64,000 nt of DNA from Aurantiacibacter sediminis (GTDB taxonomy: Bacteria > Pseudomonadota > Alphaproteobacteria > Sphingomonadales > Sphingomonadaceae): the NCBI RefSeq assembly GCF_016019885.1, contig NZ_JAEANY010000004.1:269054-333053 (forward strand), given 5' to 3'. Of this stretch, positions 1-64,000 are shown piece after piece. A model generated the notes under the pieces. It ran no database searches. It saw only the letters and a list, made by a program, of their open reading frames with translations, and was not told the origin of the DNA. How positions within the stretch are numbered: the stretch's first letter is position 1; every line of letters begins with the position of its first letter. Both the position numbers and the translations under genes were made by a program.

Positions 1-1
1 G

Positions 2-270
2 ATGGAGGATGTCTGCGCCCTGACCAAATCCGACAAGTTCGATTTCAAGGATGTTGGGTAAAGTTACTTTGGGGCGAAAACGCCAACACCGACGACAGCC
101 CCCCGATTACACCATCATTTTGACGCGTGAAACATTCGAATCAATGCCATTAGGTACGCTCGATCCGCAGCAGGAAATGATGCAAGGCGGTCTCACTATC
201 GATGCAGCTTCAGCCTGCTGTGAAGCGTTTTCTCGAGGAGTGGGACGATCAACCAGATCCGCCAGTATAT
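2..270 (+). pseudogene. decayed 3' end of a gene, SCP2/alkylsulfatase C-terminal-like
   Basis: The reading frame from position 2 stops at 59-61. A second frame then gives the piece GENANTDDSP, a third gives DYTIILTRETFESM and a glycine-rich GGLTID stretch, and the frame shifts again to KRFLEEWDDQPDPP near 230-265. Joined across frames these read like one continuous C-terminal domain. The LTRETF...LGTLDP...GGLTID pattern resembles the SCP2-like C-terminal domain of alkylsulfatases (recalled, not searched). At least two frameshifts in under 270 bases argue for a dead gene. The start lies outside the window. The 73-residue ATG-started frame at 51-272 is only part of this remnant. Confidence 0.45.
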
Positions 271-273
271 AAA

Positions 274-316
274 AAAAAAGGCCAGCGCGAACCTTCCGTT
301 CGCGCTGGCCTTTTTT
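274..316. terminator. perfect bidirectional rho-independent terminator
   Basis: Two 18-base arms (274-291 and 299-316) are exact inverted complements around a 7-base loop. The GC-rich core GGCCAGCGCGAA is flanked by A-runs on one side and T-runs on the other, so it works as a terminator in both directions. It sits between the decayed plus-strand gene and the minus-strand TonB receptor ending at 357. Confidence 0.93.
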
Positions 317-356
317 ATCTGCCGCTTCGATGGCGCAGATAGTTGTCGGCTATCAC

Positions 357-2768
357 TTAAAAACTGTAGCCGAAGGACACACCGATTTCGCGCGGCCGTT
401 GACCAAGCTGGGTTACAGCGACACCCAGCGCGTCTAGCGCATCGAGACCGCCGACGAGTACAGTCTCATCGGTTAGGTTGGTGCCATATACACTAAAAGA
501 CAGCCCGCTATCAGCTTGCGAGAGCATAATGCGAGCGCTGACCAAGGCGTAACCATCCTGATCTATATTTGGACTGTTACCGATATCGTTGAAATAGTCG
601 GATCGGTAAGCCACATCACCCCGCACCAAGAGCTCCCAATCAGCCCCGATTGGCGTCACGTGCTGAGCGCCTGCGCTCACCGTCCAGTCGGAAATTGCCG
701 GCAGGCTCGCATCCAGTGCAATCGGCACACCAGGGTCCAATCTCTCATACTGGGCATCCAGATAACCGACGGCAGCATTCAAGCTGAACCGCGGCGTGGG
801 TTGCGCAAAAATTTCGACCTCAAAGCCTTTGATCGAAACCTCACCGGCGTTAACCACTTGCACATCGATCGAACCTGGAATTTCGCGAGTCAGCTGCAGA
901 TCGGTATAATCGTTGTAAAATACCGCCGAGTTCACCCGCAGCCGGTTGTCGGCGAGATCCAGCTTCAAACCAGCCTCGTAAGTCCAGACGTTCTCGGGCC
1001 CGAAGGAATTGAAGCTGGCGGCGCTACGGGCTCGCGCGTTGAATCCCCCGCTTTTGAAGCCCCGACTGGCCGATACGTATCCAAGGACGTTGTCGTTGAA
1101 CTGATAGTCTAGCGCAATCGTTGGAGAGAAAGAACTGAACGTATCTCCGAAAGGCGTGTTCGGCGGCAGGATATCGCGTCCGCTAGCCGGGAAGCTGAGG
1201 CTGTTCACCACTCCGCCCTTTTCTTCCCACGTCTGCCTCACACCCGCTGTAACGCTCAGAGCATCGGTCAGTGCAAACGTCGTATGGGCGAACAAAGCAT
1301 AGCTATCCGTGTTATACGTCGTCACATTGGTAGTGCTGTTGTCGAACGCCAAGTTTAATGGGTTTCCTGCCCCACCCGCGCATGGGAAAAGGGGCGGTTG
1401 GGGCGCGGGCGGCGGCGCAGGTGGGCACATCACCGGACCCAACGGAATGATCGGGCCCGGCAAAGCTTCAAATGCCTGATACAGGCCATCCAATGCAGCG
1501 CCAACATTTGCTTCGAAAGCGGTTTCGTTGAGATAATACGCGCCAACCAACCATGTAAGACGGTCATCGAACGCTTCGCCGCTGAAGGTTATCTCCTGAC
1601 TGAATTGCTCTTGCTCGGTGCTGACATTAGTTGAGAAGAAGCTGGACGGAGTGCCATCCGCGTCAGAGAAGATGAAGCTGTCGAGCTCGCGGTAGGCCGT
1701 GATGGATTTAAGCTCCACCGCGCCCAGTTCGACAGTGATAGTAGCGCGAACGCCGAAGCTGTCGATATTTGCTTCGTTTGTCCCATTAGTGGCGAAACTG
1801 TCGAACCGTTCGGCTTGCGGGAATGTCGCATCCAACGGAAATCCGGTGGGGCCGGCCACAAATGCGTTGTACAGTTGAAGCAAGGGCGCGTTGGGATTGA
1901 ACTGGCTGCCAACCGGAGTTGGCGTATCGCGCAGCCGCGAATAGTCACCGCCAACATCGATGCTGAACGTATCACTCACTTCGAACAGCAACGCACCGCG
2001 AACGACAATATCGTCACGCGCGCCCGCTTCACCTACCTGCTCGCCAGTAGCAACATTGAAGATGTCACCATAACCATCAGAATTGGTATATGTTGCGGAA
2101 AGTTTTGCAGCGACTTGGTCTGACAGTGGCCCGCTAACATATCCGCTCGCACGGTAGGTGTCGAAACTGCCGTAGCTAAACTCGAAATCGCCCTCGGGAG
2201 TAAAACTAGGCTGCCTGGTGACCACATTGATCGCGCCACCAATGGTGTTCTTCCCAAACAGAGTGCCTTGAGGTCCGCGCAGCACCTCTAGCCGGTCGAC
2301 ATCGCCTAGATCGAGCACACTTCCTGGCGAACGCGCCAGATAAACCCCGTCGACATATAAGCCCACGCCGGGATCGGTGCTGAAAATAAAGTCAGTCTGT
2401 CCTATACCGCGGATAAAGAACGATGCCGCGCTGGGGCTGGAGGATCGACCAGCGCCATTGATAATCCGCGCATTGGGAACGAAGGCGTCGATGCCCGTTA
2501 GAACTTCAACCGATCTGGTATTGAGATCATCTCCGCCAAGCGCAGTAATGGCGATCGGCGTTTCCTGCAGGTCCTGTTCACGCCTCTGCGCCGTGACGAT
2601 AATTGTCCCGACGCCGACTTCCTGCGTGGGCGCAGCCGTCTCGTCAGTATCCGGTCCCGCAGGATCGTCTTGTGCATGAGCCGTAGTCGATGCGAGCGCG
2701 GCGGCCACAGGCAACGCTGCGGTCGTCAATAACGCACGCGTCAAACGTGCTTTGCAAGTGTAGGCCAC
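357..2768 (-). CDS. TonB-dependent outer-membrane receptor 1
   Basis: An 803-residue outer-membrane transporter that should import a scarce ligand using TonB energy. A signal peptide covers about residues 1-32, ending TTAHA before QDDP. The plug begins with TIIVTAQRREQ (55-65), followed by the plug motifs RGIGQTDF and LRGPQGTLFGKNTIGGAINVV. The C-terminus is a beta-barrel ending in phenylalanine (GVSFGYSF), as expected for BAM-assembled barrels. The start is GTG at 2768, preceded by GGGAGAG at a good distance. It is a paralogue of the receptor at 20018, and both lie among aromatic catabolism genes, so an aromatic or terpenoid ligand is more likely than a siderophore. That substrate idea is inference. 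Confidence 0.93.
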   Translation of the reverse strand: MAYTCKARLTRALLTTAALPVAAALASTTAHAQDDPAGPDTDETAAPTQEVGVGTIIVTAQRREQDLQETPIAITALGGDDLNTRSVEVLTGIDAFVPNARIINGAGRSSSPSAASFFIRGIGQTDFIFSTDPGVGLYVDGVYLARSPGSVLDLGDVDRLEVLRGPQGTLFGKNTIGGAINVVTRQPSFTPEGDFEFSYGSFDTYRASGYVSGPLSDQVAAKLSATYTNSDGYGDIFNVATGEQVGEAGARDDIVVRGALLFEVSDTFSIDVGGDYSRLRDTPTPVGSQFNPNAPLLQLYNAFVAGPTGFPLDATFPQAERFDSFATNGTNEANIDSFGVRATITVELGAVELKSITAYRELDSFIFSDADGTPSSFFSTNVSTEQEQFSQEITFSGEAFDDRLTWLVGAYYLNETAFEANVGAALDGLYQAFEALPGPIIPLGPVMCPPAPPPAPQPPLFPCAGGAGNPLNLAFDNSTTNVTTYNTDSYALFAHTTFALTDALSVTAGVRQTWEEKGGVVNSLSFPASGRDILPPNTPFGDTFSSFSPTIALDYQFNDNVLGYVSASRGFKSGGFNARARSAASFNSFGPENVWTYEAGLKLDLADNRLRVNSAVFYNDYTDLQLTREIPGSIDVQVVNAGEVSIKGFEVEIFAQPTPRFSLNAAVGYLDAQYERLDPGVPIALDASLPAISDWTVSAGAQHVTPIGADWELLVRGDVAYRSDYFNDIGNSPNIDQDGYALVSARIMLSQADSGLSFSVYGTNLTDETVLVGGLDALDALGVAVTQLGQRPREIGVSFGYSF

Positions 2769-2801
2769 TGTTCTCTCCCATAACGCGCCTTAATCTGGCG
2801 C

Positions 2802-2819
2802 TTGGTAGCTCGTTACCAA
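2802..2819. promoter_or_regulatory. inverted repeat upstream of TonB receptor 1
   Basis: TTGGTA (2802-2807) and TACCAA (2814-2819) form a 6-bp inverted repeat with a 6-base spacer, 34 bases upstream of the receptor start. It could be an operator or a 5' UTR hairpin. No protein partner can be named from the sequence. Confidence 0.4.
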
Positions 2820-2858
2820 CGACGCCGATTTAAGATTTGCTTAGAGCGGCCCGTTAGT

Positions 2859-2880
2859 GTTCTTATTGCGCCATAAGAAC
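2859..2880. promoter_or_regulatory. inverted repeat in the receptor 1/cupin divergent region
   Basis: GTTCTTAT (2859-2866) and ATAAGAAC (2873-2880) are perfect 8-base arms around TGCGCC. The repeat lies midway in the 188-base region between the divergent receptor and cupin genes, a usual place for a shared operator. Confidence 0.5.
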
Positions 2881-2956
2881 GGGTACGGATCAGAGCGGCG
2901 CGTAAAGTCTGATAGAACGTACTGCTCACGGATAGCTACATAATGGAGAGGTTGCT

Positions 2957-3601
2957 TTGACGCGTAACGTATTAGTCGGGCTTGGTCTCGCTCTAGCAAT
3001 CACAGGCGCGGCACCAAGCGCAGGGCACGACCCGACCGAAGCTGATGCGGGTGTGCGCGTGGTTGTCACCGGGGAGAACAGCGAAGGCCGGTCAATCGCG
3101 TTACACGATGAATACGCTCAGCCCGTCGCGGGTTTGCCTGGCGTGATGAGCGCAACAGTGATGGGCGCAACCTCACCGCTCCGATGTTTTTTGCCTGTCA
3201 CCAGCGCGAATGACTGCTTGGCCACCGAGATGGTGACAGAACTCGCGCCTGGTGAGACGTTGTTTGCGAAGATCGAATTTTGGCCGAGCGACCCTGAAGC
3301 GATGCAGCGCGCGGTAGAATCGATGCCGGAACTGGCCGGTGTAATGACCGGGGATCACCCAGATAGTCATCCGCTGATGCACAAAACCCCGACAATCGAT
3401 TATGGTTACATCGCAGAAGGTGAGTTGGTGCTTATCCTTGACGATGAGGAAATCACGCTGCGCCAAGGTGATATGATGGTGCAGGGCGGCGCTAATCACA
3501 CTTGGGAAAACCGCACTGACACCAAAGCGGTCCTGGTCGGAGTATTGGTCGGTGTGGCCAACGAGCCAATCGATGGTGAACCTGCAGCGGCTGAACAGTA
3601 G
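2957..3601 (+). CDS. exported cupin-domain protein
   Basis: A 214-residue protein with an N-terminal hydrophobic signal segment (about 1-23, LVGLGLALAITGAAPSAG) and a C-terminal cupin barrel (about 150-195). The barrel shows YGYIAEGELVLILDDEE, then LRQGDMMVQGGANHTWEN. The second cupin motif keeps G...NHTW.N, but the first lacks the usual HxH pair, so metal binding is doubtful. The start is TTG at 2957 because GGAGAGG lies five bases upstream; no ATG is in register nearby. It diverges from TonB receptor 1 and converges on moeA with an 18-base gap. The substrate is unknown; a role in ligand handling or sensing is a guess. Confidence 0.75.
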   Translation: MTRNVLVGLGLALAITGAAPSAGHDPTEADAGVRVVVTGENSEGRSIALHDEYAQPVAGLPGVMSATVMGATSPLRCFLPVTSANDCLATEMVTELAPGETLFAKIEFWPSDPEAMQRAVESMPELAGVMTGDHPDSHPLMHKTPTIDYGYIAEGELVLILDDEEITLRQGDMMVQGGANHTWENRTDTKAVLVGVLVGVANEPIDGEPAAAEQ

Positions 3602-3619
3602 GCGCTCGCCGTTGAATTA

Positions 3620-4807
3620 TCAGAAATTGATGGCCTGAATTTTTTCGCCTTTCGCGAAACTGCTTCCGGCTGGCGCGCGAAGGAGCAGATCGGCATCGAC
3701 GAGCGCTCGCTGCGCGGCGCTATCCTGACTGCTGATTATATCGACGCGTCGATCATGCGCCAGCTTTGCGCGGTGGAAAACATCGCGTTCGCCGGAGGAA
3801 GACAGGTCGTGGTTTAGTTCGCACTCTATCGAATCAAGCGCCTCTTGCGGGTCAGATCCGCCCAATCCGAGCAACAGCGGCGCGAGCAATAATCGCGCCG
3901 TGACCATCGCAGAAACCGGATTACCAGGCAGACCGATGACCAGCGCATTACCTACGCGGCCGAACCAAACGGGCTTGCCTGGTTTCATTGCAACTTTGGA
4001 GAAGAATAGCTCTAAGCCGTGCGGCTCGAACATCATTTTGGCAAAATCGCGCTCGCCCACCGACGCGCCTCCTGTCACAACGACGACATCAGCGGTGTTT
4101 GAAGCTTTGCCCGCCGCGCGCTCCATCTGCGGCAAATCATCGCGCAGGCTGCAACGCGATACAATTGAAGCGCCGTAATGCTCCGCCAGAGCAGCGACAC
4201 CGAAGGAGACACTGTCAGGAATAGTGTCGGGGGTGGTACTTGCCGTTCCTGGCTCGGTCAGTTCGTCACCTGTTGCAAGCACTGCCAAACGCGGCCTGCG
4301 CCAGCACGAGAACTGGCTTACATCACCACCAGCCGCCGCTACTACGGCGCGGTGATCCAATCGAATATTCGCCCTGAGCAGGGTATCACCGCGTCGAAAA
4401 TCGAACCCTTGCTTACGAATGTTGCGGCTGCCCGGAGAGAACTCCGAGACAATCGCGAAGTCGCCATCCGTCTCGACATTCTCCTGCATCACAACCCGAT
4501 CCGCGCCAGCGGGGACGAACCCACCGGTAAATATCCGCCGACAGGAACCAACTTTCAGCGGTGTCTCGTTCGACGCGCCAGGAAACACTTTCCCGTCGAC
4601 CAGCAACCGCGCGGGCAGCGTGGCCAGATCCGCATCGGCCACTGCATAACCATCCATTGCCGACACATCAGCCGGCGGATATTCGACTGCTGCAGTCACG
4701 GATTGAGCGAGCACCCGTCCATGCACGTGTGCTAGGTCGACCATTTCGGCTGATAAAGGCCGCGCGCGGCTGAGAATAATGTCGCATGCCTCTTCGAAAC
4801 CGATCAT
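3620..4807 (-). CDS. moeA: molybdopterin molybdenumtransferase
   Basis: A 395-residue cytoplasmic enzyme that inserts molybdate into adenylylated molybdopterin, the last common step of molybdenum cofactor synthesis. Family signatures are PPADVSAMDGYAV (44-56), ATGDEL near 180, the VVTGGASVGERDF ligand-binding motif near 240, MKPGKPVWFG and GLPGNPVSA near 275-300. It is the last gene of a tight moaA-mobA-moeA operon: its ATG overlaps the mobA stop in ATGA (4804-4807). Placed close to a molybdopterin oxidoreductase gene (11154-13436), it probably supplies that enzyme. Length and motifs are complete. Confidence 0.95.
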   Translation of the reverse strand: MIGFEEACDIILSRARPLSAEMVDLAHVHGRVLAQSVTAAVEYPPADVSAMDGYAVADADLATLPARLLVDGKVFPGASNETPLKVGSCRRIFTGGFVPAGADRVVMQENVETDGDFAIVSEFSPGSRNIRKQGFDFRRGDTLLRANIRLDHRAVVAAAGGDVSQFSCWRRPRLAVLATGDELTEPGTASTTPDTIPDSVSFGVAALAEHYGASIVSRCSLRDDLPQMERAAGKASNTADVVVVTGGASVGERDFAKMMFEPHGLELFFSKVAMKPGKPVWFGRVGNALVIGLPGNPVSAMVTARLLLAPLLLGLGGSDPQEALDSIECELNHDLSSSGERDVFHRAKLAHDRRVDIISSQDSAAQRALVDADLLLRAPAGSSFAKGEKIQAINF

Positions 4808-5409
4808 TGCGCGTCATCCTGCATCTGACGCGCCCGTTCCAACGCTCCTAATTCGTTCACATTCAGAAACGGATCGCGGTGCCCGACGGCCCACTGAACT
4901 GCGACCCCGCCGAGTTTTGCACTCAGCCGTTGCAGCGAGCGATGCCCAGCTTGCAGGTAGGATGGAAGCACTTCGCGCAGCGCAGCCACCGACCACAACG
5001 AGCAGTCGTAATGACTGTCACTACCACTCCTGGCGATTGCGCAGCTTGCAGCAGATTGAGCTTCAAGCGCCGCTGCCAGTCGATCCGGCAAATCAATCGG
5101 TAAGAAAGGCATGTCGCATGGAAGCAGCAAAAGCCGCGTCTTGCTGCAAGCGATTGCCTCATCCAGCCCAGCCGCCAACCCTGCCAGTGGGCCATCCACA
5201 TCGCGGCGGTCATCGACAGTCCGACAATCGGGTGTCCCATCATCGCGCTCGCGTCGGACAGCGACCACTGGATCGTGCGACCACCGCCTCGCTAGGGAAA
5301 CGACATGGTTCAGCAATGTGCCACTGCCCCATTTGCGCGAGGGCTTGACACCACCCATCCGCGACGCCGCGCCACCCGCCAGAATGAGCACGAAGGGCGC
5401 TTCGCTCAT
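4804..5409 (-). CDS. mobA: molybdenum cofactor guanylyltransferase
   Basis: A 201-residue nucleotidyltransferase expected to join GMP to Mo-molybdopterin and so make the bis-MGD cofactor used by DMSO-reductase-family enzymes. It starts with LILAGGAASRMGG...K, the GTP-binding signature, and has DVDGPLAGLAAGL and the metal-binding LLPCDMPFLP. It overlaps moaA by four bases upstream and moeA by four bases downstream, so the three are translationally coupled. The bis-MGD need fits the DMSO-reductase-type oxidoreductase in the same neighbourhood. A CTP-transferring MocA role is possible but less fitting. Confidence 0.88.
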   Translation of the reverse strand: MSEAPFVLILAGGAASRMGGVKPSRKWGSGTLLNHVVSLARRWSHDPVVAVRRERDDGTPDCRTVDDRRDVDGPLAGLAAGLDEAIACSKTRLLLLPCDMPFLPIDLPDRLAAALEAQSAASCAIARSGSDSHYDCSLWSVAALREVLPSYLQAGHRSLQRLSAKLGGVAVQWAVGHRDPFLNVNELGALERARQMQDDAQ

Positions 5410-6452
5410 CCGCCAGTCACGCTCATATGCCGCGCGACTGCGGGCCTAGCGGCATGAATATCGAATTCGTGACGAAGCGGCTTTCCCGCGAGCAAGCGGT
5501 CGAGTAGCGCGGACGTATGTTCGGGCCCGCCCTCGCGCATGGCATCACGCAATTCAACTCGCTGATCATGGCCGAGACAACCGAACACCGTGCCCGTTGC
5601 CGCCACCCGTATGCGATTGCACCCAGCGCAGAAATTTTTCGACATCGGGGTAATGAACCCGATCATTGTGCCATAATCCGGAACCGCCATATAGCGCGCC
5701 GGCCCGCCTGTGCGATGGCCGCTTTCCGTCAGGCCAAACCGCTGCACAAGGTCTCTGCGCACACCGTCCAGTGGGAGGTAATACTCTATGCGGTCTTCCG
5801 CTACCTCGCCCAGTGGCATGGTCTCGATTAGCGTCAGATCGCGACCGTTTGATGCGCACCATTGTAGCATGTCGCCTATCTCCTGATCGTTGATGCCGAC
5901 AAGCCCTACCATGTTTATTTTTACCGCGATCCCGGCCGCCTCGGCCGCATCAATCCCGCGCAGCACCTGTGCCAGATCACCGCCACGTGTCAGATGACGG
6001 AATGTGTCCGGGTCGCGCGTGTCCATGCTTACATTGATGCGTTTGATGCCAGCGGCGGCCATCGGCATGGCGAACCGTTCCAACTGTGAGCCGTTGGTTG
6101 TCATGGTAAGCTCGGTAAGCTGGTCCGCGCCTGGCCCAATCATCATGCCAACCTGCTCGAATACCAGTTCGATATTTTTACGCACCAGCGGCTCACCCCC
6201 AGTAAGCCGGATCCGCTTGACCCCGCGGCTAACAAACATCGCGGCTAAATCAACAATCTCGTCCAGCGTGAGTAGATTTTTGCGCGGCAGGAATGTCATG
6301 TGCTCGGACATGCAATACCGGCAGCGGAAATCGCACCGGTCAGTCACAGACATGCGCACATAATTGATATGTCGCCCGAAGCCATCCACCATTGGCCTGC
6401 CCGAAGCAGGCGCCTGCAAGTAATCACGTTGTCGTGCCGGTTCAGAATTCAT
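5406..6452 (-). CDS. moaA: GTP 3',8-cyclase (radical SAM)
   Basis: A 348-residue radical SAM enzyme that starts molybdopterin synthesis from GTP. The SAM-cluster cysteines are C40, C44 and C47 in CDFRCRYC. The second cluster lies in CAGCNRIRVAATGTVFGC near 273-290. The protein ends in the catalytically required GG tail (MSVTGG). It is the first gene of the moaA-mobA-moeA operon. A moaC partner, needed for the next step, is not in the window, so the set is partial and must use chromosomal genes elsewhere. Confidence 0.95.
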   Translation of the reverse strand: MNSEPARQRDYLQAPASGRPMVDGFGRHINYVRMSVTDRCDFRCRYCMSEHMTFLPRKNLLTLDEIVDLAAMFVSRGVKRIRLTGGEPLVRKNIELVFEQVGMMIGPGADQLTELTMTTNGSQLERFAMPMAAAGIKRINVSMDTRDPDTFRHLTRGGDLAQVLRGIDAAEAAGIAVKINMVGLVGINDQEIGDMLQWCASNGRDLTLIETMPLGEVAEDRIEYYLPLDGVRRDLVQRFGLTESGHRTGGPARYMAVPDYGTMIGFITPMSKNFCAGCNRIRVAATGTVFGCLGHDQRVELRDAMREGGPEHTSALLDRLLAGKPLRHEFDIHAARPAVARHMSVTGG

Positions 6453-6557
6453 GGTTTTGCTTTATACAGCCTTGGCGAAAAGAGCGGGGTCGGGTGCGTA
6501 ATGCGGCATTCACACGCTCGCCCGCAGCCTGCTTGCCTATACTCGCCAATCGCACAC

Positions 6558-8228
6558 CTAGTGCGTCACCGCACCGTCCGCAGCGCCGCCTACCAGCCTC
6601 TTGTACTTCGCTAAAGTAGGCGGCAGTGTCTCCTCTTCCAACTTTGCCAGACCCTGGATACGCCGCGCAATTTCCTGCTCGCTTAATTGGACTTCGATAG
6701 TGCAGGCATCGCCATCAATTCTGACAATATCACCATTGCGAAGTGCGGCTATCGGTCCACCTTGCTCCGCTTCGGGCCCGACATGGCCGATACACATTCC
6801 GCGCGTTGCGCCTGAAAAACGGCCATCGGTGATGAGCGCTACATCCTCCCCGGCACCTTGCCCGTAAATAAGAGCCGTCACACCCAGCATTTCTCGCATT
6901 CCGGGCCCGCCGCGTGGACCTTCGCCGCGTATGATCAGCACATCGCCTTTTTTATATTGCCTCGCACGCACTGCTTCGACAGCAGCCTCTTCGCCCTCGA
7001 ACACACGCGCCGGACCTTCATGAACTAGCCGCTTTAGTCCTGCGACTTTCAGAAGCGCGCCTTCCGGAGCCAAATTGCCTGTGAGGATAACCACACCTCC
7101 GGTAGGGCTGATAGCGCGCTCAGCGGACCGGAACACCGTTCCATCGGGCTCCATCGCCTCATTCGCAATCTCGCCCAGCGTTTGCCCCGACACCGTTAGG
7201 CAGTCGGCGTGCAGAACGTTTGCGTCGCGCATGATGCGCAACAAAGTCGGCACGCCGCCAACGTGATGTGCATCGCGCGCCCAGAACCTTCCGCCTGGCT
7301 TGAGGTCAGCAAGTAATGGCGTGCGAGCAAATATTTCAGCGATGCGCGCCAGCGGAAAGGACAATCCGGCTTCATGCGCGATGGCTGGCAAATGAAGCGC
7401 CGCGTTGGTGGAACCGCCTGTTGCTGCGACGGCTGCCGCCGCATTCTCAAGCGCCTTGATCGTGACCAACTCGCGCGGGAGAATGCCGTCCTGCAGCACC
7501 AATTCCGATAGCCGCCGCCCTGCCGACCGCGCTAGCGCTTTGCGTGATGAATACACCGCCGGGGTCAACGCGGTGTGTGGCAATGACAGGCCCATCACCT
7601 CTCCGACCATCGCCATGGTGTTGGCGGTGAACTGCCCGGCGCAAGACCCTACGGTGGGTACGGCTATCTCCTCCATTCGCCGCAACTCATCTTCTTCCAT
7701 TGCGCCGGAATACACCTCGCCCACGCCCTCATAGACATCAACAATCCCAACATCGCGACCCTGCCAAAGGCCCGGCAAGGCCGCGCCTCCATATACAAAT
7801 ATAGATGGACGGTTGACGCGCACCATCGCCATCATCATGCCCGGCAAGGTTTTGTCGCACGTGCCGAATGCCAGCAGTCCATCATATTCGTGGCCCCGCA
7901 TCATCGCCTCGACGCTATCTGCGATGATCTCTCGGCTCACGAGGCTGAAACGCATACCCTTGTGATTCATCGACATCGAATCGGCTACGCTGATGGTGTT
8001 GAACGAAAACGGCGTCCCACCACCTTCCACAATGCCCGCTTTGCCTTCCGCAATTTGCGGCGGCAGAGACATGGTGCACGGCGTAACCTGATTATCCGTT
8101 CCTGCCAACGCTATGAATGGCTTGGCGATGGCGGCATCGTCCAGTCCCATCGCGCGAAGAAAGGCACGATGCGGGGCGCGGTCCAGCCCATCGGTAATCG
8201 CTCGGGAGGGCCATTTCGGTTTGGTCAT
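6558..8228 (-). CDS. IlvD/Edd-family dehydratase
   Basis: A 556-residue iron-sulfur dehydratase. Cluster cysteines are visible in TPCTMSL, GTCDKTLPG and GSCAGQFTANT, as in [2Fe-2S] members of the family. Other signatures are ATGGSTNAALHLPA and TDGRFSGATRGMCIGHVGPEA near the C-terminus. The family includes dihydroxy-acid dehydratase (ilvD) and sugar-acid dehydratases. With no branched-chain synthesis genes nearby, and a D-2-hydroxyacid dehydrogenase diverging 77 bases away, a catabolic acid or sugar-acid role is as likely as IlvD. It lies upstream of moaA with a 105-base gap holding no other gene. Confidence 0.85.
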   Translation of the reverse strand: MTKPKWPSRAITDGLDRAPHRAFLRAMGLDDAAIAKPFIALAGTDNQVTPCTMSLPPQIAEGKAGIVEGGGTPFSFNTISVADSMSMNHKGMRFSLVSREIIADSVEAMMRGHEYDGLLAFGTCDKTLPGMMMAMVRVNRPSIFVYGGAALPGLWQGRDVGIVDVYEGVGEVYSGAMEEDELRRMEEIAVPTVGSCAGQFTANTMAMVGEVMGLSLPHTALTPAVYSSRKALARSAGRRLSELVLQDGILPRELVTIKALENAAAAVAATGGSTNAALHLPAIAHEAGLSFPLARIAEIFARTPLLADLKPGGRFWARDAHHVGGVPTLLRIMRDANVLHADCLTVSGQTLGEIANEAMEPDGTVFRSAERAISPTGGVVILTGNLAPEGALLKVAGLKRLVHEGPARVFEGEEAAVEAVRARQYKKGDVLIIRGEGPRGGPGMREMLGVTALIYGQGAGEDVALITDGRFSGATRGMCIGHVGPEAEQGGPIAALRNGDIVRIDGDACTIEVQLSEQEIARRIQGLAKLEEETLPPTLAKYKRLVGGAADGAVTH

Positions 8229-8305
8229 GACATTGCGGCCTTTTTGTGTGATGGGGCTACGTCAGGCGGAGCGATGGTTTTACGCGCGCCAATCGAAAGA
8301 CGGTG

Positions 8306-9241
8306 ATGACGAAATACGATGCAGTCCAAATCGCGGCGTTTCCAGTCCCGGAGAGCTATACCGCCCCTACCGATTTGGTGATCAAAGCCCTGTTCGAAGA
8401 AAGTAATCCGCAAGGGTGGCTTGAGGCGAACGGTGCTGGCATACCAGTTATGCTTAGCCATTCCGGAGTGGCGGTAACTGCGGACATGATCGCGGCGATG
8501 CCTGATTTGATGCTCGTCGCCAATTTCGGGGTGGGAGTAGATTTGGTAGACCATGCCGCGTTGGAAAGGCGCGGTGTTGTGCTCACGCACACGCCAGATG
8601 CTTTGACGGATGATGTAGCTGACATGGCAATGGCGCTGATGCTGGGCGGGATACGCCGGATCGGTGCCGGCGACAGACTGGTTCGCGCTGGCAGGTGGTC
8701 TACGCCGCTGACGCGTTCGGTGCGTGGATTGTCGCTCGGCATATTGGGGCTGGGCCGAATCGGATCCGAAATTGCGCGGCTCGCCGCCGCATTTGGAATG
8801 GACATTAGCTACCACAATCGCAGTGCCATTGCGGACAGCCCCTATCAATATGCCAACAGTCCGGTCGAGCTTGCAAGAACTGTCGACGTGTTGGTCGCCG
8901 CCATTCCTGGTGGCGGCAGCGAACCGTTGATTAGCGATATAGTCATCGAAGCAATCGGACCGGATGGCCTGTTCGTTAACATCGCGCGCGGTAGTGTGGT
9001 CGATGAATCGGCTTTGCTCGACGCTTTGGAAAACGGCAGCTTGGGGGCCGCTGCGCTCGATGTCTTTATGAACGAGCCCAAGATCGACCCGCGTTTCATG
9101 GCTCTGGATAATGTGCTGCTTTCCCCCCATCGCGGCAGCGCTACCGAGGAAGCGCGTATCCGCATGGCGAATGAGACTTACGCCAATGCCGCGAATTGCG
9201 TTGCCGGTCGCTCGCTCGTGGATATCTATCGCCAACGCTGA
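8306..9241 (+). CDS. D-isomer-specific 2-hydroxyacid dehydrogenase
   Basis: A 311-residue NAD(P)-dependent oxidoreductase for 2-hydroxy or 2-oxo acids, of the glyoxylate/hydroxypyruvate reductase type. The Rossmann motif is GILGLGRIGSEIARL (about 147-161). Catalytic residues are the arginine in NIARGSVVDE (about 230), a glutamate in FMNEPKIDPR and the histidine in LLSPHRGSAT. ATG at 8306 is preferred over the in-frame GTG at 8303. It diverges from the IlvD/Edd-type dehydratase, and its stop faces the SDR gene ending at 9252. The exact substrate is unknown. Confidence 0.87.
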   Translation: MTKYDAVQIAAFPVPESYTAPTDLVIKALFEESNPQGWLEANGAGIPVMLSHSGVAVTADMIAAMPDLMLVANFGVGVDLVDHAALERRGVVLTHTPDALTDDVADMAMALMLGGIRRIGAGDRLVRAGRWSTPLTRSVRGLSLGILGLGRIGSEIARLAAAFGMDISYHNRSAIADSPYQYANSPVELARTVDVLVAAIPGGGSEPLISDIVIEAIGPDGLFVNIARGSVVDESALLDALENGSLGAAALDVFMNEPKIDPRFMALDNVLLSPHRGSATEEARIRMANETYANAANCVAGRSLVDIYRQR

Positions 9242-9251
9242 ACTGCCGGTG

Positions 9252-10049
9252 TTAATAGATCCCGACCGCGCCACCATCGACGCGCAGGTTTACGCCGTTG
9301 ACATAAGACGCGCCTTCGCTGGCGAGAAACAAGGCTGCATGCGCGATTTCTTCAGGTCGCCCCAACCGCCCGGTGGGATTCGGCACGAATTGCTGCACGC
9401 CAGCTTTCTCGATTGTCTCCCAATCCTCTCCCCAGCCCATGTTACCCGCCATTTCGCGCCATAACGTTTCAAGCCGTTCGGTATGGATTGCGCCTGGCAC
9501 AATAGCGTTTGCCGTAACGCCCGCAGAGCCGACATTTTTCGATAAGCTGACGGTCGCATTGCTTATCGCTGCCTTGTTGGCCGCATAGTGCGCCGCGATG
9601 GCTGCGGGCTGATAGGCAAAACCGGTGCTGACCTGAATTGCCCGTCCCCATCCGCGCGCCATCATACCAGGCACGAATGCCTTGGTAAGCCTCACAGCGC
9701 CGAGCAAATCGCCCTCAAACATATCGCGCCATTCTGAGACTTCCAGATCGAGCCACCCGGCCATAAGATTGCCCTGGCCGCCGGCATTGTTAACTAGGAC
9801 GTCGATACCATCCCAATCGCTACCAATTGTGTCGATAATAGCGCCGAGCTGATCATGGTCGCGCAGGTCACCTAATACATAGCGTGCGCTGGTGCCGAGT
9901 TCGTCAGCCAGCGCCTTTGCGCGTGCCTCATCGCGTCCGTGCACGCAAACCTTTGCGCCCTCTGCCGCAAATGCTTTCGCCATCGCCATGCCCAGCCCAC
10001 TGGTGGAGCCGGAAATAAATACGCGCTTGTTCGTAAGGCCGGTTTCCAA
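9252..10049 (-). CDS. SDR-family NAD(P)-dependent oxidoreductase
   Basis: A 265-residue classical short-chain dehydrogenase. The cofactor motif is SGSTSGLGMAMA (13-24), with NNAG near 88 and catalytic YAANK near 160. It ends with VNGVNLRVDGGAVGIY, a usual SDR C-terminus. It diverges from an AraC-type regulator, with a 19-base palindrome (10064-10082) lying 15 bases upstream of this start, so it is a likely target of that regulator. The substrate cannot be told from sequence; hydroxysteroid, terpene or aryl alcohols are all possible. Confidence 0.87.
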   Translation of the reverse strand: METGLTNKRVFISGSTSGLGMAMAKAFAAEGAKVCVHGRDEARAKALADELGTSARYVLGDLRDHDQLGAIIDTIGSDWDGIDVLVNNAGGQGNLMAGWLDLEVSEWRDMFEGDLLGAVRLTKAFVPGMMARGWGRAIQVSTGFAYQPAAIAAHYAANKAAISNATVSLSKNVGSAGVTANAIVPGAIHTERLETLWREMAGNMGWGEDWETIEKAGVQQFVPNPTGRLGRPEEIAHAALFLASEGASYVNGVNLRVDGGAVGIY

Positions 10050-10063
10050 GTCTTATCCCCTTG

Positions 10064-10082
10064 TTCGGTAGACTCTACCGAA
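10064..10082. promoter_or_regulatory. palindromic operator candidate (SDR/AraC divergent region)
   Basis: TTCGGTAG (10064-10071) and CTACCGAA (10075-10082) are perfect 8-base arms with a 3-base ACT spacer. It lies just upstream of the SDR gene and before the AraC-family gene. Its centre-symmetric form suits a dimeric repressor better than the direct-repeat sites typical of AraC proteins. Confidence 0.6.
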
Positions 10083-10206
10083 TTCCCTATGTCGCCCTGT
10101 TCGTTCGCAGGCTTTCGTATATTGTCGTCTCATAGTGCTCGCGAAAGGTCTTGACCCGCTGCGCCGCGGACTAGCTCGGCTCGGCCAAAGCTGCTATTTG
10201 AAACCG

Positions 10207-11145
10207 ATGGCTATCCCCCCCGATGCGAAAACTGTTTTGCACCATTTAGTGCCGAAGAATGCGGTAATGTCCGACCGCAGTCGTAACAGTTTCTCCGCCG
10301 TGCGCGTCGCACCGCACAGTAAATGCGAATTGCGCATCGTTGAAGTTGGCGATTGGTGCTTTAGCTGGCTGGAGGCCGACGGATCGCTCTATTTTGACTT
10401 GCCTGACGGTGCGAAGCCGGCTTTCGAGCGGCCAATTCTGTCGCTGATGCTTTCAGGCCGTTCGTGGCTCCACGAAAAAGAGAGCGTCCCGGTGGACCGT
10501 CCGAGCGAGCTCGTATTGGCGCGTAAACCGGTGCCGGTCCACGCAGGCAATGCCGAGGTTTGCCGGTATTTGTGCATTCACGTGCCGATGGAAGAACTCA
10601 CCAAGTCTGCAAGCTTCGCCGAGCAAGCGGAAAACGTTGCCATTTCAGCATATATCGGCGGTGGGGCAATTGTGGCCGGGTTGGCGCGTTCATTGGCAAG
10701 CGAGGTGGCGAACGGCCGAACCCAGGGGCTCGATTCATACTTAGAAAATTTTGCGGGAATGATCGCCGCTGCCTTTTACGATCGGCGCACATTTGAACGG
10801 CCCGACAGTCGCAGTACGCGGTATGAGCGAGTGGTGGATTACCTCAATGCAAACTTCGACGATGCGGGCTTGAATGCAGCTAATGTCGCGGCAGCGTGCG
10901 GATTGTCGCGAAGGCAAATGTCGCGGGTTTTGTCAGAGAACGATGCCGATTTCCGCACCCTCTTGCGCAATGCCCGGATCGACCATGCAGCCAAGATTCT
11001 GACAGACCCGCTTAACCATATGTCGATCACTACTATTGCCTACGATTCAGGCTTTGTTAGCAGCTCTCATTTCTCTCGCGCTTTTTCCGACCGTTTCGAT
11101 CAATCGCCTAAAGCGTTCCGCAAAAGCGCCGCCAAGAGCGACTAG
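10207..11145 (+). CDS. AraC-family transcriptional regulator
   Basis: A 312-residue regulator with a cupin-like N-terminal sensor half (AraC-binding-like, about 50-180) and a C-terminal double helix-turn-helix. The latter includes LNAANVAAACGLSRRQMSRVL, a recognition region, and the typical ITTIAYDSGFVSSSHFSRAF near 280. ATG at 10207 is chosen; a GTG 72 bases upstream and an ATG at 10267 stay in frame. Divergent from the SDR gene and convergent with the molybdopterin oxidoreductase gene (8-base gap), it may control the SDR and/or the Mo/Rieske operon. The effector is unknown. Confidence 0.85.
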   Translation: MAIPPDAKTVLHHLVPKNAVMSDRSRNSFSAVRVAPHSKCELRIVEVGDWCFSWLEADGSLYFDLPDGAKPAFERPILSLMLSGRSWLHEKESVPVDRPSELVLARKPVPVHAGNAEVCRYLCIHVPMEELTKSASFAEQAENVAISAYIGGGAIVAGLARSLASEVANGRTQGLDSYLENFAGMIAAAFYDRRTFERPDSRSTRYERVVDYLNANFDDAGLNAANVAAACGLSRRQMSRVLSENDADFRTLLRNARIDHAAKILTDPLNHMSITTIAYDSGFVSSSHFSRAFSDRFDQSPKAFRKSAAKSD

Positions 11146-11153
11146 GGAGTGCT

Positions 11154-13436
11154 TCAATTACCACCTGCCAACTCGATCTGCGCCAGCACATCCCAAACCG
11201 GATAATTCGCCTCGCCTATCACAGCCTCTTGCACAGCATTGGGTTTTATGTGGCCCAGATCGCTGGGATGCCCATCAGCAAAGCGTTCATGAGACCAACC
11301 CTGCGGCATCGATAGCACGCCTGACGGGGTTGCTTCAGTTACCGTAGCGGTACTTGTAAAGGAGCCGCGGTCATTGAACACCCGCACCGCATCACCGGTG
11401 GCTATCCCCCGCGACGCGGCATCGATTGGATTTATCTCCACGCGCGGTTCTGGCAGAACTTGGTTGATTAGCGGGAGGTTGAGGTGTGTACTGTGCGCCG
11501 AATGGACGTGTTTGTAAGTAATGAAAGTGAACGGATAGATTTTTGCCTTGGGCTGGCGACGGCTCTCGATCGGTTCCTTGTGTGTCATGACCCCCTCGCC
11601 GCTACCGACGAACGCCTCATGATAGAGCTCCAGCCTCCCAGAGGGTGTGGGAAATATCTTGTCACCGAACGGTACGCGCGGGCGCGGAATATTGACTTGA
11701 ACTACGCCTTTTTCGCGAAGTTCTGGCCAATCGATGGCGGCGATGCCCGGATGCTTATTGTTCTTCAGTGCGAATTCGCAAATCTCGTCGGGCGTCATCC
11801 GCCAATGCTCGCCAGCGCCCATTTCTTCGCACAATCCAGCGAATATCTCATAATCGTTGCGCGATTCGCCGATCGGCTCGACCGCGCGCCGGCGTAGCTG
11901 GACGAACCAAGTCTCGCCGCCGCCGACCAGGTCCATATCGTCCTCGAAATAGGACGTGACCGGAAGCACATAATCGGCGTAGCGCGCCGTCTGTGTCATC
12001 ACCTGTTCGTTGACCACAAACAGATCAAGCTTAGGCAACGCATCCTCAACGAAACGTTTGAAATATGGGCTTTGCGTGCTGAAATTATAACCTGCGAGCC
12101 AAAGGCTGCGGATGGGATAGGGATCACCATCGGCAATCGCGTCCAGCATCTTCACACCCGGCAGCGGTGTTCCAGCATTGCCACCTGGCATCGCCCATTC
12201 ATCGGGTTGGTTCATCAGCAACATCAGATGTGCGCCGTCGATGACATTTACCCCCGAATAGGGCTTACCAATATTACCACATAGCGCAGCTAGCGTAATC
12301 CAGCCCCGATAGGCGAGTTGACCGTCATAATAGCGCTGCGGGCCTTCACCGAGCCAGATCCACGCCGGCTGAGTATTTGCATATTCATGCGCGGTCTGGC
12401 GGATTTGCTCAGCAGGAACCCCGCAGATTTCGCTAGCCACTTCAGGAGTGTATTGCTCCCATTCCTCCAGCATCACCTCGAACGTTGTGCGGCATTTGGC
12501 TACACTTCCATCCAGAAGCGTGACCTTTAACTCACCCCGCAGCCGTGCGCTCGCACCCATCGCGGCGATAGGTTCACCGCTCTCGGCGTCCAATACTACA
12601 CGACCAGGCTCAGCTCCTTCGGCGATTTCGGCCATATCAAGCAAGCGGCCATCCTCGCGCACCAGAAATGGGCAGTCAGTATGGGCAGCGAGATAGTCCT
12701 CGTCCATCAATCCAGCATGGACGATCTCATGGATCATGCCCAATGTAAGCGCTGCATCAGTACCGGGGCGAGGCGACAGCCATTCATCTGCTTTGGCCGC
12801 CGTGCGCGAGAAGCGCGGGTCGACCACCACCAGCTTCGCACCAGCCTCCATCGCATCGAAAATGAAATGCATTTCGCTATGCGCGGTATCGGCAACATTG
12901 CGGCCCACCAGCATGATATATTTGGCATTTACGATATCGCCGATTTCGTTGCAATACGGCATCCCCATGGATGACATTACTTCGACGAAACCGGCAAAGT
13001 CGCTCATCAACCCGGCATTGGTGAGTGCGGTGCCATGCAGACAGTTGGCTGTGCGCGTGGCGGAAGTGATCGCCTTGAAGCCATAATTGCCGGTCATGTT
13101 CAGCCACGCGTTGGTCTGCGGGCCGTGCTTTGCAGCGGCTGCCTGAAGTTTAGCAGCAATATCGGCGTAGGCTTCTTCCCAAGTGATCCGCTCCCACATG
13201 TCTTCGCCGCGTTCACCAACGCGGCGAAGAGGATATTTCAGCCGATCGGGATGGTGCAATCGCTCCATCGCCATCGCAATACCTTTAAGGCAAATGCGCT
13301 CGAACCCAGGTACCGGAAATGATGCGGGCTCCAGTTTTGTAATGCGGTCATTCTTGACGAACGCATTGACCCCGCATGTGCCGGAGCAATTGGGCGAACA
13401 CACCGTGCGCACCACTTTGTCATGCTGCGCAGGCAT
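11154..13436 (-). CDS. molybdopterin-dependent oxidoreductase, DMSO-reductase superfamily
   Basis: A 760-residue catalytic subunit using bis-MGD. The N-terminal [4Fe-4S] ligands are C13, C17, C21 and C49 (CSPNCSGTC...CLKG) with the conserved K51. Molybdopterin domains follow (WERITWEEA, WLGEGPQRYYDGQ, LFVVNEQVMTQTARYADYVLP), then a C-terminal cofactor-binding domain (VEINPIDAASRGIATGD). There is no twin-arginine signal, so it should be cytoplasmic. The ATG at 13436, with GGAGAG upstream, is preferred over an upstream in-frame start at 13523. It follows the Rieske oxygenase gene by 29 bases and forms a two-gene unit. The superfamily holds reductases, dehydrogenases, hydratases and transhydroxylases; which applies here is unknown. 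Confidence 0.88.
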   Translation of the reverse strand: MPAQHDKVVRTVCSPNCSGTCGVNAFVKNDRITKLEPASFPVPGFERICLKGIAMAMERLHHPDRLKYPLRRVGERGEDMWERITWEEAYADIAAKLQAAAAKHGPQTNAWLNMTGNYGFKAITSATRTANCLHGTALTNAGLMSDFAGFVEVMSSMGMPYCNEIGDIVNAKYIMLVGRNVADTAHSEMHFIFDAMEAGAKLVVVDPRFSRTAAKADEWLSPRPGTDAALTLGMIHEIVHAGLMDEDYLAAHTDCPFLVREDGRLLDMAEIAEGAEPGRVVLDAESGEPIAAMGASARLRGELKVTLLDGSVAKCRTTFEVMLEEWEQYTPEVASEICGVPAEQIRQTAHEYANTQPAWIWLGEGPQRYYDGQLAYRGWITLAALCGNIGKPYSGVNVIDGAHLMLLMNQPDEWAMPGGNAGTPLPGVKMLDAIADGDPYPIRSLWLAGYNFSTQSPYFKRFVEDALPKLDLFVVNEQVMTQTARYADYVLPVTSYFEDDMDLVGGGETWFVQLRRRAVEPIGESRNDYEIFAGLCEEMGAGEHWRMTPDEICEFALKNNKHPGIAAIDWPELREKGVVQVNIPRPRVPFGDKIFPTPSGRLELYHEAFVGSGEGVMTHKEPIESRRQPKAKIYPFTFITYKHVHSAHSTHLNLPLINQVLPEPRVEINPIDAASRGIATGDAVRVFNDRGSFTSTATVTEATPSGVLSMPQGWSHERFADGHPSDLGHIKPNAVQEAVIGEANYPVWDVLAQIELAGGN

Positions 13437-13465
13437 TACGCTCTCCGATCTGCTCTTCAAGATGG

Positions 13466-14470
13466 TTAAATAAATCCATCCGAAGGGTGCGCACGCGGAT
13501 AATCGCGAACGTAGCGCAGCCATTTGCCCAAAGCCTTATCCGTGCGCGTTACAGTGCCCCAGTTGAAGCGCGAGGTTTCGAGCAGATCGACATCCTTTTG
13601 TGCTTCGTGATTATGGTGCCCCGCAATCATTTCCAACGCCTCGCGTCCTACTTCCTTTTTAACGCAGGTTATCATGAACATCTCGGTTTCCCCTGGTCGG
13701 CGCTGACAGCTGGCTGAGATATGCCCGTGCCATAGGCCGTCATTCGTGCCTTCCATAAAGATCAAATTGGTCCCGAACACATCGACTTCCCAACGAACTG
13801 GCGAGCCGTCGGCGATGATGGTTGCCGTGATTTTCTGGTGGGCGTGATGGTCGTGGAAGGTGAAGTCCTTATCATGCTTGGCAAGGTCGACCTCAAATTC
13901 ATGGACCGCCCAGAAATGCTGCATGTCAAACGCGCCTGCCACGCCGATGGCCGGATCATGCGGGATGTGCGAGTGAAACTCTGTTTTGAATAGCAAATCA
14001 TCTTCATTTTCTGAGAAACTAGGCAGATCATAGAGCGGCTCATCGCCGTTAAAGGCCCAAATCAATCCGTACTTCTCTTTGGTTGGGAAGCGAAAGACCT
14101 TGGCTGACTTTGGCACAGGATCTCCGACACGGATTTCGGTGCAAGCACCGCCACGGTCAAACTTCCAATGATGGAAGGCGCAGCGTAGTTCGTTACCCTT
14201 TACATCGCCCTTCGCAAGATTAGCACCCATATGCGGGCAAAACGCGCTGAGCACCTGCGCCACACCGTCCTCGCCCCTGAACACGACAATCTTGCCATCA
14301 AGAAAGTCGTAGCCTTTGACCTGTCCGGCCTCGACATCAGAACTCAGGCAGATAGGATTCCAGACCTGCGAGAAACCGCCCTCTCCTTCTGGGATGAGCG
14401 GCCAGTTCAACTTCTCATTGCGCGGTTTGCTTGCTGCCGCGGCCGAGCGCTGCAAAGTCTGTTGTTCCAT
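13466..14470 (-). CDS. Rieske non-heme iron oxygenase (stand-alone alpha)
   Basis: A 334-residue oxygenase component. The Rieske [2Fe-2S] ligands are C78, H80, C97 and H100 (CPHMGA...CAFHH). The mononuclear iron site fits D182/H185/H190 in FDMQHFWAVH. Its length and Rieske spacing suggest the KshA/VanA-like single-subunit class (monooxygenases or demethylases) and not the alpha-beta ring dioxygenases. GGGAGATAGGAA precedes the ATG. It is followed directly by the molybdopterin oxidoreductase, while the reductase that would feed it electrons is not in the window. The substrate is unknown; the beta-oxidation genes upstream point to an aryl or cyclic acid. Confidence 0.9.
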   Translation of the reverse strand: MEQQTLQRSAAAASKPRNEKLNWPLIPEGEGGFSQVWNPICLSSDVEAGQVKGYDFLDGKIVVFRGEDGVAQVLSAFCPHMGANLAKGDVKGNELRCAFHHWKFDRGGACTEIRVGDPVPKSAKVFRFPTKEKYGLIWAFNGDEPLYDLPSFSENEDDLLFKTEFHSHIPHDPAIGVAGAFDMQHFWAVHEFEVDLAKHDKDFTFHDHHAHQKITATIIADGSPVRWEVDVFGTNLIFMEGTNDGLWHGHISASCQRRPGETEMFMITCVKKEVGREALEMIAGHHNHEAQKDVDLLETSRFNWGTVTRTDKALGKWLRYVRDYPRAHPSDGFI

Positions 14471-14616
14471 TTCCTATCTCCCAAACTTAGTGAACGCCCA
14501 CTCTCTTGCATGCATGCGCACGTGCAGGGGTTTCTGATGATTTTCTACCCTAAATGGTGTTCGCGCTACAGGGTTCTTTTTGCGGTTTGGGGCCAAACAG
14601 CATTCCGAAAACGCCA

Positions 14617-15762
14617 TTACGTTTCGGCTTTTTGTGCAACCGGATATTGACCAAGGGCCAGAAACAAAGCCGCCGCAAGCGCAAAACCGGCTGCGGACAT
14701 ATACAGCGCGAGCGAGTATGAGCCGACAATATCAAAGCTGGCAGCGAATAGAGTGGCACCAACAGGCAGCGAAATCGCGAAGGCGAGATAGACAAAACTG
14801 TAGAGCCGCCCGAACGCTTCCATGCCAAAATAGCGCGCGGTAAGAAAAGCAATTAGATCGAGCTCTGCCCCTTGCGCCATTGCAATCAGAAATACGCCCG
14901 TCGCGGTCAGCCAGAAGACAGCATCGGATTGCGTAAGGAGCACCGCGCCAATCATTGCCAGCAACACAATTGCCGCCGCGACACCGGGTGCCCAAATTCG
15001 ATCAATCAAAAGCCCCGTCGCTATCCTGCCCACCAAGACCGCTCCTCCGACAAGCGACACTGTGAAGACTGCCTCACCCGTGCTGAACCCACGGTCATCC
15101 AGCAATGCACGCAATTGCGATACCAGACCGAAAACGGGAAGCCCGGTGAAGAACACTGCGCCCATCAGTAATGGTAAGTGTCGCGAACGCAGATGTTGCA
15201 CGATCGATATCGGTGCGCTCTTTGTTTCGCTTGGTTGTTCAACCGAGCGACCGCGAAGCCCGATCCATGCAGCAGGCAATCCAAAGATCGTCGCGACTGC
15301 AGCGAGAAACAGAAAGCCAGCACGCCATCCCTCGTTGCTGATCAACCACTCCACAGCAGGCGGCAGAAGAATGGCCGAAATCGATGACCCGGATAGCGCC
15401 AGCGCCAGCGCCATTCCCCGCGCTTTCGAGAACGCGCCCGCCACAGCACGCGAGTATGCAATGGGGCCGGAAGCAATTCCAAGCACGAGCGTAAGTGCCA
15501 AAGCTGCGTAGAACGTCCAGATGGCGCCTGAGACAAAGGTGACAAGAACATAGCCAGCACTCAGCATGAGGATAGAGGGGACCACCACGCGGAAGCCACC
15601 ATGCTTGTCGATAAGCGCACCGACCACCGGCATAACCAAAGCCGAAGCGGGGATCAGAAACAGCGCCATTGAAATGGCGCTACGACTCCAGCCGAATTCC
15701 GCCGACAGCGGTGCAAGAAAGAAACTGAACACGAAGCCCAACATGACGGCACCCGATCCCAT
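14617..15762 (-). CDS. MFS transporter
   Basis: A 12-helix-type major facilitator, 381 residues from the first ATG, with alternating hydrophobic segments and the loop signature ALIDKHGGFRVV. The gene almost certainly starts earlier. The same frame runs open upstream through RGEFKARWPTVLGAAIG, which looks like a real cytoplasmic N-terminus, back into the end of the acyl-CoA dehydrogenase gene. Yet it has no ATG, GTG or TTG between 15765 and 15867. An ATA at 15840 overlaps the dehydrogenase stop (ATAG). It likely imports or exports the acid substrate handled by the ligase operon upstream. Confidence 0.85.
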   Translation of the reverse strand: MGSGAVMLGFVFSFFLAPLSAEFGWSRSAISMALFLIPASALVMPVVGALIDKHGGFRVVVPSILMLSAGYVLVTFVSGAIWTFYAALALTLVLGIASGPIAYSRAVAGAFSKARGMALALALSGSSISAILLPPAVEWLISNEGWRAGFLFLAAVATIFGLPAAWIGLRGRSVEQPSETKSAPISIVQHLRSRHLPLLMGAVFFTGLPVFGLVSQLRALLDDRGFSTGEAVFTVSLVGGAVLVGRIATGLLIDRIWAPGVAAAIVLLAMIGAVLLTQSDAVFWLTATGVFLIAMAQGAELDLIAFLTARYFGMEAFGRLYSFVYLAFAISLPVGATLFAASFDIVGSYSLALYMSAAGFALAAALFLALGQYPVAQKAET

Positions 15763-15836
15763 GCCGATTGCTGCGCCCAGTACAGTTGGCCAGCGCGCTT
15801 TAAATTCGCCTCGGATCGTGGGAGAGGAAGCTTCAG

Positions 15837-16964
15837 CTATGACAACAACTCGCGCGCGATAATCATGCGCTGCACTTCGGATGTCCCTTCACCGACGCGG
15901 TAGTGCCGTGTTTCGCGATAGATCCGTTCAATGCCCGTGCTGCGGACCATGCCCGACGCGCCGTGGATCTGCATTGCGCGATCCGCCACGCGGCCAACCA
16001 TTTCTGACGCAGTCAGCTTGACCATGCTTGAAAGGGTCGTCGCACGTCCTTCGCTTTCCACCTTCTGAATGCATTGCTCGTAGAGCGCGCGGCAAGAGGC
16101 AAGTTCGACCGCACTATCAGCAATCATCCACTGGATAGCCTGACGCGATGCAAGTGGCTTCCCGAAAGTTTGACGGTTCTTGGCATATTCCACTGACAAA
16201 TTGAGCGCGTGCTGCGCTGCGCCAATGCAGCCCGCAGCAACACCAAGTCGCCCTTCGTCCAAGCTGCTCATGGCGACTTTGAACCCGTTCCCGACCCCGC
16301 CGATGATCGTATCGTCAGACACGACGCAATCATTGAAGTGCAGCTCCGCAAGCAAATCATTGCCGATGGACACATCGACGCTGGCGACCTTGAAGCCTGG
16401 CGTATCCGCGGGGACAAGAAATGCGGTTATACCGCCTTTGGCGCGTTTCTCCCTGTCGGTCACCGCCATCACCAAAACATACTCGGCCTCCGCCCCCCAG
16501 GTGATCCATTGCTTAATCCCGTTGAGTTTCCAGCCACCGTCAACCCGCTCTGCTGTGCAGCGCATTGATTGCGCGTCTGAGCCTGCTTCCGGCTCGGACA
16601 GCCCGAATGCGATCTTGATATCGCCTGCGCACATACGCTTGAGGATGTCCTTCTGGCTCTCGCTACCGCCCAGCAGGATAGCATTGGAGATCGGCCCGCT
16701 GGTCATGGTGACCGCCAACATCATTGCGCTGTGCCCCTTAGAAAGCTCCTCCAAAACAACCAGATATTCGCGCATCGACAAGCCAGAGCCACCGTATTCT
16801 TCGGGAACTGTGCAGCCGAGGAAGCCGAACTCAGCGAGTTTCTTGTAGATCGATTTCGGTATCGGTTCGGGCTGATCAAGCTCATCGATATTTGGCCAAA
16901 CTTCGGCCGAGACAAAAGCGGCAGCGGAATCGCGGATTGCGGTGATATTTTCGGTTTCGGCCAT
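15837..16964 (-). CDS. acyl-CoA dehydrogenase
   Basis: A 375-residue FAD-dependent dehydrogenase that makes a 2,3-enoyl-CoA. Family signatures are AFGLSEPEAGSDAQSM near 127-142, KQWITWGAEAEYVLVMAV and the C-terminal QIHGASGMVRSTGIERIYR. The likely catalytic glutamate lies in YRVGEGTSEVQR near 360. It stands four bases downstream of the short crotonase gene and overlaps the transporter frame. The operon context (CoA ligase, two crotonases) points to beta-oxidation of an acyl side chain or ring-derived acid. Electron-transfer flavoprotein genes are not in the window. Confidence 0.93.
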   Translation of the reverse strand: MAETENITAIRDSAAAFVSAEVWPNIDELDQPEPIPKSIYKKLAEFGFLGCTVPEEYGGSGLSMREYLVVLEELSKGHSAMMLAVTMTSGPISNAILLGGSESQKDILKRMCAGDIKIAFGLSEPEAGSDAQSMRCTAERVDGGWKLNGIKQWITWGAEAEYVLVMAVTDREKRAKGGITAFLVPADTPGFKVASVDVSIGNDLLAELHFNDCVVSDDTIIGGVGNGFKVAMSSLDEGRLGVAAGCIGAAQHALNLSVEYAKNRQTFGKPLASRQAIQWMIADSAVELASCRALYEQCIQKVESEGRATTLSSMVKLTASEMVGRVADRAMQIHGASGMVRSTGIERIYRETRHYRVGEGTSEVQRMIIARELLS

Positions 16965-16968
16965 AATA

Positions 16969-17607
16969 TTATGAACTCTTCTTTAGATAATCGAGGGAAG
17001 CCTCGCGCGCGGCGATGAGCCGCTTTTGCAGGGCAGAACTGGAGTAAGCACTGAGGGCGCGACGACCTGCTGCGGGATGCGCAGCCAGTTGATTTGACAG
17101 CATCATCGCATGGTCATCGGGTTTTAAGCTTTCGGCGAGTTTCGCCAGTCCAAGCGCGGCCAAGGTAGTGCCTGACAATGGCTCAGCATTGAAGATAGCG
17201 GCGGTGCGCAGATGAAGCGGGAGCCGGTCGCCTAGAATGTCCACAGCGACAAAGGACGGGATGCCAATCTTGACTTCCACCAGTGAAAATGTCGCCTCTG
17301 AGCTAGTAACAATCGTGTCGCACAGCGCGGCAAGCAACCATCCGGCTCCGCATGCCGCTCCTTCCACTGAAGCCACAACGGGATCGCGATACGAAGCGAG
17401 TGCATCGAACAAGTCGAACGTCAAATTCGTCGCCAAAAAAGGGTCACTTGCCGCGAACTTCAAGTCCACTCCGGTACAAAACGTACTGTTCTTTCCACCG
17501 ATAATAAGCGGCCCTTCGCCAGATAGCCGCTCAATCAAGGCCGCCATTGTTGCAGGATCCAGCGCGTTGCCTCGCTCTGGACGGTCGAGGAGGAACTTCT
17601 CGCTCAC
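16969..17607 (-). CDS. short enoyl-CoA hydratase/isomerase-family protein
   Basis: A 212-residue crotonase-fold protein, about 40 residues shorter than usual. It keeps an oxyanion-hole region (VEGAACGAGWLLAALCD, about 82-98) and one glutamate in SLVEVKIGIPS. The second catalytic glutamate of hydratases is not seen. The N-terminus starts directly at LLDRPERGNALD, so part of the usual first strand is missing. Its ATG overlaps the stop of the upstream crotonase gene by four bases. It may be an isomerase, a partner subunit of the longer crotonase, or a weakened paralogue. Confidence 0.75.
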   Translation of the reverse strand: MSEKFLLDRPERGNALDPATMAALIERLSGEGPLIIGGKNSTFCTGVDLKFAASDPFLATNLTFDLFDALASYRDPVVASVEGAACGAGWLLAALCDTIVTSSEATFSLVEVKIGIPSFVAVDILGDRLPLHLRTAAIFNAEPLSGTTLAALGLAKLAESLKPDDHAMMLSNQLAAHPAAGRRALSAYSSSALQKRLIAAREASLDYLKKSS

Positions 17608-18332
17608 CCGCCCATGGCCGCCATCATCGCGGAGAAAGCCCTTGCTGAGGCAGCGCGCTCCGCATCAAGGCGTTCAATCGCGTTGGCCATGTCCGCATCG
17701 CGTAGCAATGCTTTGAAATCGGCTGACAGCGCTGACGGCTTACTTGCCAACACAGTAGCTAGTTCGTGCGCTGCATCGGCAAGATTCTCGTCGGCGACTG
17801 CGCGCGATACCAGCCCAATCCGCATCGCCTCATCGGCGCCAACCTTCCTCCCCGAAGCAACGATTTCTGCAGCGGCGAAACGTCCGACAAGCGAAACCAG
17901 ACGACCGATTGTCCCGGCAAGCGTCAGCGTGTTCATTCGCATTTCCGGAAAGCTGAAAAATGCTCCTTCGCCCATCAGAATTATGTCAGCGGTAAGCGCC
18001 AGTTCCGCACCTGCACCGATAATCGCGCCTTGCGCTGCAACCACCACTGGCTTGGAGCATTGCATTAACGCCTGTCGCTCCGCGTGCCCTTCTTCGACAA
18101 TAGCCGCCTCGGCCACAGGCCATTTTGCGCGAGTATCTGCTCCCGTACTGAAATGTTTGCCAGCCGCTGTCAGCAAAACGACGCGCACATCATCGTTGGC
18201 ATCTGCCGCCCGAACGAGATCCAATAGAGCGGCGAACTGATCGGGGCCGAGCGTGTTTTTCTGTTCGGCGCGGTCAATTGTCAGATGCGCAACGCCACCT
18301 TCATGAATGCCGACAATGCCATGGCCGCTCAT
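17604..18332 (-). CDS. enoyl-CoA hydratase/isomerase-family protein
   Basis: A 242-residue crotonase. It shows LTIDRAEQKNTLGPDQF at the N-terminus, the FSTGADTRAKW CoA-binding region, the oxyanion motif AAQGAIIGAGAELALTADIIL and a catalytic-region glutamate in FSFPEMRMN. It should add water to, or isomerise, an enoyl-CoA made by the neighbouring acyl-CoA dehydrogenase. It overlaps both neighbours by four bases (ATGA type), so the ligase and both crotonases are translationally coupled. A third crotonase role such as ring cleavage cannot be excluded. Confidence 0.88.
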   Translation of the reverse strand: MSGHGIVGIHEGGVAHLTIDRAEQKNTLGPDQFAALLDLVRAADANDDVRVVLLTAAGKHFSTGADTRAKWPVAEAAIVEEGHAERQALMQCSKPVVVAAQGAIIGAGAELALTADIILMGEGAFFSFPEMRMNTLTLAGTIGRLVSLVGRFAAAEIVASGRKVGADEAMRIGLVSRAVADENLADAAHELATVLASKPSALSADFKALLRDADMANAIERLDAERAASARAFSAMMAAMGG

Positions 18333-19918
18333 ATTTGCGCTTCCTTCTGGGCTTCGGCCAGCAACTCCGCCTCCAATACCTTGCCATCAACCTTGCCAGT
18401 GGGCGCGAGTGGAAACTCATCGCGAAAAATAATCAGTCGCGGCAGGCTGAACGCTGGTGAGCGATCGAGATACCATTGCTTGATCTGAGCAGGATCGGGC
18501 CTGTCGCCGCGTGACAAGATCACCGCTGCGGGAGCTTGTCCCTTTATCGGATGAGGGATTGGGCCGACAAAGGCTTGCGCGATTTGAGGGTGATCCAGCA
18601 ATTGCCGCTCTACCTCTCGCGGATAAACGTTCTCTCCGCCGCAAACGAACATATCGTCTACGCGCCCGCGAAAGAAGTAAAACCCTTCATCGTCGCGAGA
18701 GAGTATATCGCCGGTCGCATACCAACCATCGCGAAACCTCTCGGCCTGTACTTCGGGACGATTGTGATAACCAAGCGCCAAGCCAGGTCCGGCGACAAAC
18801 AACTCACCCTGATCCGCCTCGTCGCCGGTCTCAGGGTCGATCAGCTTGACTTCCACACCCGGCAAAGGCTTCCCGCAGCTGTCTAATGTATATTCGCGTG
18901 CCGGATCATGCCCCATGACAGCTCCACTTTCCGTCGTACCGAACATATGGAACAGCCTCGTCCCAAAGATGCCCGCAACCTTATCGAGCAACACGCGCCC
19001 ACTGGGGCTGGCCCCGACCATAATCGCGTCCAGCCGCGAAAAATCGCCCGCTTCCAGCAAATCATCATGCGCCAGCATCATATTGAGCATGGCCGCGACT
19101 GCAGTGAACGTTGTGACCTCATGCGCAGCGATATTCTCCAGAAACGCCCGCGCATCGAAGCGCGGCATGATGACAGCGGTGCCGCCCGTGGCAAATACCG
19201 TTTTCATCATACCTGTGCCGTTTTTATGAAACATCGGCGCAGCGATCAGATTGACCGGAGGCTTGGTGTAAATTTGCCCGTAAAATGAACGTTGATCTTG
19301 AAAGTGACGAATTTGCGAACGATGCGGTAATCTGACACCTTTAGGCCTGCCGGTTGACCCAGAAGTATAGATTTGCAGCGCGATATCCTCATCGCTAGCT
19401 ACGAATGCCGGGGCCGCTTCGCTTGCTTCTTCCAGAAGGTTCGAGAAGCACATGTAATCCGTACCATCACCAACATGAACTCTCTGAAGAGCAGAATTGA
19501 CCTGGTCGATAGCATCGTAGGCCGGAGCAGAAAGAGTATCGGTGAGCACCATCTTCGCCCCAGCATCATTGATCATGAAGGCCAGATCATCAGTCGAAAG
19601 GCGCGGATTGAATAGTGCCGGCACGACCCCTGCGCGCATTAGGCCAAAGGTCGCGATCACGAATTCCAAACTGTTGCCAAGAGCTACACCAACGCGGTCG
19701 CCACCTTCCAGTCCGAGCGCCAAAGCTGCATTAGCCATGCGGTTGAGCTGTAGATCTAACTGCGCGTAGGTCAGCGAACGCGTGGTTCCATCGCTACCCG
19801 TATCGACGACTGCAAGCCGCTGCGGATCGCTCGCCAGCGTCTCGGCAAACAGATGTCCCAAGCTGTCCAAAACCTTACTCTCCCTGACCATATTTAAGGG
19901 CTCTGCAACGCCTTCCAT
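18329..19918 (-). CDS. AMP-forming acyl-CoA/aryl-CoA ligase
   Basis: A 529-residue adenylating enzyme that activates a carboxylic acid with ATP and CoA. Signature motifs are the phosphate loop YTSGSTGRPKGVRL near 175-190, MFGTTESGAVMG near 310, YATGDI and FRGRVDDMFVCGGENVYPREVE in the C-terminal domain, and the catalytic lysine in PTGKVDGK. The start is uncertain: an ATG at 19918 is used, one at 19891 is equally in frame, and neither has a clear Shine-Dalgarno site. It is the first gene of the five-gene operon running to the MFS transporter and diverges from TonB receptor 2, which suggests import followed by activation of the same compound. Confidence 0.9.
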   Translation of the reverse strand: MEGVAEPLNMVRESKVLDSLGHLFAETLASDPQRLAVVDTGSDGTTRSLTYAQLDLQLNRMANAALALGLEGGDRVGVALGNSLEFVIATFGLMRAGVVPALFNPRLSTDDLAFMINDAGAKMVLTDTLSAPAYDAIDQVNSALQRVHVGDGTDYMCFSNLLEEASEAAPAFVASDEDIALQIYTSGSTGRPKGVRLPHRSQIRHFQDQRSFYGQIYTKPPVNLIAAPMFHKNGTGMMKTVFATGGTAVIMPRFDARAFLENIAAHEVTTFTAVAAMLNMMLAHDDLLEAGDFSRLDAIMVGASPSGRVLLDKVAGIFGTRLFHMFGTTESGAVMGHDPAREYTLDSCGKPLPGVEVKLIDPETGDEADQGELFVAGPGLALGYHNRPEVQAERFRDGWYATGDILSRDDEGFYFFRGRVDDMFVCGGENVYPREVERQLLDHPQIAQAFVGPIPHPIKGQAPAAVILSRGDRPDPAQIKQWYLDRSPAFSLPRLIIFRDEFPLAPTGKVDGKVLEAELLAEAQKEAQI

Positions 19919-20017
19919 GAAAAAGATGTTGGAAAGCGTTCGACCTTTTTGTATGACGATCTGATAACATGAAAAGCACAAGTGGCAAGAGGCTGCGATG
20001 TGCATGGGAGGGTAACA

Positions 20018-22477
20018 ATGACGCACACCAGCGAGCGAGCACGCCCGCGGGCTATAAAACTGCGGAATGCGGCAATGATCCTCGGAGCAAGCGCGCTAGC
20101 GTTGGCGATGCCATACGCTGCGGCAGCACAAGAGCAGATCCCGGGTGAAAATGTCGAGCAGGCTGAGCCCCAGGCAGACAATGACAACGTCATCATTGTA
20201 ACCGCACAGCGTCGTGAGCAATCATTACAAGAGGTGCCGATCGCAGTAACCGCAGTCAGCGGTGAAGAATTGGCGGCGCGGTCAGCTATCGATGTCTCGG
20301 ACATCGCTCAATTCACGCCCAGCGTCACTATTCAAGGCGCTTCGCGCAGCTCCGGTGGCGGTACCAATGCAGCGATATTCGTTCGCGGCATCGGGCAGGA
20401 TGAGTTTCTGATTACCTTCGATCCCGGCGTCGGCATCTATATCGACGGGATCTATCTAGGACGGACGACCGGCTCGATTCTCGACCTTGCAGACCTGGAA
20501 CGGATCGAAGTTTTGCGCGGGCCACAGGGCACTTTGTTCGGCCGAAATTCGGTCGGGGGCGCGATCCAGATCGTGTCGAGGAAGCCGGAGCTCGGCGTTG
20601 TTGAAGGCTTTGGTTCTATTGGCATCCGCGAGGATGATGGGTTCGATATTTCCGGCGCACTAAATGTGCCGCTTGGTGACAATATCGCCTTTCGCGTCAC
20701 TGGCCAGCATCGCCAGCAAGATGGGTTCGCCATCAATCAAACAACCGGCAATGATCTGTCTAATGTTGATCGCCAGGTCGTGCGCGCGCAGCTGCTGATC
20801 GAGCCGACCGACCGGCTCAGCGCGCTCTTTTCGGCGGACGCTTCATTTTTGAACGAGCGGGGCATTCAATCTAGCCTGGTTGATCTCGATACAAATTCCT
20901 CGTTCCTGCAACTTTTCAATGGTTTCAGCTCCCCTCCCGGTGGGCCACTTGCAATCGACGGGACAGACGTGGCGCGCGATCCTGATGTGTCGAACCTCAA
21001 TCGCGACGGACTCAATGAGAATACGGCCTTCGGTTTCTCTGCGACCTTGGAATATGAACTCACCGATACGCTGACCGTTAAATCGCTCAGTTCTTACCGC
21101 GACCTCGCTTCTGATTTTACTGCCGACTTGGATGGCACCGATGCACCATTCGTCGACAACTTTTACAGCACGCGGCAAAACCAATTCAGCCAAGAGCTTC
21201 AGCTTCTTGGGACTGCTTTCGATGATCGGCTCAATTTCACGGTCGGTGCATTCTATTTTCGAGAGGAAGCCGCCGAGACGGGCCAAATCGATATATTCGC
21301 CGGTCTTTTCAACCTATTCCAAGGGCTGCCCGGCCCTATAATTCCGGCGTTTCCCGGTGTCGATTGCACGGTGACCCCTCAGTTCTGTGGCGGCGGCGCG
21401 AATAACCCGGTGAATGCCAACTTCGATTTGCAATTCCGCACCGACTCCGTAGTCGAGGTCGATAGCTATGCACTGTTCGGGCAGTTCGAATATGAGCTGA
21501 CCGACCGCCTGACTGCAATTGTTGGTTTGCGGCAGAGCTGGGATACCAAAACGCTCGACTATAATGTGACCCGCGGCGGCGGTTCGGCAGCATTCTGCGC
21601 GCTGCCATTCGGCGGTGCGGTGGGCTGTATCGGCAATGACATCTTCGCCGTCCCACCAACACAGTTCAGTGATACCTTCCGCGCCTTCACACCTAGATTC
21701 GGCCTGAATTACGATTTCTCGCCCGACGTGTTCGGTTATGCCAGTGTTGCTAGAGGCTATAAATCCGGTGGATTCAACGGCCGTGCAACCACCCTCAACG
21801 ATCTCACGATTTTCGCGCCCGAGGATGTCTGGACGTATGAAACCGGCCTTAGGACTACATTGGCCGGCGGCGACATCATTCTCAATGGCGCGGTCTACTA
21901 TAGCGATTATCAGGACATCCAGTTCGCCATCGCAGTTCCCAACCCAGCTGGACCCGGAACGCTCAGTCCCGTTATCAACGCCGGTTCGGCTGAGATTTAC
22001 GGGCTAGAACTTGAAGGTACGGCACGCCTAACCGACACAGTTCGGCTGTCTGGCGGTGCGTCGTTTATCAGCGCAGAATATACAGAGGACGTGACGTTTC
22101 TCGGTCAACCAACCGGTATCTTGAATGGCAACGATGTTCCGAAAACGCCGTCCACGCAGTTGTTCGGCAGCATTGATTATCGCCAGCCCGTCGCAAATAA
22201 TCGCTTCCTGATCCATGCAAGGGTTGATGGTTCATACCGTAGCAGTATCCAGAATGAGCCGTCGAACTTCGCACCCGTCAGTCAGGACGGTTACGGCATC
22301 ATTAATGCCCGGCTCGGCTTCGGTGACGCCGATGAAACATATGATCTCTCGATCTGGGCCAAGAACCTGTTTGATGAACGCTATCTGGAGAACGGTTTCC
22401 GTTCAGGCGGCGGCACCAATATCGGTTATTTCGCACGCGGACGGCAAATCGGCGCTACCCTAAGGTTCAGCTTCTAG
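20018..22477 (+). CDS. TonB-dependent outer-membrane receptor 2
   Basis: An 819-residue receptor. A signal peptide spans about 1-37 (ending AAAA before QEQ), the plug begins VIIVTAQRREQSLQE (58 onward), and RGIGQDEF and LRGPQGTLFGRNSVGGAIQIV follow. The barrel ends in ...GATLRFSF. ATG at 20018 has GGGAGG 7 bases upstream and is preferred over an in-frame GTG at 19982. It is strongly similar along its length to the receptor at 357-2768, including the inserted LPGPIIP loop. It diverges from the acyl-CoA ligase gene, with a GntR gene 14 bases downstream. It likely imports the substrate of the ligase operon (inference). Confidence 0.94.
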   Translation: MTHTSERARPRAIKLRNAAMILGASALALAMPYAAAAQEQIPGENVEQAEPQADNDNVIIVTAQRREQSLQEVPIAVTAVSGEELAARSAIDVSDIAQFTPSVTIQGASRSSGGGTNAAIFVRGIGQDEFLITFDPGVGIYIDGIYLGRTTGSILDLADLERIEVLRGPQGTLFGRNSVGGAIQIVSRKPELGVVEGFGSIGIREDDGFDISGALNVPLGDNIAFRVTGQHRQQDGFAINQTTGNDLSNVDRQVVRAQLLIEPTDRLSALFSADASFLNERGIQSSLVDLDTNSSFLQLFNGFSSPPGGPLAIDGTDVARDPDVSNLNRDGLNENTAFGFSATLEYELTDTLTVKSLSSYRDLASDFTADLDGTDAPFVDNFYSTRQNQFSQELQLLGTAFDDRLNFTVGAFYFREEAAETGQIDIFAGLFNLFQGLPGPIIPAFPGVDCTVTPQFCGGGANNPVNANFDLQFRTDSVVEVDSYALFGQFEYELTDRLTAIVGLRQSWDTKTLDYNVTRGGGSAAFCALPFGGAVGCIGNDIFAVPPTQFSDTFRAFTPRFGLNYDFSPDVFGYASVARGYKSGGFNGRATTLNDLTIFAPEDVWTYETGLRTTLAGGDIILNGAVYYSDYQDIQFAIAVPNPAGPGTLSPVINAGSAEIYGLELEGTARLTDTVRLSGGASFISAEYTEDVTFLGQPTGILNGNDVPKTPSTQLFGSIDYRQPVANNRFLIHARVDGSYRSSIQNEPSNFAPVSQDGYGIINARLGFGDADETYDLSIWAKNLFDERYLENGFRSGGGTNIGYFARGRQIGATLRFSF

Positions 22478-22490
22478 ATAGACTGCACTG

Positions 22491-23201
22491 ATGAACGGTC
22501 CTCCTCAATTAGCTTCGCCAACCAGCACCAAATCTTCGGTTGTCGATGAATTGGTGGTGGCGTTGCGGCAAGCGATCGAGGAGGGGCGAATTGGTCCCGG
22601 ATTCCGATTGGTACAGGACGAGCTATGCCGCAGTTTCGCAGTGGGCCGAGGATCTTTGCGGGAGGCATTGCAGCGGCTCGAATCCGAAGGCTGGATTGAA
22701 TATGTCCACAATCGCGGCGCGGTCGTGCGCATCCTTTCGCGCACCGAAATTTTGGAAAGCATCGCCATTCGCGAGGTTCTGGAAATGGCGGCTGCAGGCA
22801 TGGCCGCGGCCCAGTTCGAGCATGATCCCGCGGGCGAGGAATTGACCGATCTGGTCACTGCGATGGACGTCGCGGCGCAGGCGAATGACCGGCCGACATT
22901 CTTGCGCCTGAACAGCGACTTTCACGACAAAATTGTGGCGCTGTCAGGGAATAAGCGGCTGATGGCGCAAAACGATCTAAAGCTGACGCGGCTGGTGCAA
23001 TTACAAATGTCAGGCGCACACGATTCCGACTGGCTCCCGCTAGCGAACGAAGAACATCGCGCTATCCTGCGCGCCGTTCGTACTGGAGATCAGGGCGGCG
23101 CAGAGCGCGCGATGCGGGCCCATTTGGGGCGGGTCAACGGTATCTTGCGGGATTTGCCACCGGAGGCTTTTGTGCCTCTGCCAACACTGGGAAAGAGATA
23201 G
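22491..23201 (+). CDS. GntR-family regulator (FCD/FadR subfamily)
   Basis: A 236-residue repressor-type protein. The N-terminal winged helix (about 20-85) has ELCRSFAVGRGSLREALQRLESEGWIEY. The C-terminal helical FCD ligand domain (about 100-225) includes a likely metal-binding set with LNSDFHDKIV and NEEHRAIL. Its place right after TonB receptor 2 and before a bicupin gene suggests control of receptor 2 and the ligase operon, sensing an organic acid or acyl-CoA. Confidence 0.9.
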   Translation: MNGPPQLASPTSTKSSVVDELVVALRQAIEEGRIGPGFRLVQDELCRSFAVGRGSLREALQRLESEGWIEYVHNRGAVVRILSRTEILESIAIREVLEMAAAGMAAAQFEHDPAGEELTDLVTAMDVAAQANDRPTFLRLNSDFHDKIVALSGNKRLMAQNDLKLTRLVQLQMSGAHDSDWLPLANEEHRAILRAVRTGDQGGAERAMRAHLGRVNGILRDLPPEAFVPLPTLGKR

Positions 23202-23210
23202 GAACAAGCG

Positions 23211-24035
23211 ATGCGGATTGTCGATTCGAACGCAATGGAGTGGCAAGGAACGGCGAGTCACCGTGATGGTGACTACGCGGTGAAATCGCTGTTCGAAGGT
23301 GAGCCGGGACCAGATAATTACTGGTTCGTTCTGTTCCGCGTATCTGGCAAATACGACACGCCGCGCCACGCGCATAATTTCGAGCAGGTCCGCATCATGC
23401 TCGAAGGCGCGTTCGATTTTGGTGATCAGGTGCAAGAAGAGGGGACAGTCGGGTATTTCTGCGAAGGCACGCCCTACGCTCAAACCGCACGGGGCGATTC
23501 TGTCACGTTGCTGCTCCAATGTGAGGGCGCAAGCCGGTCCCGCTATTTGAATATCTCAGAACAGCGCGCTGCGGGCGAAGCCATGGTTGAAGCGGGCGGC
23601 ACCTTTTCGGAGGGCCTGTATGATGGACCGAACGGACGCGGCGGAACCATGAAGCGGGATGGTGCGCTGGCGTTATGGGAATGGGAATGCGGTAGCCGGC
23701 CGACTATTCCGCCGGCGAAGTTTGAGAACCCTGTCATCATGCACCCTGATCGGTTCGTCTACCGCGGGGCGGGCGATGGTTTGGAGGAAAAGCATCTCGC
23801 CACATTTGGCGAACGTGACTTGTCACTGACGTATGTGAAAGTCGCTGCCGGAAGTTCCTTCTCACACGATACCGCCACTTCGGGTGATGCATTGTTCTAC
23901 GCGCTCGATGGGAGCGGCACGGTTGAGGGCGAAGCGTTCTTTGCAGGCTGTGCAGCCGAAGCGCGCGCTGGGGACGTGTTTAGCTTCGAAGCAGATCAAT
24001 CAACCACGCTCATCCGGCTGCGTTTGCCTAGCTAG
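23211..24035 (+). CDS. two-domain cupin protein
   Basis: A 274-residue protein with two cupin-like halves. The first has PRHAHNFEQVRIMLEGAFDFGD, an intact HxH...E metal site (about 53-75). The second lies about 185-270, with SYTVKVAAG-like strands and FYALDGSGTVEGEAF. No signal peptide is seen. It sits nine bases after the GntR gene, probably in the same transcript as receptor 2, and its stop overlaps the end of the convergent citrate-synthase-like gene by four bases. It could be a dioxygenase or an isomerase of catabolic intermediates; the function is not recognised. Confidence 0.75.
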   Translation: MRIVDSNAMEWQGTASHRDGDYAVKSLFEGEPGPDNYWFVLFRVSGKYDTPRHAHNFEQVRIMLEGAFDFGDQVQEEGTVGYFCEGTPYAQTARGDSVTLLLQCEGASRSRYLNISEQRAAGEAMVEAGGTFSEGLYDGPNGRGGTMKRDGALALWEWECGSRPTIPPAKFENPVIMHPDRFVYRGAGDGLEEKHLATFGERDLSLTYVKVAAGSSFSHDTATSGDALFYALDGSGTVEGEAFFAGCAAEARAGDVFSFEADQSTTLIRLRLPS

Positions 24036-24844
24036 CGCCGCAGTAAATCCAAACGCTCGCCGCCTCCAGGTGGCTCATATTGAATATGCTGGTTCGCGAG
24101 CATCGTCGCATACATTCCAAGCGGACGCTCCTGCTCCTCAGCAATATGGCCCAGCACACCTATTGCGCGCGCCAGGATAGGGATCGCCCGCGACATAAAG
24201 GGAGGAAAGCCCATATCGGCGCTGATCGAGGCTATTGGCGCCTGGACGTTGAGCACAAGATGTTTGCCAGCCTTACGGTCTGCTGCTGCAGAAAGCGAGT
24301 GCAGGAACTGCGTGTTGCGCCCTGCGACACCATGTTCGTCAGCTAATTCCAAGAGACGTACGCTGCGTGGATCGTCGGGTTTGTGTAGCGGATGACCAAA
24401 GCCCGGCAGCTTGTCGCCAGCGTCAAGAACACGCGCTACAATATCATCCGCTGCTTCTGTGTCGCTGGTGCCAGCGTCCATCATCGCCAGGCCTTCCGCC
24501 AGCAATGCCGCCGTTTCATCAGCCGATCCGAGCAATACCGAACCTGCCCCTAAAATTCCTGCTGCGACCGCGCCCTGTAAAGCCTCCGGCGCTGCGGAAA
24601 TCGTCATTCGCGCAGCCAAAGCTGTGGGTGACATGCCATGTTCGGTTATGGAAATGATCAGCGCTTCCAGCATCTTGGCCTCGCCCTCGCTCGGCTCGCG
24701 AGCGGTCAGGTGGAAAAAGATGAATGCGCCGAGCCCCATCCCGCCGATCACATCCTCGCAGAAGTCCTTTCCGCGAAAGGTAATGCTCTTGCGATCTGCA
24801 GTGCAAATGCTGGTGACCGGATCAGCCTTGCCGAAATTGCTCAT
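24032..24844 (-). CDS. citrate-synthase-fold protein (citryl-CoA lyase-like)
   Basis: A 270-residue short member of the citrate synthase superfamily, with the active-site motif [15 protein letters not shown] (about 157-171) and [29 protein letters not shown] near the C-terminus. At this length it lacks the small-domain portion of full citrate synthases and resembles stand-alone citryl-CoA lyase-like proteins seen in aromatic and steroid catabolic clusters. It overlaps the aldolase gene by four bases and is the last gene of the meta-cleavage operon. It could condense or split the acetyl-CoA and oxo-acid products; the real reaction is unknown. Confidence 0.78.
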
Positions 24845-25869
24845 GCTTGTTCTTTCCGTTTTGCCAGATCGAGCGCGACATCGACAATCATATCTTCCTG
24901 CCCGCCGACCATCTTACGCGCGCCCAATTCGACCAGAATATCGCGCACATCGATCCCATATTCGCTGCTGGCCTTCTCCGCATGACGCAGGAAGCTTGAA
25001 TAAACACCGGCATAGCCCAGCGTGAGGGTTTCGCGGTCGACCCGCACTGGGCGATCCTGCAATGGCCGAACCAGATCTTCTGCCGCATCCATCAACGCGA
25101 ACAAGTCCGTGCCGTGATCCCAACCGTACACATCGGCCGCCGCAATAAACACTTCAAGCGGCGCATTGCCCGCTCCCGCGCCCATCCCCGCGAGCGAAGC
25201 ATCGACCCGCAGCGCGCCATTCTGCACAGCTGCAATCGAGTTTGCGACGCCGAGCGAGAGGTTGTGATGCGCATGGATACCGCGCTCCGTCTCCGGCTTC
25301 AGGACCTTGTCATAAGCCTCAAAACGCGCCGCGACATCATCCATCGTCATCGCGCCGCCGCTGTCGGTGACATACACACAGTGCGCGCCATAATCCTCCA
25401 TCAGCTTGGCTTGTCCAGCCAATGCATCAGGCGCGCTCATATGGCTCATCATCAGAAAACCTGCGACATCCATGCCTAGCTCGCGCGCGTATTCTATGTG
25501 CTGTTTGGAAACATCTGCCTCAGTGCAATGTGTTGCCACCCTTACTGATCGCACGCCGATTTCATAAGCGCGCTTCAAATCGTGGACGGTGCCGATTCCC
25601 GGAAGCAGCAACGTAGCCAACTTAGCGTGTTCCAACTCATCAGCCACGGCCTCCAGCCATGCCCAATCAGTCTGCGCACCGAAACCGTAATTTACGCTGG
25701 AACCGGACAGCCCATCGCCATGCGCAACCTCCAGCGAGTCCACCTTCGCATTATCCAAAGCGCGCGCGATTTCGCGCACATGCTCGAGCGAATATTGGTG
25801 GCGAATCGCGTGCATGCCATCGCGCAAAGTAACATCCTGAATATAAAGCTTCTGATCGGGCACAACCAT
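24841..25869 (-). CDS. 4-hydroxy-2-oxovalerate aldolase
   Basis: A 342-residue class II aldolase of the DmpG/BphI/MhpE type that splits 4-hydroxy-2-oxo acids into pyruvate and an aldehyde. It has VTLRDGMH (13-20) with the catalytic R16/D17 pair, metal ligands H199 and H201 in HAHHNLSLG, and [16 protein letters not shown]. It partners the acetaldehyde dehydrogenase encoded just upstream (one-base overlap of coding ranges). In this family the two form a channelling complex that passes the aldehyde directly. The whole set completes the meta pathway to central metabolites. Confidence 0.96.
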
Positions 25870-26798
25870 CAGACGGCCTCCCTCAAGCGCGCCATCGCCT
25901 CAGCGGTTTTCATCGCGGCGGAAGTCATGATATCGAGATTTCCAGCATATGCAGGCAGATAATGCGCCGCCCCTTCAACCTCCAAAAACACGCTGGTTTT
26001 AAGACCGGTGAATTGCCCGCTTTCGGGAATATGAATCGGGTTATTGCCGCCGACCCTCTCAAACTGCACGTCTTGTTTTAGCCGGTAGCCTGGCACATAG
26101 CTTTGCACTTCCTCCACCATGCGCAGGATTGAGGCTTCGACCTCTGCTTCGTCCGCATCATCGGAGAGCGTGTAAACCGTATCACGCATAATCAGCGGCG
26201 GCTCGGCCGGGTTAAGCACAATGATCGCCTTGCCGTGATCCGCCCCGCCGACAACTTCGATCGCGCGGCTCGTGGTTTCGGTAAACTCATCAATATTCGC
26301 GCGCGTTCCTGGGCCAGCCGATTTTGATGCGATCGATGCCACAATCTCTCCGTACCGCACATTCGCCACTCGGTTGACGGCGTGAACAATCGGGATAGTC
26401 GCCTGCCCCCCGCAGGTGACCATATTGACGTTCGGCTCGGCCAGATTGGCCCGCATATTGACAGGTGGGATCGTGTAGGGACCGATAGCCGCGGGAGTCA
26501 GATCGACAATTCGCTTACCTGCCGCTCGCAGGACCGCATCATGTTTCTTATGTGCCCCCGCGCTGGTGGCGTCGAAAACGATTTCAATATTCTCGAACTC
26601 CGCCATTGCCGTCAGGCCGTCGATTCCGCCGTGCGTTGTCGCGACGCCCATGCGCCGTGCGCGCGCTAGACCATCGGAATCGGCGTCGATCCCGACCATT
26701 GCGGCTATTTCGAGCACTTCCGAAAGTTGCTTGATTTTGATCATCAGATCGGTGCCGATATTGCCTGACCCAATAATGGCAGTTTTGACTTTGGTCAT
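25869..26798 (-). CDS. acetaldehyde dehydrogenase (acylating)
   Basis: A 309-residue DmpF/BphJ/MhpF-type enzyme that turns acetaldehyde (or propionaldehyde) into acyl-CoA with NAD and CoA. The cofactor loop is [15 protein letters not shown] (8-22). The catalytic cysteine is C129 in [18 protein letters not shown]. Further signatures are [20 protein letters not shown] and [19 protein letters not shown] at the C-terminus. It is six bases downstream of the hydratase and contacts the aldolase gene, as in other meta-pathway operons. Confidence 0.96.
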
Positions 26799-26804
26799 GT
26801 CGAT

Positions 26805-27590
26805 CTACTCCGCTGCAAAGCGGGCCGAAACCTCGCCCAATCCTTCGACCCTCGCAACAAGATGGTCGCCTGGCTCGATAGCCACCATCGGCCCCAAAGC
26901 GCCTGACAGCACAACATCGCCAGCTTTCAGCGGCGCCCCAAACTTGGCCATTACAGTTGCAAGCCAACGCACCGCATTTAGCGGATTACCGAGACAGGCG
27001 CGCCCTTCCCCCGTTGAAATCGGGTCACCATCATGTCCTCGGCGTAATTCCATCTTGCAATTGTAAAGATCGAGCGCTGAAAGTGGACGTGGTTGCCCGC
27101 CCAGAACGAAGTAACCGGAAGATGCATTATCAGCGACGGTATCAAAGAACCTGATATCCCAATTCGCAATCCGGCTGCCGACGATTTCGAAAGCTGGTAA
27201 AGCGAAATCAATCGCCGCAATGACCTCACCCAGACCCGGTTGCTCGGCGCCGATATCGCGGCCTAGAACGAACGCGATCTCGGCCTCGATCTTCGGTTGA
27301 TTCACCGCACCCACAGCTAGCTCTTCATGTTCGCTTATCTCCATATCGGCGAACAATGCGCCGAAATCGGGCTGGTCGACGCCGAGTTGTTTTTGAACAG
27401 CTGGTGAAGTCAGGCCGATTTTACGTCCGACCAGACGACGACCCGCATCAAGCCAATGCTGCGTGTTGATCTTTTGAATGGCATATGCATCTTCGGCATT
27501 GCCTATCTCGTCGCGGATGGGCGGGATCGGTCCGGTGGAATAGGCATCGCGCAAACGCGCCGCGATATCTTGATTTATTGAAGCAGCCAT
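26805..27590 (-). CDS. 2-keto-4-pentenoate hydratase
   Basis: A 261-residue fumarylacetoacetate-hydrolase-fold enzyme (MhpD/DmpE/BphH type) that adds water to the 2-hydroxypenta-2,4-dienoate left after C-C bond cleavage. It shows KIGLTSPAVQKQLGVDQPDFGALFADM, then KIEAEIAFVLGRDI with the acidic metal ligands. The ATG at 27590 is preferred: it overlaps the hydrolase stop as TGATG. An upstream in-frame start at 27662 would add residues with no family match. It lies between the hydrolase and the acylating dehydrogenase. Confidence 0.94.
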   Translation of the reverse strand: MAASINQDIAARLRDAYSTGPIPPIRDEIGNAEDAYAIQKINTQHWLDAGRRLVGRKIGLTSPAVQKQLGVDQPDFGALFADMEISEHEELAVGAVNQPKIEAEIAFVLGRDIGAEQPGLGEVIAAIDFALPAFEIVGSRIANWDIRFFDTVADNASSGYFVLGGQPRPLSALDLYNCKMELRRGHDGDPISTGEGRACLGNPLNAVRWLATVMAKFGAPLKAGDVVLSGALGPMVAIEPGDHLVARVEGLGEVSARFAAE

Positions 27591-28414
27591 CAGCGTGCCA
27601 GATAATCCAACACGACGCGGTTGAAGCGTTCGCGTTGCTCGGTTTGCACCCAGTGACCACATTCGGAGAACACATGAAGCTCGGACTGCTTCATCCTACC
27701 GAAAAACTGGAACACACTGTCATAAGGCGTCACCCGATCATCGCGGCCCCACAGAATCAGGCTTGGCGTATTAAGTTGCTCAATATCCTTTTCCATGAAG
27801 CGGTAAGGGCTTTCGGGTGATGGCGGTCCCGGCTGAGCGGCGAGCAATTTCGGGTCAGTCGCCGATGCAAATCGTTCATCGACCAACTCGTCGGTAATCA
27901 GCGACTTGTCGTGAACCATTGTCTCCAGCAAACCGCGCATCTTGGCTTTAGTCGGCCCCTCGCCCTGATACATTTCGCCCATCGCCTTCCAACCTTCGGT
28001 AGGGAACGGAGCGAAAGTCGGCATGGCGATTCCTGGGCCCATCAATACCAGCCTGCCGACCAATTCGGGCCGATGAATACCGATCCAGATCGCAACCGCC
28101 CCACCAAGCGAATTTCCGAGAATATGCGCACCAGTAATCTCCAGCGCGTCCATAATATCGACGATGCCCTTGGCGTAAAACGCAATCCGCTCGCCGTCGG
28201 GTTTCGCCATGGTGCTTCCGCCATAGCCGACGAAATCGGGGAGCAGCACGCGGTAATGCGCCGCAAAAGCCTGAAGATTGCCGCCGAAATTACTTAAAGC
28301 GGAAGCGCCCGCGCCGCCGCCATGAAGCATCAGTAGGGGCTGACCCTCACCAGCTTCTGTGACATGGATTTGATAATCGCCAGAGGTGATCAGCTGCGTT
28401 TTGGTTTCGATCAT
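27590..28414 (-). CDS. meta-cleavage product hydrolase (alpha/beta hydrolase)
   Basis: A 274-residue C-C bond hydrolase of the BphD/DmpD type. The nucleophile is S102 in LGNSLGGAV, the acid is D225 or D226 in LWGRDDRVTP, and the base is H254 in ECGHWVQTEQ. The oxyanion stretch is HGGGAGASALSNFGGN (31-46), typical of BphD relatives. It hydrolyses the ring-fission product made by the extradiol dioxygenase into a dienoate plus a carboxylic acid. It lies 26 bases downstream of the dihydrodiol dehydrogenase gene. Acid specificity (benzoate, alkyl or terpenoid acid) is unknown. Confidence 0.93.
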   Translation of the reverse strand: MIETKTQLITSGDYQIHVTEAGEGQPLLMLHGGGAGASALSNFGGNLQAFAAHYRVLLPDFVGYGGSTMAKPDGERIAFYAKGIVDIMDALEITGAHILGNSLGGAVAIWIGIHRPELVGRLVLMGPGIAMPTFAPFPTEGWKAMGEMYQGEGPTKAKMRGLLETMVHDKSLITDELVDERFASATDPKLLAAQPGPPSPESPYRFMEKDIEQLNTPSLILWGRDDRVTPYDSVFQFFGRMKQSELHVFSECGHWVQTEQRERFNRVVLDYLAR

Positions 28415-28440
28415 TGGTGGCCTTCCGGCTTTGGTTTATT

Positions 28441-29268
28441 TTAACTGGCAGCAGGGTCGAAATCGCCCCAGCCATTGGGGCCTGTCGCGCCGCGAATATT
28501 GTACCCACACATGCAGTCGATGGCAGTGCCGGTCATGGACGCGTTTTCGCCATCAGCAGCGAGCAATACATAAGGAGCGGTGAAGGCAGATGGCTCAGGC
28601 TGCTCGCCCATCGGCAAGAACATCGGCGCCGCCTCTTTCAAAGGAAGTTCCTTGATCGATTTGCCTTCCAAACCGAGCGAACTCGGTCCGCGCAAATCGG
28701 TCAGGGCTGCGCCAACTGCAACGCCGTTTACGCGTACATGCGGCGCGAGCTCGTACGCCAACTGCCGCATTACGCCGAGCCCTGCATGTTTGGATGCAGT
28801 ATAGACAATCCCGCCGCCCGCGCTGTTCACAGACGCCGTGGAAAGCGTGAAGATCATACAGCCCTTGCGCTTGGCGAGTGCCACAGCAGCGGCTTTCGCA
28901 CCGAGCATGTAACCCTTCAAGTTCGTGCCCAGCACCTCGTCATAAGTCGCTTCGAGCTGGTCGGGTGTCATGTCGACCATGCGGGTGCCCCAATCCCACA
29001 CACCTGCGTTGGCGACGAAAATGTCCAGCCCGCCAAACGCTTCAACCGTTTCGGCCACCGCACGCTCATTATCGGCATAATTGCGGACATCTCCTGCGAT
29101 AGAGATCGTATCGCCGCCTAGACTTGCTGTCGCAGCGTCCAATTTGTCGTCTGCGAGCCCCATTATGGCGACCTGCGCGCCTTCGGCTATGTAAGCTTTA
29201 GCGACCTCCATTCCGATGCCAGACGCGCCGCCCGTGATAAGTGCGACTTTTCCTTCAAGCCGTGCCAT
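28441..29268 (-). CDS. cis-dihydrodiol dehydrogenase (SDR, BphB-like)
   Basis: A 275-residue short-chain dehydrogenase. Signatures are ITGGASGIGMEVAKAY (11-26), VANAGVWDW and VYTASKHAGLGVMRQ with the YxxxK catalytic pair. The long C-terminal part with CMCGYNIRGATGPNGWGDF is typical of dihydrodiol dehydrogenases such as BphB/TodD, which rearomatise the cis-dihydrodiol made by the ring dioxygenase. It touches the beta-subunit gene at 29268. Position between the dioxygenase and the hydrolase supports this role. Confidence 0.9.
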   Translation of the reverse strand: MARLEGKVALITGGASGIGMEVAKAYIAEGAQVAIMGLADDKLDAATASLGGDTISIAGDVRNYADNERAVAETVEAFGGLDIFVANAGVWDWGTRMVDMTPDQLEATYDEVLGTNLKGYMLGAKAAAVALAKRKGCMIFTLSTASVNSAGGGIVYTASKHAGLGVMRQLAYELAPHVRVNGVAVGAALTDLRGPSSLGLEGKSIKELPLKEAAPMFLPMGEQPEPSAFTAPYVLLAADGENASMTGTAIDCMCGYNIRGATGPNGWGDFDPAAS

Positions 29269-29837
29269 CAGAAGAAAATTCCCAGATTGGCACTCAGGAT
29301 CAATGTCTGGTCAAAAAGGATGGTTCTCCGCGCGATTTCAAAACCGGCAGGCGCGGAGGAATTTTCGCGGATATGATCGTGGCGGGTGCCGAAGAAGAAT
29401 TCCTCATCGTCCGCAGCGCGGGCACGGTAGACGGAAAAATTGCTGTCAACGATATAAGCATTCGCGCTGACCGAATGTGCCACCTGCACATTGGTGATCA
29501 GGTGGCGTGTGCGTGACGGCGGATCCTCCGACCAGCTCTTGTCGGTTTGCAGCCGCTTCACGCGCAGCTGCATATATTCCTTCGTGTCTTCGAAGTGCTT
29601 GGCTTCGTCCTCGGAGGCCCATTCCTTAGTCCGTTCACGCGGCAGGCGATTATAGCGCGCAGGCGCTTCGTAATGCAGGTCTTCGGCCAGCATTGCGAGC
29701 CAATCGTCAAACCGTCGCTCATCAATAGCTTGTGCTTCGGCATAGAGAAACTGCGACAAGCGGAACGTCGTTTCCATATCAGAGGCTTGGGCATCGCTGG
29801 GCCGCTGATACGGCATCGTCATTTCAAACGAGGACAT
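29268..29837 (-). CDS. aromatic-ring-hydroxylating dioxygenase, beta subunit
   Basis: A 189-residue small subunit with the NTF2-like fold of BphA2/NahAd. It has FLYAEAQAIDERRFDDWLAML, LHYEAPARYNR, TRHLITNVQVAH and FGTRHDHIRE. It structurally supports the alpha3-beta3 oxygenase. The ATG at 29837, with AAGGGGAA upstream, is preferred over an in-frame codon at 29879. Only two bases separate it from the alpha-subunit stop. Confidence 0.94.
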   Translation of the reverse strand: MSSFEMTMPYQRPSDAQASDMETTFRLSQFLYAEAQAIDERRFDDWLAMLAEDLHYEAPARYNRLPRERTKEWASEDEAKHFEDTKEYMQLRVKRLQTDKSWSEDPPSRTRHLITNVQVAHSVSANAYIVDSNFSVYRARAADDEEFFFGTRHDHIRENSSAPAGFEIARRTILFDQTLILSANLGIFF

Positions 29838-29839
29838 AG

Positions 29840-31171
29840 CTATTCCCCTTGGACCGGCTGGAGCATAAGGTCGCGCCACCAGCTGTAAAATTCGCGGCTC
29901 GCGGCCTCACTTTGCGCACGGTCAGTGCGGCCAGGGTACTTGCCGCTCGGATCTTTGCTCTCATTGGCGCCAATCATGTTGTTGAACAGCGTCTTGCGCG
30001 CCTTGGTGCCGCGCAGAACGCGCTGTATCTCTGTCCAGTTCTCGGCATCGTCCTGTTCGAACACTCCCGATGAGGCGAAGGTCATCTGCGTCTTGATGCG
30101 GCATTGCTTTTTGATATCTTCGGGTGCGTCGCGGTCCACCAGAGTCCAAGCCCAGACCTCCATCGCATTGGGGCCCTTTGGCTGCCAAATCCGCAATGTC
30201 TGGTTCAGAGGCAGAATGCCCATATTAGGAAACATGTTGGCGTGGACGAATTGCGTTTGCTTGGCCGCCTGTTCACCAACCAGCTTAGCGTGAGCATCTC
30301 GCGTCGATTGATTGTAGCGCATTACCTCCATTCCCATCGCCATCGCGGTCTGCATGTCGGACATTTCGACCATAGGTGTCGCGACCCCGCCATGGCCGCG
30401 ATCGCGGAACTGGCGCCCTTCGAGCGGTGGTGGTTCCTGATATTCCATGCCTTCGGGCATCATTGCCAGCGCGCTGGCGACATGCGTGTAATCGAAATGA
30501 TAGATGTCGCTGGCGAACTGTTCCGCGCCGAATTTCCAATTGGCGGGGACTTCCCATTTCTGCACACCGCCTATCACCTCGGTGCCCCCCGGACGGTTGA
30601 ACATTGCCTCCCAATACCATCGGGTTTCGCCTAGCGAATCCTCGAACGAAGGCGCATCCTCGTCCCAAGTGGCAAAGATGAGCCCATAAAAATTGTGGAT
30701 TTTAGCAACCTTGATTGCGCCCCACTCGGATTTGTCGATCCGGTCGCCACCCACTGCGTCGGACTTGGAAATACTGACCAGATTGCCGCCGAGATCGTAG
30801 GTCCAGCCGTGATAAGTGCACTGGAACGCCTTTGTCTTCCCTAAATCGGCTCGGCATAACCTTGCGCCGCGATGACGACACTGATTGAGGAAGACAGCAA
30901 TCGAACCGTCTTTCTGCCGAACCACCAGCACCGGATCCTCGCCCATACGGCTGGCGAAGAAATCGCCGGCCTTTGGTATCAGGCTCTCGTGCGCGACCAG
31001 CAGCCAACAGCGGCCGAAAACGCGCTCCTGCTCGAGCTCGTGCAGATACGGGTCGGCATAGATTTCGGGGCCAATCGTTCCGGTTTCGCTATCGATCAGC
31101 GACGCCACCTTTTCTTCCAGCGCGCTACGGACGCCAGGCGTGAGGGTTATGGGTGCAGGATGTAAGGCCAT
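29840..31171 (-). CDS. aromatic-ring-hydroxylating dioxygenase, Rieske alpha subunit
   Basis: A 443-residue catalytic subunit. The Rieske ligands are C98, H100, C118 and H121 (CRHRGARLC...CTYHGWTYD). The mononuclear iron region reads EQFASDIYHFDYTHVA, with the usual D..H....H spacing. It adds O2 across an aromatic ring to make a cis-dihydrodiol. ATG at 31171 with AGGA upstream is preferred over a TTG at 31201 that would overlap the ferredoxin gene. It should take electrons from the Rieske ferredoxin encoded just upstream. The ring substrate is unknown. Confidence 0.95.
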   Translation of the reverse strand: MALHPAPITLTPGVRSALEEKVASLIDSETGTIGPEIYADPYLHELEQERVFGRCWLLVAHESLIPKAGDFFASRMGEDPVLVVRQKDGSIAVFLNQCRHRGARLCRADLGKTKAFQCTYHGWTYDLGGNLVSISKSDAVGGDRIDKSEWGAIKVAKIHNFYGLIFATWDEDAPSFEDSLGETRWYWEAMFNRPGGTEVIGGVQKWEVPANWKFGAEQFASDIYHFDYTHVASALAMMPEGMEYQEPPPLEGRQFRDRGHGGVATPMVEMSDMQTAMAMGMEVMRYNQSTRDAHAKLVGEQAAKQTQFVHANMFPNMGILPLNQTLRIWQPKGPNAMEVWAWTLVDRDAPEDIKKQCRIKTQMTFASSGVFEQDDAENWTEIQRVLRGTKARKTLFNNMIGANESKDPSGKYPGRTDRAQSEAASREFYSWWRDLMLQPVQGE

Positions 31172-31197
31172 ATCGTGTCCTGTCAGTCTTTCTAAAT

Positions 31198-31506
31198 TCA
31201 ACCGCGGTCCAGCATCACCGCGCCATCTTCTACCCGCACAGGATAGGTTTGGAGCGGCTCGAATGCAGGAGGACCCAGTGCCTCTCCAGTGCGCAGATCA
31301 AACTTCGACGCATGCCAAGGACATTCGACCGTGCAGTCATCACCCACCCATCCATCGTCCATCGGCGCGTCTTCATGCGTACAGAAAAACTGGGTGGCGA
31401 AAACATCGGTGCCCACGCGAAAGAGGACAATTTTGGGTTCGCCATCGACGACGAAAGTTCCCTCATCTTCGATATCATCGAGAGACGCTACAGTTTCAAA
31501 AGCCAT
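31198..31506 (-). CDS. Rieske-type [2Fe-2S] ferredoxin
   Basis: A 102-residue electron carrier of the BphA3/NahAb class. The cluster ligands are C42, H44, C62 and H65 (CTHEDAPM...CPWHASKFD). The protein is full length for the class from the ATG at 31506; an in-frame extension upstream has no match. It links a ferredoxin reductase to the ring dioxygenase. The reductase gene is absent from this window, so it must be encoded elsewhere. Confidence 0.95.
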   Translation of the reverse strand: MAFETVASLDDIEDEGTFVVDGEPKIVLFRVGTDVFATQFFCTHEDAPMDDGWVGDDCTVECPWHASKFDLRTGEALGPPAFEPLQTYPVRVEDGAVMLDRG

Positions 31507-31520
31507 GTCCAACCACCTTA

Positions 31521-32405
31521 TTACATGGAAGGAATTTGAAAGCGGTGTCCCCATGCAGACGGCGCATCGTGAGTGAGAACGTGCCAAGATTCATCATCGA
31601 CTTCGAGCCCGCCCCAACCATACTCGACATCAAATCCCGATGGCGTCTGATAATAGGCGCTAAGCATCTCGTCATTGGAATGCCTGCCTAAGGTGAGGGA
31701 GATATGGGTCTTGCGTTCTTCGGCGCGGTACAGGGCCCGCCCAACATCGTCGACGCTTTCGACTTCAAGCATGAAATGCTGGAGCTTCTTAGGATATGGC
31801 AATTGGAACAACGCCAACGAATGGTGGCGCGCATTGCAGCGCAGGAAAGCAAAGCTAAGTGACTCGCCCGACGGCGCTTGTGCATAGATATAGTCGGACA
31901 ACTTGAGACCAAGCACGTCGATATACCACTTCTCTGCCGCCTTAGCATCTGAGCTATTCAGGACGATATGACCGAGTCCTTGCCGTCCGGTTTTGAAGCG
32001 AACGCCGAGCGGACTCTGGAAAGGCTGCTCTGTGCGCTGGCGCGGGCCGTAATAAGCCTCGCAACGCATTCCATCGAGATCATTGAAAGTAATAAGAGCC
32101 TGAACATACCGGTCAGCAGCTAGATCCTCGCTACCATCGGCCACCTCGATACCGGAGTCTTCCAGATTCGATTTCAATGCAGCCAATGCAGCAGCGTCGG
32201 CGACTTCCCAGCCGACATAGGCGATGTCATCTGGGCCATCCGGGATCAGTCGGATACGCGAGGCATATTCGTCTAAGCGCAAATCCACCGAGCCATCTTC
32301 ACGTTCGACAGCCTGGAGGCCAAGGAAGTTCATCGCGTAATCGCGCCATGCCTCAAGATCGGACACGCCGAACCCCAGATAACCCAGCGCTTGTACATGA
32401 CTCAT
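31521..32405 (-). CDS. extradiol ring-cleavage dioxygenase (BphC-like)
   Basis: A 294-residue two-domain type I (vicinal oxygen chelate) extradiol dioxygenase, the length of 2,3-dihydroxybiphenyl 1,2-dioxygenase. Fe(II) ligands are H146 (GLGHIV), H210 (LQHFML) and E261 (DVEYGWGG), with the catalytic H195 in ARHHSLALF. These positions fall almost exactly on the BphC numbering. It opens the catechol ring next to the two hydroxyls. It is the first gene of the operon and diverges from the TetR gene. A palindrome lies 26 bases upstream of its start. Confidence 0.95.
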   Translation of the reverse strand: MSHVQALGYLGFGVSDLEAWRDYAMNFLGLQAVEREDGSVDLRLDEYASRIRLIPDGPDDIAYVGWEVADAAALAALKSNLEDSGIEVADGSEDLAADRYVQALITFNDLDGMRCEAYYGPRQRTEQPFQSPLGVRFKTGRQGLGHIVLNSSDAKAAEKWYIDVLGLKLSDYIYAQAPSGESLSFAFLRCNARHHSLALFQLPYPKKLQHFMLEVESVDDVGRALYRAEERKTHISLTLGRHSNDEMLSAYYQTPSGFDVEYGWGGLEVDDESWHVLTHDAPSAWGHRFQIPSM

Positions 32406-32430
32406 CGAAATTGCTCCCAGAATATTGTTG

Positions 32431-32448
32431 CCATACGGCAGCGTATGG
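32431..32448. promoter_or_regulatory. palindromic operator candidate upstream of the meta-cleavage operon
   Basis: CCATACG (32431-32437) and CGTATGG (32442-32448) are perfect 7-base arms around GCAG. The site lies 26-43 bases before the extradiol dioxygenase start and within the region shared with the divergent TetR gene, so it is a good candidate TetR binding site. Confidence 0.6.
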
Positions 32449-32554
32449 AAACACGCTAACCCATCCGGTACCGCAGATCAATCAGTTTTCGCTTAAGCTT
32501 GCCACATCGTTCACGACATGGACTCAGCAACAGCTAGTCAGATGTAAAACAGCT

Positions 32555-32566
32555 GGGCTATAGCCC
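32555..32566. promoter_or_regulatory. perfect 12-base palindrome near the TetR promoter
   Basis: GGGCTATAGCCC is self-complementary and lies about 50 bases before the TetR-family start. It may be a second binding site for autoregulation, but short GC-capped palindromes also occur by chance. Confidence 0.3.
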
Positions 32567-32616
32567 CCTCCAGGACACAGTTTTTCTCTGAATTACTTAC
32601 CTGGGGCACCGCGACC

Positions 32617-33219
32617 ATGAACCAGCCTGATGAGCGATTAAAAACCAAGCAAGCGAGGCGAAAAGGTGTTTCGCGACTTGATGCTGCGGACTGGGTGACG
32701 GCGGCCAATGGAATGCTGCAGACAGGCGGAATTGACGCAGTGCGTATCGAACCGCTCGCCCGTAAACTTGGTGTTACCAAGGGCAGCTTCTATTGGCACT
32801 TTCAAGATCGCGAAGCCCTTCATACTGCCATTCTGGACCAATGGCGACTTCGCCATACAAGCGCCTTCATCAATCGCCTAAATCGCAGCGTGAACCGGCC
32901 GCGGGAGCGATTGCAATTGCTGGCGGCACTCCCGCGAAGGGGCAAGGAAGTCAGTAAGGACGTCAAATTGGAATTGTCGATCCGCGAATGGGCCAAACGC
33001 GATGATGCCGTCCACACAATCGTCAGCGAAGTAGACGCCAGCCGGCTGGACTATATCGCAACTCTGATGATCCAATGCGGACTCCCTGCAACCGTGGCGC
33101 ACGACAGGGCATTCTATTTTTATAGCGGGCTGCTAGGGGAAGCATTGATCGTGGAAGAAGTCGCGGAATCGCTCAGCGGTTTGCTCGATCTTCTCTTATT
33201 CGAGACTACCTCTGACTAG
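32617..33219 (+). CDS. TetR-family transcriptional regulator
   Basis: A 200-residue regulator. The N-terminal helix-turn-helix (about 20-65) reads GIDAVRIEPLARKLGVTKGSFYWHFQDREALH, a textbook TetR DNA-binding domain. The helical C-terminal half should bind a small ligand. It diverges from the extradiol dioxygenase gene across 211 bases that hold an 18-bp and a 12-bp palindrome. It likely represses the aromatic operon in the absence of a pathway compound (inference). Basic residues open the protein (LKTKQARRK). Confidence 0.9.
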   Translation: MNQPDERLKTKQARRKGVSRLDAADWVTAANGMLQTGGIDAVRIEPLARKLGVTKGSFYWHFQDREALHTAILDQWRLRHTSAFINRLNRSVNRPRERLQLLAALPRRGKEVSKDVKLELSIREWAKRDDAVHTIVSEVDASRLDYIATLMIQCGLPATVAHDRAFYFYSGLLGEALIVEEVAESLSGLLDLLLFETTSD

Positions 33220-33765
33220 CCTGAAGTCGATAGCGATTTTATCATTCTGGACCGCACCAAAGAGCGGATCTAAGGCTTCCGAAACGCTACTTAACCTGTT
33301 GAGCTTGGTCTATCGGGCAGCTTGGATCGGTGAGCAGAGACCAAATGTCGTGCAGACTGCTCGTATCCTGATGATGAGTGCGACCTCGCGATGCGGTAAT
33401 GTGTGCGCCAACGCTTAATCATAGCGAATTCGTGCTTCAGTAAAGAAAAGCCTCTGCCGTCAAGCAAACAATCCCTGATCTCGTTGATGAAGTCTTGTAG
33501 GTAGTCTCTTAAAGCGCAAAAGCCTCGATGCGATCATCCTTATTCCCAAGCGACCGAACTCGTCGAGGGGGTGAGGTGAGACCTCGAGTTGATTGCGCAA
33601 GCCGGCGTGATCGAACGGACAGCGCGCCGCTACAACTTGGCCAACTCTGCCAGAAATTCATCGCTCCTCATTCAAATAGGATTCGTATCGCCAAACGTTG
33701 GCGCATGGACTCGCCGCTTCCAGTAAGCATGCAGGACGCCTTGTTGCCGTGGATTATTTCACAAA
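33220..33765. other. non-coding stretch, probably decayed mobile DNA
   Basis: No intact gene is seen over about 545 bases. A short open stretch at 33576-33725 translates to VIERTARRYNLA..., which vaguely recalls the RRIATRYDKLA motif of some IS5-group transposases. This is too weak to call. The stretch ends against the clearer IS5-family remnant. Confidence 0.35.
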
Positions 33766-33963
33766 ATGGCCTTGGCTTCAGCCTTGGTTCGGCAGGCGCT
33801 ACGCAGAATCAGAAAATGGATGGTCCAGGTCAACAAGCGATCAGACCACGCCAATGAGTGCCAGATTTTTCCCAGACGCGGGGTCGTTCAGGCGACTTTT
33901 GCGTGGCTCGGTTTGAACCGCGCTCATGCCACGGACTTCGAACAAACCATCGCCTTCGCGTGA
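33766..33963 (+). pseudogene. C-terminal remnant of an IS5-family transposase
   Basis: A 65-residue frame contains VNKRSDHANECQIFPRRG, then VVQATFAWLGLNRAHATDFE and TIAFA. This matches the conserved C-terminus of IS5/IS427-type DDE transposases (usually ..KRSD..KGF.VLPRRWVVERTFAWLGR.RRLAKDFE..). The usual W and E of RRWVVERTF are changed here (RRGVVQATF). Nothing resembling the catalytic core lies upstream in frame, which stops at 33724. It is a dead fragment and marks earlier IS activity between the aromatic operon and the 2-oxoacid dehydrogenase genes. Confidence 0.75.
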
Positions 33964-34013
33964 CTAATTCCCGCCTCGACCCAGTTTTTCTTCCGCCGCA
34001 TCGCAAGACTATG

Positions 34014-34032
34014 AGATTAATACAATTAATCT
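34014..34032. repeat. AT-rich inverted repeat beyond the E2 gene
   Basis: AGATTAAT (34014-34021) and ATTAATCT (34025-34032) are perfect arms around ACA, 21 bases past the stop of the E2 gene. Without GC content or a T-run it is not a strong terminator; it could be an IS end scar or a weak hairpin. Confidence 0.4.
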
Positions 34033-34052
34033 TGAACCAGACTCTAGCAAAG

Positions 34053-35291
34053 CTAGCTCGCCCAGTTCTCGATTACCTCAACGAAGCGCGTGAGCCAGGC
34101 ATTGGTCTGATGGCCATCGACAACCCGGTGATCGATGGTGAGCGAAACATAGCACATTGGCCGAACCTGCATGGCATCCTGCCCGTCTATTTCTCGCACT
34201 ACTACCCGCTTCTCCATCTTGCCGAGCCCAAGGATGGCCGATTGCGGCTGGTTGATAATAACGGGCGTGGCGAGCAGCGACCCGGAGACGCCGTGGTTGG
34301 AAATGGTGAAAGTACCGCGCGCCATATCGGCCGCACCTAACTGGTTGGATCGGGCGCGCTCTGTGATGTCGGTCAGGCGTCGTGCGATCCCGCGCAGCGA
34401 CAAGTCCTGTGTATTGTGGATCACTGGCACAACAAGACCCTTTTCGCCGAGCGCAGTACCAATGCCGATATTGACGTTCTCGAAAAGTTCGAGACAGTCG
34501 TCGTGCCAGCGACTGTTGATCGCGGCTGCGACTTTCATCGCCTCCGCAGCAGCAGCGACGAAATAGGCTGAGAAAGTGAGTTTTACACCCTTTGCTTCAA
34601 ACGCAGCCTTATTGGCAGCGCGGTGCGCGATGATCGCGGAGAGATCGGCTTCAAACACCGCTGTAACGTGTGGCGCGGTCTGGACCGAGTTGGCCATATT
34701 GCGAGCAATTGCCAGACGCATATTATCGTGCGGAATAGTACGCGCGGTCAGGCTGGCCGGTGTCGGTGCAGGCTCGGCGACTTCAGTCGAGGACTGTGCA
34801 GGAACCGCTGCCGCTCCGCTGGCGACGAATTTGTCAACATCGGCGCGGGTTATCCGCCCCCCGCGTCCGGTTCCTGAAATTTGTGCAGGGTCGAGGCCAT
34901 GTTCGCCCAAAGCCTTACGCACTGAAGGCGAAAGCGCGGTGAGAGGATCGATAGCAGGCCCCCGTGCCTTTGAAGATTCGCGAAGCTGCGATTCCGATTT
35001 TTTAACTGCACCCCTTTGCTCAGCTGGCTGGCTGCCGACTTGCACTTCTTCCTTCACATCGGTCGGCTTAAGGTGCCCGAGCACCGCACCCGGTTCGGCC
35101 TCGGAATCGGTATCGAGCAGGATTTCCACGAGCACACCCTCGCTCGTAGCGGAAACTTCCTGTGTCACCTTATCAGTTTCCAATTCCACGAGTGGATCGT
35201 CAATCTTTACGTGGTCACCAACTGATTTTAGCCAGTTGCGGACGGTGGCGGTGGTGCCTTCGAGTTCGGTCGGGACCAATATATCTGTCAT
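34053..35291 (-). CDS. 2-oxoacid dehydrogenase E2 (dihydrolipoamide acyltransferase)
   Basis: A 412-residue core subunit with the usual three domains. The lipoyl domain (1-78) carries K41 in LETDKVTQE. A peripheral subunit-binding domain (about 120-155) contains SPSVRKALGEHGLDPAQISGTG...RITRADV. The catalytic domain (about 185-412) ends with the active-site TIDHRVVDGHQ (about 385-395). Linkers are alanine/proline-rich. It lies 12 bases downstream of the fused E1 gene. Together they form a branched-chain or acetoin-type oxoacid dehydrogenase. No E3 gene is nearby, so the complex must share lipoamide dehydrogenase. Confidence 0.93.
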   Translation of the reverse strand: MTDILVPTELEGTTATVRNWLKSVGDHVKIDDPLVELETDKVTQEVSATSEGVLVEILLDTDSEAEPGAVLGHLKPTDVKEEVQVGSQPAEQRGAVKKSESQLRESSKARGPAIDPLTALSPSVRKALGEHGLDPAQISGTGRGGRITRADVDKFVASGAAAVPAQSSTEVAEPAPTPASLTARTIPHDNMRLAIARNMANSVQTAPHVTAVFEADLSAIIAHRAANKAAFEAKGVKLTFSAYFVAAAAEAMKVAAAINSRWHDDCLELFENVNIGIGTALGEKGLVVPVIHNTQDLSLRGIARRLTDITERARSNQLGAADMARGTFTISNHGVSGSLLATPVIINQPQSAILGLGKMEKRVVVREIDGQDAMQVRPMCYVSLTIDHRVVDGHQTNAWLTRFVEVIENWAS

Positions 35292-35303
35292 GTTAGGCCC
35301 TCC

Positions 35304-37385
35304 CTAGTAGCCGATGAGTTCATCGATCTTGGTACGTATACTCTCGATCGAGGGAACAACTGAGTTGAGCAGCACCGGGTTATGCGGACTGGGCAAATCG
35401 GGCATCGTCAGCCGCGCCACAGGAGCATCGAGATGGAGAAAGGCGTCCTCGACCACGACAGCAGCAATTTCCGCACCGAAACCTGCAGTTTGCAAATCTT
35501 CATGCACGATCAGGCAGCGGCGAGTGCGCCGCACCGATTCGAGCACGGCATCTTTATCCCACGGCATTAACGTACGCAGGTCAAGGACATGGACAGAGCG
35601 ACCCTCCGCTGCTTCTTCGCAGCGCGGAACCATCGCCCCCCAAGTCACGATAGTCAGGTCGTCGCCCTCCGCAACACTGCGCGCTTTGCCGAATTCGAAC
35701 GCGTAGTCATCACCAGGATAGGGTCGCCGCGCCCAGGTATCGTCGAGCATCGCACGATGTTCGAAGAAGATCACCGGATCGTTGCCGCGCAGTGATGTGC
35801 GCAACAATCCCACCGCATCTTCAGCATTGGAAGGCACTGCCACTTTCCAACCTGGGTTGTGTACGAAAGCAACCTCGTTGGTCTGGCTGTGCCAGGGGTC
35901 GCCGCATTTAAAGTAGCCACCCGGGATGCGTACCACCATTGGCGCAGCGAACCGGTTGTTCGTGCGCCAGCGGATTGTGCCGCAATCGTTGATCTGCTCT
36001 GTGGCGGGCTCGGCATATTTGCGGAACTGAATTTCCGGGACGGGCATTAGTCCGGCCAGCGCCATACCAACGGCTCGCCCGATAATGCCTTCTTCCGAAA
36101 GGCTGGTGTCGAACACGCGCTCTTCGCCGAACTTGTCCTGTAATCCCAGCGTCACACCATGGACTCCGCCCTTCGGCCCGATATCCTCGCCGAATAAGAC
36201 TACGCGCTCGTTGACTTGGAGTTCGTGCTCCAACGTGCGCCGAATAGCGGTGACCATGTTCACGCGCTGACCACTCTCGGGCTGCGGAATATCGCTGCTT
36301 TCGGGCGGCGTGTAGCCAAGAGTCCACTGGCCGCCCATCTCCTGCATTCTACCCTCGAAAAACACGTCGTCGGCCACAGTTGCGGGCTCCGCTGGCTGAC
36401 GCGCTTCTGCCTGCTCGCGCGCATTCTCTGCAACGTCAGCGGCTCGATTCTCAATAGCATCCCACTCCTCCGGTCCGATGACCGACGGGACCAAGAATTG
36501 CTTCATTTTGGGGAGCGGATCGCGCGCCCATTCGGATGTAATGGTATCCTTATCTTTGTAGGCCTGCGTATCTTGGAAGCTGTGTCCCTGGAGCCGCGGC
36601 ATTGTCAGTCGCAGCATCGCAGGGGCGCGATTTTCGCGCACGTACTGGACCGCCTGCTCAGTAAGCTGCGCTGCTTCCTGCGGATCGGTTCCGTCACCGG
36701 ATATAATTTCCAGGCCTTGCCAGCTAGCAAGGTTAGCAGCGATATTCCCGCCCGGTGTTTGCACGGTGGAAGGTACCGAAATGCCAAAACCATTGTCCTC
36801 AATATAGAACAGCAACGGCAACTGCTGCGTGGTCGCGATTGTGAGCGCAGACCAGAACCCGTTGGAAGCAACCGAGCCGTCACCGCCAAGTACTACACCG
36901 ATAGCCTTGTTGTAGGCGCTGTCCTTAAGCTGCGTCCGATAATACTCAATCGCCTGCGCCCAGCCTGCGGTTGGCGTGTACTGCGCACCCACCCCGCCGC
37001 ACATCGGCAGCGCCGAGGCGCCACTGTCATTGGGGTAGTTGAACACAACGCCGATATCCCGGCCATCGGAATAACCGCCGCTGCGCCCCATGGCTGATGC
37101 CAGTGCGTCCGACACATCAACGCCCAACGCCAGTAGGATTGGTCGCGAGCGGTAGTACCCGCAGATTGCATCGTGCTGCTCAGTCAATTGCTGGCCAAGA
37201 AGTAATTGCGCCATATCATGACCGCGCGCGGAGAATTGATAAAGAACCTTCTTCTCAGGAACGAGCCGCTCTTCCTCCATCGCGTCCAGTGCGCGCGAAA
37301 GTTGCATCAGGTACGTCAAGCGATGCCAGTCGGGGCTGTTCGCCTTAGCTGACCTAGTGGTCCGGGCTTTTGTGCTCGTTGCCAT
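35304..37385 (-). CDS. 2-oxoacid dehydrogenase E1, fused alpha and beta subunits
   Basis: A 693-residue thiamine diphosphate enzyme. The alpha half (about 20-340) has the ThDP motif GGDGSVASNGFWSAL (167-181) and IEDNGFGISV. The beta half starts near 372 (VNMVTAIRRTLEHELQVNERVVLFGEDIG) and has the catalytic-site region FRKYAEPATEQI and a C-terminal transketolase-like domain with VLDLRTLMPWDKDAV. The fusion is known in branched-chain-type E1 proteins. The divergent Lrp/AsnC gene matches the BkdR arrangement of branched-chain oxoacid dehydrogenase operons. Confidence 0.93.
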   Translation of the reverse strand: MATSTKARTTRSAKANSPDWHRLTYLMQLSRALDAMEEERLVPEKKVLYQFSARGHDMAQLLLGQQLTEQHDAICGYYRSRPILLALGVDVSDALASAMGRSGGYSDGRDIGVVFNYPNDSGASALPMCGGVGAQYTPTAGWAQAIEYYRTQLKDSAYNKAIGVVLGGDGSVASNGFWSALTIATTQQLPLLFYIEDNGFGISVPSTVQTPGGNIAANLASWQGLEIISGDGTDPQEAAQLTEQAVQYVRENRAPAMLRLTMPRLQGHSFQDTQAYKDKDTITSEWARDPLPKMKQFLVPSVIGPEEWDAIENRAADVAENAREQAEARQPAEPATVADDVFFEGRMQEMGGQWTLGYTPPESSDIPQPESGQRVNMVTAIRRTLEHELQVNERVVLFGEDIGPKGGVHGVTLGLQDKFGEERVFDTSLSEEGIIGRAVGMALAGLMPVPEIQFRKYAEPATEQINDCGTIRWRTNNRFAAPMVVRIPGGYFKCGDPWHSQTNEVAFVHNPGWKVAVPSNAEDAVGLLRTSLRGNDPVIFFEHRAMLDDTWARRPYPGDDYAFEFGKARSVAEGDDLTIVTWGAMVPRCEEAAEGRSVHVLDLRTLMPWDKDAVLESVRRTRRCLIVHEDLQTAGFGAEIAAVVVEDAFLHLDAPVARLTMPDLPSPHNPVLLNSVVPSIESIRTKIDELIGY

Positions 37386-37471
37386 CTACTATTCTCTCGA
37401 TTGCATCGCCGGTGACTGGCTGGAAATTACGAGAATATTTTATCCAAGTTGCAAAAGCTCAATCAGAATCC

Positions 37472-37501
37472 TTGACATTCTCCATGTGAGCGGAACATAT
37501 T
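37472..37501 (+). promoter_or_regulatory. sigma70-like promoter candidate for the Lrp/AsnC gene
   Basis: TTGACA (37472-37477) and CATATT (37496-37501) are separated by 18 bases, and an AAAGG ribosome-site-like stretch follows at 37524-37528. It points at the Lrp/AsnC gene. Confidence 0.5.
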
Positions 37502-37557
37502 TTCGCATATCTCAATAATCTTGAAAGGTTTATATCATCGACGACATTGACCGAAAA

Positions 37558-37992
37558 TTGGTACGATCACTTCAAAAAGATGCAGCGCTCAGCCAGCAAC
37601 GCTTGGCAGAGAGCATCGGGGTTTCACCCGCATCGCTTTGGCGAAGACTAAAGAGCCTCGAGAAAACAGGGCTTCTTGGAAAACTGGTTCGGCTTGTCGA
37701 TCCGGTCGCAGCTGGGCTGTCGCTTGATGTCATCTGCCAAGTACAGATGCAGAACCACGATGAGGAAACGCGAACCAGCTTCGAGGAGTTCGTGGCCTCT
37801 CGAGGAGAGATTCTTGCTTGTTTTTCGACCTCGGGCGAATGGGACTACCTATTACACATTATTGTGCCAGATATCGCCGGGTACGAACGGTTGCTAATGG
37901 AGGATTTACTTCGCCACCCCGGCGTTTCTCAATCGTCATCACACTTCGCTTTGAAGCGGATAAAGCACACGACGGTCCTACCCATTTCGTGA
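37558..37992 (+). CDS. Lrp/AsnC-family regulator (BkdR-like)
   Basis: A 144-residue regulator from a TTG. The helix-turn-helix is LSQQRLAESIGVSPASLWRRLKSLEKTGLL, followed by a RAM/AsnC ligand domain (about 62-135). The frame continues upstream as IDDIDRK, exactly the conserved start of the family, but no ATG, GTG or TTG lies between 37525 and 37558. Translation may therefore begin at a near-cognate ATC/ATT (37534-37546) that follows AAAGG. It diverges from the E1-E2 genes, so control of that operon by branched-chain amino or oxo acids is likely. Confidence 0.85.
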   Translation: MVRSLQKDAALSQQRLAESIGVSPASLWRRLKSLEKTGLLGKLVRLVDPVAAGLSLDVICQVQMQNHDEETRTSFEEFVASRGEILACFSTSGEWDYLLHIIVPDIAGYERLLMEDLLRHPGVSQSSSHFALKRIKHTTVLPIS

Positions 37993-38106
37993 CATCGGCG
38001 GCCAGACGATTTGCATGGCACACACCCGATCACCGGATTTCCATAAGCGCAGGGGTCTTGCCAGATTAACGTGGCAGCCGGATTGGCGCGTTGTTAAGTC
38101 GCACCG

Positions 38107-38208
38107 ATGAGCCGCAAATCCAGAGCTAAGCCGCTGTCTCCATTCCGTCGCTTCTACTCATCGCCCGAGGTGATCCGCCTTGTTGTCATGAAGTATGTGC
38201 GGTTTCCC
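38107..38208 (+). pseudogene. N-terminal fragment of an IS6-family transposase
   Basis: The first 34 codons read MSRKSRAKPLSPFRRFYSS, then PEVIRLVVMKYVRFP, which I recognise as the conserved N-terminus of IS6/IS26-type transposases (normally ..SPFRYFNSSPEVIRLVVMMYVRFPLSLRNVEDLL). After YVRFP the match stops abruptly and unrelated sequence (DAKFAH...) follows in frame. Such elements drive replicon fusion and adjacent deletions, which fits the rearranged state of this region. Confidence 0.8.
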
Positions 38209-38229
38209 GATGCCAAGTTCGCCCATGTT

Positions 38230-38544
38230 CCTACGTCGAGCTCTCCCTTCTCCCCGACATTGGGATCGGATTTCTCGAGCAGGCTCTCGACCATTGCAGG
38301 GCAAAGCCGCAGTCAGAGCGAGACCTATTCCAACCTTGCACAGCAATCGACGAGCTCGGCGGTGATGGTCGAAATTCCCATTCTCGATCTCCAGGCCTCG
38401 GCCGGATTCGGGGCGATTGCGGCGAGCGAGAATGCCTACACCCGGTTTGGTTTCGATGAACGCTGGCTGCGCGCACTGACGCCCGCGAAGAGCGCCAGCC
38501 TGTCGATCGTGCGCGTGTTGGGGGATTCCATGGAGCCCATCCTC
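38230..38544 (+). pseudogene. truncated S24-family (LexA/CI-like) repressor-peptidase
   Basis: The plus-strand frame carries VEIPILDLQASAGFGAI, then FGFDERWLRAL and LSIVRVLGDSMEPIL (38368-38544). This is the start of an S24 peptidase domain, with the nucleophile serine in GDSMEP. The frame then runs into the reverse complement of another gene, so the catalytic lysine half is missing. The N-terminal DNA-binding domain is not recognisable between the IS6 scrap and 38368. It was probably the repressor of a mobile element. Confidence 0.72.
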
Positions 38545-39824
38545 ACGAGACGTTTGAAGCGCAGCGGACGCAATTGGCGTTTCACTTCGAGCGAAAAGAG
38601 GCGGGTTTCGGCGCCAGAAACAGGATCGGTGCGGAGAATTTCATCGCCGAGCACCGCGAAGCTATCGACGCGGAGCGTTTCCAGACCCAGGTCGAGCGTG
38701 CCAGCCCCGCGTGCGGCCTCGATCCGCGCTTCAACAAGACCGAGATATTCCTCGAAGATGCCGTTCTGCAACGCAATGGGAAGCGCGAGGATGCGGTTGA
38801 GCCAGCGCTGGATGGTGGGCAAATTATCGGTAAGGCCGCCATCGGGGCTCTCGAGCTTGAGGCCGGTTCGCTCGACGAAGTCCCCGAAACCGACTGCCTC
38901 GAGTTTGCCATCGTAAAGCAGGTGGAACCAGCGCGAGAGAGCGTCCTTCGCATAATCGCTTTCGAGATTGTCGGCAGGGTCGAACAGGTTCTGTCCCCCT
39001 GTCTGACGCTGGCCGCGTGTGAGAGCGCCCAATGCGTCGAGCCTTCGCGCGATGGTCGAGATGAAGCGGCGTTCGCCCTTCACATCGGTCGTGACCGGGC
39101 GGAACAGCGGCGCAGAAGCCTGGTTAGTACGGTTTGTCCGGCCAAGACCCTGGATTGCATTGTCGGCACGCCAGCCCGGTTCGAGGAGGAAATGGACTCG
39201 GCGCTGCTGGTTCTGGGCATCAAGGTCGGCGTGATAGGATTGTCCCGTACCCCCTGCGTCCGAGAACACCAGAATCCGTTTGGTTCCGTCCATGAAGCAC
39301 TGTGCTTCAGCGACGTTTGCGCTTGCGCTTCGACGTTCAAGCCGCTGCTGACCGTCGCGTCCCCAGACCAACCTGCGCGAGCGGCCCGTGACCTCGGCCA
39401 CCGCCTCGGTCCCGAAGTGCTCGATGATTGCATCGAGTGCAGTAGCGATAGGGGGCAATGCGCAAAGCTGCTCGATCAGTGCTTCGCGCGCGGCGATGGC
39501 CCGCGAGCAGAGAACGGGATTGCCGTGCTCGTCGCTCATCGCTTCAGAACGCAGATTGCCCTCCTCGTCAGTAAAGACCTGCATCAGGCGCACGGGAAAG
39601 CTCTTCGCGAGATAGTCGATGACATATTCGCGCGGAGAGAGATCGATATCGAGCGCTTCTCGCTCCTCGTCCGAGAGATCGGCCAGGCGACGGTCGAGCA
39701 TGGCCTCGGCTGTCGAAACCAGTTGCACGACCACCGAATGATTTTCGCTGAGCGCCTCTTCCATCGCCGGGATCAGGCTCGGCAATTTCATCGAAAGCAG
39801 AAGCTGCGCGAAGAAGCGCTGCTT
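38545..39824 (-). pseudogene. C-terminal half of a Strawberry-notch-family helicase
   Basis: About 427 residues beginning FFAQLLLSMKLPSLIPAMEE and running through VVQLVSTAEAMLDRRLADL, RILVFSDAGGTGQSYHADL and NAIQGLGRTNRTNQASAPLF (helicase motif VI-like). This matches the SNO/strawberry-notch helicase C-terminal domain found on alphaproteobacterial plasmids and ICEs. The N-terminal ATPase domain is absent. Upstream the frame fuses without a stop to an integrase N-terminus, and downstream it reads through antisense to the S24 fragment to 38436. The fused frame is 613 codons from the ATG at 40277. Confidence 0.8.
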
Positions 39825-40277
39825 TTCGAGCCGCTTTCGCCATGCACGCAGATGATGCTTTCTGAGCTTGTCTAACTTAACCTTGGCAATGGCGTCATCA
39901 TATACGTGACGGCGAAAGACGCCTTCGGCGATTGACCCAGGTTTGTCGCTGAGATAGGCCCGACAGGCATCTTCAACCGTATCCAGCTTCTCTGTTCGCA
40001 GCCCTCCCGCTTCTACCAACTTGGCGAATGCCTCTGCATCCCTTTTGGCCGTGGCGAACACATCATGTCCGGACAAGGTCCCATAAGGTCCAAGATTCTT
40101 GCGGCGGTACTTTCGCGCGTCTTCATCATAGGCCCGAGCGAACCATGATCCCTTTCCACCCCTGCGGGACGGTCGATATCCAACATACCAACCAGCCTGG
40201 AGGCGCTGCCAATGAGGTTCCTTGTCGCTTCGCGGCTTCAGTTTATCACGTTCGCCAATCTTGCTCAGGTCAGGCAT
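39825..40277 (-). pseudogene. int: N-terminal fragment of a tyrosine integrase
   Basis: From the ATG at 40277 about 151 residues look like the arm-binding and core-binding N-terminus of an integrase: WQRLQAGWYVGYRPS, GSWFARAYDEDARKYRRKNLG, then DDAIAKVKLDKLRKHHLRAW. The catalytic R...H-x-x-R...Y domain is absent: near residue 151 the sequence switches to a helicase. It starts 136 bases from a tRNA 3' half on the other strand, the normal position of an element's integrase next to its attachment site. The chimeric reading frame stays open but cannot encode an active recombinase. Confidence 0.8.
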
Positions 40278-40292
40278 TTCCGCACAGCTTTT

Positions 40293-40323
40293 GTATGAAA
40301 CGTATGAAACAAGTATGAAAAAC
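40293..40323. repeat. three direct repeats GTATGAAA upstream of the integrase
   Basis: GTATGAAA occurs at 40293, 40302 and 40313 (spacings 9 and 11), directly upstream of the integrase start. These could be integrase arm sites, excisionase sites or an autoregulatory site. Confidence 0.55.
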
Positions 40324-40383
40324 TTGGGTGGATCGATTAAGACAATCCTAGACAAATCTATCTGTTTTTCAAGGATTTTTTAG

Positions 40384-40402
40384 TCCCAGATAATCCCAGA
40401 TA
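40384..40402. repeat. paired direct repeat TCCCAGATA next to the attachment site
   Basis: TCCCAGATA occurs at 40384-40392 and 40394-40402, with a related TCCTAGACA at 40346-40354. The pair lies 12 bases from the tRNA half, where integrase core or arm binding sites are expected. Confidence 0.5.
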
Positions 40403-40413
40403 GTCCGTATTCC

Positions 40414-40463
40414 CATCCTTCACACGGGTGGGGTCGCAAGTTCAATCCTTGCCGCGCCCACCA
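40414..40463 (+). other. attachment site: 3' half of tRNA-Val(CAC)
   Basis: The sequence folds as the 3' half of a tRNA. The anticodon stem CATCC/GGGTG is fully paired around loop TTCACAC (anticodon CAC at 40421-40423). A 5-base variable loop follows, then T-stem GCAAG/CTTGC with loop TTCAATC, acceptor strand CGCGCCC, A73 and CCA. Bases before 40414 do not give a D-arm or a 5' GGGCGCG strand, so the tRNA is incomplete. This is what an element leaves at its far end when its integrase recombines in the anticodon stem-loop. The intact tRNA would be at the other end, left of the window. Confidence 0.82.
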
Positions 40464-40508
40464 TTCTTCCCACTTTCATCGGCGCGCACAAACGGCTAAC
40501 CCTCGGTC

Positions 40509-41228
40509 ATGGTCGAGACACATTCACTCGCTTCACGGTCGACAAATTTCTGTCAGGCCTGCTCGGTGCGCAACCGGGCGATCTGTGCGGATCTGGACGA
40601 TAGCGAGATTGAAGTGCTCAACGCCATCGGTCGCCGCCGCACGCTTGAAGCGGGCGAAGACCTGCTGTGGGAAGGTGATGAGGCGCTGCTGGTAGCGAAT
40701 GTCATCACCGGCATGCTCAAGCTCTCGACCCATACGGCAGACGGGAAAGAACAAATCCTGGGCCTTGCCTATCCATCAGACTTCCTCGGCCGCCCTTTTG
40801 GCGAGACGACGCCGCATGGCGCGCAGGCGCTGATCCCGTCGCAAGTGTGCGTTTTTGCGCGCGCGGATTTTGACCGGTTTGCGAAGGAACATCCTAAGCT
40901 GGAGCACAAGCTGCTCGAACGCACCCTGCGTGAACTTGACCGCACACGCCGCTGGATGCTGCTGCTGGGAAGGATGAATGCAGAGCAGAAAGTCGCCAGC
41001 TTCCTCCTCGAAATGTCCGATCAGATTTCGCCGCAATTCGCCGACGATACCAAGGCGATCGAATTGCCGCTGACCCGCCAACAGATCGCCGATATTCTCG
41101 GCCTGACGATCGAGACGGTCAGTCGCCAGCTCAGCACATTCCGCAAGCAAGGCCTTATCGACCTTCCATCGCGCCGCGAAGTGATCCTCAGCAATCGCAG
41201 CGCGCTCGAAGATATCGCGGGCCTCTAG
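40509..41228 (+). CDS. fnrL: FNR/FnrL-type oxygen-sensing regulator
   Basis: A 239-residue Crp/Fnr protein. Cysteines C15, C18 and C26 (CQACSVRNRAIC), plus C114 (SQVCVF), match the four ligands of the oxygen-labile [4Fe-4S] cluster with the C-x2-C-x7-C spacing of alphaproteobacterial FnrL. The cyclic-nucleotide-like sensor fold covers about 30-150, and the helix-turn-helix is LTRQQIADILGLTIETVSRQLSTFRKQGLI (E-x-x-SR recognition). It should switch genes for low-oxygen growth at TTGAT-N4-ATCAA sites. It begins just past the tRNA-Val half and so is the first core-genome gene right of the island. Confidence 0.92.
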   Translation: MVETHSLASRSTNFCQACSVRNRAICADLDDSEIEVLNAIGRRRTLEAGEDLLWEGDEALLVANVITGMLKLSTHTADGKEQILGLAYPSDFLGRPFGETTPHGAQALIPSQVCVFARADFDRFAKEHPKLEHKLLERTLRELDRTRRWMLLLGRMNAEQKVASFLLEMSDQISPQFADDTKAIELPLTRQQIADILGLTIETVSRQLSTFRKQGLIDLPSRREVILSNRSALEDIAGL

Positions 41229-41278
41229 GCGCAACGGCGCTGGACAAGGCCCGGCGCAATTGGGCATAGGCCGCGGCC

Positions 41279-42559
41279 ATGCACGATATCCGTTTCATTC
41301 GCGAAAACCCGGACGATTTTGACGCAGCACTGGCGCGCCGCGGGCTTGAGCCGCTGGCCGGCAAATTGCGCACACTTGACGAACAGCGCCGCCTCCTGAC
41401 GACGCAGCTGCAAGAGGCGCAAAGCCGTCGCAATGAAGCCTCCAAAGCGATCGGTCAGGCGATGAGCCAGGGCGATAAGGAGAGAGCCGAAGCGCTCAAG
41501 GCCGAAGTGGCCGAGATCAAAGCGATGATGCCCGGTCTGGAAGAGCAGGAAAAGGCGCTTGGCGAAGAGCTGAACGCCGCGCTCGCCATCATCCCCAACC
41601 TGCCAGCCGATGACGTGCCCCAAGGCGAAGATGAAAGCGACAATGTAGAAGTCAGCAGCTGGGGCGAGAAGCGCGACTTCGCCTTCACTCCGCTGGAGCA
41701 CGCCGACCTTGCCCCGCCGCTCGGCATGGATTTCGAAACCGGCACCAAGCTTTCAGGCGCTCGCTTCACGTTCCTGCGCGGCGACATGGCCCGGCTCCAC
41801 CGCGCTATCGCGCAATTCATGCTCGACCAGCAGACGCGCGAGAATGGCTACACCGAATGCAATCCACCGGTGCTGGTGAATGACGATGCGATGTTTGGGA
41901 CGGACAAGCTGCCCAAGTTCGCCGAGGATAGTTTTCGCACCACGGACAATCGCTGGCTCATCCCCACATCCGAAGTGAGCCTCACCGCCTCGGTCGCGGG
42001 CGAGATTATCGACGATCTGGCGGAGCCGCTCCGTCTTACCGCGCATACGCTCTGCTTCCGAAGCGAAGCGGGGTCGGCGGGCAAGGATACGCGCGGCTTT
42101 ATCCGCCAGCACCAGTTCGAAAAGGTCGAGCTGGTCAGCATTTGCAAGCCCGAGGATAGCGAAGCCGAGCACGAGCGGATGACCGCCTGTGCCGAAGGCA
42201 TCCTGCAAGCGCTGGACCTGCCCTATCGCAAGGTGCTGCTGTGCACCGGAGACATGGGCTTTGGCGCGCGCAAGACCTACGATCTCGAAGTGTGGCTGCC
42301 CGGTCAGGGTGCCTATCGCGAGATTTCGTCATGCTCCAACACCGGCGCATTTCAGGCGCGGCGGATGAATACCCGCTATCGCCCCGAAGGCGGGAAGAAG
42401 ACCGATTTTGTCCACACGCTGAACGGCTCGGGCCTTGCCGTGGGACGTACTCTGGTGGCGGTGTTGGAGAACTACCAGGAGGAAGATGGCTCGGTCATCG
42501 TGCCGGACGTTTTGGCGCCCTACATGGGCGGTGTGGAGATCCTTCGGAGCAGGCAGTGA
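41279..42559 (+). CDS. serS: seryl-tRNA synthetase
   Basis: A 426-residue class II aminoacyl-tRNA synthetase. The N-terminal long coiled-coil arm (about 30-105, [24 protein letters not shown]) binds the tRNA-Ser extra arm. The catalytic core shows motif 2 [14 protein letters not shown] and motif 3 [17 protein letters not shown] near 390. Length is normal. It is 50 bases downstream of fnrL, and a palindromic REP-like repeat separates it from surE. Confidence 0.97.
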
Positions 42560-42639
42560 TCCGTTCGTGGTGAGCCTGTCGAACCATGAATTTGCGAGCC
42601 TCACCAATTCGCCCTTCGACAAGCTCAGGACGAACGGAT
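42559..42639. repeat. REP-like imperfect inverted repeat
   Basis: A 25-base arm at 42559-42583 and its partner at 42615-42639 match at 22 of 25 positions as inverted complements. The core resembles GTTCGTCCTGAGCTTGTCGA, a repeat I know from intergenic regions of many alpha- and gammaproteobacteria. It fills the serS-surE gap and would form a long hairpin in the shared transcript. Confidence 0.85.
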
Positions 42640-42650
42640 AGGGACGGCTC

Positions 42651-43406
42651 ATGCGCATTCTCCTGACCAATGACGACGGCATTCACGCCCCCGGCCTCGC
42701 CGTGCTGGAAGAACTGGCGGCTCAGCTTTCCGACGATGTGTGGGTGTGTGCCCCGGCAGAAGAGCAATCGGGCGCGGGGCATTCGCTGACCCTGCATCAC
42801 CCCGTACGTTTGCGCGAGCATGGGGAGAAACGCTTCTCTGTCACCGGCACGCCGACCGACAGCGTGAACCTCGCGCTGCGCAAGCTGTTTGAAGATAAGC
42901 GCCCAGACCTCGTCCTGTCCGGCGTGAATGCGGGCGAGAATCTGGGCGATGACATCACTTATTCGGGCACAGCCTCTGCCGCGATGGAAGCCGCGCTGGC
43001 CGGCGTTCCGGCAATCGCTCTCAGCCAAGCTTTCCGCGACAATGGGCCGAGCTTTTCGGCGACCCGCGAGTGGGGCAGGCGCGTGCTGGAGCCGCTGACC
43101 GACGTGACCATGGCCAAGCGAACGCTCATCAATGTGAACTTCCCCGCCCTCCCTGCAGACAAGGTGCGCGGCATTCGCGTGGTGCGGCAGGGTTTTCACG
43201 ATTACTCTCGCGGTTCTCTGGTGCAGGGCACCGATCCGCGCGGTCGGCCATATTATTGGTTCGGCCTACAGGATGCCGAGCACACGCTGGATCACGGCAC
43301 CGATCTGGAAGCGGTGGAAGATGGCTTTATCGCGGTCACGCCATTGCAGCTTGATCTTACCAATCACGGCGCGATAGGAACTCTGGCAGAGCGGTTTGCA
43401 CCGTGA
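42651..43406 (+). CDS. surE: 5'/3'-nucleotidase SurE
   Basis: A 251-residue metal-dependent nucleotidase. The N-terminal metal-binding motif is MRILLTNDDGIHAPGLAVLE, followed by APAEEQSGAGHSLTL and LSGVNAGENLGDDITYSGTASAAMEA. It hydrolyses nucleoside monophosphates and supports stationary-phase survival. The serS-surE order is common in sphingomonads and related alphaproteobacteria. It starts 11 bases after the REP-like repeat. Confidence 0.96.
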   Translation: MRILLTNDDGIHAPGLAVLEELAAQLSDDVWVCAPAEEQSGAGHSLTLHHPVRLREHGEKRFSVTGTPTDSVNLALRKLFEDKRPDLVLSGVNAGENLGDDITYSGTASAAMEAALAGVPAIALSQAFRDNGPSFSATREWGRRVLEPLTDVTMAKRTLINVNFPALPADKVRGIRVVRQGFHDYSRGSLVQGTDPRGRPYYWFGLQDAEHTLDHGTDLEAVEDGFIAVTPLQLDLTNHGAIGTLAERFAP

Positions 43407-43423
43407 CGGAGAGGCGCTGACCC

Positions 43424-44515
43424 TTGGCCAGAATGCACGACAAGCATGAGAAGCAGCGGATCGGCAAGCGCCGGTTTACGCCCATTCGCCGTGCCGTGAA
43501 GATCCCCGTCTGGGGCGATCTGGGCATCCGCATCGGAACGGCGCTTTCGCTGATCTTCCTCGTCATCATGATCCACTGGTGGGATCGCGCTGGCTTGGTC
43601 GACAATGTTGATGGCGATGTCAGCTTTCTCGACGTCGTCTATTTCACCATGATCTCCATCACTACCACCGGCTTTGGCGATATCGCGCCCGTCACAGACC
43701 GTGCACGACTGGTGGAAGCGGTAATCGTGACACCCGTTCGTTTTGCCGTGCTCTTCATCTTTGTCGGCACGGCGTATAACTTCATTATCAAGCGCAGTTG
43801 GGAGAAGTGGCGGATGGCCCGCATCCAGGATCAGCTCACAGACCATGTCGTGGTGCTCGGCTTCGGCGTCTCCGGCGCGGAAGCAGTTGGCGAACTTATC
43901 GAACGCGGGGCGGACCCTGCCACGATCGTCGTCATGGATACGCATGAGGAGCGCCTCGACCTTGCAGAGAGCATGGGCTGCAATGTCATCGCCGCCGATG
44001 CCTCGCGCGATGAGAACCTTGAGGCGGTGCGCATTGCCAATGCGCAGACCGTGCTGGTGTCCGCCGGCCGGGACGATGCCTCGATCCTGATCGTACTCAC
44101 CGTGCGCCATCTCGCCCCCAACGTGCCGATCAGTGTCGTCGTGCGGGCAGCGGATAACGAGCTGCTGGCGCGGCAGGCGGGCGCGGATAACGTCATCAAC
44201 CCGGTGCGCTTTACCGGGTTGCTGCTCGCAGGCTCCGCGCGCGGCGCGCATATCAGCGAGTACATGTCCGACCTCGCGTCGGTCACCGGCCGCGTGCAGC
44301 TGGTGGAGCGCGAGGTGCTGCCTGAAGAGATCGGCCGCCCGCTGTCGGATCTCGCGTCCGGCGGCCGTGGCCTGCGCATCTATCGCAATGGCGGCGCCTG
44401 CGGCTTCTGGGAGCACGAGGCTGACGCGCTGCAGGCAGGCGACATCATCGTCGAGATACTGCCGTCCGAGAACGGCGATGACGAAGATGAGGTCGCGGCG
44501 ACCGAGAAGGCCTAG
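43424..44515 (+). CDS. two-TM potassium channel with TrkA-N/RCK domain
   Basis: A 363-residue membrane protein. TM1 is about 33-52 (IRIGTALSLIFLVIMIHWW). A pore loop carries the selectivity filter TTTGFGD (about 80-86), and TM2 is about 97-120. A cytosolic Rossmann RCK domain (about 138-260, VVVLGFGVSGAEAV) and a TrkA-C-like end (about 275-350) follow. It should gate K+ flow in response to a nucleotide or ion ligand. TTG at 43424 is favoured because GGAGAGG lies nine bases upstream; ATG at 43433 is the alternative. It follows surE by 17 bases. Confidence 0.93.
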   Translation: MARMHDKHEKQRIGKRRFTPIRRAVKIPVWGDLGIRIGTALSLIFLVIMIHWWDRAGLVDNVDGDVSFLDVVYFTMISITTTGFGDIAPVTDRARLVEAVIVTPVRFAVLFIFVGTAYNFIIKRSWEKWRMARIQDQLTDHVVVLGFGVSGAEAVGELIERGADPATIVVMDTHEERLDLAESMGCNVIAADASRDENLEAVRIANAQTVLVSAGRDDASILIVLTVRHLAPNVPISVVVRAADNELLARQAGADNVINPVRFTGLLLAGSARGAHISEYMSDLASVTGRVQLVEREVLPEEIGRPLSDLASGGRGLRIYRNGGACGFWEHEADALQAGDIIVEILPSENGDDEDEVAATEKA

Positions 44516-44578
44516 GCATTCTCCCTCTCCGCTTCCCTCTAGCCCCCGCCGCGCATCGGGTGTAGGGGCGCGGCCATT

Positions 44579-45970
44579 ATGGCTTCCAACTCCGCCTCCC
44601 CAATTCCCGACCAGAAGCGTGTCGGCATGGTCTCGCTCGGTTGCCCTAAGGCGCTGGTCGATTCCGAACGCATCCTGACGCGCCTCCGGGCAGACGGTTA
44701 CGCGATGTCGCCCGACTATGCCGGGGCCGATGTGGTGCTCGTCAACACCTGCGGCTTCCTCGATTCCGCCAAGGAGGAGAGCCTTGAGGCCATTGGCGAG
44801 GCCATCGCCGAGAACGGCCGCGTCATCGTGACCGGCTGCATGGGCGATGAGGCGGAGCTGATCCGCGCCCGCTATCCCAAGGTCCTCGCGATCACCGGCG
44901 CGCACCAGTATGAAGACGTGGTCGAGGCCGTGCACGAGGCCGCACCGCCCAGCCAGGGCCCCTTCATCGACCTCGTGCCCCAGCCATCCGACCAGATGGT
45001 CAAGCTCACCCCGCGCCACTACTCCTACCTCAAGATCAGCGAGGGGTGTAACCACTCCTGCGCCTTCTGCATCATCCCGGACCTGCGCGGCAAGCTCGCC
45101 AGCCGCCGGATCGATGCCGTCCTGCGCGAGGCCGAGAAGCTCGTCGCCGCAGGCACGAAGGAGCTGCTCGTCATCAGCCAGGACACCTCGGCTTACGGCG
45201 TGGACACCCGCCACGAGACCCGCAGCTGGAAGGGCCGCGAACCCCGCGCCCACATGACCGACCTCGCCCGCGAGCTCGGCCAGCTACGCACCGCAGAGGG
45301 CACCCCGCCCTGGGTGCGCCTGCACTATGTCTACCCCTACCCCCATGTCGACGCGGTCATCCCGCTGATGGCAGAGGGGCTGCTCACCCCCTATCTCGAC
45401 ATCCCCTTCCAGCATGCCGCACCCAGTGTCCTCAAGGCCATGCGCCGCCCGGCGAATGAGGCCAAGGTGCTCGAACGCGTGCGCAAGTGGCGCGACATTT
45501 GCCCCGATCTCACCATCCGCTCCAGCTTCGTGGTCGGCTTTCCGGGAGAGACCGAGGAAGACTTCCAGTACCTGCTGCGCTGGCTGGAGGAAGCCCAGCT
45601 CGACCGCGTCGGCGGCTTCCGCTTCGAACCGGTCGAGGGCGCAGCGGCCAATGCCCTGCCCAACCCCGTGCCCGAAGAGGTGAAGGAAGAGCGATACGCG
45701 CGCCTGATGGAAGTCACGACAAGCATCAGCAACGCCAAACTCGCCGCCAAAGTCGGCCGCACCCTGCCCGTGATCATCGACGAAGTCGGCGAGCCGGACG
45801 AAGACGGCGACATAGGCGCCACCGGCCGCAGCCAGGCCGACGCCCCGGAGATCGACGGCGAAGTGTTCCTGCGCAACGTGCCCGATGCGCTGGCCGCTGG
45901 CGACATCGTGCAGGTGGAGATTGAGGACGCCGATGCGCATGACCTGTATGGGGTGCTGGTAGCGCTGTAA
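44579..45970 (+). CDS. rimO: ribosomal protein S12 methylthiotransferase
   Basis: A 463-residue radical SAM methylthiotransferase that modifies an aspartate of ribosomal protein S12. The N-terminal UPF0004 cluster cysteines are C22, C58 and C87. The radical SAM cluster is C157/C161/C164 in [17 protein letters not shown] domain closes the protein (about 395-463). [12 protein letters not shown] separates RimO from the tRNA-acting MiaB. The gene is visibly GC-rich, as expected for the host chromosome. Confidence 0.96.
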
Positions 45971-46016
45971 GGGTGTGACACAGAACGCGGTTGTAAGACA
46001 GCTTCCGACTGGCCGC

Positions 46017-46043
46017 ATCGCTCTGTAAAACAGCGATATTTTT
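46017..46043 (+). terminator. rho-independent terminator candidate after rimO
   Basis: ATCGCT (46017-46022) pairs with AGCGAT (46032-46037), and ATTTTT follows. The stem is only six base pairs, so termination may be partial. It lies 47 bases past the rimO stop. Confidence 0.55.
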
Positions 46044-46160
46044 GAGAAGTCCGTGTCCCAGCCATGGACTTTGGCTGTTGGAATTCCCGTGCGCTCGGAT
46101 GGCGGTTGAATTGTGCCATGCGCCCTCCTTGCACTGGCGGAGGGGCTGTAGGAAAGCGGC

Positions 46161-49100
46161 TTAGCCCTCCAGCGGCAGCTCGATTTCCCGCATGATGCGG
46201 TCCGTCTCGATCAGGATTTTGACGATCCGCTGGTAATGCTGGAAGTCGGCAAAGGATAGCTCGCGGCCCTTGCGATCCTTGAGCCATTTCTGCGCCGGCT
46301 GGTATCCGCCGATGTGGAATTTCCACGCGATTTCAGGCACGCCATCGAAATACTGGTGCTTGTTGATGTGGACGCGGCCAACAATAGCCCTCTCCCCTTG
46401 CGGGAGAGGGTTGGGAGAGGGGTCGGCGGCGCCAGCCGACGCCTCCGCGTCGGTCCCCACACCCTCCGCGCCGTCCGGCGCTCCTCCCTCTCCCGCAAGG
46501 GGAGAGGGCGTGAATTTCGGATAGCCGCTCGCCACGACATTGCGCTCTGCCTCATCCTCGCATTCGCCCATGAAGGGGTATGCGGTCTCTCCGATGGCGG
46601 CGGGTTCCATCAGGTGCAGGCGGCGCAGCGCTTCGCCCTTTTCGCTGACATGGCGGAACACTTCGGGGCTCGCCGGATAGGGAATGCGCGGAAAGTCGAT
46701 TTTCAGGAATTCGGCAAAGGTTTCGCGGTAATCCGGCGAGTGCAGCACGCCGTAGATATAATCGAACACCTTGACCTCTGACGGGCGCGCATCGCCGGTC
46801 GCCTTGCGGAAATCATCCTCCGGCCCGGCCTGATCGGCAGGTTCGATCCCCGCAGCCTCGCAGATGGCGGCGTAGAGCTTGGGGTCGAAATTGACCGTGC
46901 GTTGCGTGGGGGCGAGAGCGTCGGCTTGGTCGGTGGTGTCGTCGGGGTAGAGGTAGAGAGGGAATATATAATTGCCCTCTTTCATCGAGAGAGCGTGGTG
47001 GACCATGATGCCATCGAGGATAAGAGAGTGGGTCCAGTCTTGGAGAACGTCGGCCTTTCTTATCGTCGTCAGACAAAAATTTCGCTTAAGCATGTGTTTG
47101 CCGACCTCAAACACCGGATATGCTAAAAAACCTCGCGAAAAATCCGTGTAATACGTGAATCGGTAATCGAATGGCCGATACATAATCGGTCGGATGTGAT
47201 CGGTTCCGTGCTTTGCGATGTTGGCTTTTATTCCCTGAAGATGCCAATCCCGAGCATCATGGATTCCAACGTATTTCTCCTCTAGCGCCTTACGATCCAA
47301 GGTCCTGAAATCTTCAACCTTGTTACTCACTTCAATCGGAGTATCACAGATCGTGATCGTGTCTCGCTTGGTCATGACGCCCATCGAGTTTGTAGAAAGC
47401 AAAGCGTCTAGAGTTGGCCACTTCTCGATGGTTGCCAGTTTCTCGTAATCGCGCGGTTCAAGAGGGAAGTCTGGCTCACGGCTCTCCAACCGTGCTGTCT
47501 CGGTTGCTCTCAACGCATTGCGCAAAACCGAATACTTGGTTTCTCTACTGCCCCACAAATCACCATGGAAAACCTCAGCCAGTTCGTCGCTGCCCTCCCC
47601 CTTCCGAACCGCGACAATCAAAGCCACTCCCTGCTGAATATCGAAGACATTCTTGTCCGGTGAACCGTCTGGGCTGACCTCTTTCTTCTTCGCATTGCCA
47701 TGCAGGTCGAGCACCCAAATCTTATCGAAGGTCTTGAGGAGGTGCCAGCGCATCCCGCGAAAAGTCGGGTTGTCGAGATAGCCATGGTTCGTGATGAAGC
47801 CGAGCACGCCGCCTGACGGATTCTTCGCGATCAAATCCTCGCTCATGCGGATGAATTTGACGTAGTCGTCATTGATCCATTTAGGATTGCGCTCCTGCAG
47901 CCGCTGCTTCCCGCCCGGCTCCATCTTGTAGGCTTCCATCAAGTTCATGATGTGATCGCCCTTGTTGGCACTTTCGCCCGAATAAGGCGGGTTCCCGATA
48001 ACGCACATGATCGGCGTCTGCCGCTTAACATCGCCCGCGCCCCTCGCTTCGTCGGCCAGCGCCTGTAGCGCGAAGAGGTCTTTAACCTCGCGCTCGGCGG
48101 GTTCCAGCGCATTGGTCAGCCAGACCGAAAGGCGCGGGGGCCATTGCTTGCCGGTGGGCCAGTCCTCCGGCGGCTTGCCGGTGCTGGGCACATAGCCGCT
48201 TTCGGTCAGCTGCATATCCAGCTTCATATGGCACATGGCATAGCTTGCCATCAGCAGCTCGAAACCATGCAGGCGCGGCAGCAGGTCACGCTCGACATAG
48301 TTCGACCATGCGGAAGGCGCGACGGTCTTCACCCGGTCGGCAATCGTCTGCACAGTCTTCGCAAGGAAAGTGCCCGTGCCTGTCGCCGGGTCGAGGATTT
48401 GCACGCGGTGCACATCGCGCTTGATCGTGCGCGGCTTGCCGGTTTTGGGGTCATCCTGCCCGGTGTCCCAATCCACCGTCACCTTCTTGGTATCGGCCAG
48501 CCCGTCAGGAATATCGAATTCGGTCTTCAGCACATCGTCCACCGCGCGCACGATGAAATCGACCACCGGTTCGGGCGTGTACCAGACCCCGCGCGCCTTG
48601 CGCTTCTTGGGGTTGTATTCGGCCAGGAACGTCTCGTAGAAATGGATGAAGGGATCGTTGCGTGCGGTGAATTTGCCGAAATCCTCGAACAGATCATGCG
48701 GGCGGCTGGCGCGCAGCACGTTGACCAAGTCTTCCACCGCGTAAATCAGCCACTTTGGCAAATCGAAGCCAACGATTGTCTGAAACAGACCACGGAGGAA
48801 TGGATTCGATTTGGGGAGGAGCTTCAGAGCCTCGTCCCGGCTGAAATCTTCCGGCGTCTCGGTATCGTGCAGTCGCGCTGCAAACATGCCGTAGGTAATG
48901 GTTTCGGCGTAAAGATCGGCGAATTCTTCGGGCGTGAGGTTAGGCAGCAGGTTCTGTTTGAACACTTTGAATTGGCGGCCCAGCGTCGTCTGGAATTCGG
49001 GATCATCCTTCAGCGCGATATCGACTTCGCCTTTGATGATCGCCGCCTTGTTCGCCATCATTTCCGCCAGCCGCTTCGCGCTGCGGATGCTGATCGGCTG

Positions 49101-49547
49101 TTCTTCGGCAAACAGGCGCAAATGGCGTTCAAGCTCTTCGAACTTGTCCGGCAGCGGCTGCAATCCTTCGTCCATGCCGATAAAGTCGGCAATCGAGGTG
49201 TGATGGATCACTTCGCTTTCCCGGATGAATTCGAAATCGACACCGTTTGTGTAGATGAGGTTATGATAGGCCGCTTCGTAACGCTTGCGCTGCTCCACGC
49301 TGTAGCCTTTCAGCTTCACCACATCCTTGGGCAGGTCCTTCGCTTCCGCCCAGCCGAAGGCCACGCCATCGCGGTGGAACAGGAAATCGGGCATCCCGCC
49401 TTCGCTGCGCTTCGGCTCATTGATGACGCTGGCGGTCTCGTCCACGCTCTCGAACAGGCGCTGGAGCGGCGCGCGATAGCTGTGCTCCGTCGCATCCCCG
49501 CTTTGGTAGATGCGCGTGATTTCATCGAGATAACCGGCAATGTCCAT
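46161..49547 (-). CDS. single-chain restriction-modification enzyme (type IIG/ISP-like)
   Basis: A 1128-residue protein. The N-terminal nuclease-like part has P53-D54 and E68-x-K70 (MPDFLF...WAEAK), a PD-(D/E)xK site. A helical linker leads to an N6-adenine methyltransferase with SAM motif I DPATGTGTFLAK (about 383-394) and catalytic NPPYSGES (about 516-523). A specificity region follows (about 600-850). No helicase motifs are seen, unlike full type ISP enzymes, so it resembles a type IIG restriction enzyme. It should methylate and cut unmodified DNA. The specificity region has lower GC than the rest, and residues about 1013-1053 come from an inserted palindromic repeat. It stands alone with no partner subunits. 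Confidence 0.88.
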   Translation of the reverse strand: MDIAGYLDEITRIYQSGDATEHSYRAPLQRLFESVDETASVINEPKRSEGGMPDFLFHRDGVAFGWAEAKDLPKDVVKLKGYSVEQRKRYEAAYHNLIYTNGVDFEFIRESEVIHHTSIADFIGMDEGLQPLPDKFEELERHLRLFAEEQPISIRSAKRLAEMMANKAAIIKGEVDIALKDDPEFQTTLGRQFKVFKQNLLPNLTPEEFADLYAETITYGMFAARLHDTETPEDFSRDEALKLLPKSNPFLRGLFQTIVGFDLPKWLIYAVEDLVNVLRASRPHDLFEDFGKFTARNDPFIHFYETFLAEYNPKKRKARGVWYTPEPVVDFIVRAVDDVLKTEFDIPDGLADTKKVTVDWDTGQDDPKTGKPRTIKRDVHRVQILDPATGTGTFLAKTVQTIADRVKTVAPSAWSNYVERDLLPRLHGFELLMASYAMCHMKLDMQLTESGYVPSTGKPPEDWPTGKQWPPRLSVWLTNALEPAEREVKDLFALQALADEARGAGDVKRQTPIMCVIGNPPYSGESANKGDHIMNLMEAYKMEPGGKQRLQERNPKWINDDYVKFIRMSEDLIAKNPSGGVLGFITNHGYLDNPTFRGMRWHLLKTFDKIWVLDLHGNAKKKEVSPDGSPDKNVFDIQQGVALIVAVRKGEGSDELAEVFHGDLWGSRETKYSVLRNALRATETARLESREPDFPLEPRDYEKLATIEKWPTLDALLSTNSMGVMTKRDTITICDTPIEVSNKVEDFRTLDRKALEEKYVGIHDARDWHLQGIKANIAKHGTDHIRPIMYRPFDYRFTYYTDFSRGFLAYPVFEVGKHMLKRNFCLTTIRKADVLQDWTHSLILDGIMVHHALSMKEGNYIFPLYLYPDDTTDQADALAPTQRTVNFDPKLYAAICEAAGIEPADQAGPEDDFRKATGDARPSEVKVFDYIYGVLHSPDYRETFAEFLKIDFPRIPYPASPEVFRHVSEKGEALRRLHLMEPAAIGETAYPFMGECEDEAERNVVASGYPKFTPSPLAGEGGAPDGAEGVGTDAEASAGAADPSPNPLPQGERAIVGRVHINKHQYFDGVPEIAWKFHIGGYQPAQKWLKDRKGRELSFADFQHYQRIVKILIETDRIMREIELPLEG
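46388..46508. repeat. palindromic repeat inside the restriction-modification gene
   Basis: Two 23-base arms (46388-46410 and 46486-46508) are exact inverted complements, and each arm is itself nearly self-complementary. The 75 bases between contain further GC hairpins. Read in frame it encodes SPLAGEG...PNPLPQGE, a peptide I recall from many annotated proteobacterial proteins where such intergenic-type repeats have landed in coding sequence. The frame stays open on both sides. Confidence 0.88.
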
Positions 49548-49612
49548 GCGTGCCCCTTTCGTGAGGCTACATCACGCGAAAGCGCTGCAATCGCAAGCGA
49601 TTACCGCGCCCC

Positions 49613-50815
49613 CTACCGCGCCGTGGTACTCACCACCTCGCCCTCGATTACCACGCCTGTCACGTGGCTGGTGTATTCAAACGGGTCGCCGTCGAACATT
49701 GCCACGTCGCCGTCCTTGCCGACTTCGAGGCTGCCGACGCGGTCGTCTACTCCGACGATCCGAGCGGCATCGATAGTAATGCTGGCGAGCGCGTCTTGCG
49801 GGGAGAGATCATTGGCAACCGCTTGGCCCGCTTCCCACAAAACCACGCGGACCTTGGGCACATAGGCTTCATATCCCGATTGCAGGGCGAACGGGATGCC
49901 GGCCTCCGCCAGCACGGCGGCGGTGGTGAAGGCCGCGTTTTGCAGCTCGCCTTCATTGCGTGCCATGGTCGGGTGCAGGATGATCGATCCGCCCCATGCG
50001 CGCAGTTCGTCCAGCATCAGGTGCGCATCTGCCGCGCCGTCTAGGATAACGGTGATACCGAACTCCTCTTCCAGCCGCAGCGCGCTCTGCATGTCCTGCC
50101 GGCGATTGGCCGTGACCAGCAGCGGTGTCTCCCCGCGAATGACTTCGATGAAAGCTTCGTTGACGAGATCGCGGCTGCGGCTTTCATCATCCATGCTTGC
50201 CCGCGCGCCGATCAGCGCCTGACGGATCATCGCCATCTGTCGTCCGCGCGTGCCGGGCGTGCCCGAACGATCGAGCGCCCAGGTGCCGAGATTGGCGGCG
50301 ATCATCGTCCCTTCCTCCACCAGAGCGGCCTCGACCGTATTGCCGGTGGTTTTGACGACCATCGTTCCGCCCGAAACGAGCGCGCCGGGGCCGTGGCCGG
50401 TGTGGACCGTGGTGATGCCCAGCTCGCGCAGCCATTCGACCAGCCGATCATGCGGATTATAGGCATCGATGGCGCGCAAATGCGGCTGCATCGGGCTGCT
50501 GTCATCGAGCTGGTCCTGATCGTCGAACTGGTTGAGATATCCTGTGAGGCCCACAGTCGAATGCGCATCGACCAGGCCGGGGGTCACGATCGGCGCTTCG
50601 AGCACTTGCATGCCCTGCGGGATGGCGATGTCGCTAGCCGGGCCGACTGCGGTGATGCGACCGTCCTCGATCACGACGACGCCGTCTGCGATCACGCCTT
50701 GCGGGCCCATGGTCCACACCTGTCCGCCGCGAACGGCAACGTCCTGCGCCATGGCCGCGCCGGAAAAAGATGCGATGGCAAGCCCTGCTGCGAATGCGCT
50801 TTTCAAAATGCTCAT
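49613..50815 (-). CDS. exported amidohydrolase-family protein 1
   Basis: A 400-residue protein with a signal peptide (about 1-23, ...SGAAMAQ). The imidazolonepropionase-like amidohydrolase fold has GGQVWTMGP, TPGLVDAHS, a central barrel and the C-terminal VGSLEVGKDGDVAMFDGDP. The first metal motif reads DAHSTVG instead of D-x-H-x-H, so one histidine ligand is missing. Its ATG overlaps the stop of the next amidohydrolase gene by four bases; the two probably form a pair, one perhaps non-catalytic. The substrate is unknown; dipeptides or cyclic amides are usual for exported members. Confidence 0.85.
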   Translation of the reverse strand: MSILKSAFAAGLAIASFSGAAMAQDVAVRGGQVWTMGPQGVIADGVVVIEDGRITAVGPASDIAIPQGMQVLEAPIVTPGLVDAHSTVGLTGYLNQFDDQDQLDDSSPMQPHLRAIDAYNPHDRLVEWLRELGITTVHTGHGPGALVSGGTMVVKTTGNTVEAALVEEGTMIAANLGTWALDRSGTPGTRGRQMAMIRQALIGARASMDDESRSRDLVNEAFIEVIRGETPLLVTANRRQDMQSALRLEEEFGITVILDGAADAHLMLDELRAWGGSIILHPTMARNEGELQNAAFTTAAVLAEAGIPFALQSGYEAYVPKVRVVLWEAGQAVANDLSPQDALASITIDAARIVGVDDRVGSLEVGKDGDVAMFDGDPFEYTSHVTGVVIEGEVVSTTAR

Positions 50816-52128
50816 TGCTCGGTCTCCAGCATGCGTGCCTCGCCCTCGAGCACGTGGGTATTCATCTGCGGATTGCCTGCGCCAAAGCCGCCGGTGGCGT
50901 GCAGCAGGTCTTCCGGATTATCGCGGTCGAACAGCAATTCGCCCATAATCCATGTTTCGTGAAGATCGGTGTAGACCGAAAGCGGATCGCCATCGAGAAT
51001 CAGGAAATCGGCATATTTGCCGGGCTCCAGACTACCGACCAAATCCTCCAGCCCAAGCTGGACTGCACCATTGATCGTCATCGCCCTCAATGCGCCATCG
51101 CGGCTCATCCCGCCGCGCACGGCAATGCCAGCCTGGCGGAACATCAACCGGCTATCAATAATGTTGTCATCCGAATGCAGCGAGATAAAAACGCCTGCCC
51201 GCTCCAGCTCAGCGGCGGTTTCGATGCTCGCATTGGCGGCTTCCAGCTTGCCGCCCGGTGCATCGACGAGGATCGCGGAGACAGGTACATTGGCCGCGGC
51301 CAATTCGTCCGCAATACGCCCGCTTTCGATCCCGTGCTGGATAAGCAGATCGAAGCCGAATTCGTCGCGCAGCCTGACCGCCGTCATAATGTCATCGGTG
51401 CGGTGCGAGTGGAAATGGACGAGGCGGTCCCCATCCAGGATCTCGCACATGGCCTCCATCCCGATATTCTGCGGCGTGCGGTCCCCTTCGCAATATTCCT
51501 GCGCGGCGACGAAATGGCTGCGCACCATCGCGGCAGAGCGCGCGCGTGTGCTCGGGAAGGTGGGGTTCTCGCGGATGGGATTGGTGCCATTGGCCATCTT
51601 CATCCCGCCCATCATGTCGCCGTCCTCGTCGATGAAAGCGAGGTCGCGAATGTTATAGCCATCGACAAGGTGCATATAGAATGTCTGGCCGCCCATCAGG
51701 TGTCCGGAGCCCGGCATCACATTGGCCGTTGTCACACCACCCGACCGCGCGCGGGCGATAGAGCTGTCGCGCACATTGATCGCATCGAGCGCGCGCACAT
51801 CCGGCTGGATCGCGGCGGAACTGTCCGCTCCCGAAACCTCTCCGATATGCGAGTGCGTATCGACGATGCCGGGCATGATGATCATCCCGCTCGCATCGCG
51901 CATTTCCGCGCCCGCGGGAATGCTCGTATCCGCACCGCCGATGGCAACGATCATCCCTTCATGGATGACCATCGTGCCGCCTTCGATCGTGCCAAGGCCG
52001 CTATCGCTATCCATCGTGTGGATCGTCGCATTGGTGAATGCGATGGGCACTTCCTGCGCAGCGACGGGGCTGGCTGCCAACGCCATAAAACCAACGCTCG
52101 CGGCGAGCGCGCATCTAAACTTCATCAT
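50812..52128 (-). CDS. exported amidohydrolase-family protein 2
   Basis: A 438-residue protein with a signal peptide (about 1-24, ...ASPVAAQ). Metal-site motifs appear intact: GIVDTHSHIGE (D-x-H-x-H), HFHSHRTDD in the barrel and SLHSDDNIID. The C-terminal strand reads LVGSLEPGKYADFLILDGDP. It is the upstream gene of a two-gene unit with amidohydrolase 1. The pair probably act together in the periplasm on an amide or cyclic substrate. Confidence 0.88.
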   Translation of the reverse strand: MMKFRCALAASVGFMALAASPVAAQEVPIAFTNATIHTMDSDSGLGTIEGGTMVIHEGMIVAIGGADTSIPAGAEMRDASGMIIMPGIVDTHSHIGEVSGADSSAAIQPDVRALDAINVRDSSIARARSGGVTTANVMPGSGHLMGGQTFYMHLVDGYNIRDLAFIDEDGDMMGGMKMANGTNPIRENPTFPSTRARSAAMVRSHFVAAQEYCEGDRTPQNIGMEAMCEILDGDRLVHFHSHRTDDIMTAVRLRDEFGFDLLIQHGIESGRIADELAAANVPVSAILVDAPGGKLEAANASIETAAELERAGVFISLHSDDNIIDSRLMFRQAGIAVRGGMSRDGALRAMTINGAVQLGLEDLVGSLEPGKYADFLILDGDPLSVYTDLHETWIMGELLFDRDNPEDLLHATGGFGAGNPQMNTHVLEGEARMLETEQ

Positions 52129-52211
52129 GAAAGATCTCTCCTGTCCGCGCGGAGACTAGCGCGCGGGATGCGCAATGCAAGCGGACCTTTCACCGGATTG
52201 GCGCGGCGGCT

Positions 52212-52655
52212 ATGTCTGCCATCATGCAGCAATCACAGACCCGCTTCACCATCTCCACACAAGGCCAGGCGCTGTATGAATTCACGCGCGAGGTGGCGGA
52301 CTGGATCAGCGATACCGGGATCGAAACAGGCTTGCTCACGCTCTTCTGCCGCCACACGAGTGCCAGCCTGCTGATCAATGAAAATGCCGCGCCTGCGGTG
52401 AAGCGTGATTTGCTGCGATGGCTGAGCAAGGCCGCGCCTGAAGGCGACACCTACGAACATGACGATGAAGGGCCGGACGATATGCCCGCGCATATTCGCA
52501 CCATGCTGACAGGCGCCTCGCTCTCCATTCCGGTGGCCGATGGCCGTATGGTGTTGGGCACTTGGCAAGGCATTTACCTCGCCGAACACCGCGCAATGCC
52601 ACACCGCCGCGAAATCGTGGCACATTTGCTGGGTGAGCGGGTTAGTGAGGTATGA
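52212..52655 (+). CDS. yjbQ: YjbQ-family protein (UPF0047, secondary thiamine-phosphate synthase)
   Basis: A 147-residue member of the YjbQ family. Signatures are GLLTLFCRHTSASLLINENA (about 37-56) and VLGTWQGIYLAEHRAMPHRRE near the C-terminus, which hold the conserved histidines. Family members show weak thiamine-phosphate synthase activity; the physiological role is unsettled. The stop overlaps the next start (ATGA), coupling it to the transglutaminase gene. Confidence 0.93.
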   Translation: MSAIMQQSQTRFTISTQGQALYEFTREVADWISDTGIETGLLTLFCRHTSASLLINENAAPAVKRDLLRWLSKAAPEGDTYEHDDEGPDDMPAHIRTMLTGASLSIPVADGRMVLGTWQGIYLAEHRAMPHRREIVAHLLGERVSEV

Positions 52656-53446
52656 TCCTCCAAATCAATTCAAGCTTCGCCTTCCAGCTTCAACAACCAA
52701 CCGATTGCCTCTTGCAATTTGAGGCGGCTCCCCTTTCCGACCAGCGGGTCATTTCGGCGAACACCAGGGTCAGCGATCCGCTGCAATTTGTCCGCGTGCC
52801 AGCACAGGACGAAGTGGGAGAGCGGATCTGGGTGCGCGCCGATGGCGATGTTGAAGTCACCTATGAAGCGAAGGTGGAGGTGACGCGCGATGCCCCGGAC
52901 ATGCACGAATTTCGCTTGCTCAAGCCGCATGAAATGCCCGGCCATGCAGTGGAATACGTATTCGATTCGCGGTATTGCCAGGCGGACCGTATGCAAAACT
53001 TCGTGGCAGATCGTTTCGGCACATATACCGGCGGCGACAAGATCGTCGCCATGCACGACTGGATCGCGCAGAATATTACCTATGAGCCCGGCGCATCGGG
53101 CCCGGCGACAACAGCGCTAGACACTTTTGGCGACCGGCGCGGCATCTGCCGGGATTTCGCCCATGTGATGATCGCGCTGGCCCGTGCGTCTGCCATTCCG
53201 GCGCGCTATACCAGCTGCTATGCTCCGGGCGTTTCGCCGCAGGATTTCCACGCGGTGGCTGAGCTTTTCGTCGAGCATGATGGTGACGGCGGCAAATGGC
53301 GTATCGTCGATCCCACCGGCATGGCTGACCCTGCCGAGACGGTGAAAATCGGCATTGGCCGCGACGCTGCAGATGTTAGCTTTATGACCACATTCGGCTT
53401 TGCCCAGTTTCAGAGCAACTCGGTCGATGTGCGCGAAGCCGCGTGA
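52652..53446 (+). CDS. transglutaminase-like domain protein
   Basis: A 264-residue cytoplasmic protein with an N-terminal beta-rich bacterial transglutaminase-associated part (about 1-95) and a transglutaminase core. The catalytic triad regions are DRRGICRDFAHVMIALARA (cysteine near 167), DFHAVAELFVEHDGDGG (histidine) and RIVDPTGMADP (aspartate). No signal peptide is seen. It probably acts as a cysteine protease or amidase; a link to yjbQ is conserved only by this overlap. Confidence 0.88.
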   Translation: MILQINSSFAFQLQQPTDCLLQFEAAPLSDQRVISANTRVSDPLQFVRVPAQDEVGERIWVRADGDVEVTYEAKVEVTRDAPDMHEFRLLKPHEMPGHAVEYVFDSRYCQADRMQNFVADRFGTYTGGDKIVAMHDWIAQNITYEPGASGPATTALDTFGDRRGICRDFAHVMIALARASAIPARYTSCYAPGVSPQDFHAVAELFVEHDGDGGKWRIVDPTGMADPAETVKIGIGRDAADVSFMTTFGFAQFQSNSVDVREAA

Positions 53447-53485
53447 CGCGGCGCAATTGAATGTATTGAGAGGATCGGACCAATA

Positions 53486-54928
53486 ATGAATATCAAGGCC
53501 GATACGCTGATCCTGTTCGGGGCAACGGGTGACCTATCCAAGAGGATGCTTCTGCCGTCGCTGTGCGCGCTTCACGCCGAGGATTTGCTGCACGCGGACC
53601 TGCGGATCATCGGCACCGCGCGGTCCGAATTATCCGACAATGATTTCCGCAATCTGGCGCGCGAGGCAATCGAGACTTACCTGCCCGATCACCGCCGCGG
53701 ACGGATGGCCGAATTCCTCAACAAGCTGAGCTACAGCCAACTCGATGTGACGACGCCCGAAGGCTATGCGGCGCTCGCCGAAAAGGCAGGCTTGAAAGAA
53801 GGCGACAACCGGCAGGTCGCGATCTTCCTCTCCACCGCGCCCAGCCTGTTCGAACCGACCATCAAGGGACTGGCCGAGCACGGGCTTGCAGGCGAAAACT
53901 CGCGCATCTGCCTTGAAAAGCCGCTCGGCACCGATCTGGAAAGCAGCTGCGCGATCAATGATGCGGTGGCATCGGCCTTCAGCGAAGACCGTATTTTCCG
54001 CATCGACCATTACCTTGGCAAGGAGACGGTGCAGAACCTTATCGCGCTGCGCTTTGCCAATATGTTCTTCGAGCCGCTGTGGAACAGCCAGCATATCGAG
54101 CATGTGCAGATTTCCGTGGGCGAGACCGTGGGGCTGGAAGGCCGCGCGGATTTCTATGAAAGCGCAGGCGCGCTGCGCGACATGGTGCAGAACCACATGC
54201 TGCAATTGCTCGCGCTCGTCGCGATGGAGCCGCCGGTCAGCTTCGATGCCGGAGCGGTGCGCGACGAGAAGGTGAAGGTCCTGCGTTCGTTGCGCAAGAT
54301 GGAGCCGGACGAAAGCGTCACCGGTCAGTATCGCAAGGGCGCAGTCGATGGCCAGCCGGTGGCCGGATACGATGAAGAGCTGGGCCGGGACAGCAATGTC
54401 GAGACTTTCGTGGCGCTGAAGGCCCATATCGACAATTGGCGCTGGCAGGGGGTGCCTTTCTACCTGCGCACCGGCAAACGCATGCCCGAACGCGTAACCG
54501 AAATCGTGGTGCAATTCCGCTGCGTGCCGCACAACATCTTCCCCGGCGCGAAGCTGAAGCAGAACCGCCTCGTGATCGGCATCCAGCCCGAAGAAAACAT
54601 CCATCTTTCCATGATGGCCAAGGTTCCGGGCATCGAGAATGAAGGCATGACCCTGCGGCAGGTGCCGCTCGATATCACCATGCCCGATGCCTTTACCGGC
54701 AAGTTCAAACGGATCGCCTATGAGCGGCTGTTGCTCGACCTGGTCGATGGCCGTCAGACGCTGTTCGTGCGGCGTGATGAAGTCGAAGCGCAATGGCGCT
54801 GGATCGATTCCATCCGCGAAATCTGGGAAAAGGAAGACCGCGCGCCCAAGACTTACGCCGCAGGAAGCTGGGGCCCGTCCAAGGCAATCGCGCTGGTCGA
54901 ACGTGACGGAGTAAGCTGGCATGACTAA
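53486..54928 (+). CDS. zwf: glucose-6-phosphate dehydrogenase
   Basis: A 480-residue enzyme. The NADP-binding motif is [17 protein letters not shown] (10-26), and the substrate-binding [13 protein letters not shown] lies near 172-184. It feeds the Entner-Doudoroff route with 6-phosphogluconolactone. The stop overlaps the edd start by eight bases. In many alphaproteobacteria a lactonase gene (pgl) sits between zwf and edd; here none is present. Confidence 0.97.
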
Positions 54929-56735
54929 GCTGCACCCCACCATCGAGCGCGTCACGGCGCGCGTGATCGAGAAATCGAAGGATAGCCGCAAGGCCTATCT
55001 CGACCTGATCCAGCGGGAGGCGGACAACCGCCCCGACCGCAGCCAGGTCAGCTGCTCCAACCTAGCCCACGCCTTTGCCGGCGCGCTGGAGGATCAGGAA
55101 GCGCTCAAGACCAACAAGGGCCCAAATATCGGCGTGGTGACGGCGTATAATGACATGCTGTCCGCCCACCAGCCCTACGGCCGCTATCCCGAACGGCTGA
55201 AGATTTACGCGCGCGAAGTCGGCGCCACGGCGCAGGTCGCAGGCGGAACGCCCGCTATGTGTGACGGGGTGACGCAGGGCGAAACGGGGATGGAGCTCTC
55301 GCTGTTTTCCCGCGATGCGATTGCCATGGCGACGGGCGTCGCGCTCAGCCATGCCATGTATGATGGCATGCTATTGCTCGGCATTTGCGACAAGATTGTC
55401 CCGGGCCTGCTGATCGGCGCGCTGCGCTTCGGCCATCTGCCCTCCGTCTTCGTGCCCAGCGGCCCAATGCCCAGCGGCATTTCCAACAGCGAGAAGCAGA
55501 AGACCCGCCAGCTTTATGCAGAGGGTAAGGCAACCCGGCAGGAACTGCTCGATTCAGAGCTGGGCTCCTACCATTCGCCGGGCACCTGCACTTTCTACGG
55601 CACTGCCAATTCCAACCAAATGATGATGGAACTGATGGGCCTGCATATTCCGGGCGCCGCTTTCATCCAGCCGGGCACGAAGCTGCGGCAGGCGCTCGAC
55701 CGCGAGGCCGTGCACCGCGTCGCCAGCATGACTCAGGACGGCAATGATTATCGCCCGCTCGGCCACTGCGTCGATGAAAAGGCGATTATCAACGCGATGG
55801 TCGGCCTGCTCGCGACAGGCGGCTCGACCAACCATGCGATTCACATCCCCGCCTTCGCCCGCGCGGCTGGCGTGCAGGTGGATTGGACCGACTTGTCCGA
55901 GCTGTCCTCCGCCGTGCCGCTGCTGGCGCGCGTCTATCCTAATGGATCGGGCGATGTGAACCACTTCCACGATGCCGGCGGCATGGGCTTTGTCGTGCGC
56001 GAGCTTGTCGATGCAGGCCTAGCCCATGGCGATGTGATCGGTGTCGGTCAAAAGCGCGGGATGGACGAATATGGGCAGGAGCCGGGCCTTGATGGCGACG
56101 CTCTCGTCTGGCGCGATGTCGGGCCTTCGGGCGATGACACCATGCTAAAAGGCGCTGCCGATCCGTTCCAGCCCGATGGCGGTATGCGGCTGGTCGAAGG
56201 GAATCTCGGCCGCGCATGCTTCAAATCATCCGCTGTCGCGAAAGAGCGTTGGACAGTCGAAGCGCCGTGCCGCGTGTTCCAGACGCAAAAGGACGTGGTC
56301 GCCGCCTTCAAGGCAGGCGAACTGGACCGCGATGTCGTTGTGGTCGTGCGCTTCCAGGGGCCCAAGGCCAATGGCATGCCCGAACTTCACAGCCTGACCC
56401 CGCCGCTCGCGGTGCTGCAGGATCGCGGATACAAGGTCGCCCTTGTGACCGATGGCCGCATGTCGGGTGCCTCGGGCAAAGTGCCCGCCGCCATCCATTG
56501 CTCGCCCGAAGCCTTGGGCGGTGGGCCGCTCAGCCTGCTGCAGGATGGCGATGTGGTGAAAGTTTGCGCCGAAACCGGTGAGCTTTCGACCAGCGCCGAC
56601 CTTTCGGCCCGCACGCCAGCAGAAGATCCCGCACCCGATCAGGGCACGGGGCGTGAGCTGTTTGCGATGTTCCGCCAGCTGGCGGACGAAGCGGAAAAGG
56701 GCGGCAGCGCGATGCTCGCCACCGCCGGGCTGTAA
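54921..56735 (+). CDS. edd: 6-phosphogluconate dehydratase
   Basis: A 604-residue [4Fe-4S] dehydratase, the first committed Entner-Doudoroff step. Cluster-region cysteines lie in [22 protein letters not shown] and [27 protein letters not shown] and [17 protein letters not shown] complete the family signatures. It is longer than the IlvD/Edd-type enzyme at 6558 and is the true Edd by context (zwf, glk, eda). Confidence 0.97.
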
Positions 56736-56765
56736 AGCCGGACCACTTTCAGGGGAGAGAGCCAC

Positions 56766-57743
56766 ATGACCGACATCGTCACCGTAGATATTGGCGGCAC
56801 CCACGCCCGCTTCGCCATAGCGTCGCTAGCCAAGGATGGCGCGATCACGATGGATGAGCCGATCACGCTGCACACCGATGATCACGCCAGCTTCCAGTCG
56901 GCATGGGACGATTATCGCACGCAGAAAGGCGGCACGCTGCCGACCGATGTGGCGATGGCGATTGCGGGCCCGGTGGGCGGCGATGTCATCCGCTTTACCA
57001 ACAATCCATGGATCATCCGCCCCGCCATGATCGGCGAGAAGCTTGGCTGCGAACGGCAAGCGCTGGTCAATGATTTCGAAGCGGTGGCGCATGCCGTCGC
57101 GCGCGCGGGCGATGACGAATTTCTCCACCTGACCGGCCCGGAAGGCACGCTGCCTGCAACCGGACGGCTGACGGTGATGGGACCGGGTACCGGCCTTGGC
57201 GTCGCCCATCTCTACCGGGAGCCCGATGGCACCTACCGCGTGTCGGCGACCGAAGGCGGACATATCGACTTCGCACCACTCGACCAGATCGAGGACGCGA
57301 TCCTCGCCCGCCTGCGCAAGCGCCACAATCGCGTTTCGGTCGAGCGCGTAGTCGCCGGCCCGGCCATTTCAGACATTTATCACACGCTCGCCGCGATGGA
57401 GAACAAGAGCGTCCCCGAACTCGACGATATCGAAATCTGGACCAAGGGCATGAATGGCGAGGATATTCTTGCCGCTGCCGCAGTGGACCGTTTCTGCCTG
57501 TCGCTGGGGTCCGTCGCCGGTGACATGGCGCTGGCGCATGGCGCAAAAGCCGTCGTGATTGCGGGCGGGCTTGGATACCGGCTGCGCGACCATTTGCCAC
57601 AATCGGGCTTTGCCGAACGCTTTCGCGCAAAGGGCCGGTTCGAAGGCCTGATGGCGAGCCTGCCGGTCAAACTGATCACTCACCCGCAGCCCGGCCTGTT
57701 CGGCGCGGCGGCTGCCTTTTCCCAGAAATATGGAGACGCCTGA
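56766..57743 (+). CDS. glk: glucokinase
   Basis: A 325-residue ROK-unrelated Glk-type kinase. The ATP-binding start is TVDIGGTHARFAIA, then AIAGPVGGD, LVNDFEAVAHA with the catalytic aspartate, and GPGTGLGVAHLYR. It phosphorylates glucose for zwf. GGGGAGAG precedes the ATG at a suitable spacing. Its stop overlaps the eda start as TGATG. Confidence 0.96.
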   Translation: MTDIVTVDIGGTHARFAIASLAKDGAITMDEPITLHTDDHASFQSAWDDYRTQKGGTLPTDVAMAIAGPVGGDVIRFTNNPWIIRPAMIGEKLGCERQALVNDFEAVAHAVARAGDDEFLHLTGPEGTLPATGRLTVMGPGTGLGVAHLYREPDGTYRVSATEGGHIDFAPLDQIEDAILARLRKRHNRVSVERVVAGPAISDIYHTLAAMENKSVPELDDIEIWTKGMNGEDILAAAAVDRFCLSLGSVAGDMALAHGAKAVVIAGGLGYRLRDHLPQSGFAERFRAKGRFEGLMASLPVKLITHPQPGLFGAAAAFSQKYGDA

Positions 57744-58366
57744 TGAGCGCGCCCGACAATATCGAAGCAATCATGCGCACCGCTCCGGTTATTCCGGTGC
57801 TGGTTGTGGAAGATATCGGCCACGCGCGGGAGACCGCAGAGGCGCTGGTTGAAGGCGGGCTGAAAGTCCTCGAAGTCACGCTGCGCACCGAGCATGCGCT
57901 CGAAGCGATCAAGCGCATGAATCTCGTGCCCGGAGCGATAGTGGGAGCTGGCACCGTCACCAATCCCGATCAGCTTCACGCTGCGGTGGATGCGGGAAGC
58001 GAGTTCATCGTGTCCCCTGGCCTGACCGAAAAACTGGGGACGGCAGCGGTGAAATCGCGCATTCCGTTTCTGCCCGGTATCGCCAATTCGGGTGACATCA
58101 TGCGCGGCATGGATCTGGGGCTGAAACACTTCAAATTCTTCCCCGCGATGGCAAATGGCGGCGTGCCCGCGCTGAAATCGCTCGCCGCGCCTTTCTTCCA
58201 GTGCAAATTTTGCCCGACCGGCGGCGTTTCGGCGAGCAACGCGCCCGAATGGCTTGCCATGGAGCAAGTGCTTTGTGTCGGCGGCAGCTGGGTGGCGCCT
58301 GCCGGTGCGTCGCCTGAGGAAATCACTCGTCTCGCCAAAGAAGCTTGCGAGCTGGCTCCCGCATGA
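57743..58366 (+). CDS. eda: 2-keto-3-deoxy-6-phosphogluconate aldolase
   Basis: A 207-residue class I aldolase. The catalytic glutamate is E44 in LEVTLRT and the Schiff-base lysine is K131 in KHFKFFPA. It splits KDPG to pyruvate and glyceraldehyde-3-phosphate. Its stop overlaps the start of the PEP-carboxylase-like gene (ATGA at 58363-58366), so that gene belongs to the same transcript. Confidence 0.97.
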   Translation: MSAPDNIEAIMRTAPVIPVLVVEDIGHARETAEALVEGGLKVLEVTLRTEHALEAIKRMNLVPGAIVGAGTVTNPDQLHAAVDAGSEFIVSPGLTEKLGTAAVKSRIPFLPGIANSGDIMRGMDLGLKHFKFFPAMANGGVPALKSLAAPFFQCKFCPTGGVSASNAPEWLAMEQVLCVGGSWVAPAGASPEEITRLAKEACELAPA

Positions 58367-61137
58367 AATCTGTAAGCGAATTATCCGAACGCCTGCAGGA
58401 ACTCCACCGTCGGACGGAGGAGACTCCGCTATTCAATCCGGTTTTCCAATTGGCGCATGATTTGTCGCGCGATCTGGAAGCGGGCGAAATGTCGCTCGAC
58501 GATTTTGAAGCGATTGTGGCCGAGCTGGAAGTCGCCTCTCTCAAAGAGCGCGCGACCCGGCTGGAGTGCATGGTCGCTCCGCTTGATGAGCAAGCAAACG
58601 AAAACGCGCTGGCGGATAGTTTTGGCAATGGTGATTTCGCTGCCTTTCAGAAGCGCTGGGAAAGCCCAAGCCTGCACGCCGTTTTCACCGCGCACCCGAC
58701 CTTTCTGCTGACGCCGGACCAGTCGGCTGCAGTTGCAGACGCTGCATCGGGCAAAGGCGAGATCGGCGATAATGTCGTTGGCACTGATCGACCGCAAGTG
58801 ACGCTCGCCTACGAACACCAGCGCGCTATGCGGGCCATCGCCAATGCGCAGGATGCCCGCAGCGCCATCGTCAGCCAGGTCCTCGCCCATGCGCGCGAAA
58901 CCTGGCCGGACCAATGGGCAAAGCTCAATCCGGTGCCGTTCCGGTTTGCGAGCTGGGTCGGCTACGACATGGATGGCCGCACGGACATTACCTGGTCCAA
59001 CTCGATCGGCTTTCGCCTCTCTGAAAAGGCCGAGCGCCTGCAACGCTATGTCGCCGCTCTGGAAGAGATCGACGCCGATCACCCGCTGCTCGGCGAACTG
59101 CGTCCCGCTGCCCTTTACGCGATAGAACGCGCGCAGGATTTCACGTCTGACCTGACCGATCCCGCCGCTCTTTCGGTTGCCGCCAATCGCCTGACCGCGA
59201 GCGATCCGCGCAAGCTGCTCAGCCTCAAAAAGTTCATCGATGCACTCGATAGCGAAGCTGCAGAGAGCGACGATGCCAAGCGTGCTGTTGCCCTGAAAAC
59301 CCTTGCCGCATCCATGCGTGCCGATGGCCTTGGCATGGGCTGGATCCACTTCCGCGTGAATGCGAAACAGCTGCACAATGCCATCCGCCGCCGGATCGAT
59401 CCGGACGGTAATCTCGATCTCGCGAGCAAGGGCGCTGTCGTCCATCTGCGCCGCGCCATCGCCAAGGTGAAGCCGCATCGCAGCAATTTCGGCTCGCTCG
59501 CGATCGAGGCGAGTACGGCCATCCGCCAGTTCCTCGCCATGGCGCAGATCCTCCAGCATATCGACGCGGACACGCCAATCCGCATGCTGATTGCCGAATG
59601 CGAAGAGCCCGCCACCGTGCTTGCCGCCGTCTATTTCGCGAAACTGTTCGGAATCGAGGACAAAGTCGATGTATCGCCGCTGTTCGAAACTGAAACCGCG
59701 CTGGAACACGGCGGCCGCTTCCTTGATGAGCTTCTGGCAGAAGAAGTCTATCGGGACTACGCCAGGAAGCGTGGCCGCATCGCTATCCAAACCGGCTTTT
59801 CCGATGCGGGTCGCTTCGTCGGCCAGATACCGGCCAGCCTCGCAATCGAACGGCTTCAGGGCCGCCTTTCGGAAGCGATGGAGGCGAATGGTCTTACCGA
59901 GGTAAATGCGCTCATTTTCAACACCCATGGCGAAAGCATGGGCCGCGGTGCGCATCCCACCAAGATGGCGGACCGGCTGGACTGGCCGCTTTCGCCGTGG
60001 GCCAAGCGGCGCTTTGCCCGTGCCGGCATAACGCTGGAGCCCGAAGTCAGCTTCCAGGGCGGCGATGGCTATCTGTGGTATGCAACGCCCGAACTCGCCC
60101 GCGCCACGCTCACCCGCATTGCGTGCCTGCGCCCTGCCGAAACCGATACTGACGCGCCGGTGGACGTATTCTACCGCCGCACCGATCTGAGCCTCGATTT
60201 CTACCGCGCCATCAAGGATCACCAGCGCGAGCATCTCGAAAGCCGGATTTACAGCCGCGCGATTACGGCGTTCGGCCTCGGCCTGCTCAACAGCACCGGC
60301 AGCCGCGTGTCGCGCCGCCAGAGCGACATTTCCGCAGACCGCGACATGAACCTGCGGCAGATCCGTGCGATCCCGCACAATGCGATCCTTCAACAGCTCG
60401 GCTATCCGGTGAATGTGATTGCCGGGATCGGCGAAGCCGCCGAAGGCAATTACGAGGAAATCGGCGAATTGCTGCAGGAAAGCGCGCGCGGGCGTGAGCT
60501 GGTGCGTCTGGTGCGTGCGGCCAATGCCCTCGCCAGCGTGAAGACGGTTGCCGCCTATGGTGAGCTGTTCAATTCCGCCTATTGGGCCAGCCGCCCCTAT
60601 CGCGGGACCGAGCAGCACCTGTCCATGGCGTGCGAGAACCTGTCCGAATATCTCGTCAAAGATGACCGTGTCGGCGTGTTTCGCCGTCTTGCGAGCCGGT
60701 TGCGCGTGGATGCGATGAAGCTGCACCGCCTGCTCGATCACATCCCGGATGAAGCGCCGACCGCAAACCGTGAGGACAAGCGCCGGATGATCGGTGTCGC
60801 GCAATCGCTGCGGCTCGCTCTGATGCAGGCGATGTTTATCCGCGCGGTCAGCGTGCCGGTGTTCAGCCGCGCCAACGATGTGAGCCGCGACGATGTGCTG
60901 GAGATGGTCTTCACCCTGCGGATCGACGATGCGCTGGCGCAATTGCGCCGTGCCTATCCGCGCACTTTCCCGCGCATTTCGCGCTTCGATCTCACCGAAG
61001 CAGCCGATTGGCCGGACGGTGCGGATGAAGGCTATGAAGCGATCCACCGCGACTATATCGACCCGATCGAGCGCGCCTACTCGCTTTCGCTGCGTCTCTC
61101 CACCGCCATTGCCAATATCTTCGGCGCGCACGGTTAA
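58363..61137 (+). CDS. divergent PEP-carboxylase-family protein
   Basis: A 924-residue protein with the overall plan of phosphoenolpyruvate carboxylase: FTAHPTF at 108-114 with H111, PLFET at 439-443, a glycine-rich HGESMGRG with H522 and R528, and a C-terminal helical domain. Several normally invariant motifs are altered: TAHPTE reads TAHPTF, GGDRDGNP reads GYDMDGRT (200-207), the catalytic SDSxKDxG reads SDAGRFVG, and the HGRGGSxGRGG loop is two residues shorter with the first arginine lost. The ATG at 58363 overlaps the eda stop. It may be an active but divergent anaplerotic enzyme or a changed-function relative. Confidence 0.72.
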   Translation: MKSVSELSERLQELHRRTEETPLFNPVFQLAHDLSRDLEAGEMSLDDFEAIVAELEVASLKERATRLECMVAPLDEQANENALADSFGNGDFAAFQKRWESPSLHAVFTAHPTFLLTPDQSAAVADAASGKGEIGDNVVGTDRPQVTLAYEHQRAMRAIANAQDARSAIVSQVLAHARETWPDQWAKLNPVPFRFASWVGYDMDGRTDITWSNSIGFRLSEKAERLQRYVAALEEIDADHPLLGELRPAALYAIERAQDFTSDLTDPAALSVAANRLTASDPRKLLSLKKFIDALDSEAAESDDAKRAVALKTLAASMRADGLGMGWIHFRVNAKQLHNAIRRRIDPDGNLDLASKGAVVHLRRAIAKVKPHRSNFGSLAIEASTAIRQFLAMAQILQHIDADTPIRMLIAECEEPATVLAAVYFAKLFGIEDKVDVSPLFETETALEHGGRFLDELLAEEVYRDYARKRGRIAIQTGFSDAGRFVGQIPASLAIERLQGRLSEAMEANGLTEVNALIFNTHGESMGRGAHPTKMADRLDWPLSPWAKRRFARAGITLEPEVSFQGGDGYLWYATPELARATLTRIACLRPAETDTDAPVDVFYRRTDLSLDFYRAIKDHQREHLESRIYSRAITAFGLGLLNSTGSRVSRRQSDISADRDMNLRQIRAIPHNAILQQLGYPVNVIAGIGEAAEGNYEEIGELLQESARGRELVRLVRAANALASVKTVAAYGELFNSAYWASRPYRGTEQHLSMACENLSEYLVKDDRVGVFRRLASRLRVDAMKLHRLLDHIPDEAPTANREDKRRMIGVAQSLRLALMQAMFIRAVSVPVFSRANDVSRDDVLEMVFTLRIDDALAQLRRAYPRTFPRISRFDLTEAADWPDGADEGYEAIHRDYIDPIERAYSLSLRLSTAIANIFGAHG

Positions 61138-61230
61138 CGCCGGTCACCCGCGCGCTTCGTGTCGTCTCGAAGCGGGACGCGCGCAGCTGGGCTGTAGGAT
61201 TTGCGCGCATTTGCGCGTATACCGCCACTC

Positions 61231-62001
61231 ATGGAAAGCGGCGTGAAATGGATTCTTGGCCTCAGCCTTGGCGTGGTGGCGATTGTCGCCAGCGCGGTGT
61301 TTGCCGGTAATTCGCTGGAAGCGCAGGACCACACCAGCGGCTGGCTCACCCCGGAAGACGTGCTGGTGGAAGGCGACGCTGTCGTCTCCGATCACGACGT
61401 GAGCGAGGCCGAAGTGCTCGCGAATGCCGACGGCGAATATTACGGCAATGACCCGCTGAGCGAGGAAGAAATTGCCTATCTCAGCCGCGAAGTCGTGCAG
61501 GAAACGCCCGACTATGATCCGGATAATCCCTTCGTCATCAAGCGCGTCCTGCCGATCGAAGGCCCCATCCGCTACGGCGAATGGTATTGGGACGATGAAG
61601 GTGTTCCCGATGGCCCGCTGGTGATGACCGTCGACTTGCAGGCGCGCGTGATCAGCGTATTCCGCGATGGCTATGAAATCGGCGCCGCTGCCGCCCTTCT
61701 CGGCACGCCGGAGCACCCTACACCCACCGGCGTATTCCCGATCCTGACCAAGGAACGCCACAACGTCTCCGAGAAATACAACAACGCCCCCATGCCTTGG
61801 ACCCTGCGCCTGACATGGGACGGGATCGCGGTGCACGGCGGATCGACCGTGGAGCTCGGCTACGCCAGCCACGGCTGCATCGGCGTGCCCGACGAATTCG
61901 CCAGCCGCCTGTTCGACATTGCCGAGCTGGGCGATGTGGTGATTATCACCGATGGTGTGATGACTGGCGTTGGTGGCTCGCTGGATTACCGGGAGCGGTA
62001 G
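61231..62001 (+). CDS. L,D-transpeptidase (YkuD) with N-terminal membrane anchor
   Basis: A 256-residue envelope protein. A hydrophobic segment at about 7-25 anchors or exports it, an acidic linker follows, and the YkuD domain lies at about 128-250. Its active site is H202...H214-G-C216 (SHGCIG). The arginine or asparagine that usually follows HGC is replaced by glycine. It would form 3-3 peptidoglycan crosslinks or attach proteins. ATG at 61231 is used instead of an in-frame TTG at 61201. It converges on tilS with a two-base gap. Confidence 0.88.
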   Translation: MESGVKWILGLSLGVVAIVASAVFAGNSLEAQDHTSGWLTPEDVLVEGDAVVSDHDVSEAEVLANADGEYYGNDPLSEEEIAYLSREVVQETPDYDPDNPFVIKRVLPIEGPIRYGEWYWDDEGVPDGPLVMTVDLQARVISVFRDGYEIGAAAALLGTPEHPTPTGVFPILTKERHNVSEKYNNAPMPWTLRLTWDGIAVHGGSTVELGYASHGCIGVPDEFASRLFDIAELGDVVIITDGVMTGVGGSLDYRER

Positions 62002-62003
62002 GG

Positions 62004-62972
62004 CTAGCCCGTCCGCCTCGGAGGTTCGGGTCGATACACCCAATCACCCTTGTCAACTTTAACAAGAATGCCCGCCACATTGCCGCCTTTGCCCTTACGC
62101 AATTGATCCATCAGCTGCGCGAGGTCCCGCCCCCTTGGCGTTGCTCCCATGAGGCGGAACTGTGTTTCCAGAATTGGGAAGTGCATATATCGCGCGATCG
62201 GCACAGGGTGGCGCAAGCCACCTTTTTCGGTCTTTTCGTTGTCGGAAAGCCACATGTTCACCGCCCACTCACAAAGCATGTCGGCGTCTTCCATATGCTG
62301 GGCGCTCACAGAAAAGCCCTTGGGGTCAAGGCAATCGATTTGCGAAAGAGCACTCCGGATCTGAATCCGTTCGAAACTCGTGTCGGCATTGCTCGGATCG
62401 TGTGCGACGGCAATACGCGCACTCTCGACTACCTTCCCAAGCTCCCCGCGGCTGAACGATAGTAGGGGTCGAACAAGCGCGCGCCAACGGCTGACATAAG
62501 TCCGATCACGAATAGCAGAAAGTCCGGATGTGCCGCAGCCCCGGTTAAGCCGCATGAGTATAGTTTCCATCTGATCATTGGCATGGTGCGCAGTCGCGAG
62601 CGTCCGGATGCGGCGCCGCTTTCCCCAGCGATCAAGTGCCGCATACCGCGCCTCGCGCGCCTTGGCCTGCACATTGCCCTCGCCAACCTTAACGGTGAGC
62701 ACCTCGCACGGCACACCGCGCTCTTCGCAGGCCGTCAACACCAGCGCGCACTCGTCTTTCGCTTCGGGGCGCAGGCCGTGGTCGACTGTCGCGACTTCGA
62801 ACTGGCCGGGGATCGCTTCCTGAGCCAGCAGCAGCATCGCCATGGAGTCAGGTCCGCCGCTCACCGCGAGGCCGATTTTCCCGCCATCGGGATTCAGCCG
62901 GTCGAGCGCGGCTTTGAACCGCGCCACAAGCTCCGGATCAATCGCAGTCGACACGGCCTCCGAGGCTTTCAT
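62004..62972 (-). CDS. tilS: tRNA(Ile)-lysidine synthase
   Basis: A 322-residue PP-loop ATPase that makes lysidine at the CAU anticodon of tRNA-Ile. The ATP loop is LAVSGGPDSMAMLLLA (about 33-48), followed by TVDHGLRPEA and TAHHANDQMETILMRL. The protein is short and lacks a clear C-terminal TilS_C domain, as in many alphaproteobacteria. The start is not certain: ATG at 62972 gives a 35-base overlap with ybgF, GTG at 62954 is possible, and a longer in-frame start at 63059 is unlikely. Confidence 0.93.
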   Translation of the reverse strand: MKASEAVSTAIDPELVARFKAALDRLNPDGGKIGLAVSGGPDSMAMLLLAQEAIPGQFEVATVDHGLRPEAKDECALVLTACEERGVPCEVLTVKVGEGNVQAKAREARYAALDRWGKRRRIRTLATAHHANDQMETILMRLNRGCGTSGLSAIRDRTYVSRWRALVRPLLSFSRGELGKVVESARIAVAHDPSNADTSFERIQIRSALSQIDCLDPKGFSVSAQHMEDADMLCEWAVNMWLSDNEKTEKGGLRHPVPIARYMHFPILETQFRLMGATPRGRDLAQLMDQLRKGKGGNVAGILVKVDKGDWVYRPEPPRRTG

Positions 62973-63885
62973 ACATGCCGGACAGGCGGCCCACGGCGAG
63001 CGCGGGATAGGTATCGCCGAATTCAGCGAGCGCGATGCAGGCGCGGTTCGTGTCATCAAGCGCGATCATACTTTCGGCAAGATAGAGCAGGCTGTCCGGC
63101 GCGCGGGCGGCAGAGCTATCAGCCTGGTAATTCTCGAAGAAATGGGTCGCCGCTGCACGCGGATCGCCGGCATCGAGGAAAGCGCGGCCGAGCAGGTTGC
63201 GGCCGAAGGTCGTACGCGGGTGATTGGGATATTGTGCGACGAAAAGCGCCAATTGCTGCTGCGCTTCGGGATAGAAGCCCGCATCCCACAGGCGGAAGCC
63301 GTAGACATATTCGTCATCGCCAGCATCGCCGGTCGCAGGCTTGGCGATGGCCTGCACGGCGGCGAGGCGCTCGGGTGAAGGTGCGGTCTGTGCCGGAGGT
63401 TCGGGCAGCTCCACTTCGGCGGTGTCTTCAGGCACCGGAATGACGCCGCTCGGGCGCTCATCTGCCGGAGCAGTGGTGGTATTTGGCGCGGGAGCCGCAG
63501 CCATCGCTCCATTCTCGATTGCGACTATGCGCGTCTCCAATGCGGCAAGCGCGTTTTCATTGACTTCGGTTGCTGCGGTCAGCCGAGCGAGCTGCTGCTC
63601 GATCGCGTCGAGGCGGACCAGCACGTCCGTCAGCGCGCTGGTGGTGACTTGCGGCTGGCTTGTGACCTGGCCGGAAGTGTTCGCTTCCGGTGTGATTTCA
63701 GGCTCGAAAAAGCGATCATCGCCGCCGGGAAACACTGCGCGCTGGAGAGCGTTCAACTGCCGCTCGATCCGGTCCAGCCGATTGTCGACCTGCGCCGAGG
63801 CAGGGGTCGCCACGACGATCAGCGCCAATGAGAGCGAGCCCAGAATGGCGTTGGTTGCTGCCTTGGGTGCAGAAATCCATTTCAT
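62938..63885 (-). CDS. cpoB: Tol-Pal system protein YbgF/CpoB
   Basis: A 315-residue periplasmic protein. The signal peptide is about 1-31 (ending TPASA). A coiled-coil region (about 33-130, DNRLDRIERQLNALQ and VLVRLDAIEQQLARL), a proline/alanine-rich linker and C-terminal TPR repeats (about 190-310, GFRLWDAGFYPEAQQQLALF) follow. It coordinates outer-membrane constriction and cell-wall synthesis at division with Tol-Pal. AGGAGGT precedes the ATG. The usual order pal-ybgF-tilS suggests pal lies just beyond the right edge. Confidence 0.94.
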   Translation of the reverse strand: MKWISAPKAATNAILGSLSLALIVVATPASAQVDNRLDRIERQLNALQRAVFPGGDDRFFEPEITPEANTSGQVTSQPQVTTSALTDVLVRLDAIEQQLARLTAATEVNENALAALETRIVAIENGAMAAAPAPNTTTAPADERPSGVIPVPEDTAEVELPEPPAQTAPSPERLAAVQAIAKPATGDAGDDEYVYGFRLWDAGFYPEAQQQLALFVAQYPNHPRTTFGRNLLGRAFLDAGDPRAAATHFFENYQADSSAARAPDSLLYLAESMIALDDTNRACIALAEFGDTYPALAVGRLSGMYESLGGRVDCD

Positions 63886-64000
63886 CGCCGCGAATACCTC
63901 CTGAAATTCAAAAGCTTTGCTGGCACACTGCCATGCCCTGCCAAGATATATGATTAACGCGTGCGAGAAACCCGGGATATCGCCTTATTCCCCGCAAATA
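63886..64000. other. intergenic, upstream of ybgF
   Basis: The last 115 bases hold the ybgF ribosome site (63899-63905 on the minus strand) and an AT-richer stretch, but no recognisable gene. Whether ybgF has its own promoter here or is read from pal cannot be decided. Confidence 0.5.

Follow-up and report, generated by a model that had tools for sequence, protein, structure and literature searches.

The 50 nt at positions 40414-40463 of the window (the whole 64,000-nt stretch analysed here, C9:269054-333053 of a 2.67 Mb genome in 14 contigs) are best explained as the attR of a 63-kb genomic island integrated in tRNA-Val(CAC), a reading of the whole in which we have high confidence. The preliminary description had taken these bases for the 3' half of tRNA-Val(CAC) and had proposed looking left of the window for an intact gene ending in the same 50 bases. 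Such a gene lies at C9:246260-246334, 22.7 kb left of the window and on the same strand as the half, which corresponds to its positions 26-75 with one mismatch (98%, E 4e-19); the match begins at position 26, the mismatch falls at 28, and positions 29 to 75 are unbroken. Measured from where the intact gene ends to the last base of the half, the island is 63,182 bp, and it extends beyond the left edge of the window.

Ends and extent of the island

The segments and end features are as follows.

C9:246335-269053, outside the window: left 22.7 kb of the island
1..40413, no strand assigned: right-hand part (40.4 kb) of the 63,182-bp island, bracketed by the intact tRNA gene and the half and distinguished by GC content
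40294-40300, 40303-40309 and 40314-40320, + strand: three TATGAAA arm-type repeats, the last two 11 bp apart
40414..40463, + strand: proposed attR, the tRNA-Val(CAC) 3' half in its displaced position, equivalent to gene positions 26-75, 98% over 50 nt to C9:246260-246334

The half stands without a 5' part, as first noted: ARAGORN found zero tRNAs in the window, and the sequence preceding 40414 is not a 5' half. No second full tRNA-Val(CAC) was found in the genome, the third match of the search with the half being tRNA-Val(GAC). The mismatched base, T in the half and C in the intact gene, is gene position 28 (standard numbering 29) and places one G-U wobble in the anticodon stem; the stem does pair, but because of this wobble its earlier characterisation as 'perfectly pairing' was slightly overstated. 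The sole Rfam match in 40200-40700, to mir-71, fell under the gathering score and was rejected as chance.

In the proposed mechanism a tyrosine integrase would have joined attP and the tRNA gene by recombination within the anticodon-loop core that the two share, strand exchange presumably occurring inside the anticodon loop. The intact gene at the left would now be completed by the element's own 3' half, and the original chromosomal 3' half would have been displaced to the right end, next to the inward-read integrase gene. From the anticodon loop onward the half would then be the old chromosomal 3' end and, if exchange took place in the loop, the T at position 28 would derive from the element's own core.

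A pair of TATGAAA repeats with 11-bp spacing lies just inside both ends (C9:246371 at the left; C9:309356, window position 40303, at the right, where a third copy adjoins it). No further pair with this spacing occurs in 102 kb on either strand, and none arose in 100 shuffles (0/100). GC content is 57.0% in the island, 61.3% in the left flank and 61.6% in the right flank; the step at the right boundary (57.0% to 61.6%) is the outcome of the comparison of GC on the two sides that the preliminary description had suggested. Of the two outcomes that it had named as contrary to its reading, an intact gene without a direct repeat and a gene order over 1-40 kb conserved in relatives, neither was seen.

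It is extremely unlikely that the half is a chance or decayed tRNA copy unconnected with the segment to its left. tRNA fragments may be relics of older events, and a 20-nt remnant occupies the same place in G002, but the 102 kb contain matching arm-repeat pairs only at the two predicted ends, GC content steps at the boundary, and the same layout recurs at related integrase loci. A chance origin of the half is excluded because of its E value together with the antiparallel tRNA match upstream of the integrase at 79 of 80 such loci. Three features by which tRNA islands are recognised are present, namely an intact tRNA with a 3' fragment in the same orientation, identity running from the anticodon stem-loop, and an empty site in relatives. 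Both ends, the shared core, the end repeats, the foreign composition and the putative catabolic cargo of the 63-kb island, as well as the empty site in relatives, are each seen at the level of sequence.

The integrase family and its truncated copy in the window

39823..40277, - strand: integrase remnant, first ~151 residues, comprising the putative arm-binding domain (with K19 and R59) and part of the core-binding domain, 98% to L088
38436..39822, - strand: C-terminal fragment of strawberry-notch (SNO; Helicase_C_4, E 2.4e-98), continuing the reading frame of the integrase remnant

The integrase start that had been placed 136 bases from the half is the ATG at 40277, in an ORF spanning 38436-40355; the integrase N-terminus reported there is real, with the amendment that the gene is truncated after approximately codon 151, the SNO fragment continuing in frame. 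Over its residues 1-151 the intact integrase L088 (389 aa) shares 98% identity with the remnant, and DNA similarity to intact relatives ends at or near 39823. The catalytic domain is absent from the window copy, the window ORF having no PF00589 match; only this N-terminal remnant lies inside the element, and in other genomes intact relatives adjoin the same half. As the integrase keeps only ~151 of its 389 residues and lacks this domain, the island is probably locked and immobile by itself; with the domain lost at the SNO fusion, movement would require another integrase of that arm class, acting in trans. Of the 'S24/SNO mobile genes' described earlier, SNO is upheld by Helicase_C_4 and S24 is not (38107-38913, no Pfam match). 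The SNO fragment is perhaps itself a mosaic with a break near 39625; its region has separate matches in other loci, over 38538-39629 and 39621-39824.

We regard it as doubtful that the interval was assembled from two or more elements that entered one tRNA in succession and whose inner ends have been lost. The integrase/SNO chimera does reveal internal sequence loss, and at this site in relatives (e.g. G010, G019, G082, G093) a half precedes what was judged by eye to be another left end; however, no third copy of the half was found in the genome, one arm class is present at both ends, and GC content is fairly even along the island (0.549-0.603 per 4 kb).

A genome scan for integrases related to that of the 63-kb island gave 114 loci, the best 80 of which were used for layout counts. 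Among these best 80 of 114, 79 carry, upstream of the integrase, a tRNA match in antiparallel orientation, mostly at a distance of 113-185 bp (exceptions: L133, 2 bp; L158, 87 bp; L128, 281 bp), and in 78 of the 79 the match starts at gene position 25 or beyond, mostly at the anticodon stem. L158 matches a nearly complete tRNA-Gly, the matches of L163 and L166 are weak (positions 43-76, 88%), and L183 has no tRNA match. The best tRNA labels, each being the best match among the tRNAs of the window's genome, are Val-CAC, Arg-CCG, Thr-GGT, Gly-GCC, Pro-CGG and Ala-GGC. Such an integrase was found in 54 of the 397 genomes of a family sample (E 1e-80) and in three of the 385 of a class-wide sample (E 1e-60), all three in the window's own genus or family and none outside; no relatives were found in a phage collection (1e-20) or a plasmid collection (1e-60).

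The intact relatives are tyrosine recombinases (PF00589) by their catalytic residues R, K, (H)xxRH and Y: R248, K273, R340-H341 and Y372 show no variation across 33 aligned integrases, the HxxR box reads YTLR or YDxR in another alignment, and PF00589 is present in all four intact relatives scanned, as the only Pfam domain above cut-off. The N-terminal domain of these four had no Pfam match, DUF4102 included; HMMER against the PDB gave nothing meaningful, and Foldseek with this domain alone gave no significant match. The N-terminal DUF4102 domain by which Pfam recognises P4-like integrases was thus not found in the four intact integrases scanned; the arm-type binding domains of P4-like integrases (PDB 3jtz, 3rmp, 3ju0) are among the closest known systems.

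Class-A tRNA islands, in which the att site is centred on the anticodon, are common, with 2083 tabulated in the Islander-type survey (PMC4383910). Like those islands, the present element has an intact tDNA and a displaced 3' fragment in one orientation and carries an integrase gene inside, here as an N-terminal remnant; unlike them, its integrase is truncated, lies at the fragment end and reads inward. The integrase family resembles the AB-domain tyrosine recombinases with PF00589, as presented in the accessible portion of PMC8138268, in its catalytic domain and in having an N-terminal domain and, close to the core, candidate arm sites, and differs from them in the lack of an N-terminal Pfam match and in its YTLR or YDxR box.

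Arm repeats and integrase residues 19 and 59

Both ends were extracted for 43 genomes, giving 23 pairs of ends on one contig, and arm classes (TATGAAA, CATGAAA, CTGTAAA, GTACGGAAA and GTGTCTAA) were defined by eye. The classes differ among elements, and are identical at both ends in all 21 typable same-contig pairs; the remaining two of the 23 are untypable, having no repeat at the right end (G014) or the left end (G076). The best 20-bp match averages 18.3 within pairs and 15.6 between them, the observed mean being reached in 0 of 20,000 permutations. When residues 1-65 are left out of the tree, arm class requires 20 changes, against a mean of 46.2 on shuffling (0/200 shuffles reach so low a count), and tRNA target nine. 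Arm address and core address evolve apart, since a Gly-GCC clade (L123/L135/L136) retains CATGAAA and a CTGTAAA clade (L068/L139/L140) retains Val-CAC.

Comparison of integrases with their repeats suggests, at the level of sequence, that two integrase residues read the short repeats just inside the island ends. We think it likely that this constitutes a readable arm-site code, in which residue 19 sets base 1 (Asp giving C; Lys, Arg, Gln or Asn giving T; Gly going with CTGTAAA) and residue 59 sets base 3 (Val or Arg giving T; Leu or Met giving C), so that one or two substitutions could change an island's private arm address with the same chromosomal target; residue 20 may set bases 2 and 4. The N-terminal domain would bind the arm repeats, residue 19 reading base 1 and residue 59 base 3. 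Asp contacting C is an ordinary protein-DNA contact.

The rule was set on 81 of 88 integrases (the 80 above, seven from the genus and that of the window), leaving out duplicates (L109, L114, L116), truncated copies (the window's, L137, L183) and one in which no repeats were found (L133). Among these 81, D19 goes with CATG (28/28), K, R or Q19 with T at base 1 (45/45, plus L074 by register), N19 with TTATGAAA (2/2) and G19 with CTGTAAA (4/4, in two separate clades); L143 has a broken N-terminus and F at column 19. V59 goes with T at base 3 (17/17) and L or M59 with C in at least one repeat (16/16, including L181 and L184 with mixed repeats, the latter by eye). A natural contrast at base 3 is given by L161, with L59 and TACGGAA, and L170, with V59 and TATGGAA. 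Several assignments were made by eye, namely the repeats of L182, L184, L362 and L365 (without which base 3 stands at 10/10 pairs), the repeat classes of L074 and L180, the registers of L336, L363 and the CTGT class, and the TTATGAAA label of L121 and L124.

The rule was fixed in writing before new integrases were fetched (L197 had been obtained earlier and was read only afterwards). The held-out set comprised 60 unique integrases at < 97% identity to the training set, 43 of them at 55% or above, and 41 of these had repeats, none being found in L266 and L267. Where its residues were covered among the 41, the rule was right for base 1 in 39/39, base 3 in 22/22, base 5 in 13/13 and G19 in 1/1, compared with 31/37 (base 1) and 18/22 (base 3) when guessing from the nearest training integrase, to which the 41 are 57 to 97% identical, so that some are close kin of the training set. 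Five of the 41 (L356, L331, L336, L363, L361) have a residue 19 or 59 outside the rule, and L334, L336, L363 and L364 scored right at the tested bases with a remaining motif that differs. Viral integrases (< 52% identity) were excluded from the counts; among five with R19 and repeats, base 1 fits in L268, L277, L279 and L280 and not in L276, and L288, with S19, lies outside the rule.

Normalised mutual information between column 19 and base 1 is 1.00 over 110 rows of 122 integrases (next column 0.82), and between column 59 and base 3 it is 1.00 over 70 T-arm rows (next column 0.46), excluding integrases without registered repeats and, in addition, L334, L364 and (for base 1) L362. In the closest tree-disjoint pairs, taken from the tree built without residues 1-65, residue 59 is consistent with base 3 in 12/12, the next best of 389 columns being consistent in three; strongly supported branches carry only three pairs, of which two to three agree and none disagree. 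Base 1 offers four tree-disjoint pairs, all fitted by residue 19 and equally by columns 52, 110 and 162, and base 5 (three pairs) and R59 are not separable from phylogeny. Identity across the N-terminal domain is a poor guide to arm class, same-type pairs being only ~3-7 points above different-type pairs.

An association due to shared ancestry and not to contact is improbable. Integrases do cluster by arm type on the tree, base 5 is inseparable from phylogeny, and few pairs lie on strongly supported branches; against this stand the 12 of 12 disjoint pairs at base 3, on a tree that ignores the residues concerned, and the better performance of the rule than of the nearest-relative guess at both bases in the held-out set. 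Equally to be weighed is that the direct repeats serve an excisionase (RDF) and not the integrase, RDF sites such as those of Apl being direct repeats one helical turn apart (PMC7498355, accessible text). We consider this quite improbable, since the repeat bases are predicted by the integrase's own residues and the repeats occur at both ends in every typable pair.

For an arm-site code of this kind there is a precedent in the Cluster K1 mycobacteriophages, where four phages with related integrases differ in arm-site consensus, N-terminal positions 17 and 19 were proposed as candidates, and Adephagia is transitional with mixed arm sites (PMC3203893). As far as the available text of that paper extends, it offers a proposal from four phages, and position 19 is in each family's own numbering; the present comparison, drawn mostly from Sphingomonadales genomes, covers 122 integrases and adds tree-controlled pairs and a test on held-out cases. 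Cluster J phages, in the accessible text of PMC3706429, lacked such a residue-arm correspondence. No literature on this island, its hotspot or a wider arm code was found among open-licence papers searched by title and abstract opening. The island is a further case of a known class, and the residue-base code looks new at its present scale, with a four-phage precedent.

The code is the part of this analysis with possible importance beyond the present genome. Many islands at one tRNA address, with matched pairs of ends, form a natural data set for arm-site recognition, which singles out two directly testable integrase residues. If the code is true, islands sharing a hotspot could be insulated from one another's integrases, since the arm address would be changeable by one or two substitutions with the target kept; it would help to predict which integrase moves which island, and why elements at a hotspot do or do not cross-mobilise.

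Cargo, and the same site in relatives

24841..32405, - strand: meta-cleavage cluster (NCBIfam, Pfam) of HOV aldolase, acetaldehyde dehydrogenase, hydratase, hydrolase, SDR dehydrogenase, ring-hydroxylating dioxygenase beta and alpha, and extradiol dioxygenase
34053..37385, - strand: 2-oxoacid dehydrogenase E2 (34053-35291) and fused E1 (35304-37385)
11154..13523, - strand: DMSO-reductase-family molybdoenzyme, below cut-off
5406-6452: moaA, above its cut-off
3620-4807: moeA-like gene, below cut-off
40509..41228, + strand: fnrL, Crp/Fnr-type regulator (Pfam), right flank
41279..42559, + strand: serS (named by eye), the gene that ancestrally follows tRNA-Val(CAC) in the genus, with a tRNA-serS gap of 71-94 bp in G020, G029 and G012

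Catabolic clusters had been described left of the half, and NCBIfam and Pfam identify both phenylacetate (paa) and meta-cleavage genes there. The left part of the island carries paaZ, paaG, paaA, paaC, paaE and a thiolase, all above NCBIfam cut-offs, and the window part also has two TonB receptors. In the meta-cleavage cluster, the tail of which runs to acetaldehyde dehydrogenase, the aldolase and acetaldehyde dehydrogenase exceed their NCBIfam cut-offs; hydratase, hydrolase and dioxygenase alpha fall under theirs, so that these three names hold at family level only, and the SDR dehydrogenase was named by eye. The phenylacetate, meta-cleavage and dioxygenase genes, predicted to act in degradation of aromatic compounds, support the reading as a catabolic island. 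At E 1e-100 the dioxygenase alpha subunit was found, among 40 genus genomes, only in that of the window, and positions 14000-38000 gave only partial plasmid matches (60-80% identity, 66 records). The island would account for the arrival of aromatic-degradation genes in this strain, the alpha subunit being in 0/39 other genus genomes searched.

Scattered across the island (C9:267005-267640 and window positions 3620-13523) are a molybdoenzyme large subunit, a ferredoxin-type Fe-S subunit, moaA and the moeA-like gene. The occurrence of molybdoenzyme subunits with moaA and a moeA-like gene suggests a self-supplied molybdenum hydroxylase or dehydrogenase.

Gene order in the genus is sppA, tRNA-Val(CAC), a variable segment, serS and surE (sppA, serS and surE by eye). 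The proposal that related strains might lack the segment is borne out by three genomes, G020, G029 and G012, in which serS follows tRNA-Val(CAC) directly after 71, 83 and 94 bp respectively. Nine others whose fetched stretch contains both tRNA and serS have a gap of 0.46 to 11.8 kb and no half (G009, G016, G030, G022, G018, G002, G036, G005, G035). A half of at least 45 nt accompanies the intact gene in at least 12 of 36 genus relatives (G004, G007, G010, G011, G014, G015, G017, G019, G021, G026, G027, G033). In G021 the tRNA and half bracket a 17.8-kb element of its own, with serS 71 bp past the half and a flank resembling that of the empty G020. The nearest genome by flank identity, G002, is not empty, having 7.4 kb and the 20-nt remnant in place of the half.

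Among the core genes that had been placed right of the half, serS stands as the ancestral neighbour and fnrL does not. It lies between half and serS only in G000 and G002 among the genomes checked. Because its closest homologue (60-77%) is elsewhere in G012, G020, G021, G030 and G035, and G000 and G002 have no second close copy (next best 36%), fnrL is a regulator that moved into the hotspot.

Several further arrangements were observed. In G017 a stretch of 190 kb (C1:1023009-1213775) runs from intact tRNA-Val(CAC) to a half 1.45 kb from serS, with arm repeats of the same class at both ends, and is perhaps one very large element. At L066 (G002) and L096 (G016) a short inverted-repeat sequence, GTTTCGACTGGAGA...CCGTCGAAAC, is inserted right behind the tRNA CCA, and in G002 this insert is followed by an element-like left end. 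L069, L102, L130 and L145 each have a half and then, by eye, the apparent left end of another element, and look like elements arranged in tandem at a single tRNA. At L089 and L103 a left end resembling that of an element has a tRNA-Val 3' half, with no adjoining integrase match and no 5' half; we take these as secondary sites or rearrangements. Finally, positions 46161-49547 of the window encode a 1128-aa protein resembling, by eye, an N6-adenine DNA methylase or restriction enzyme, which carries an in-frame low-complexity insert, PSPLAGEGG...NPLPQGER.
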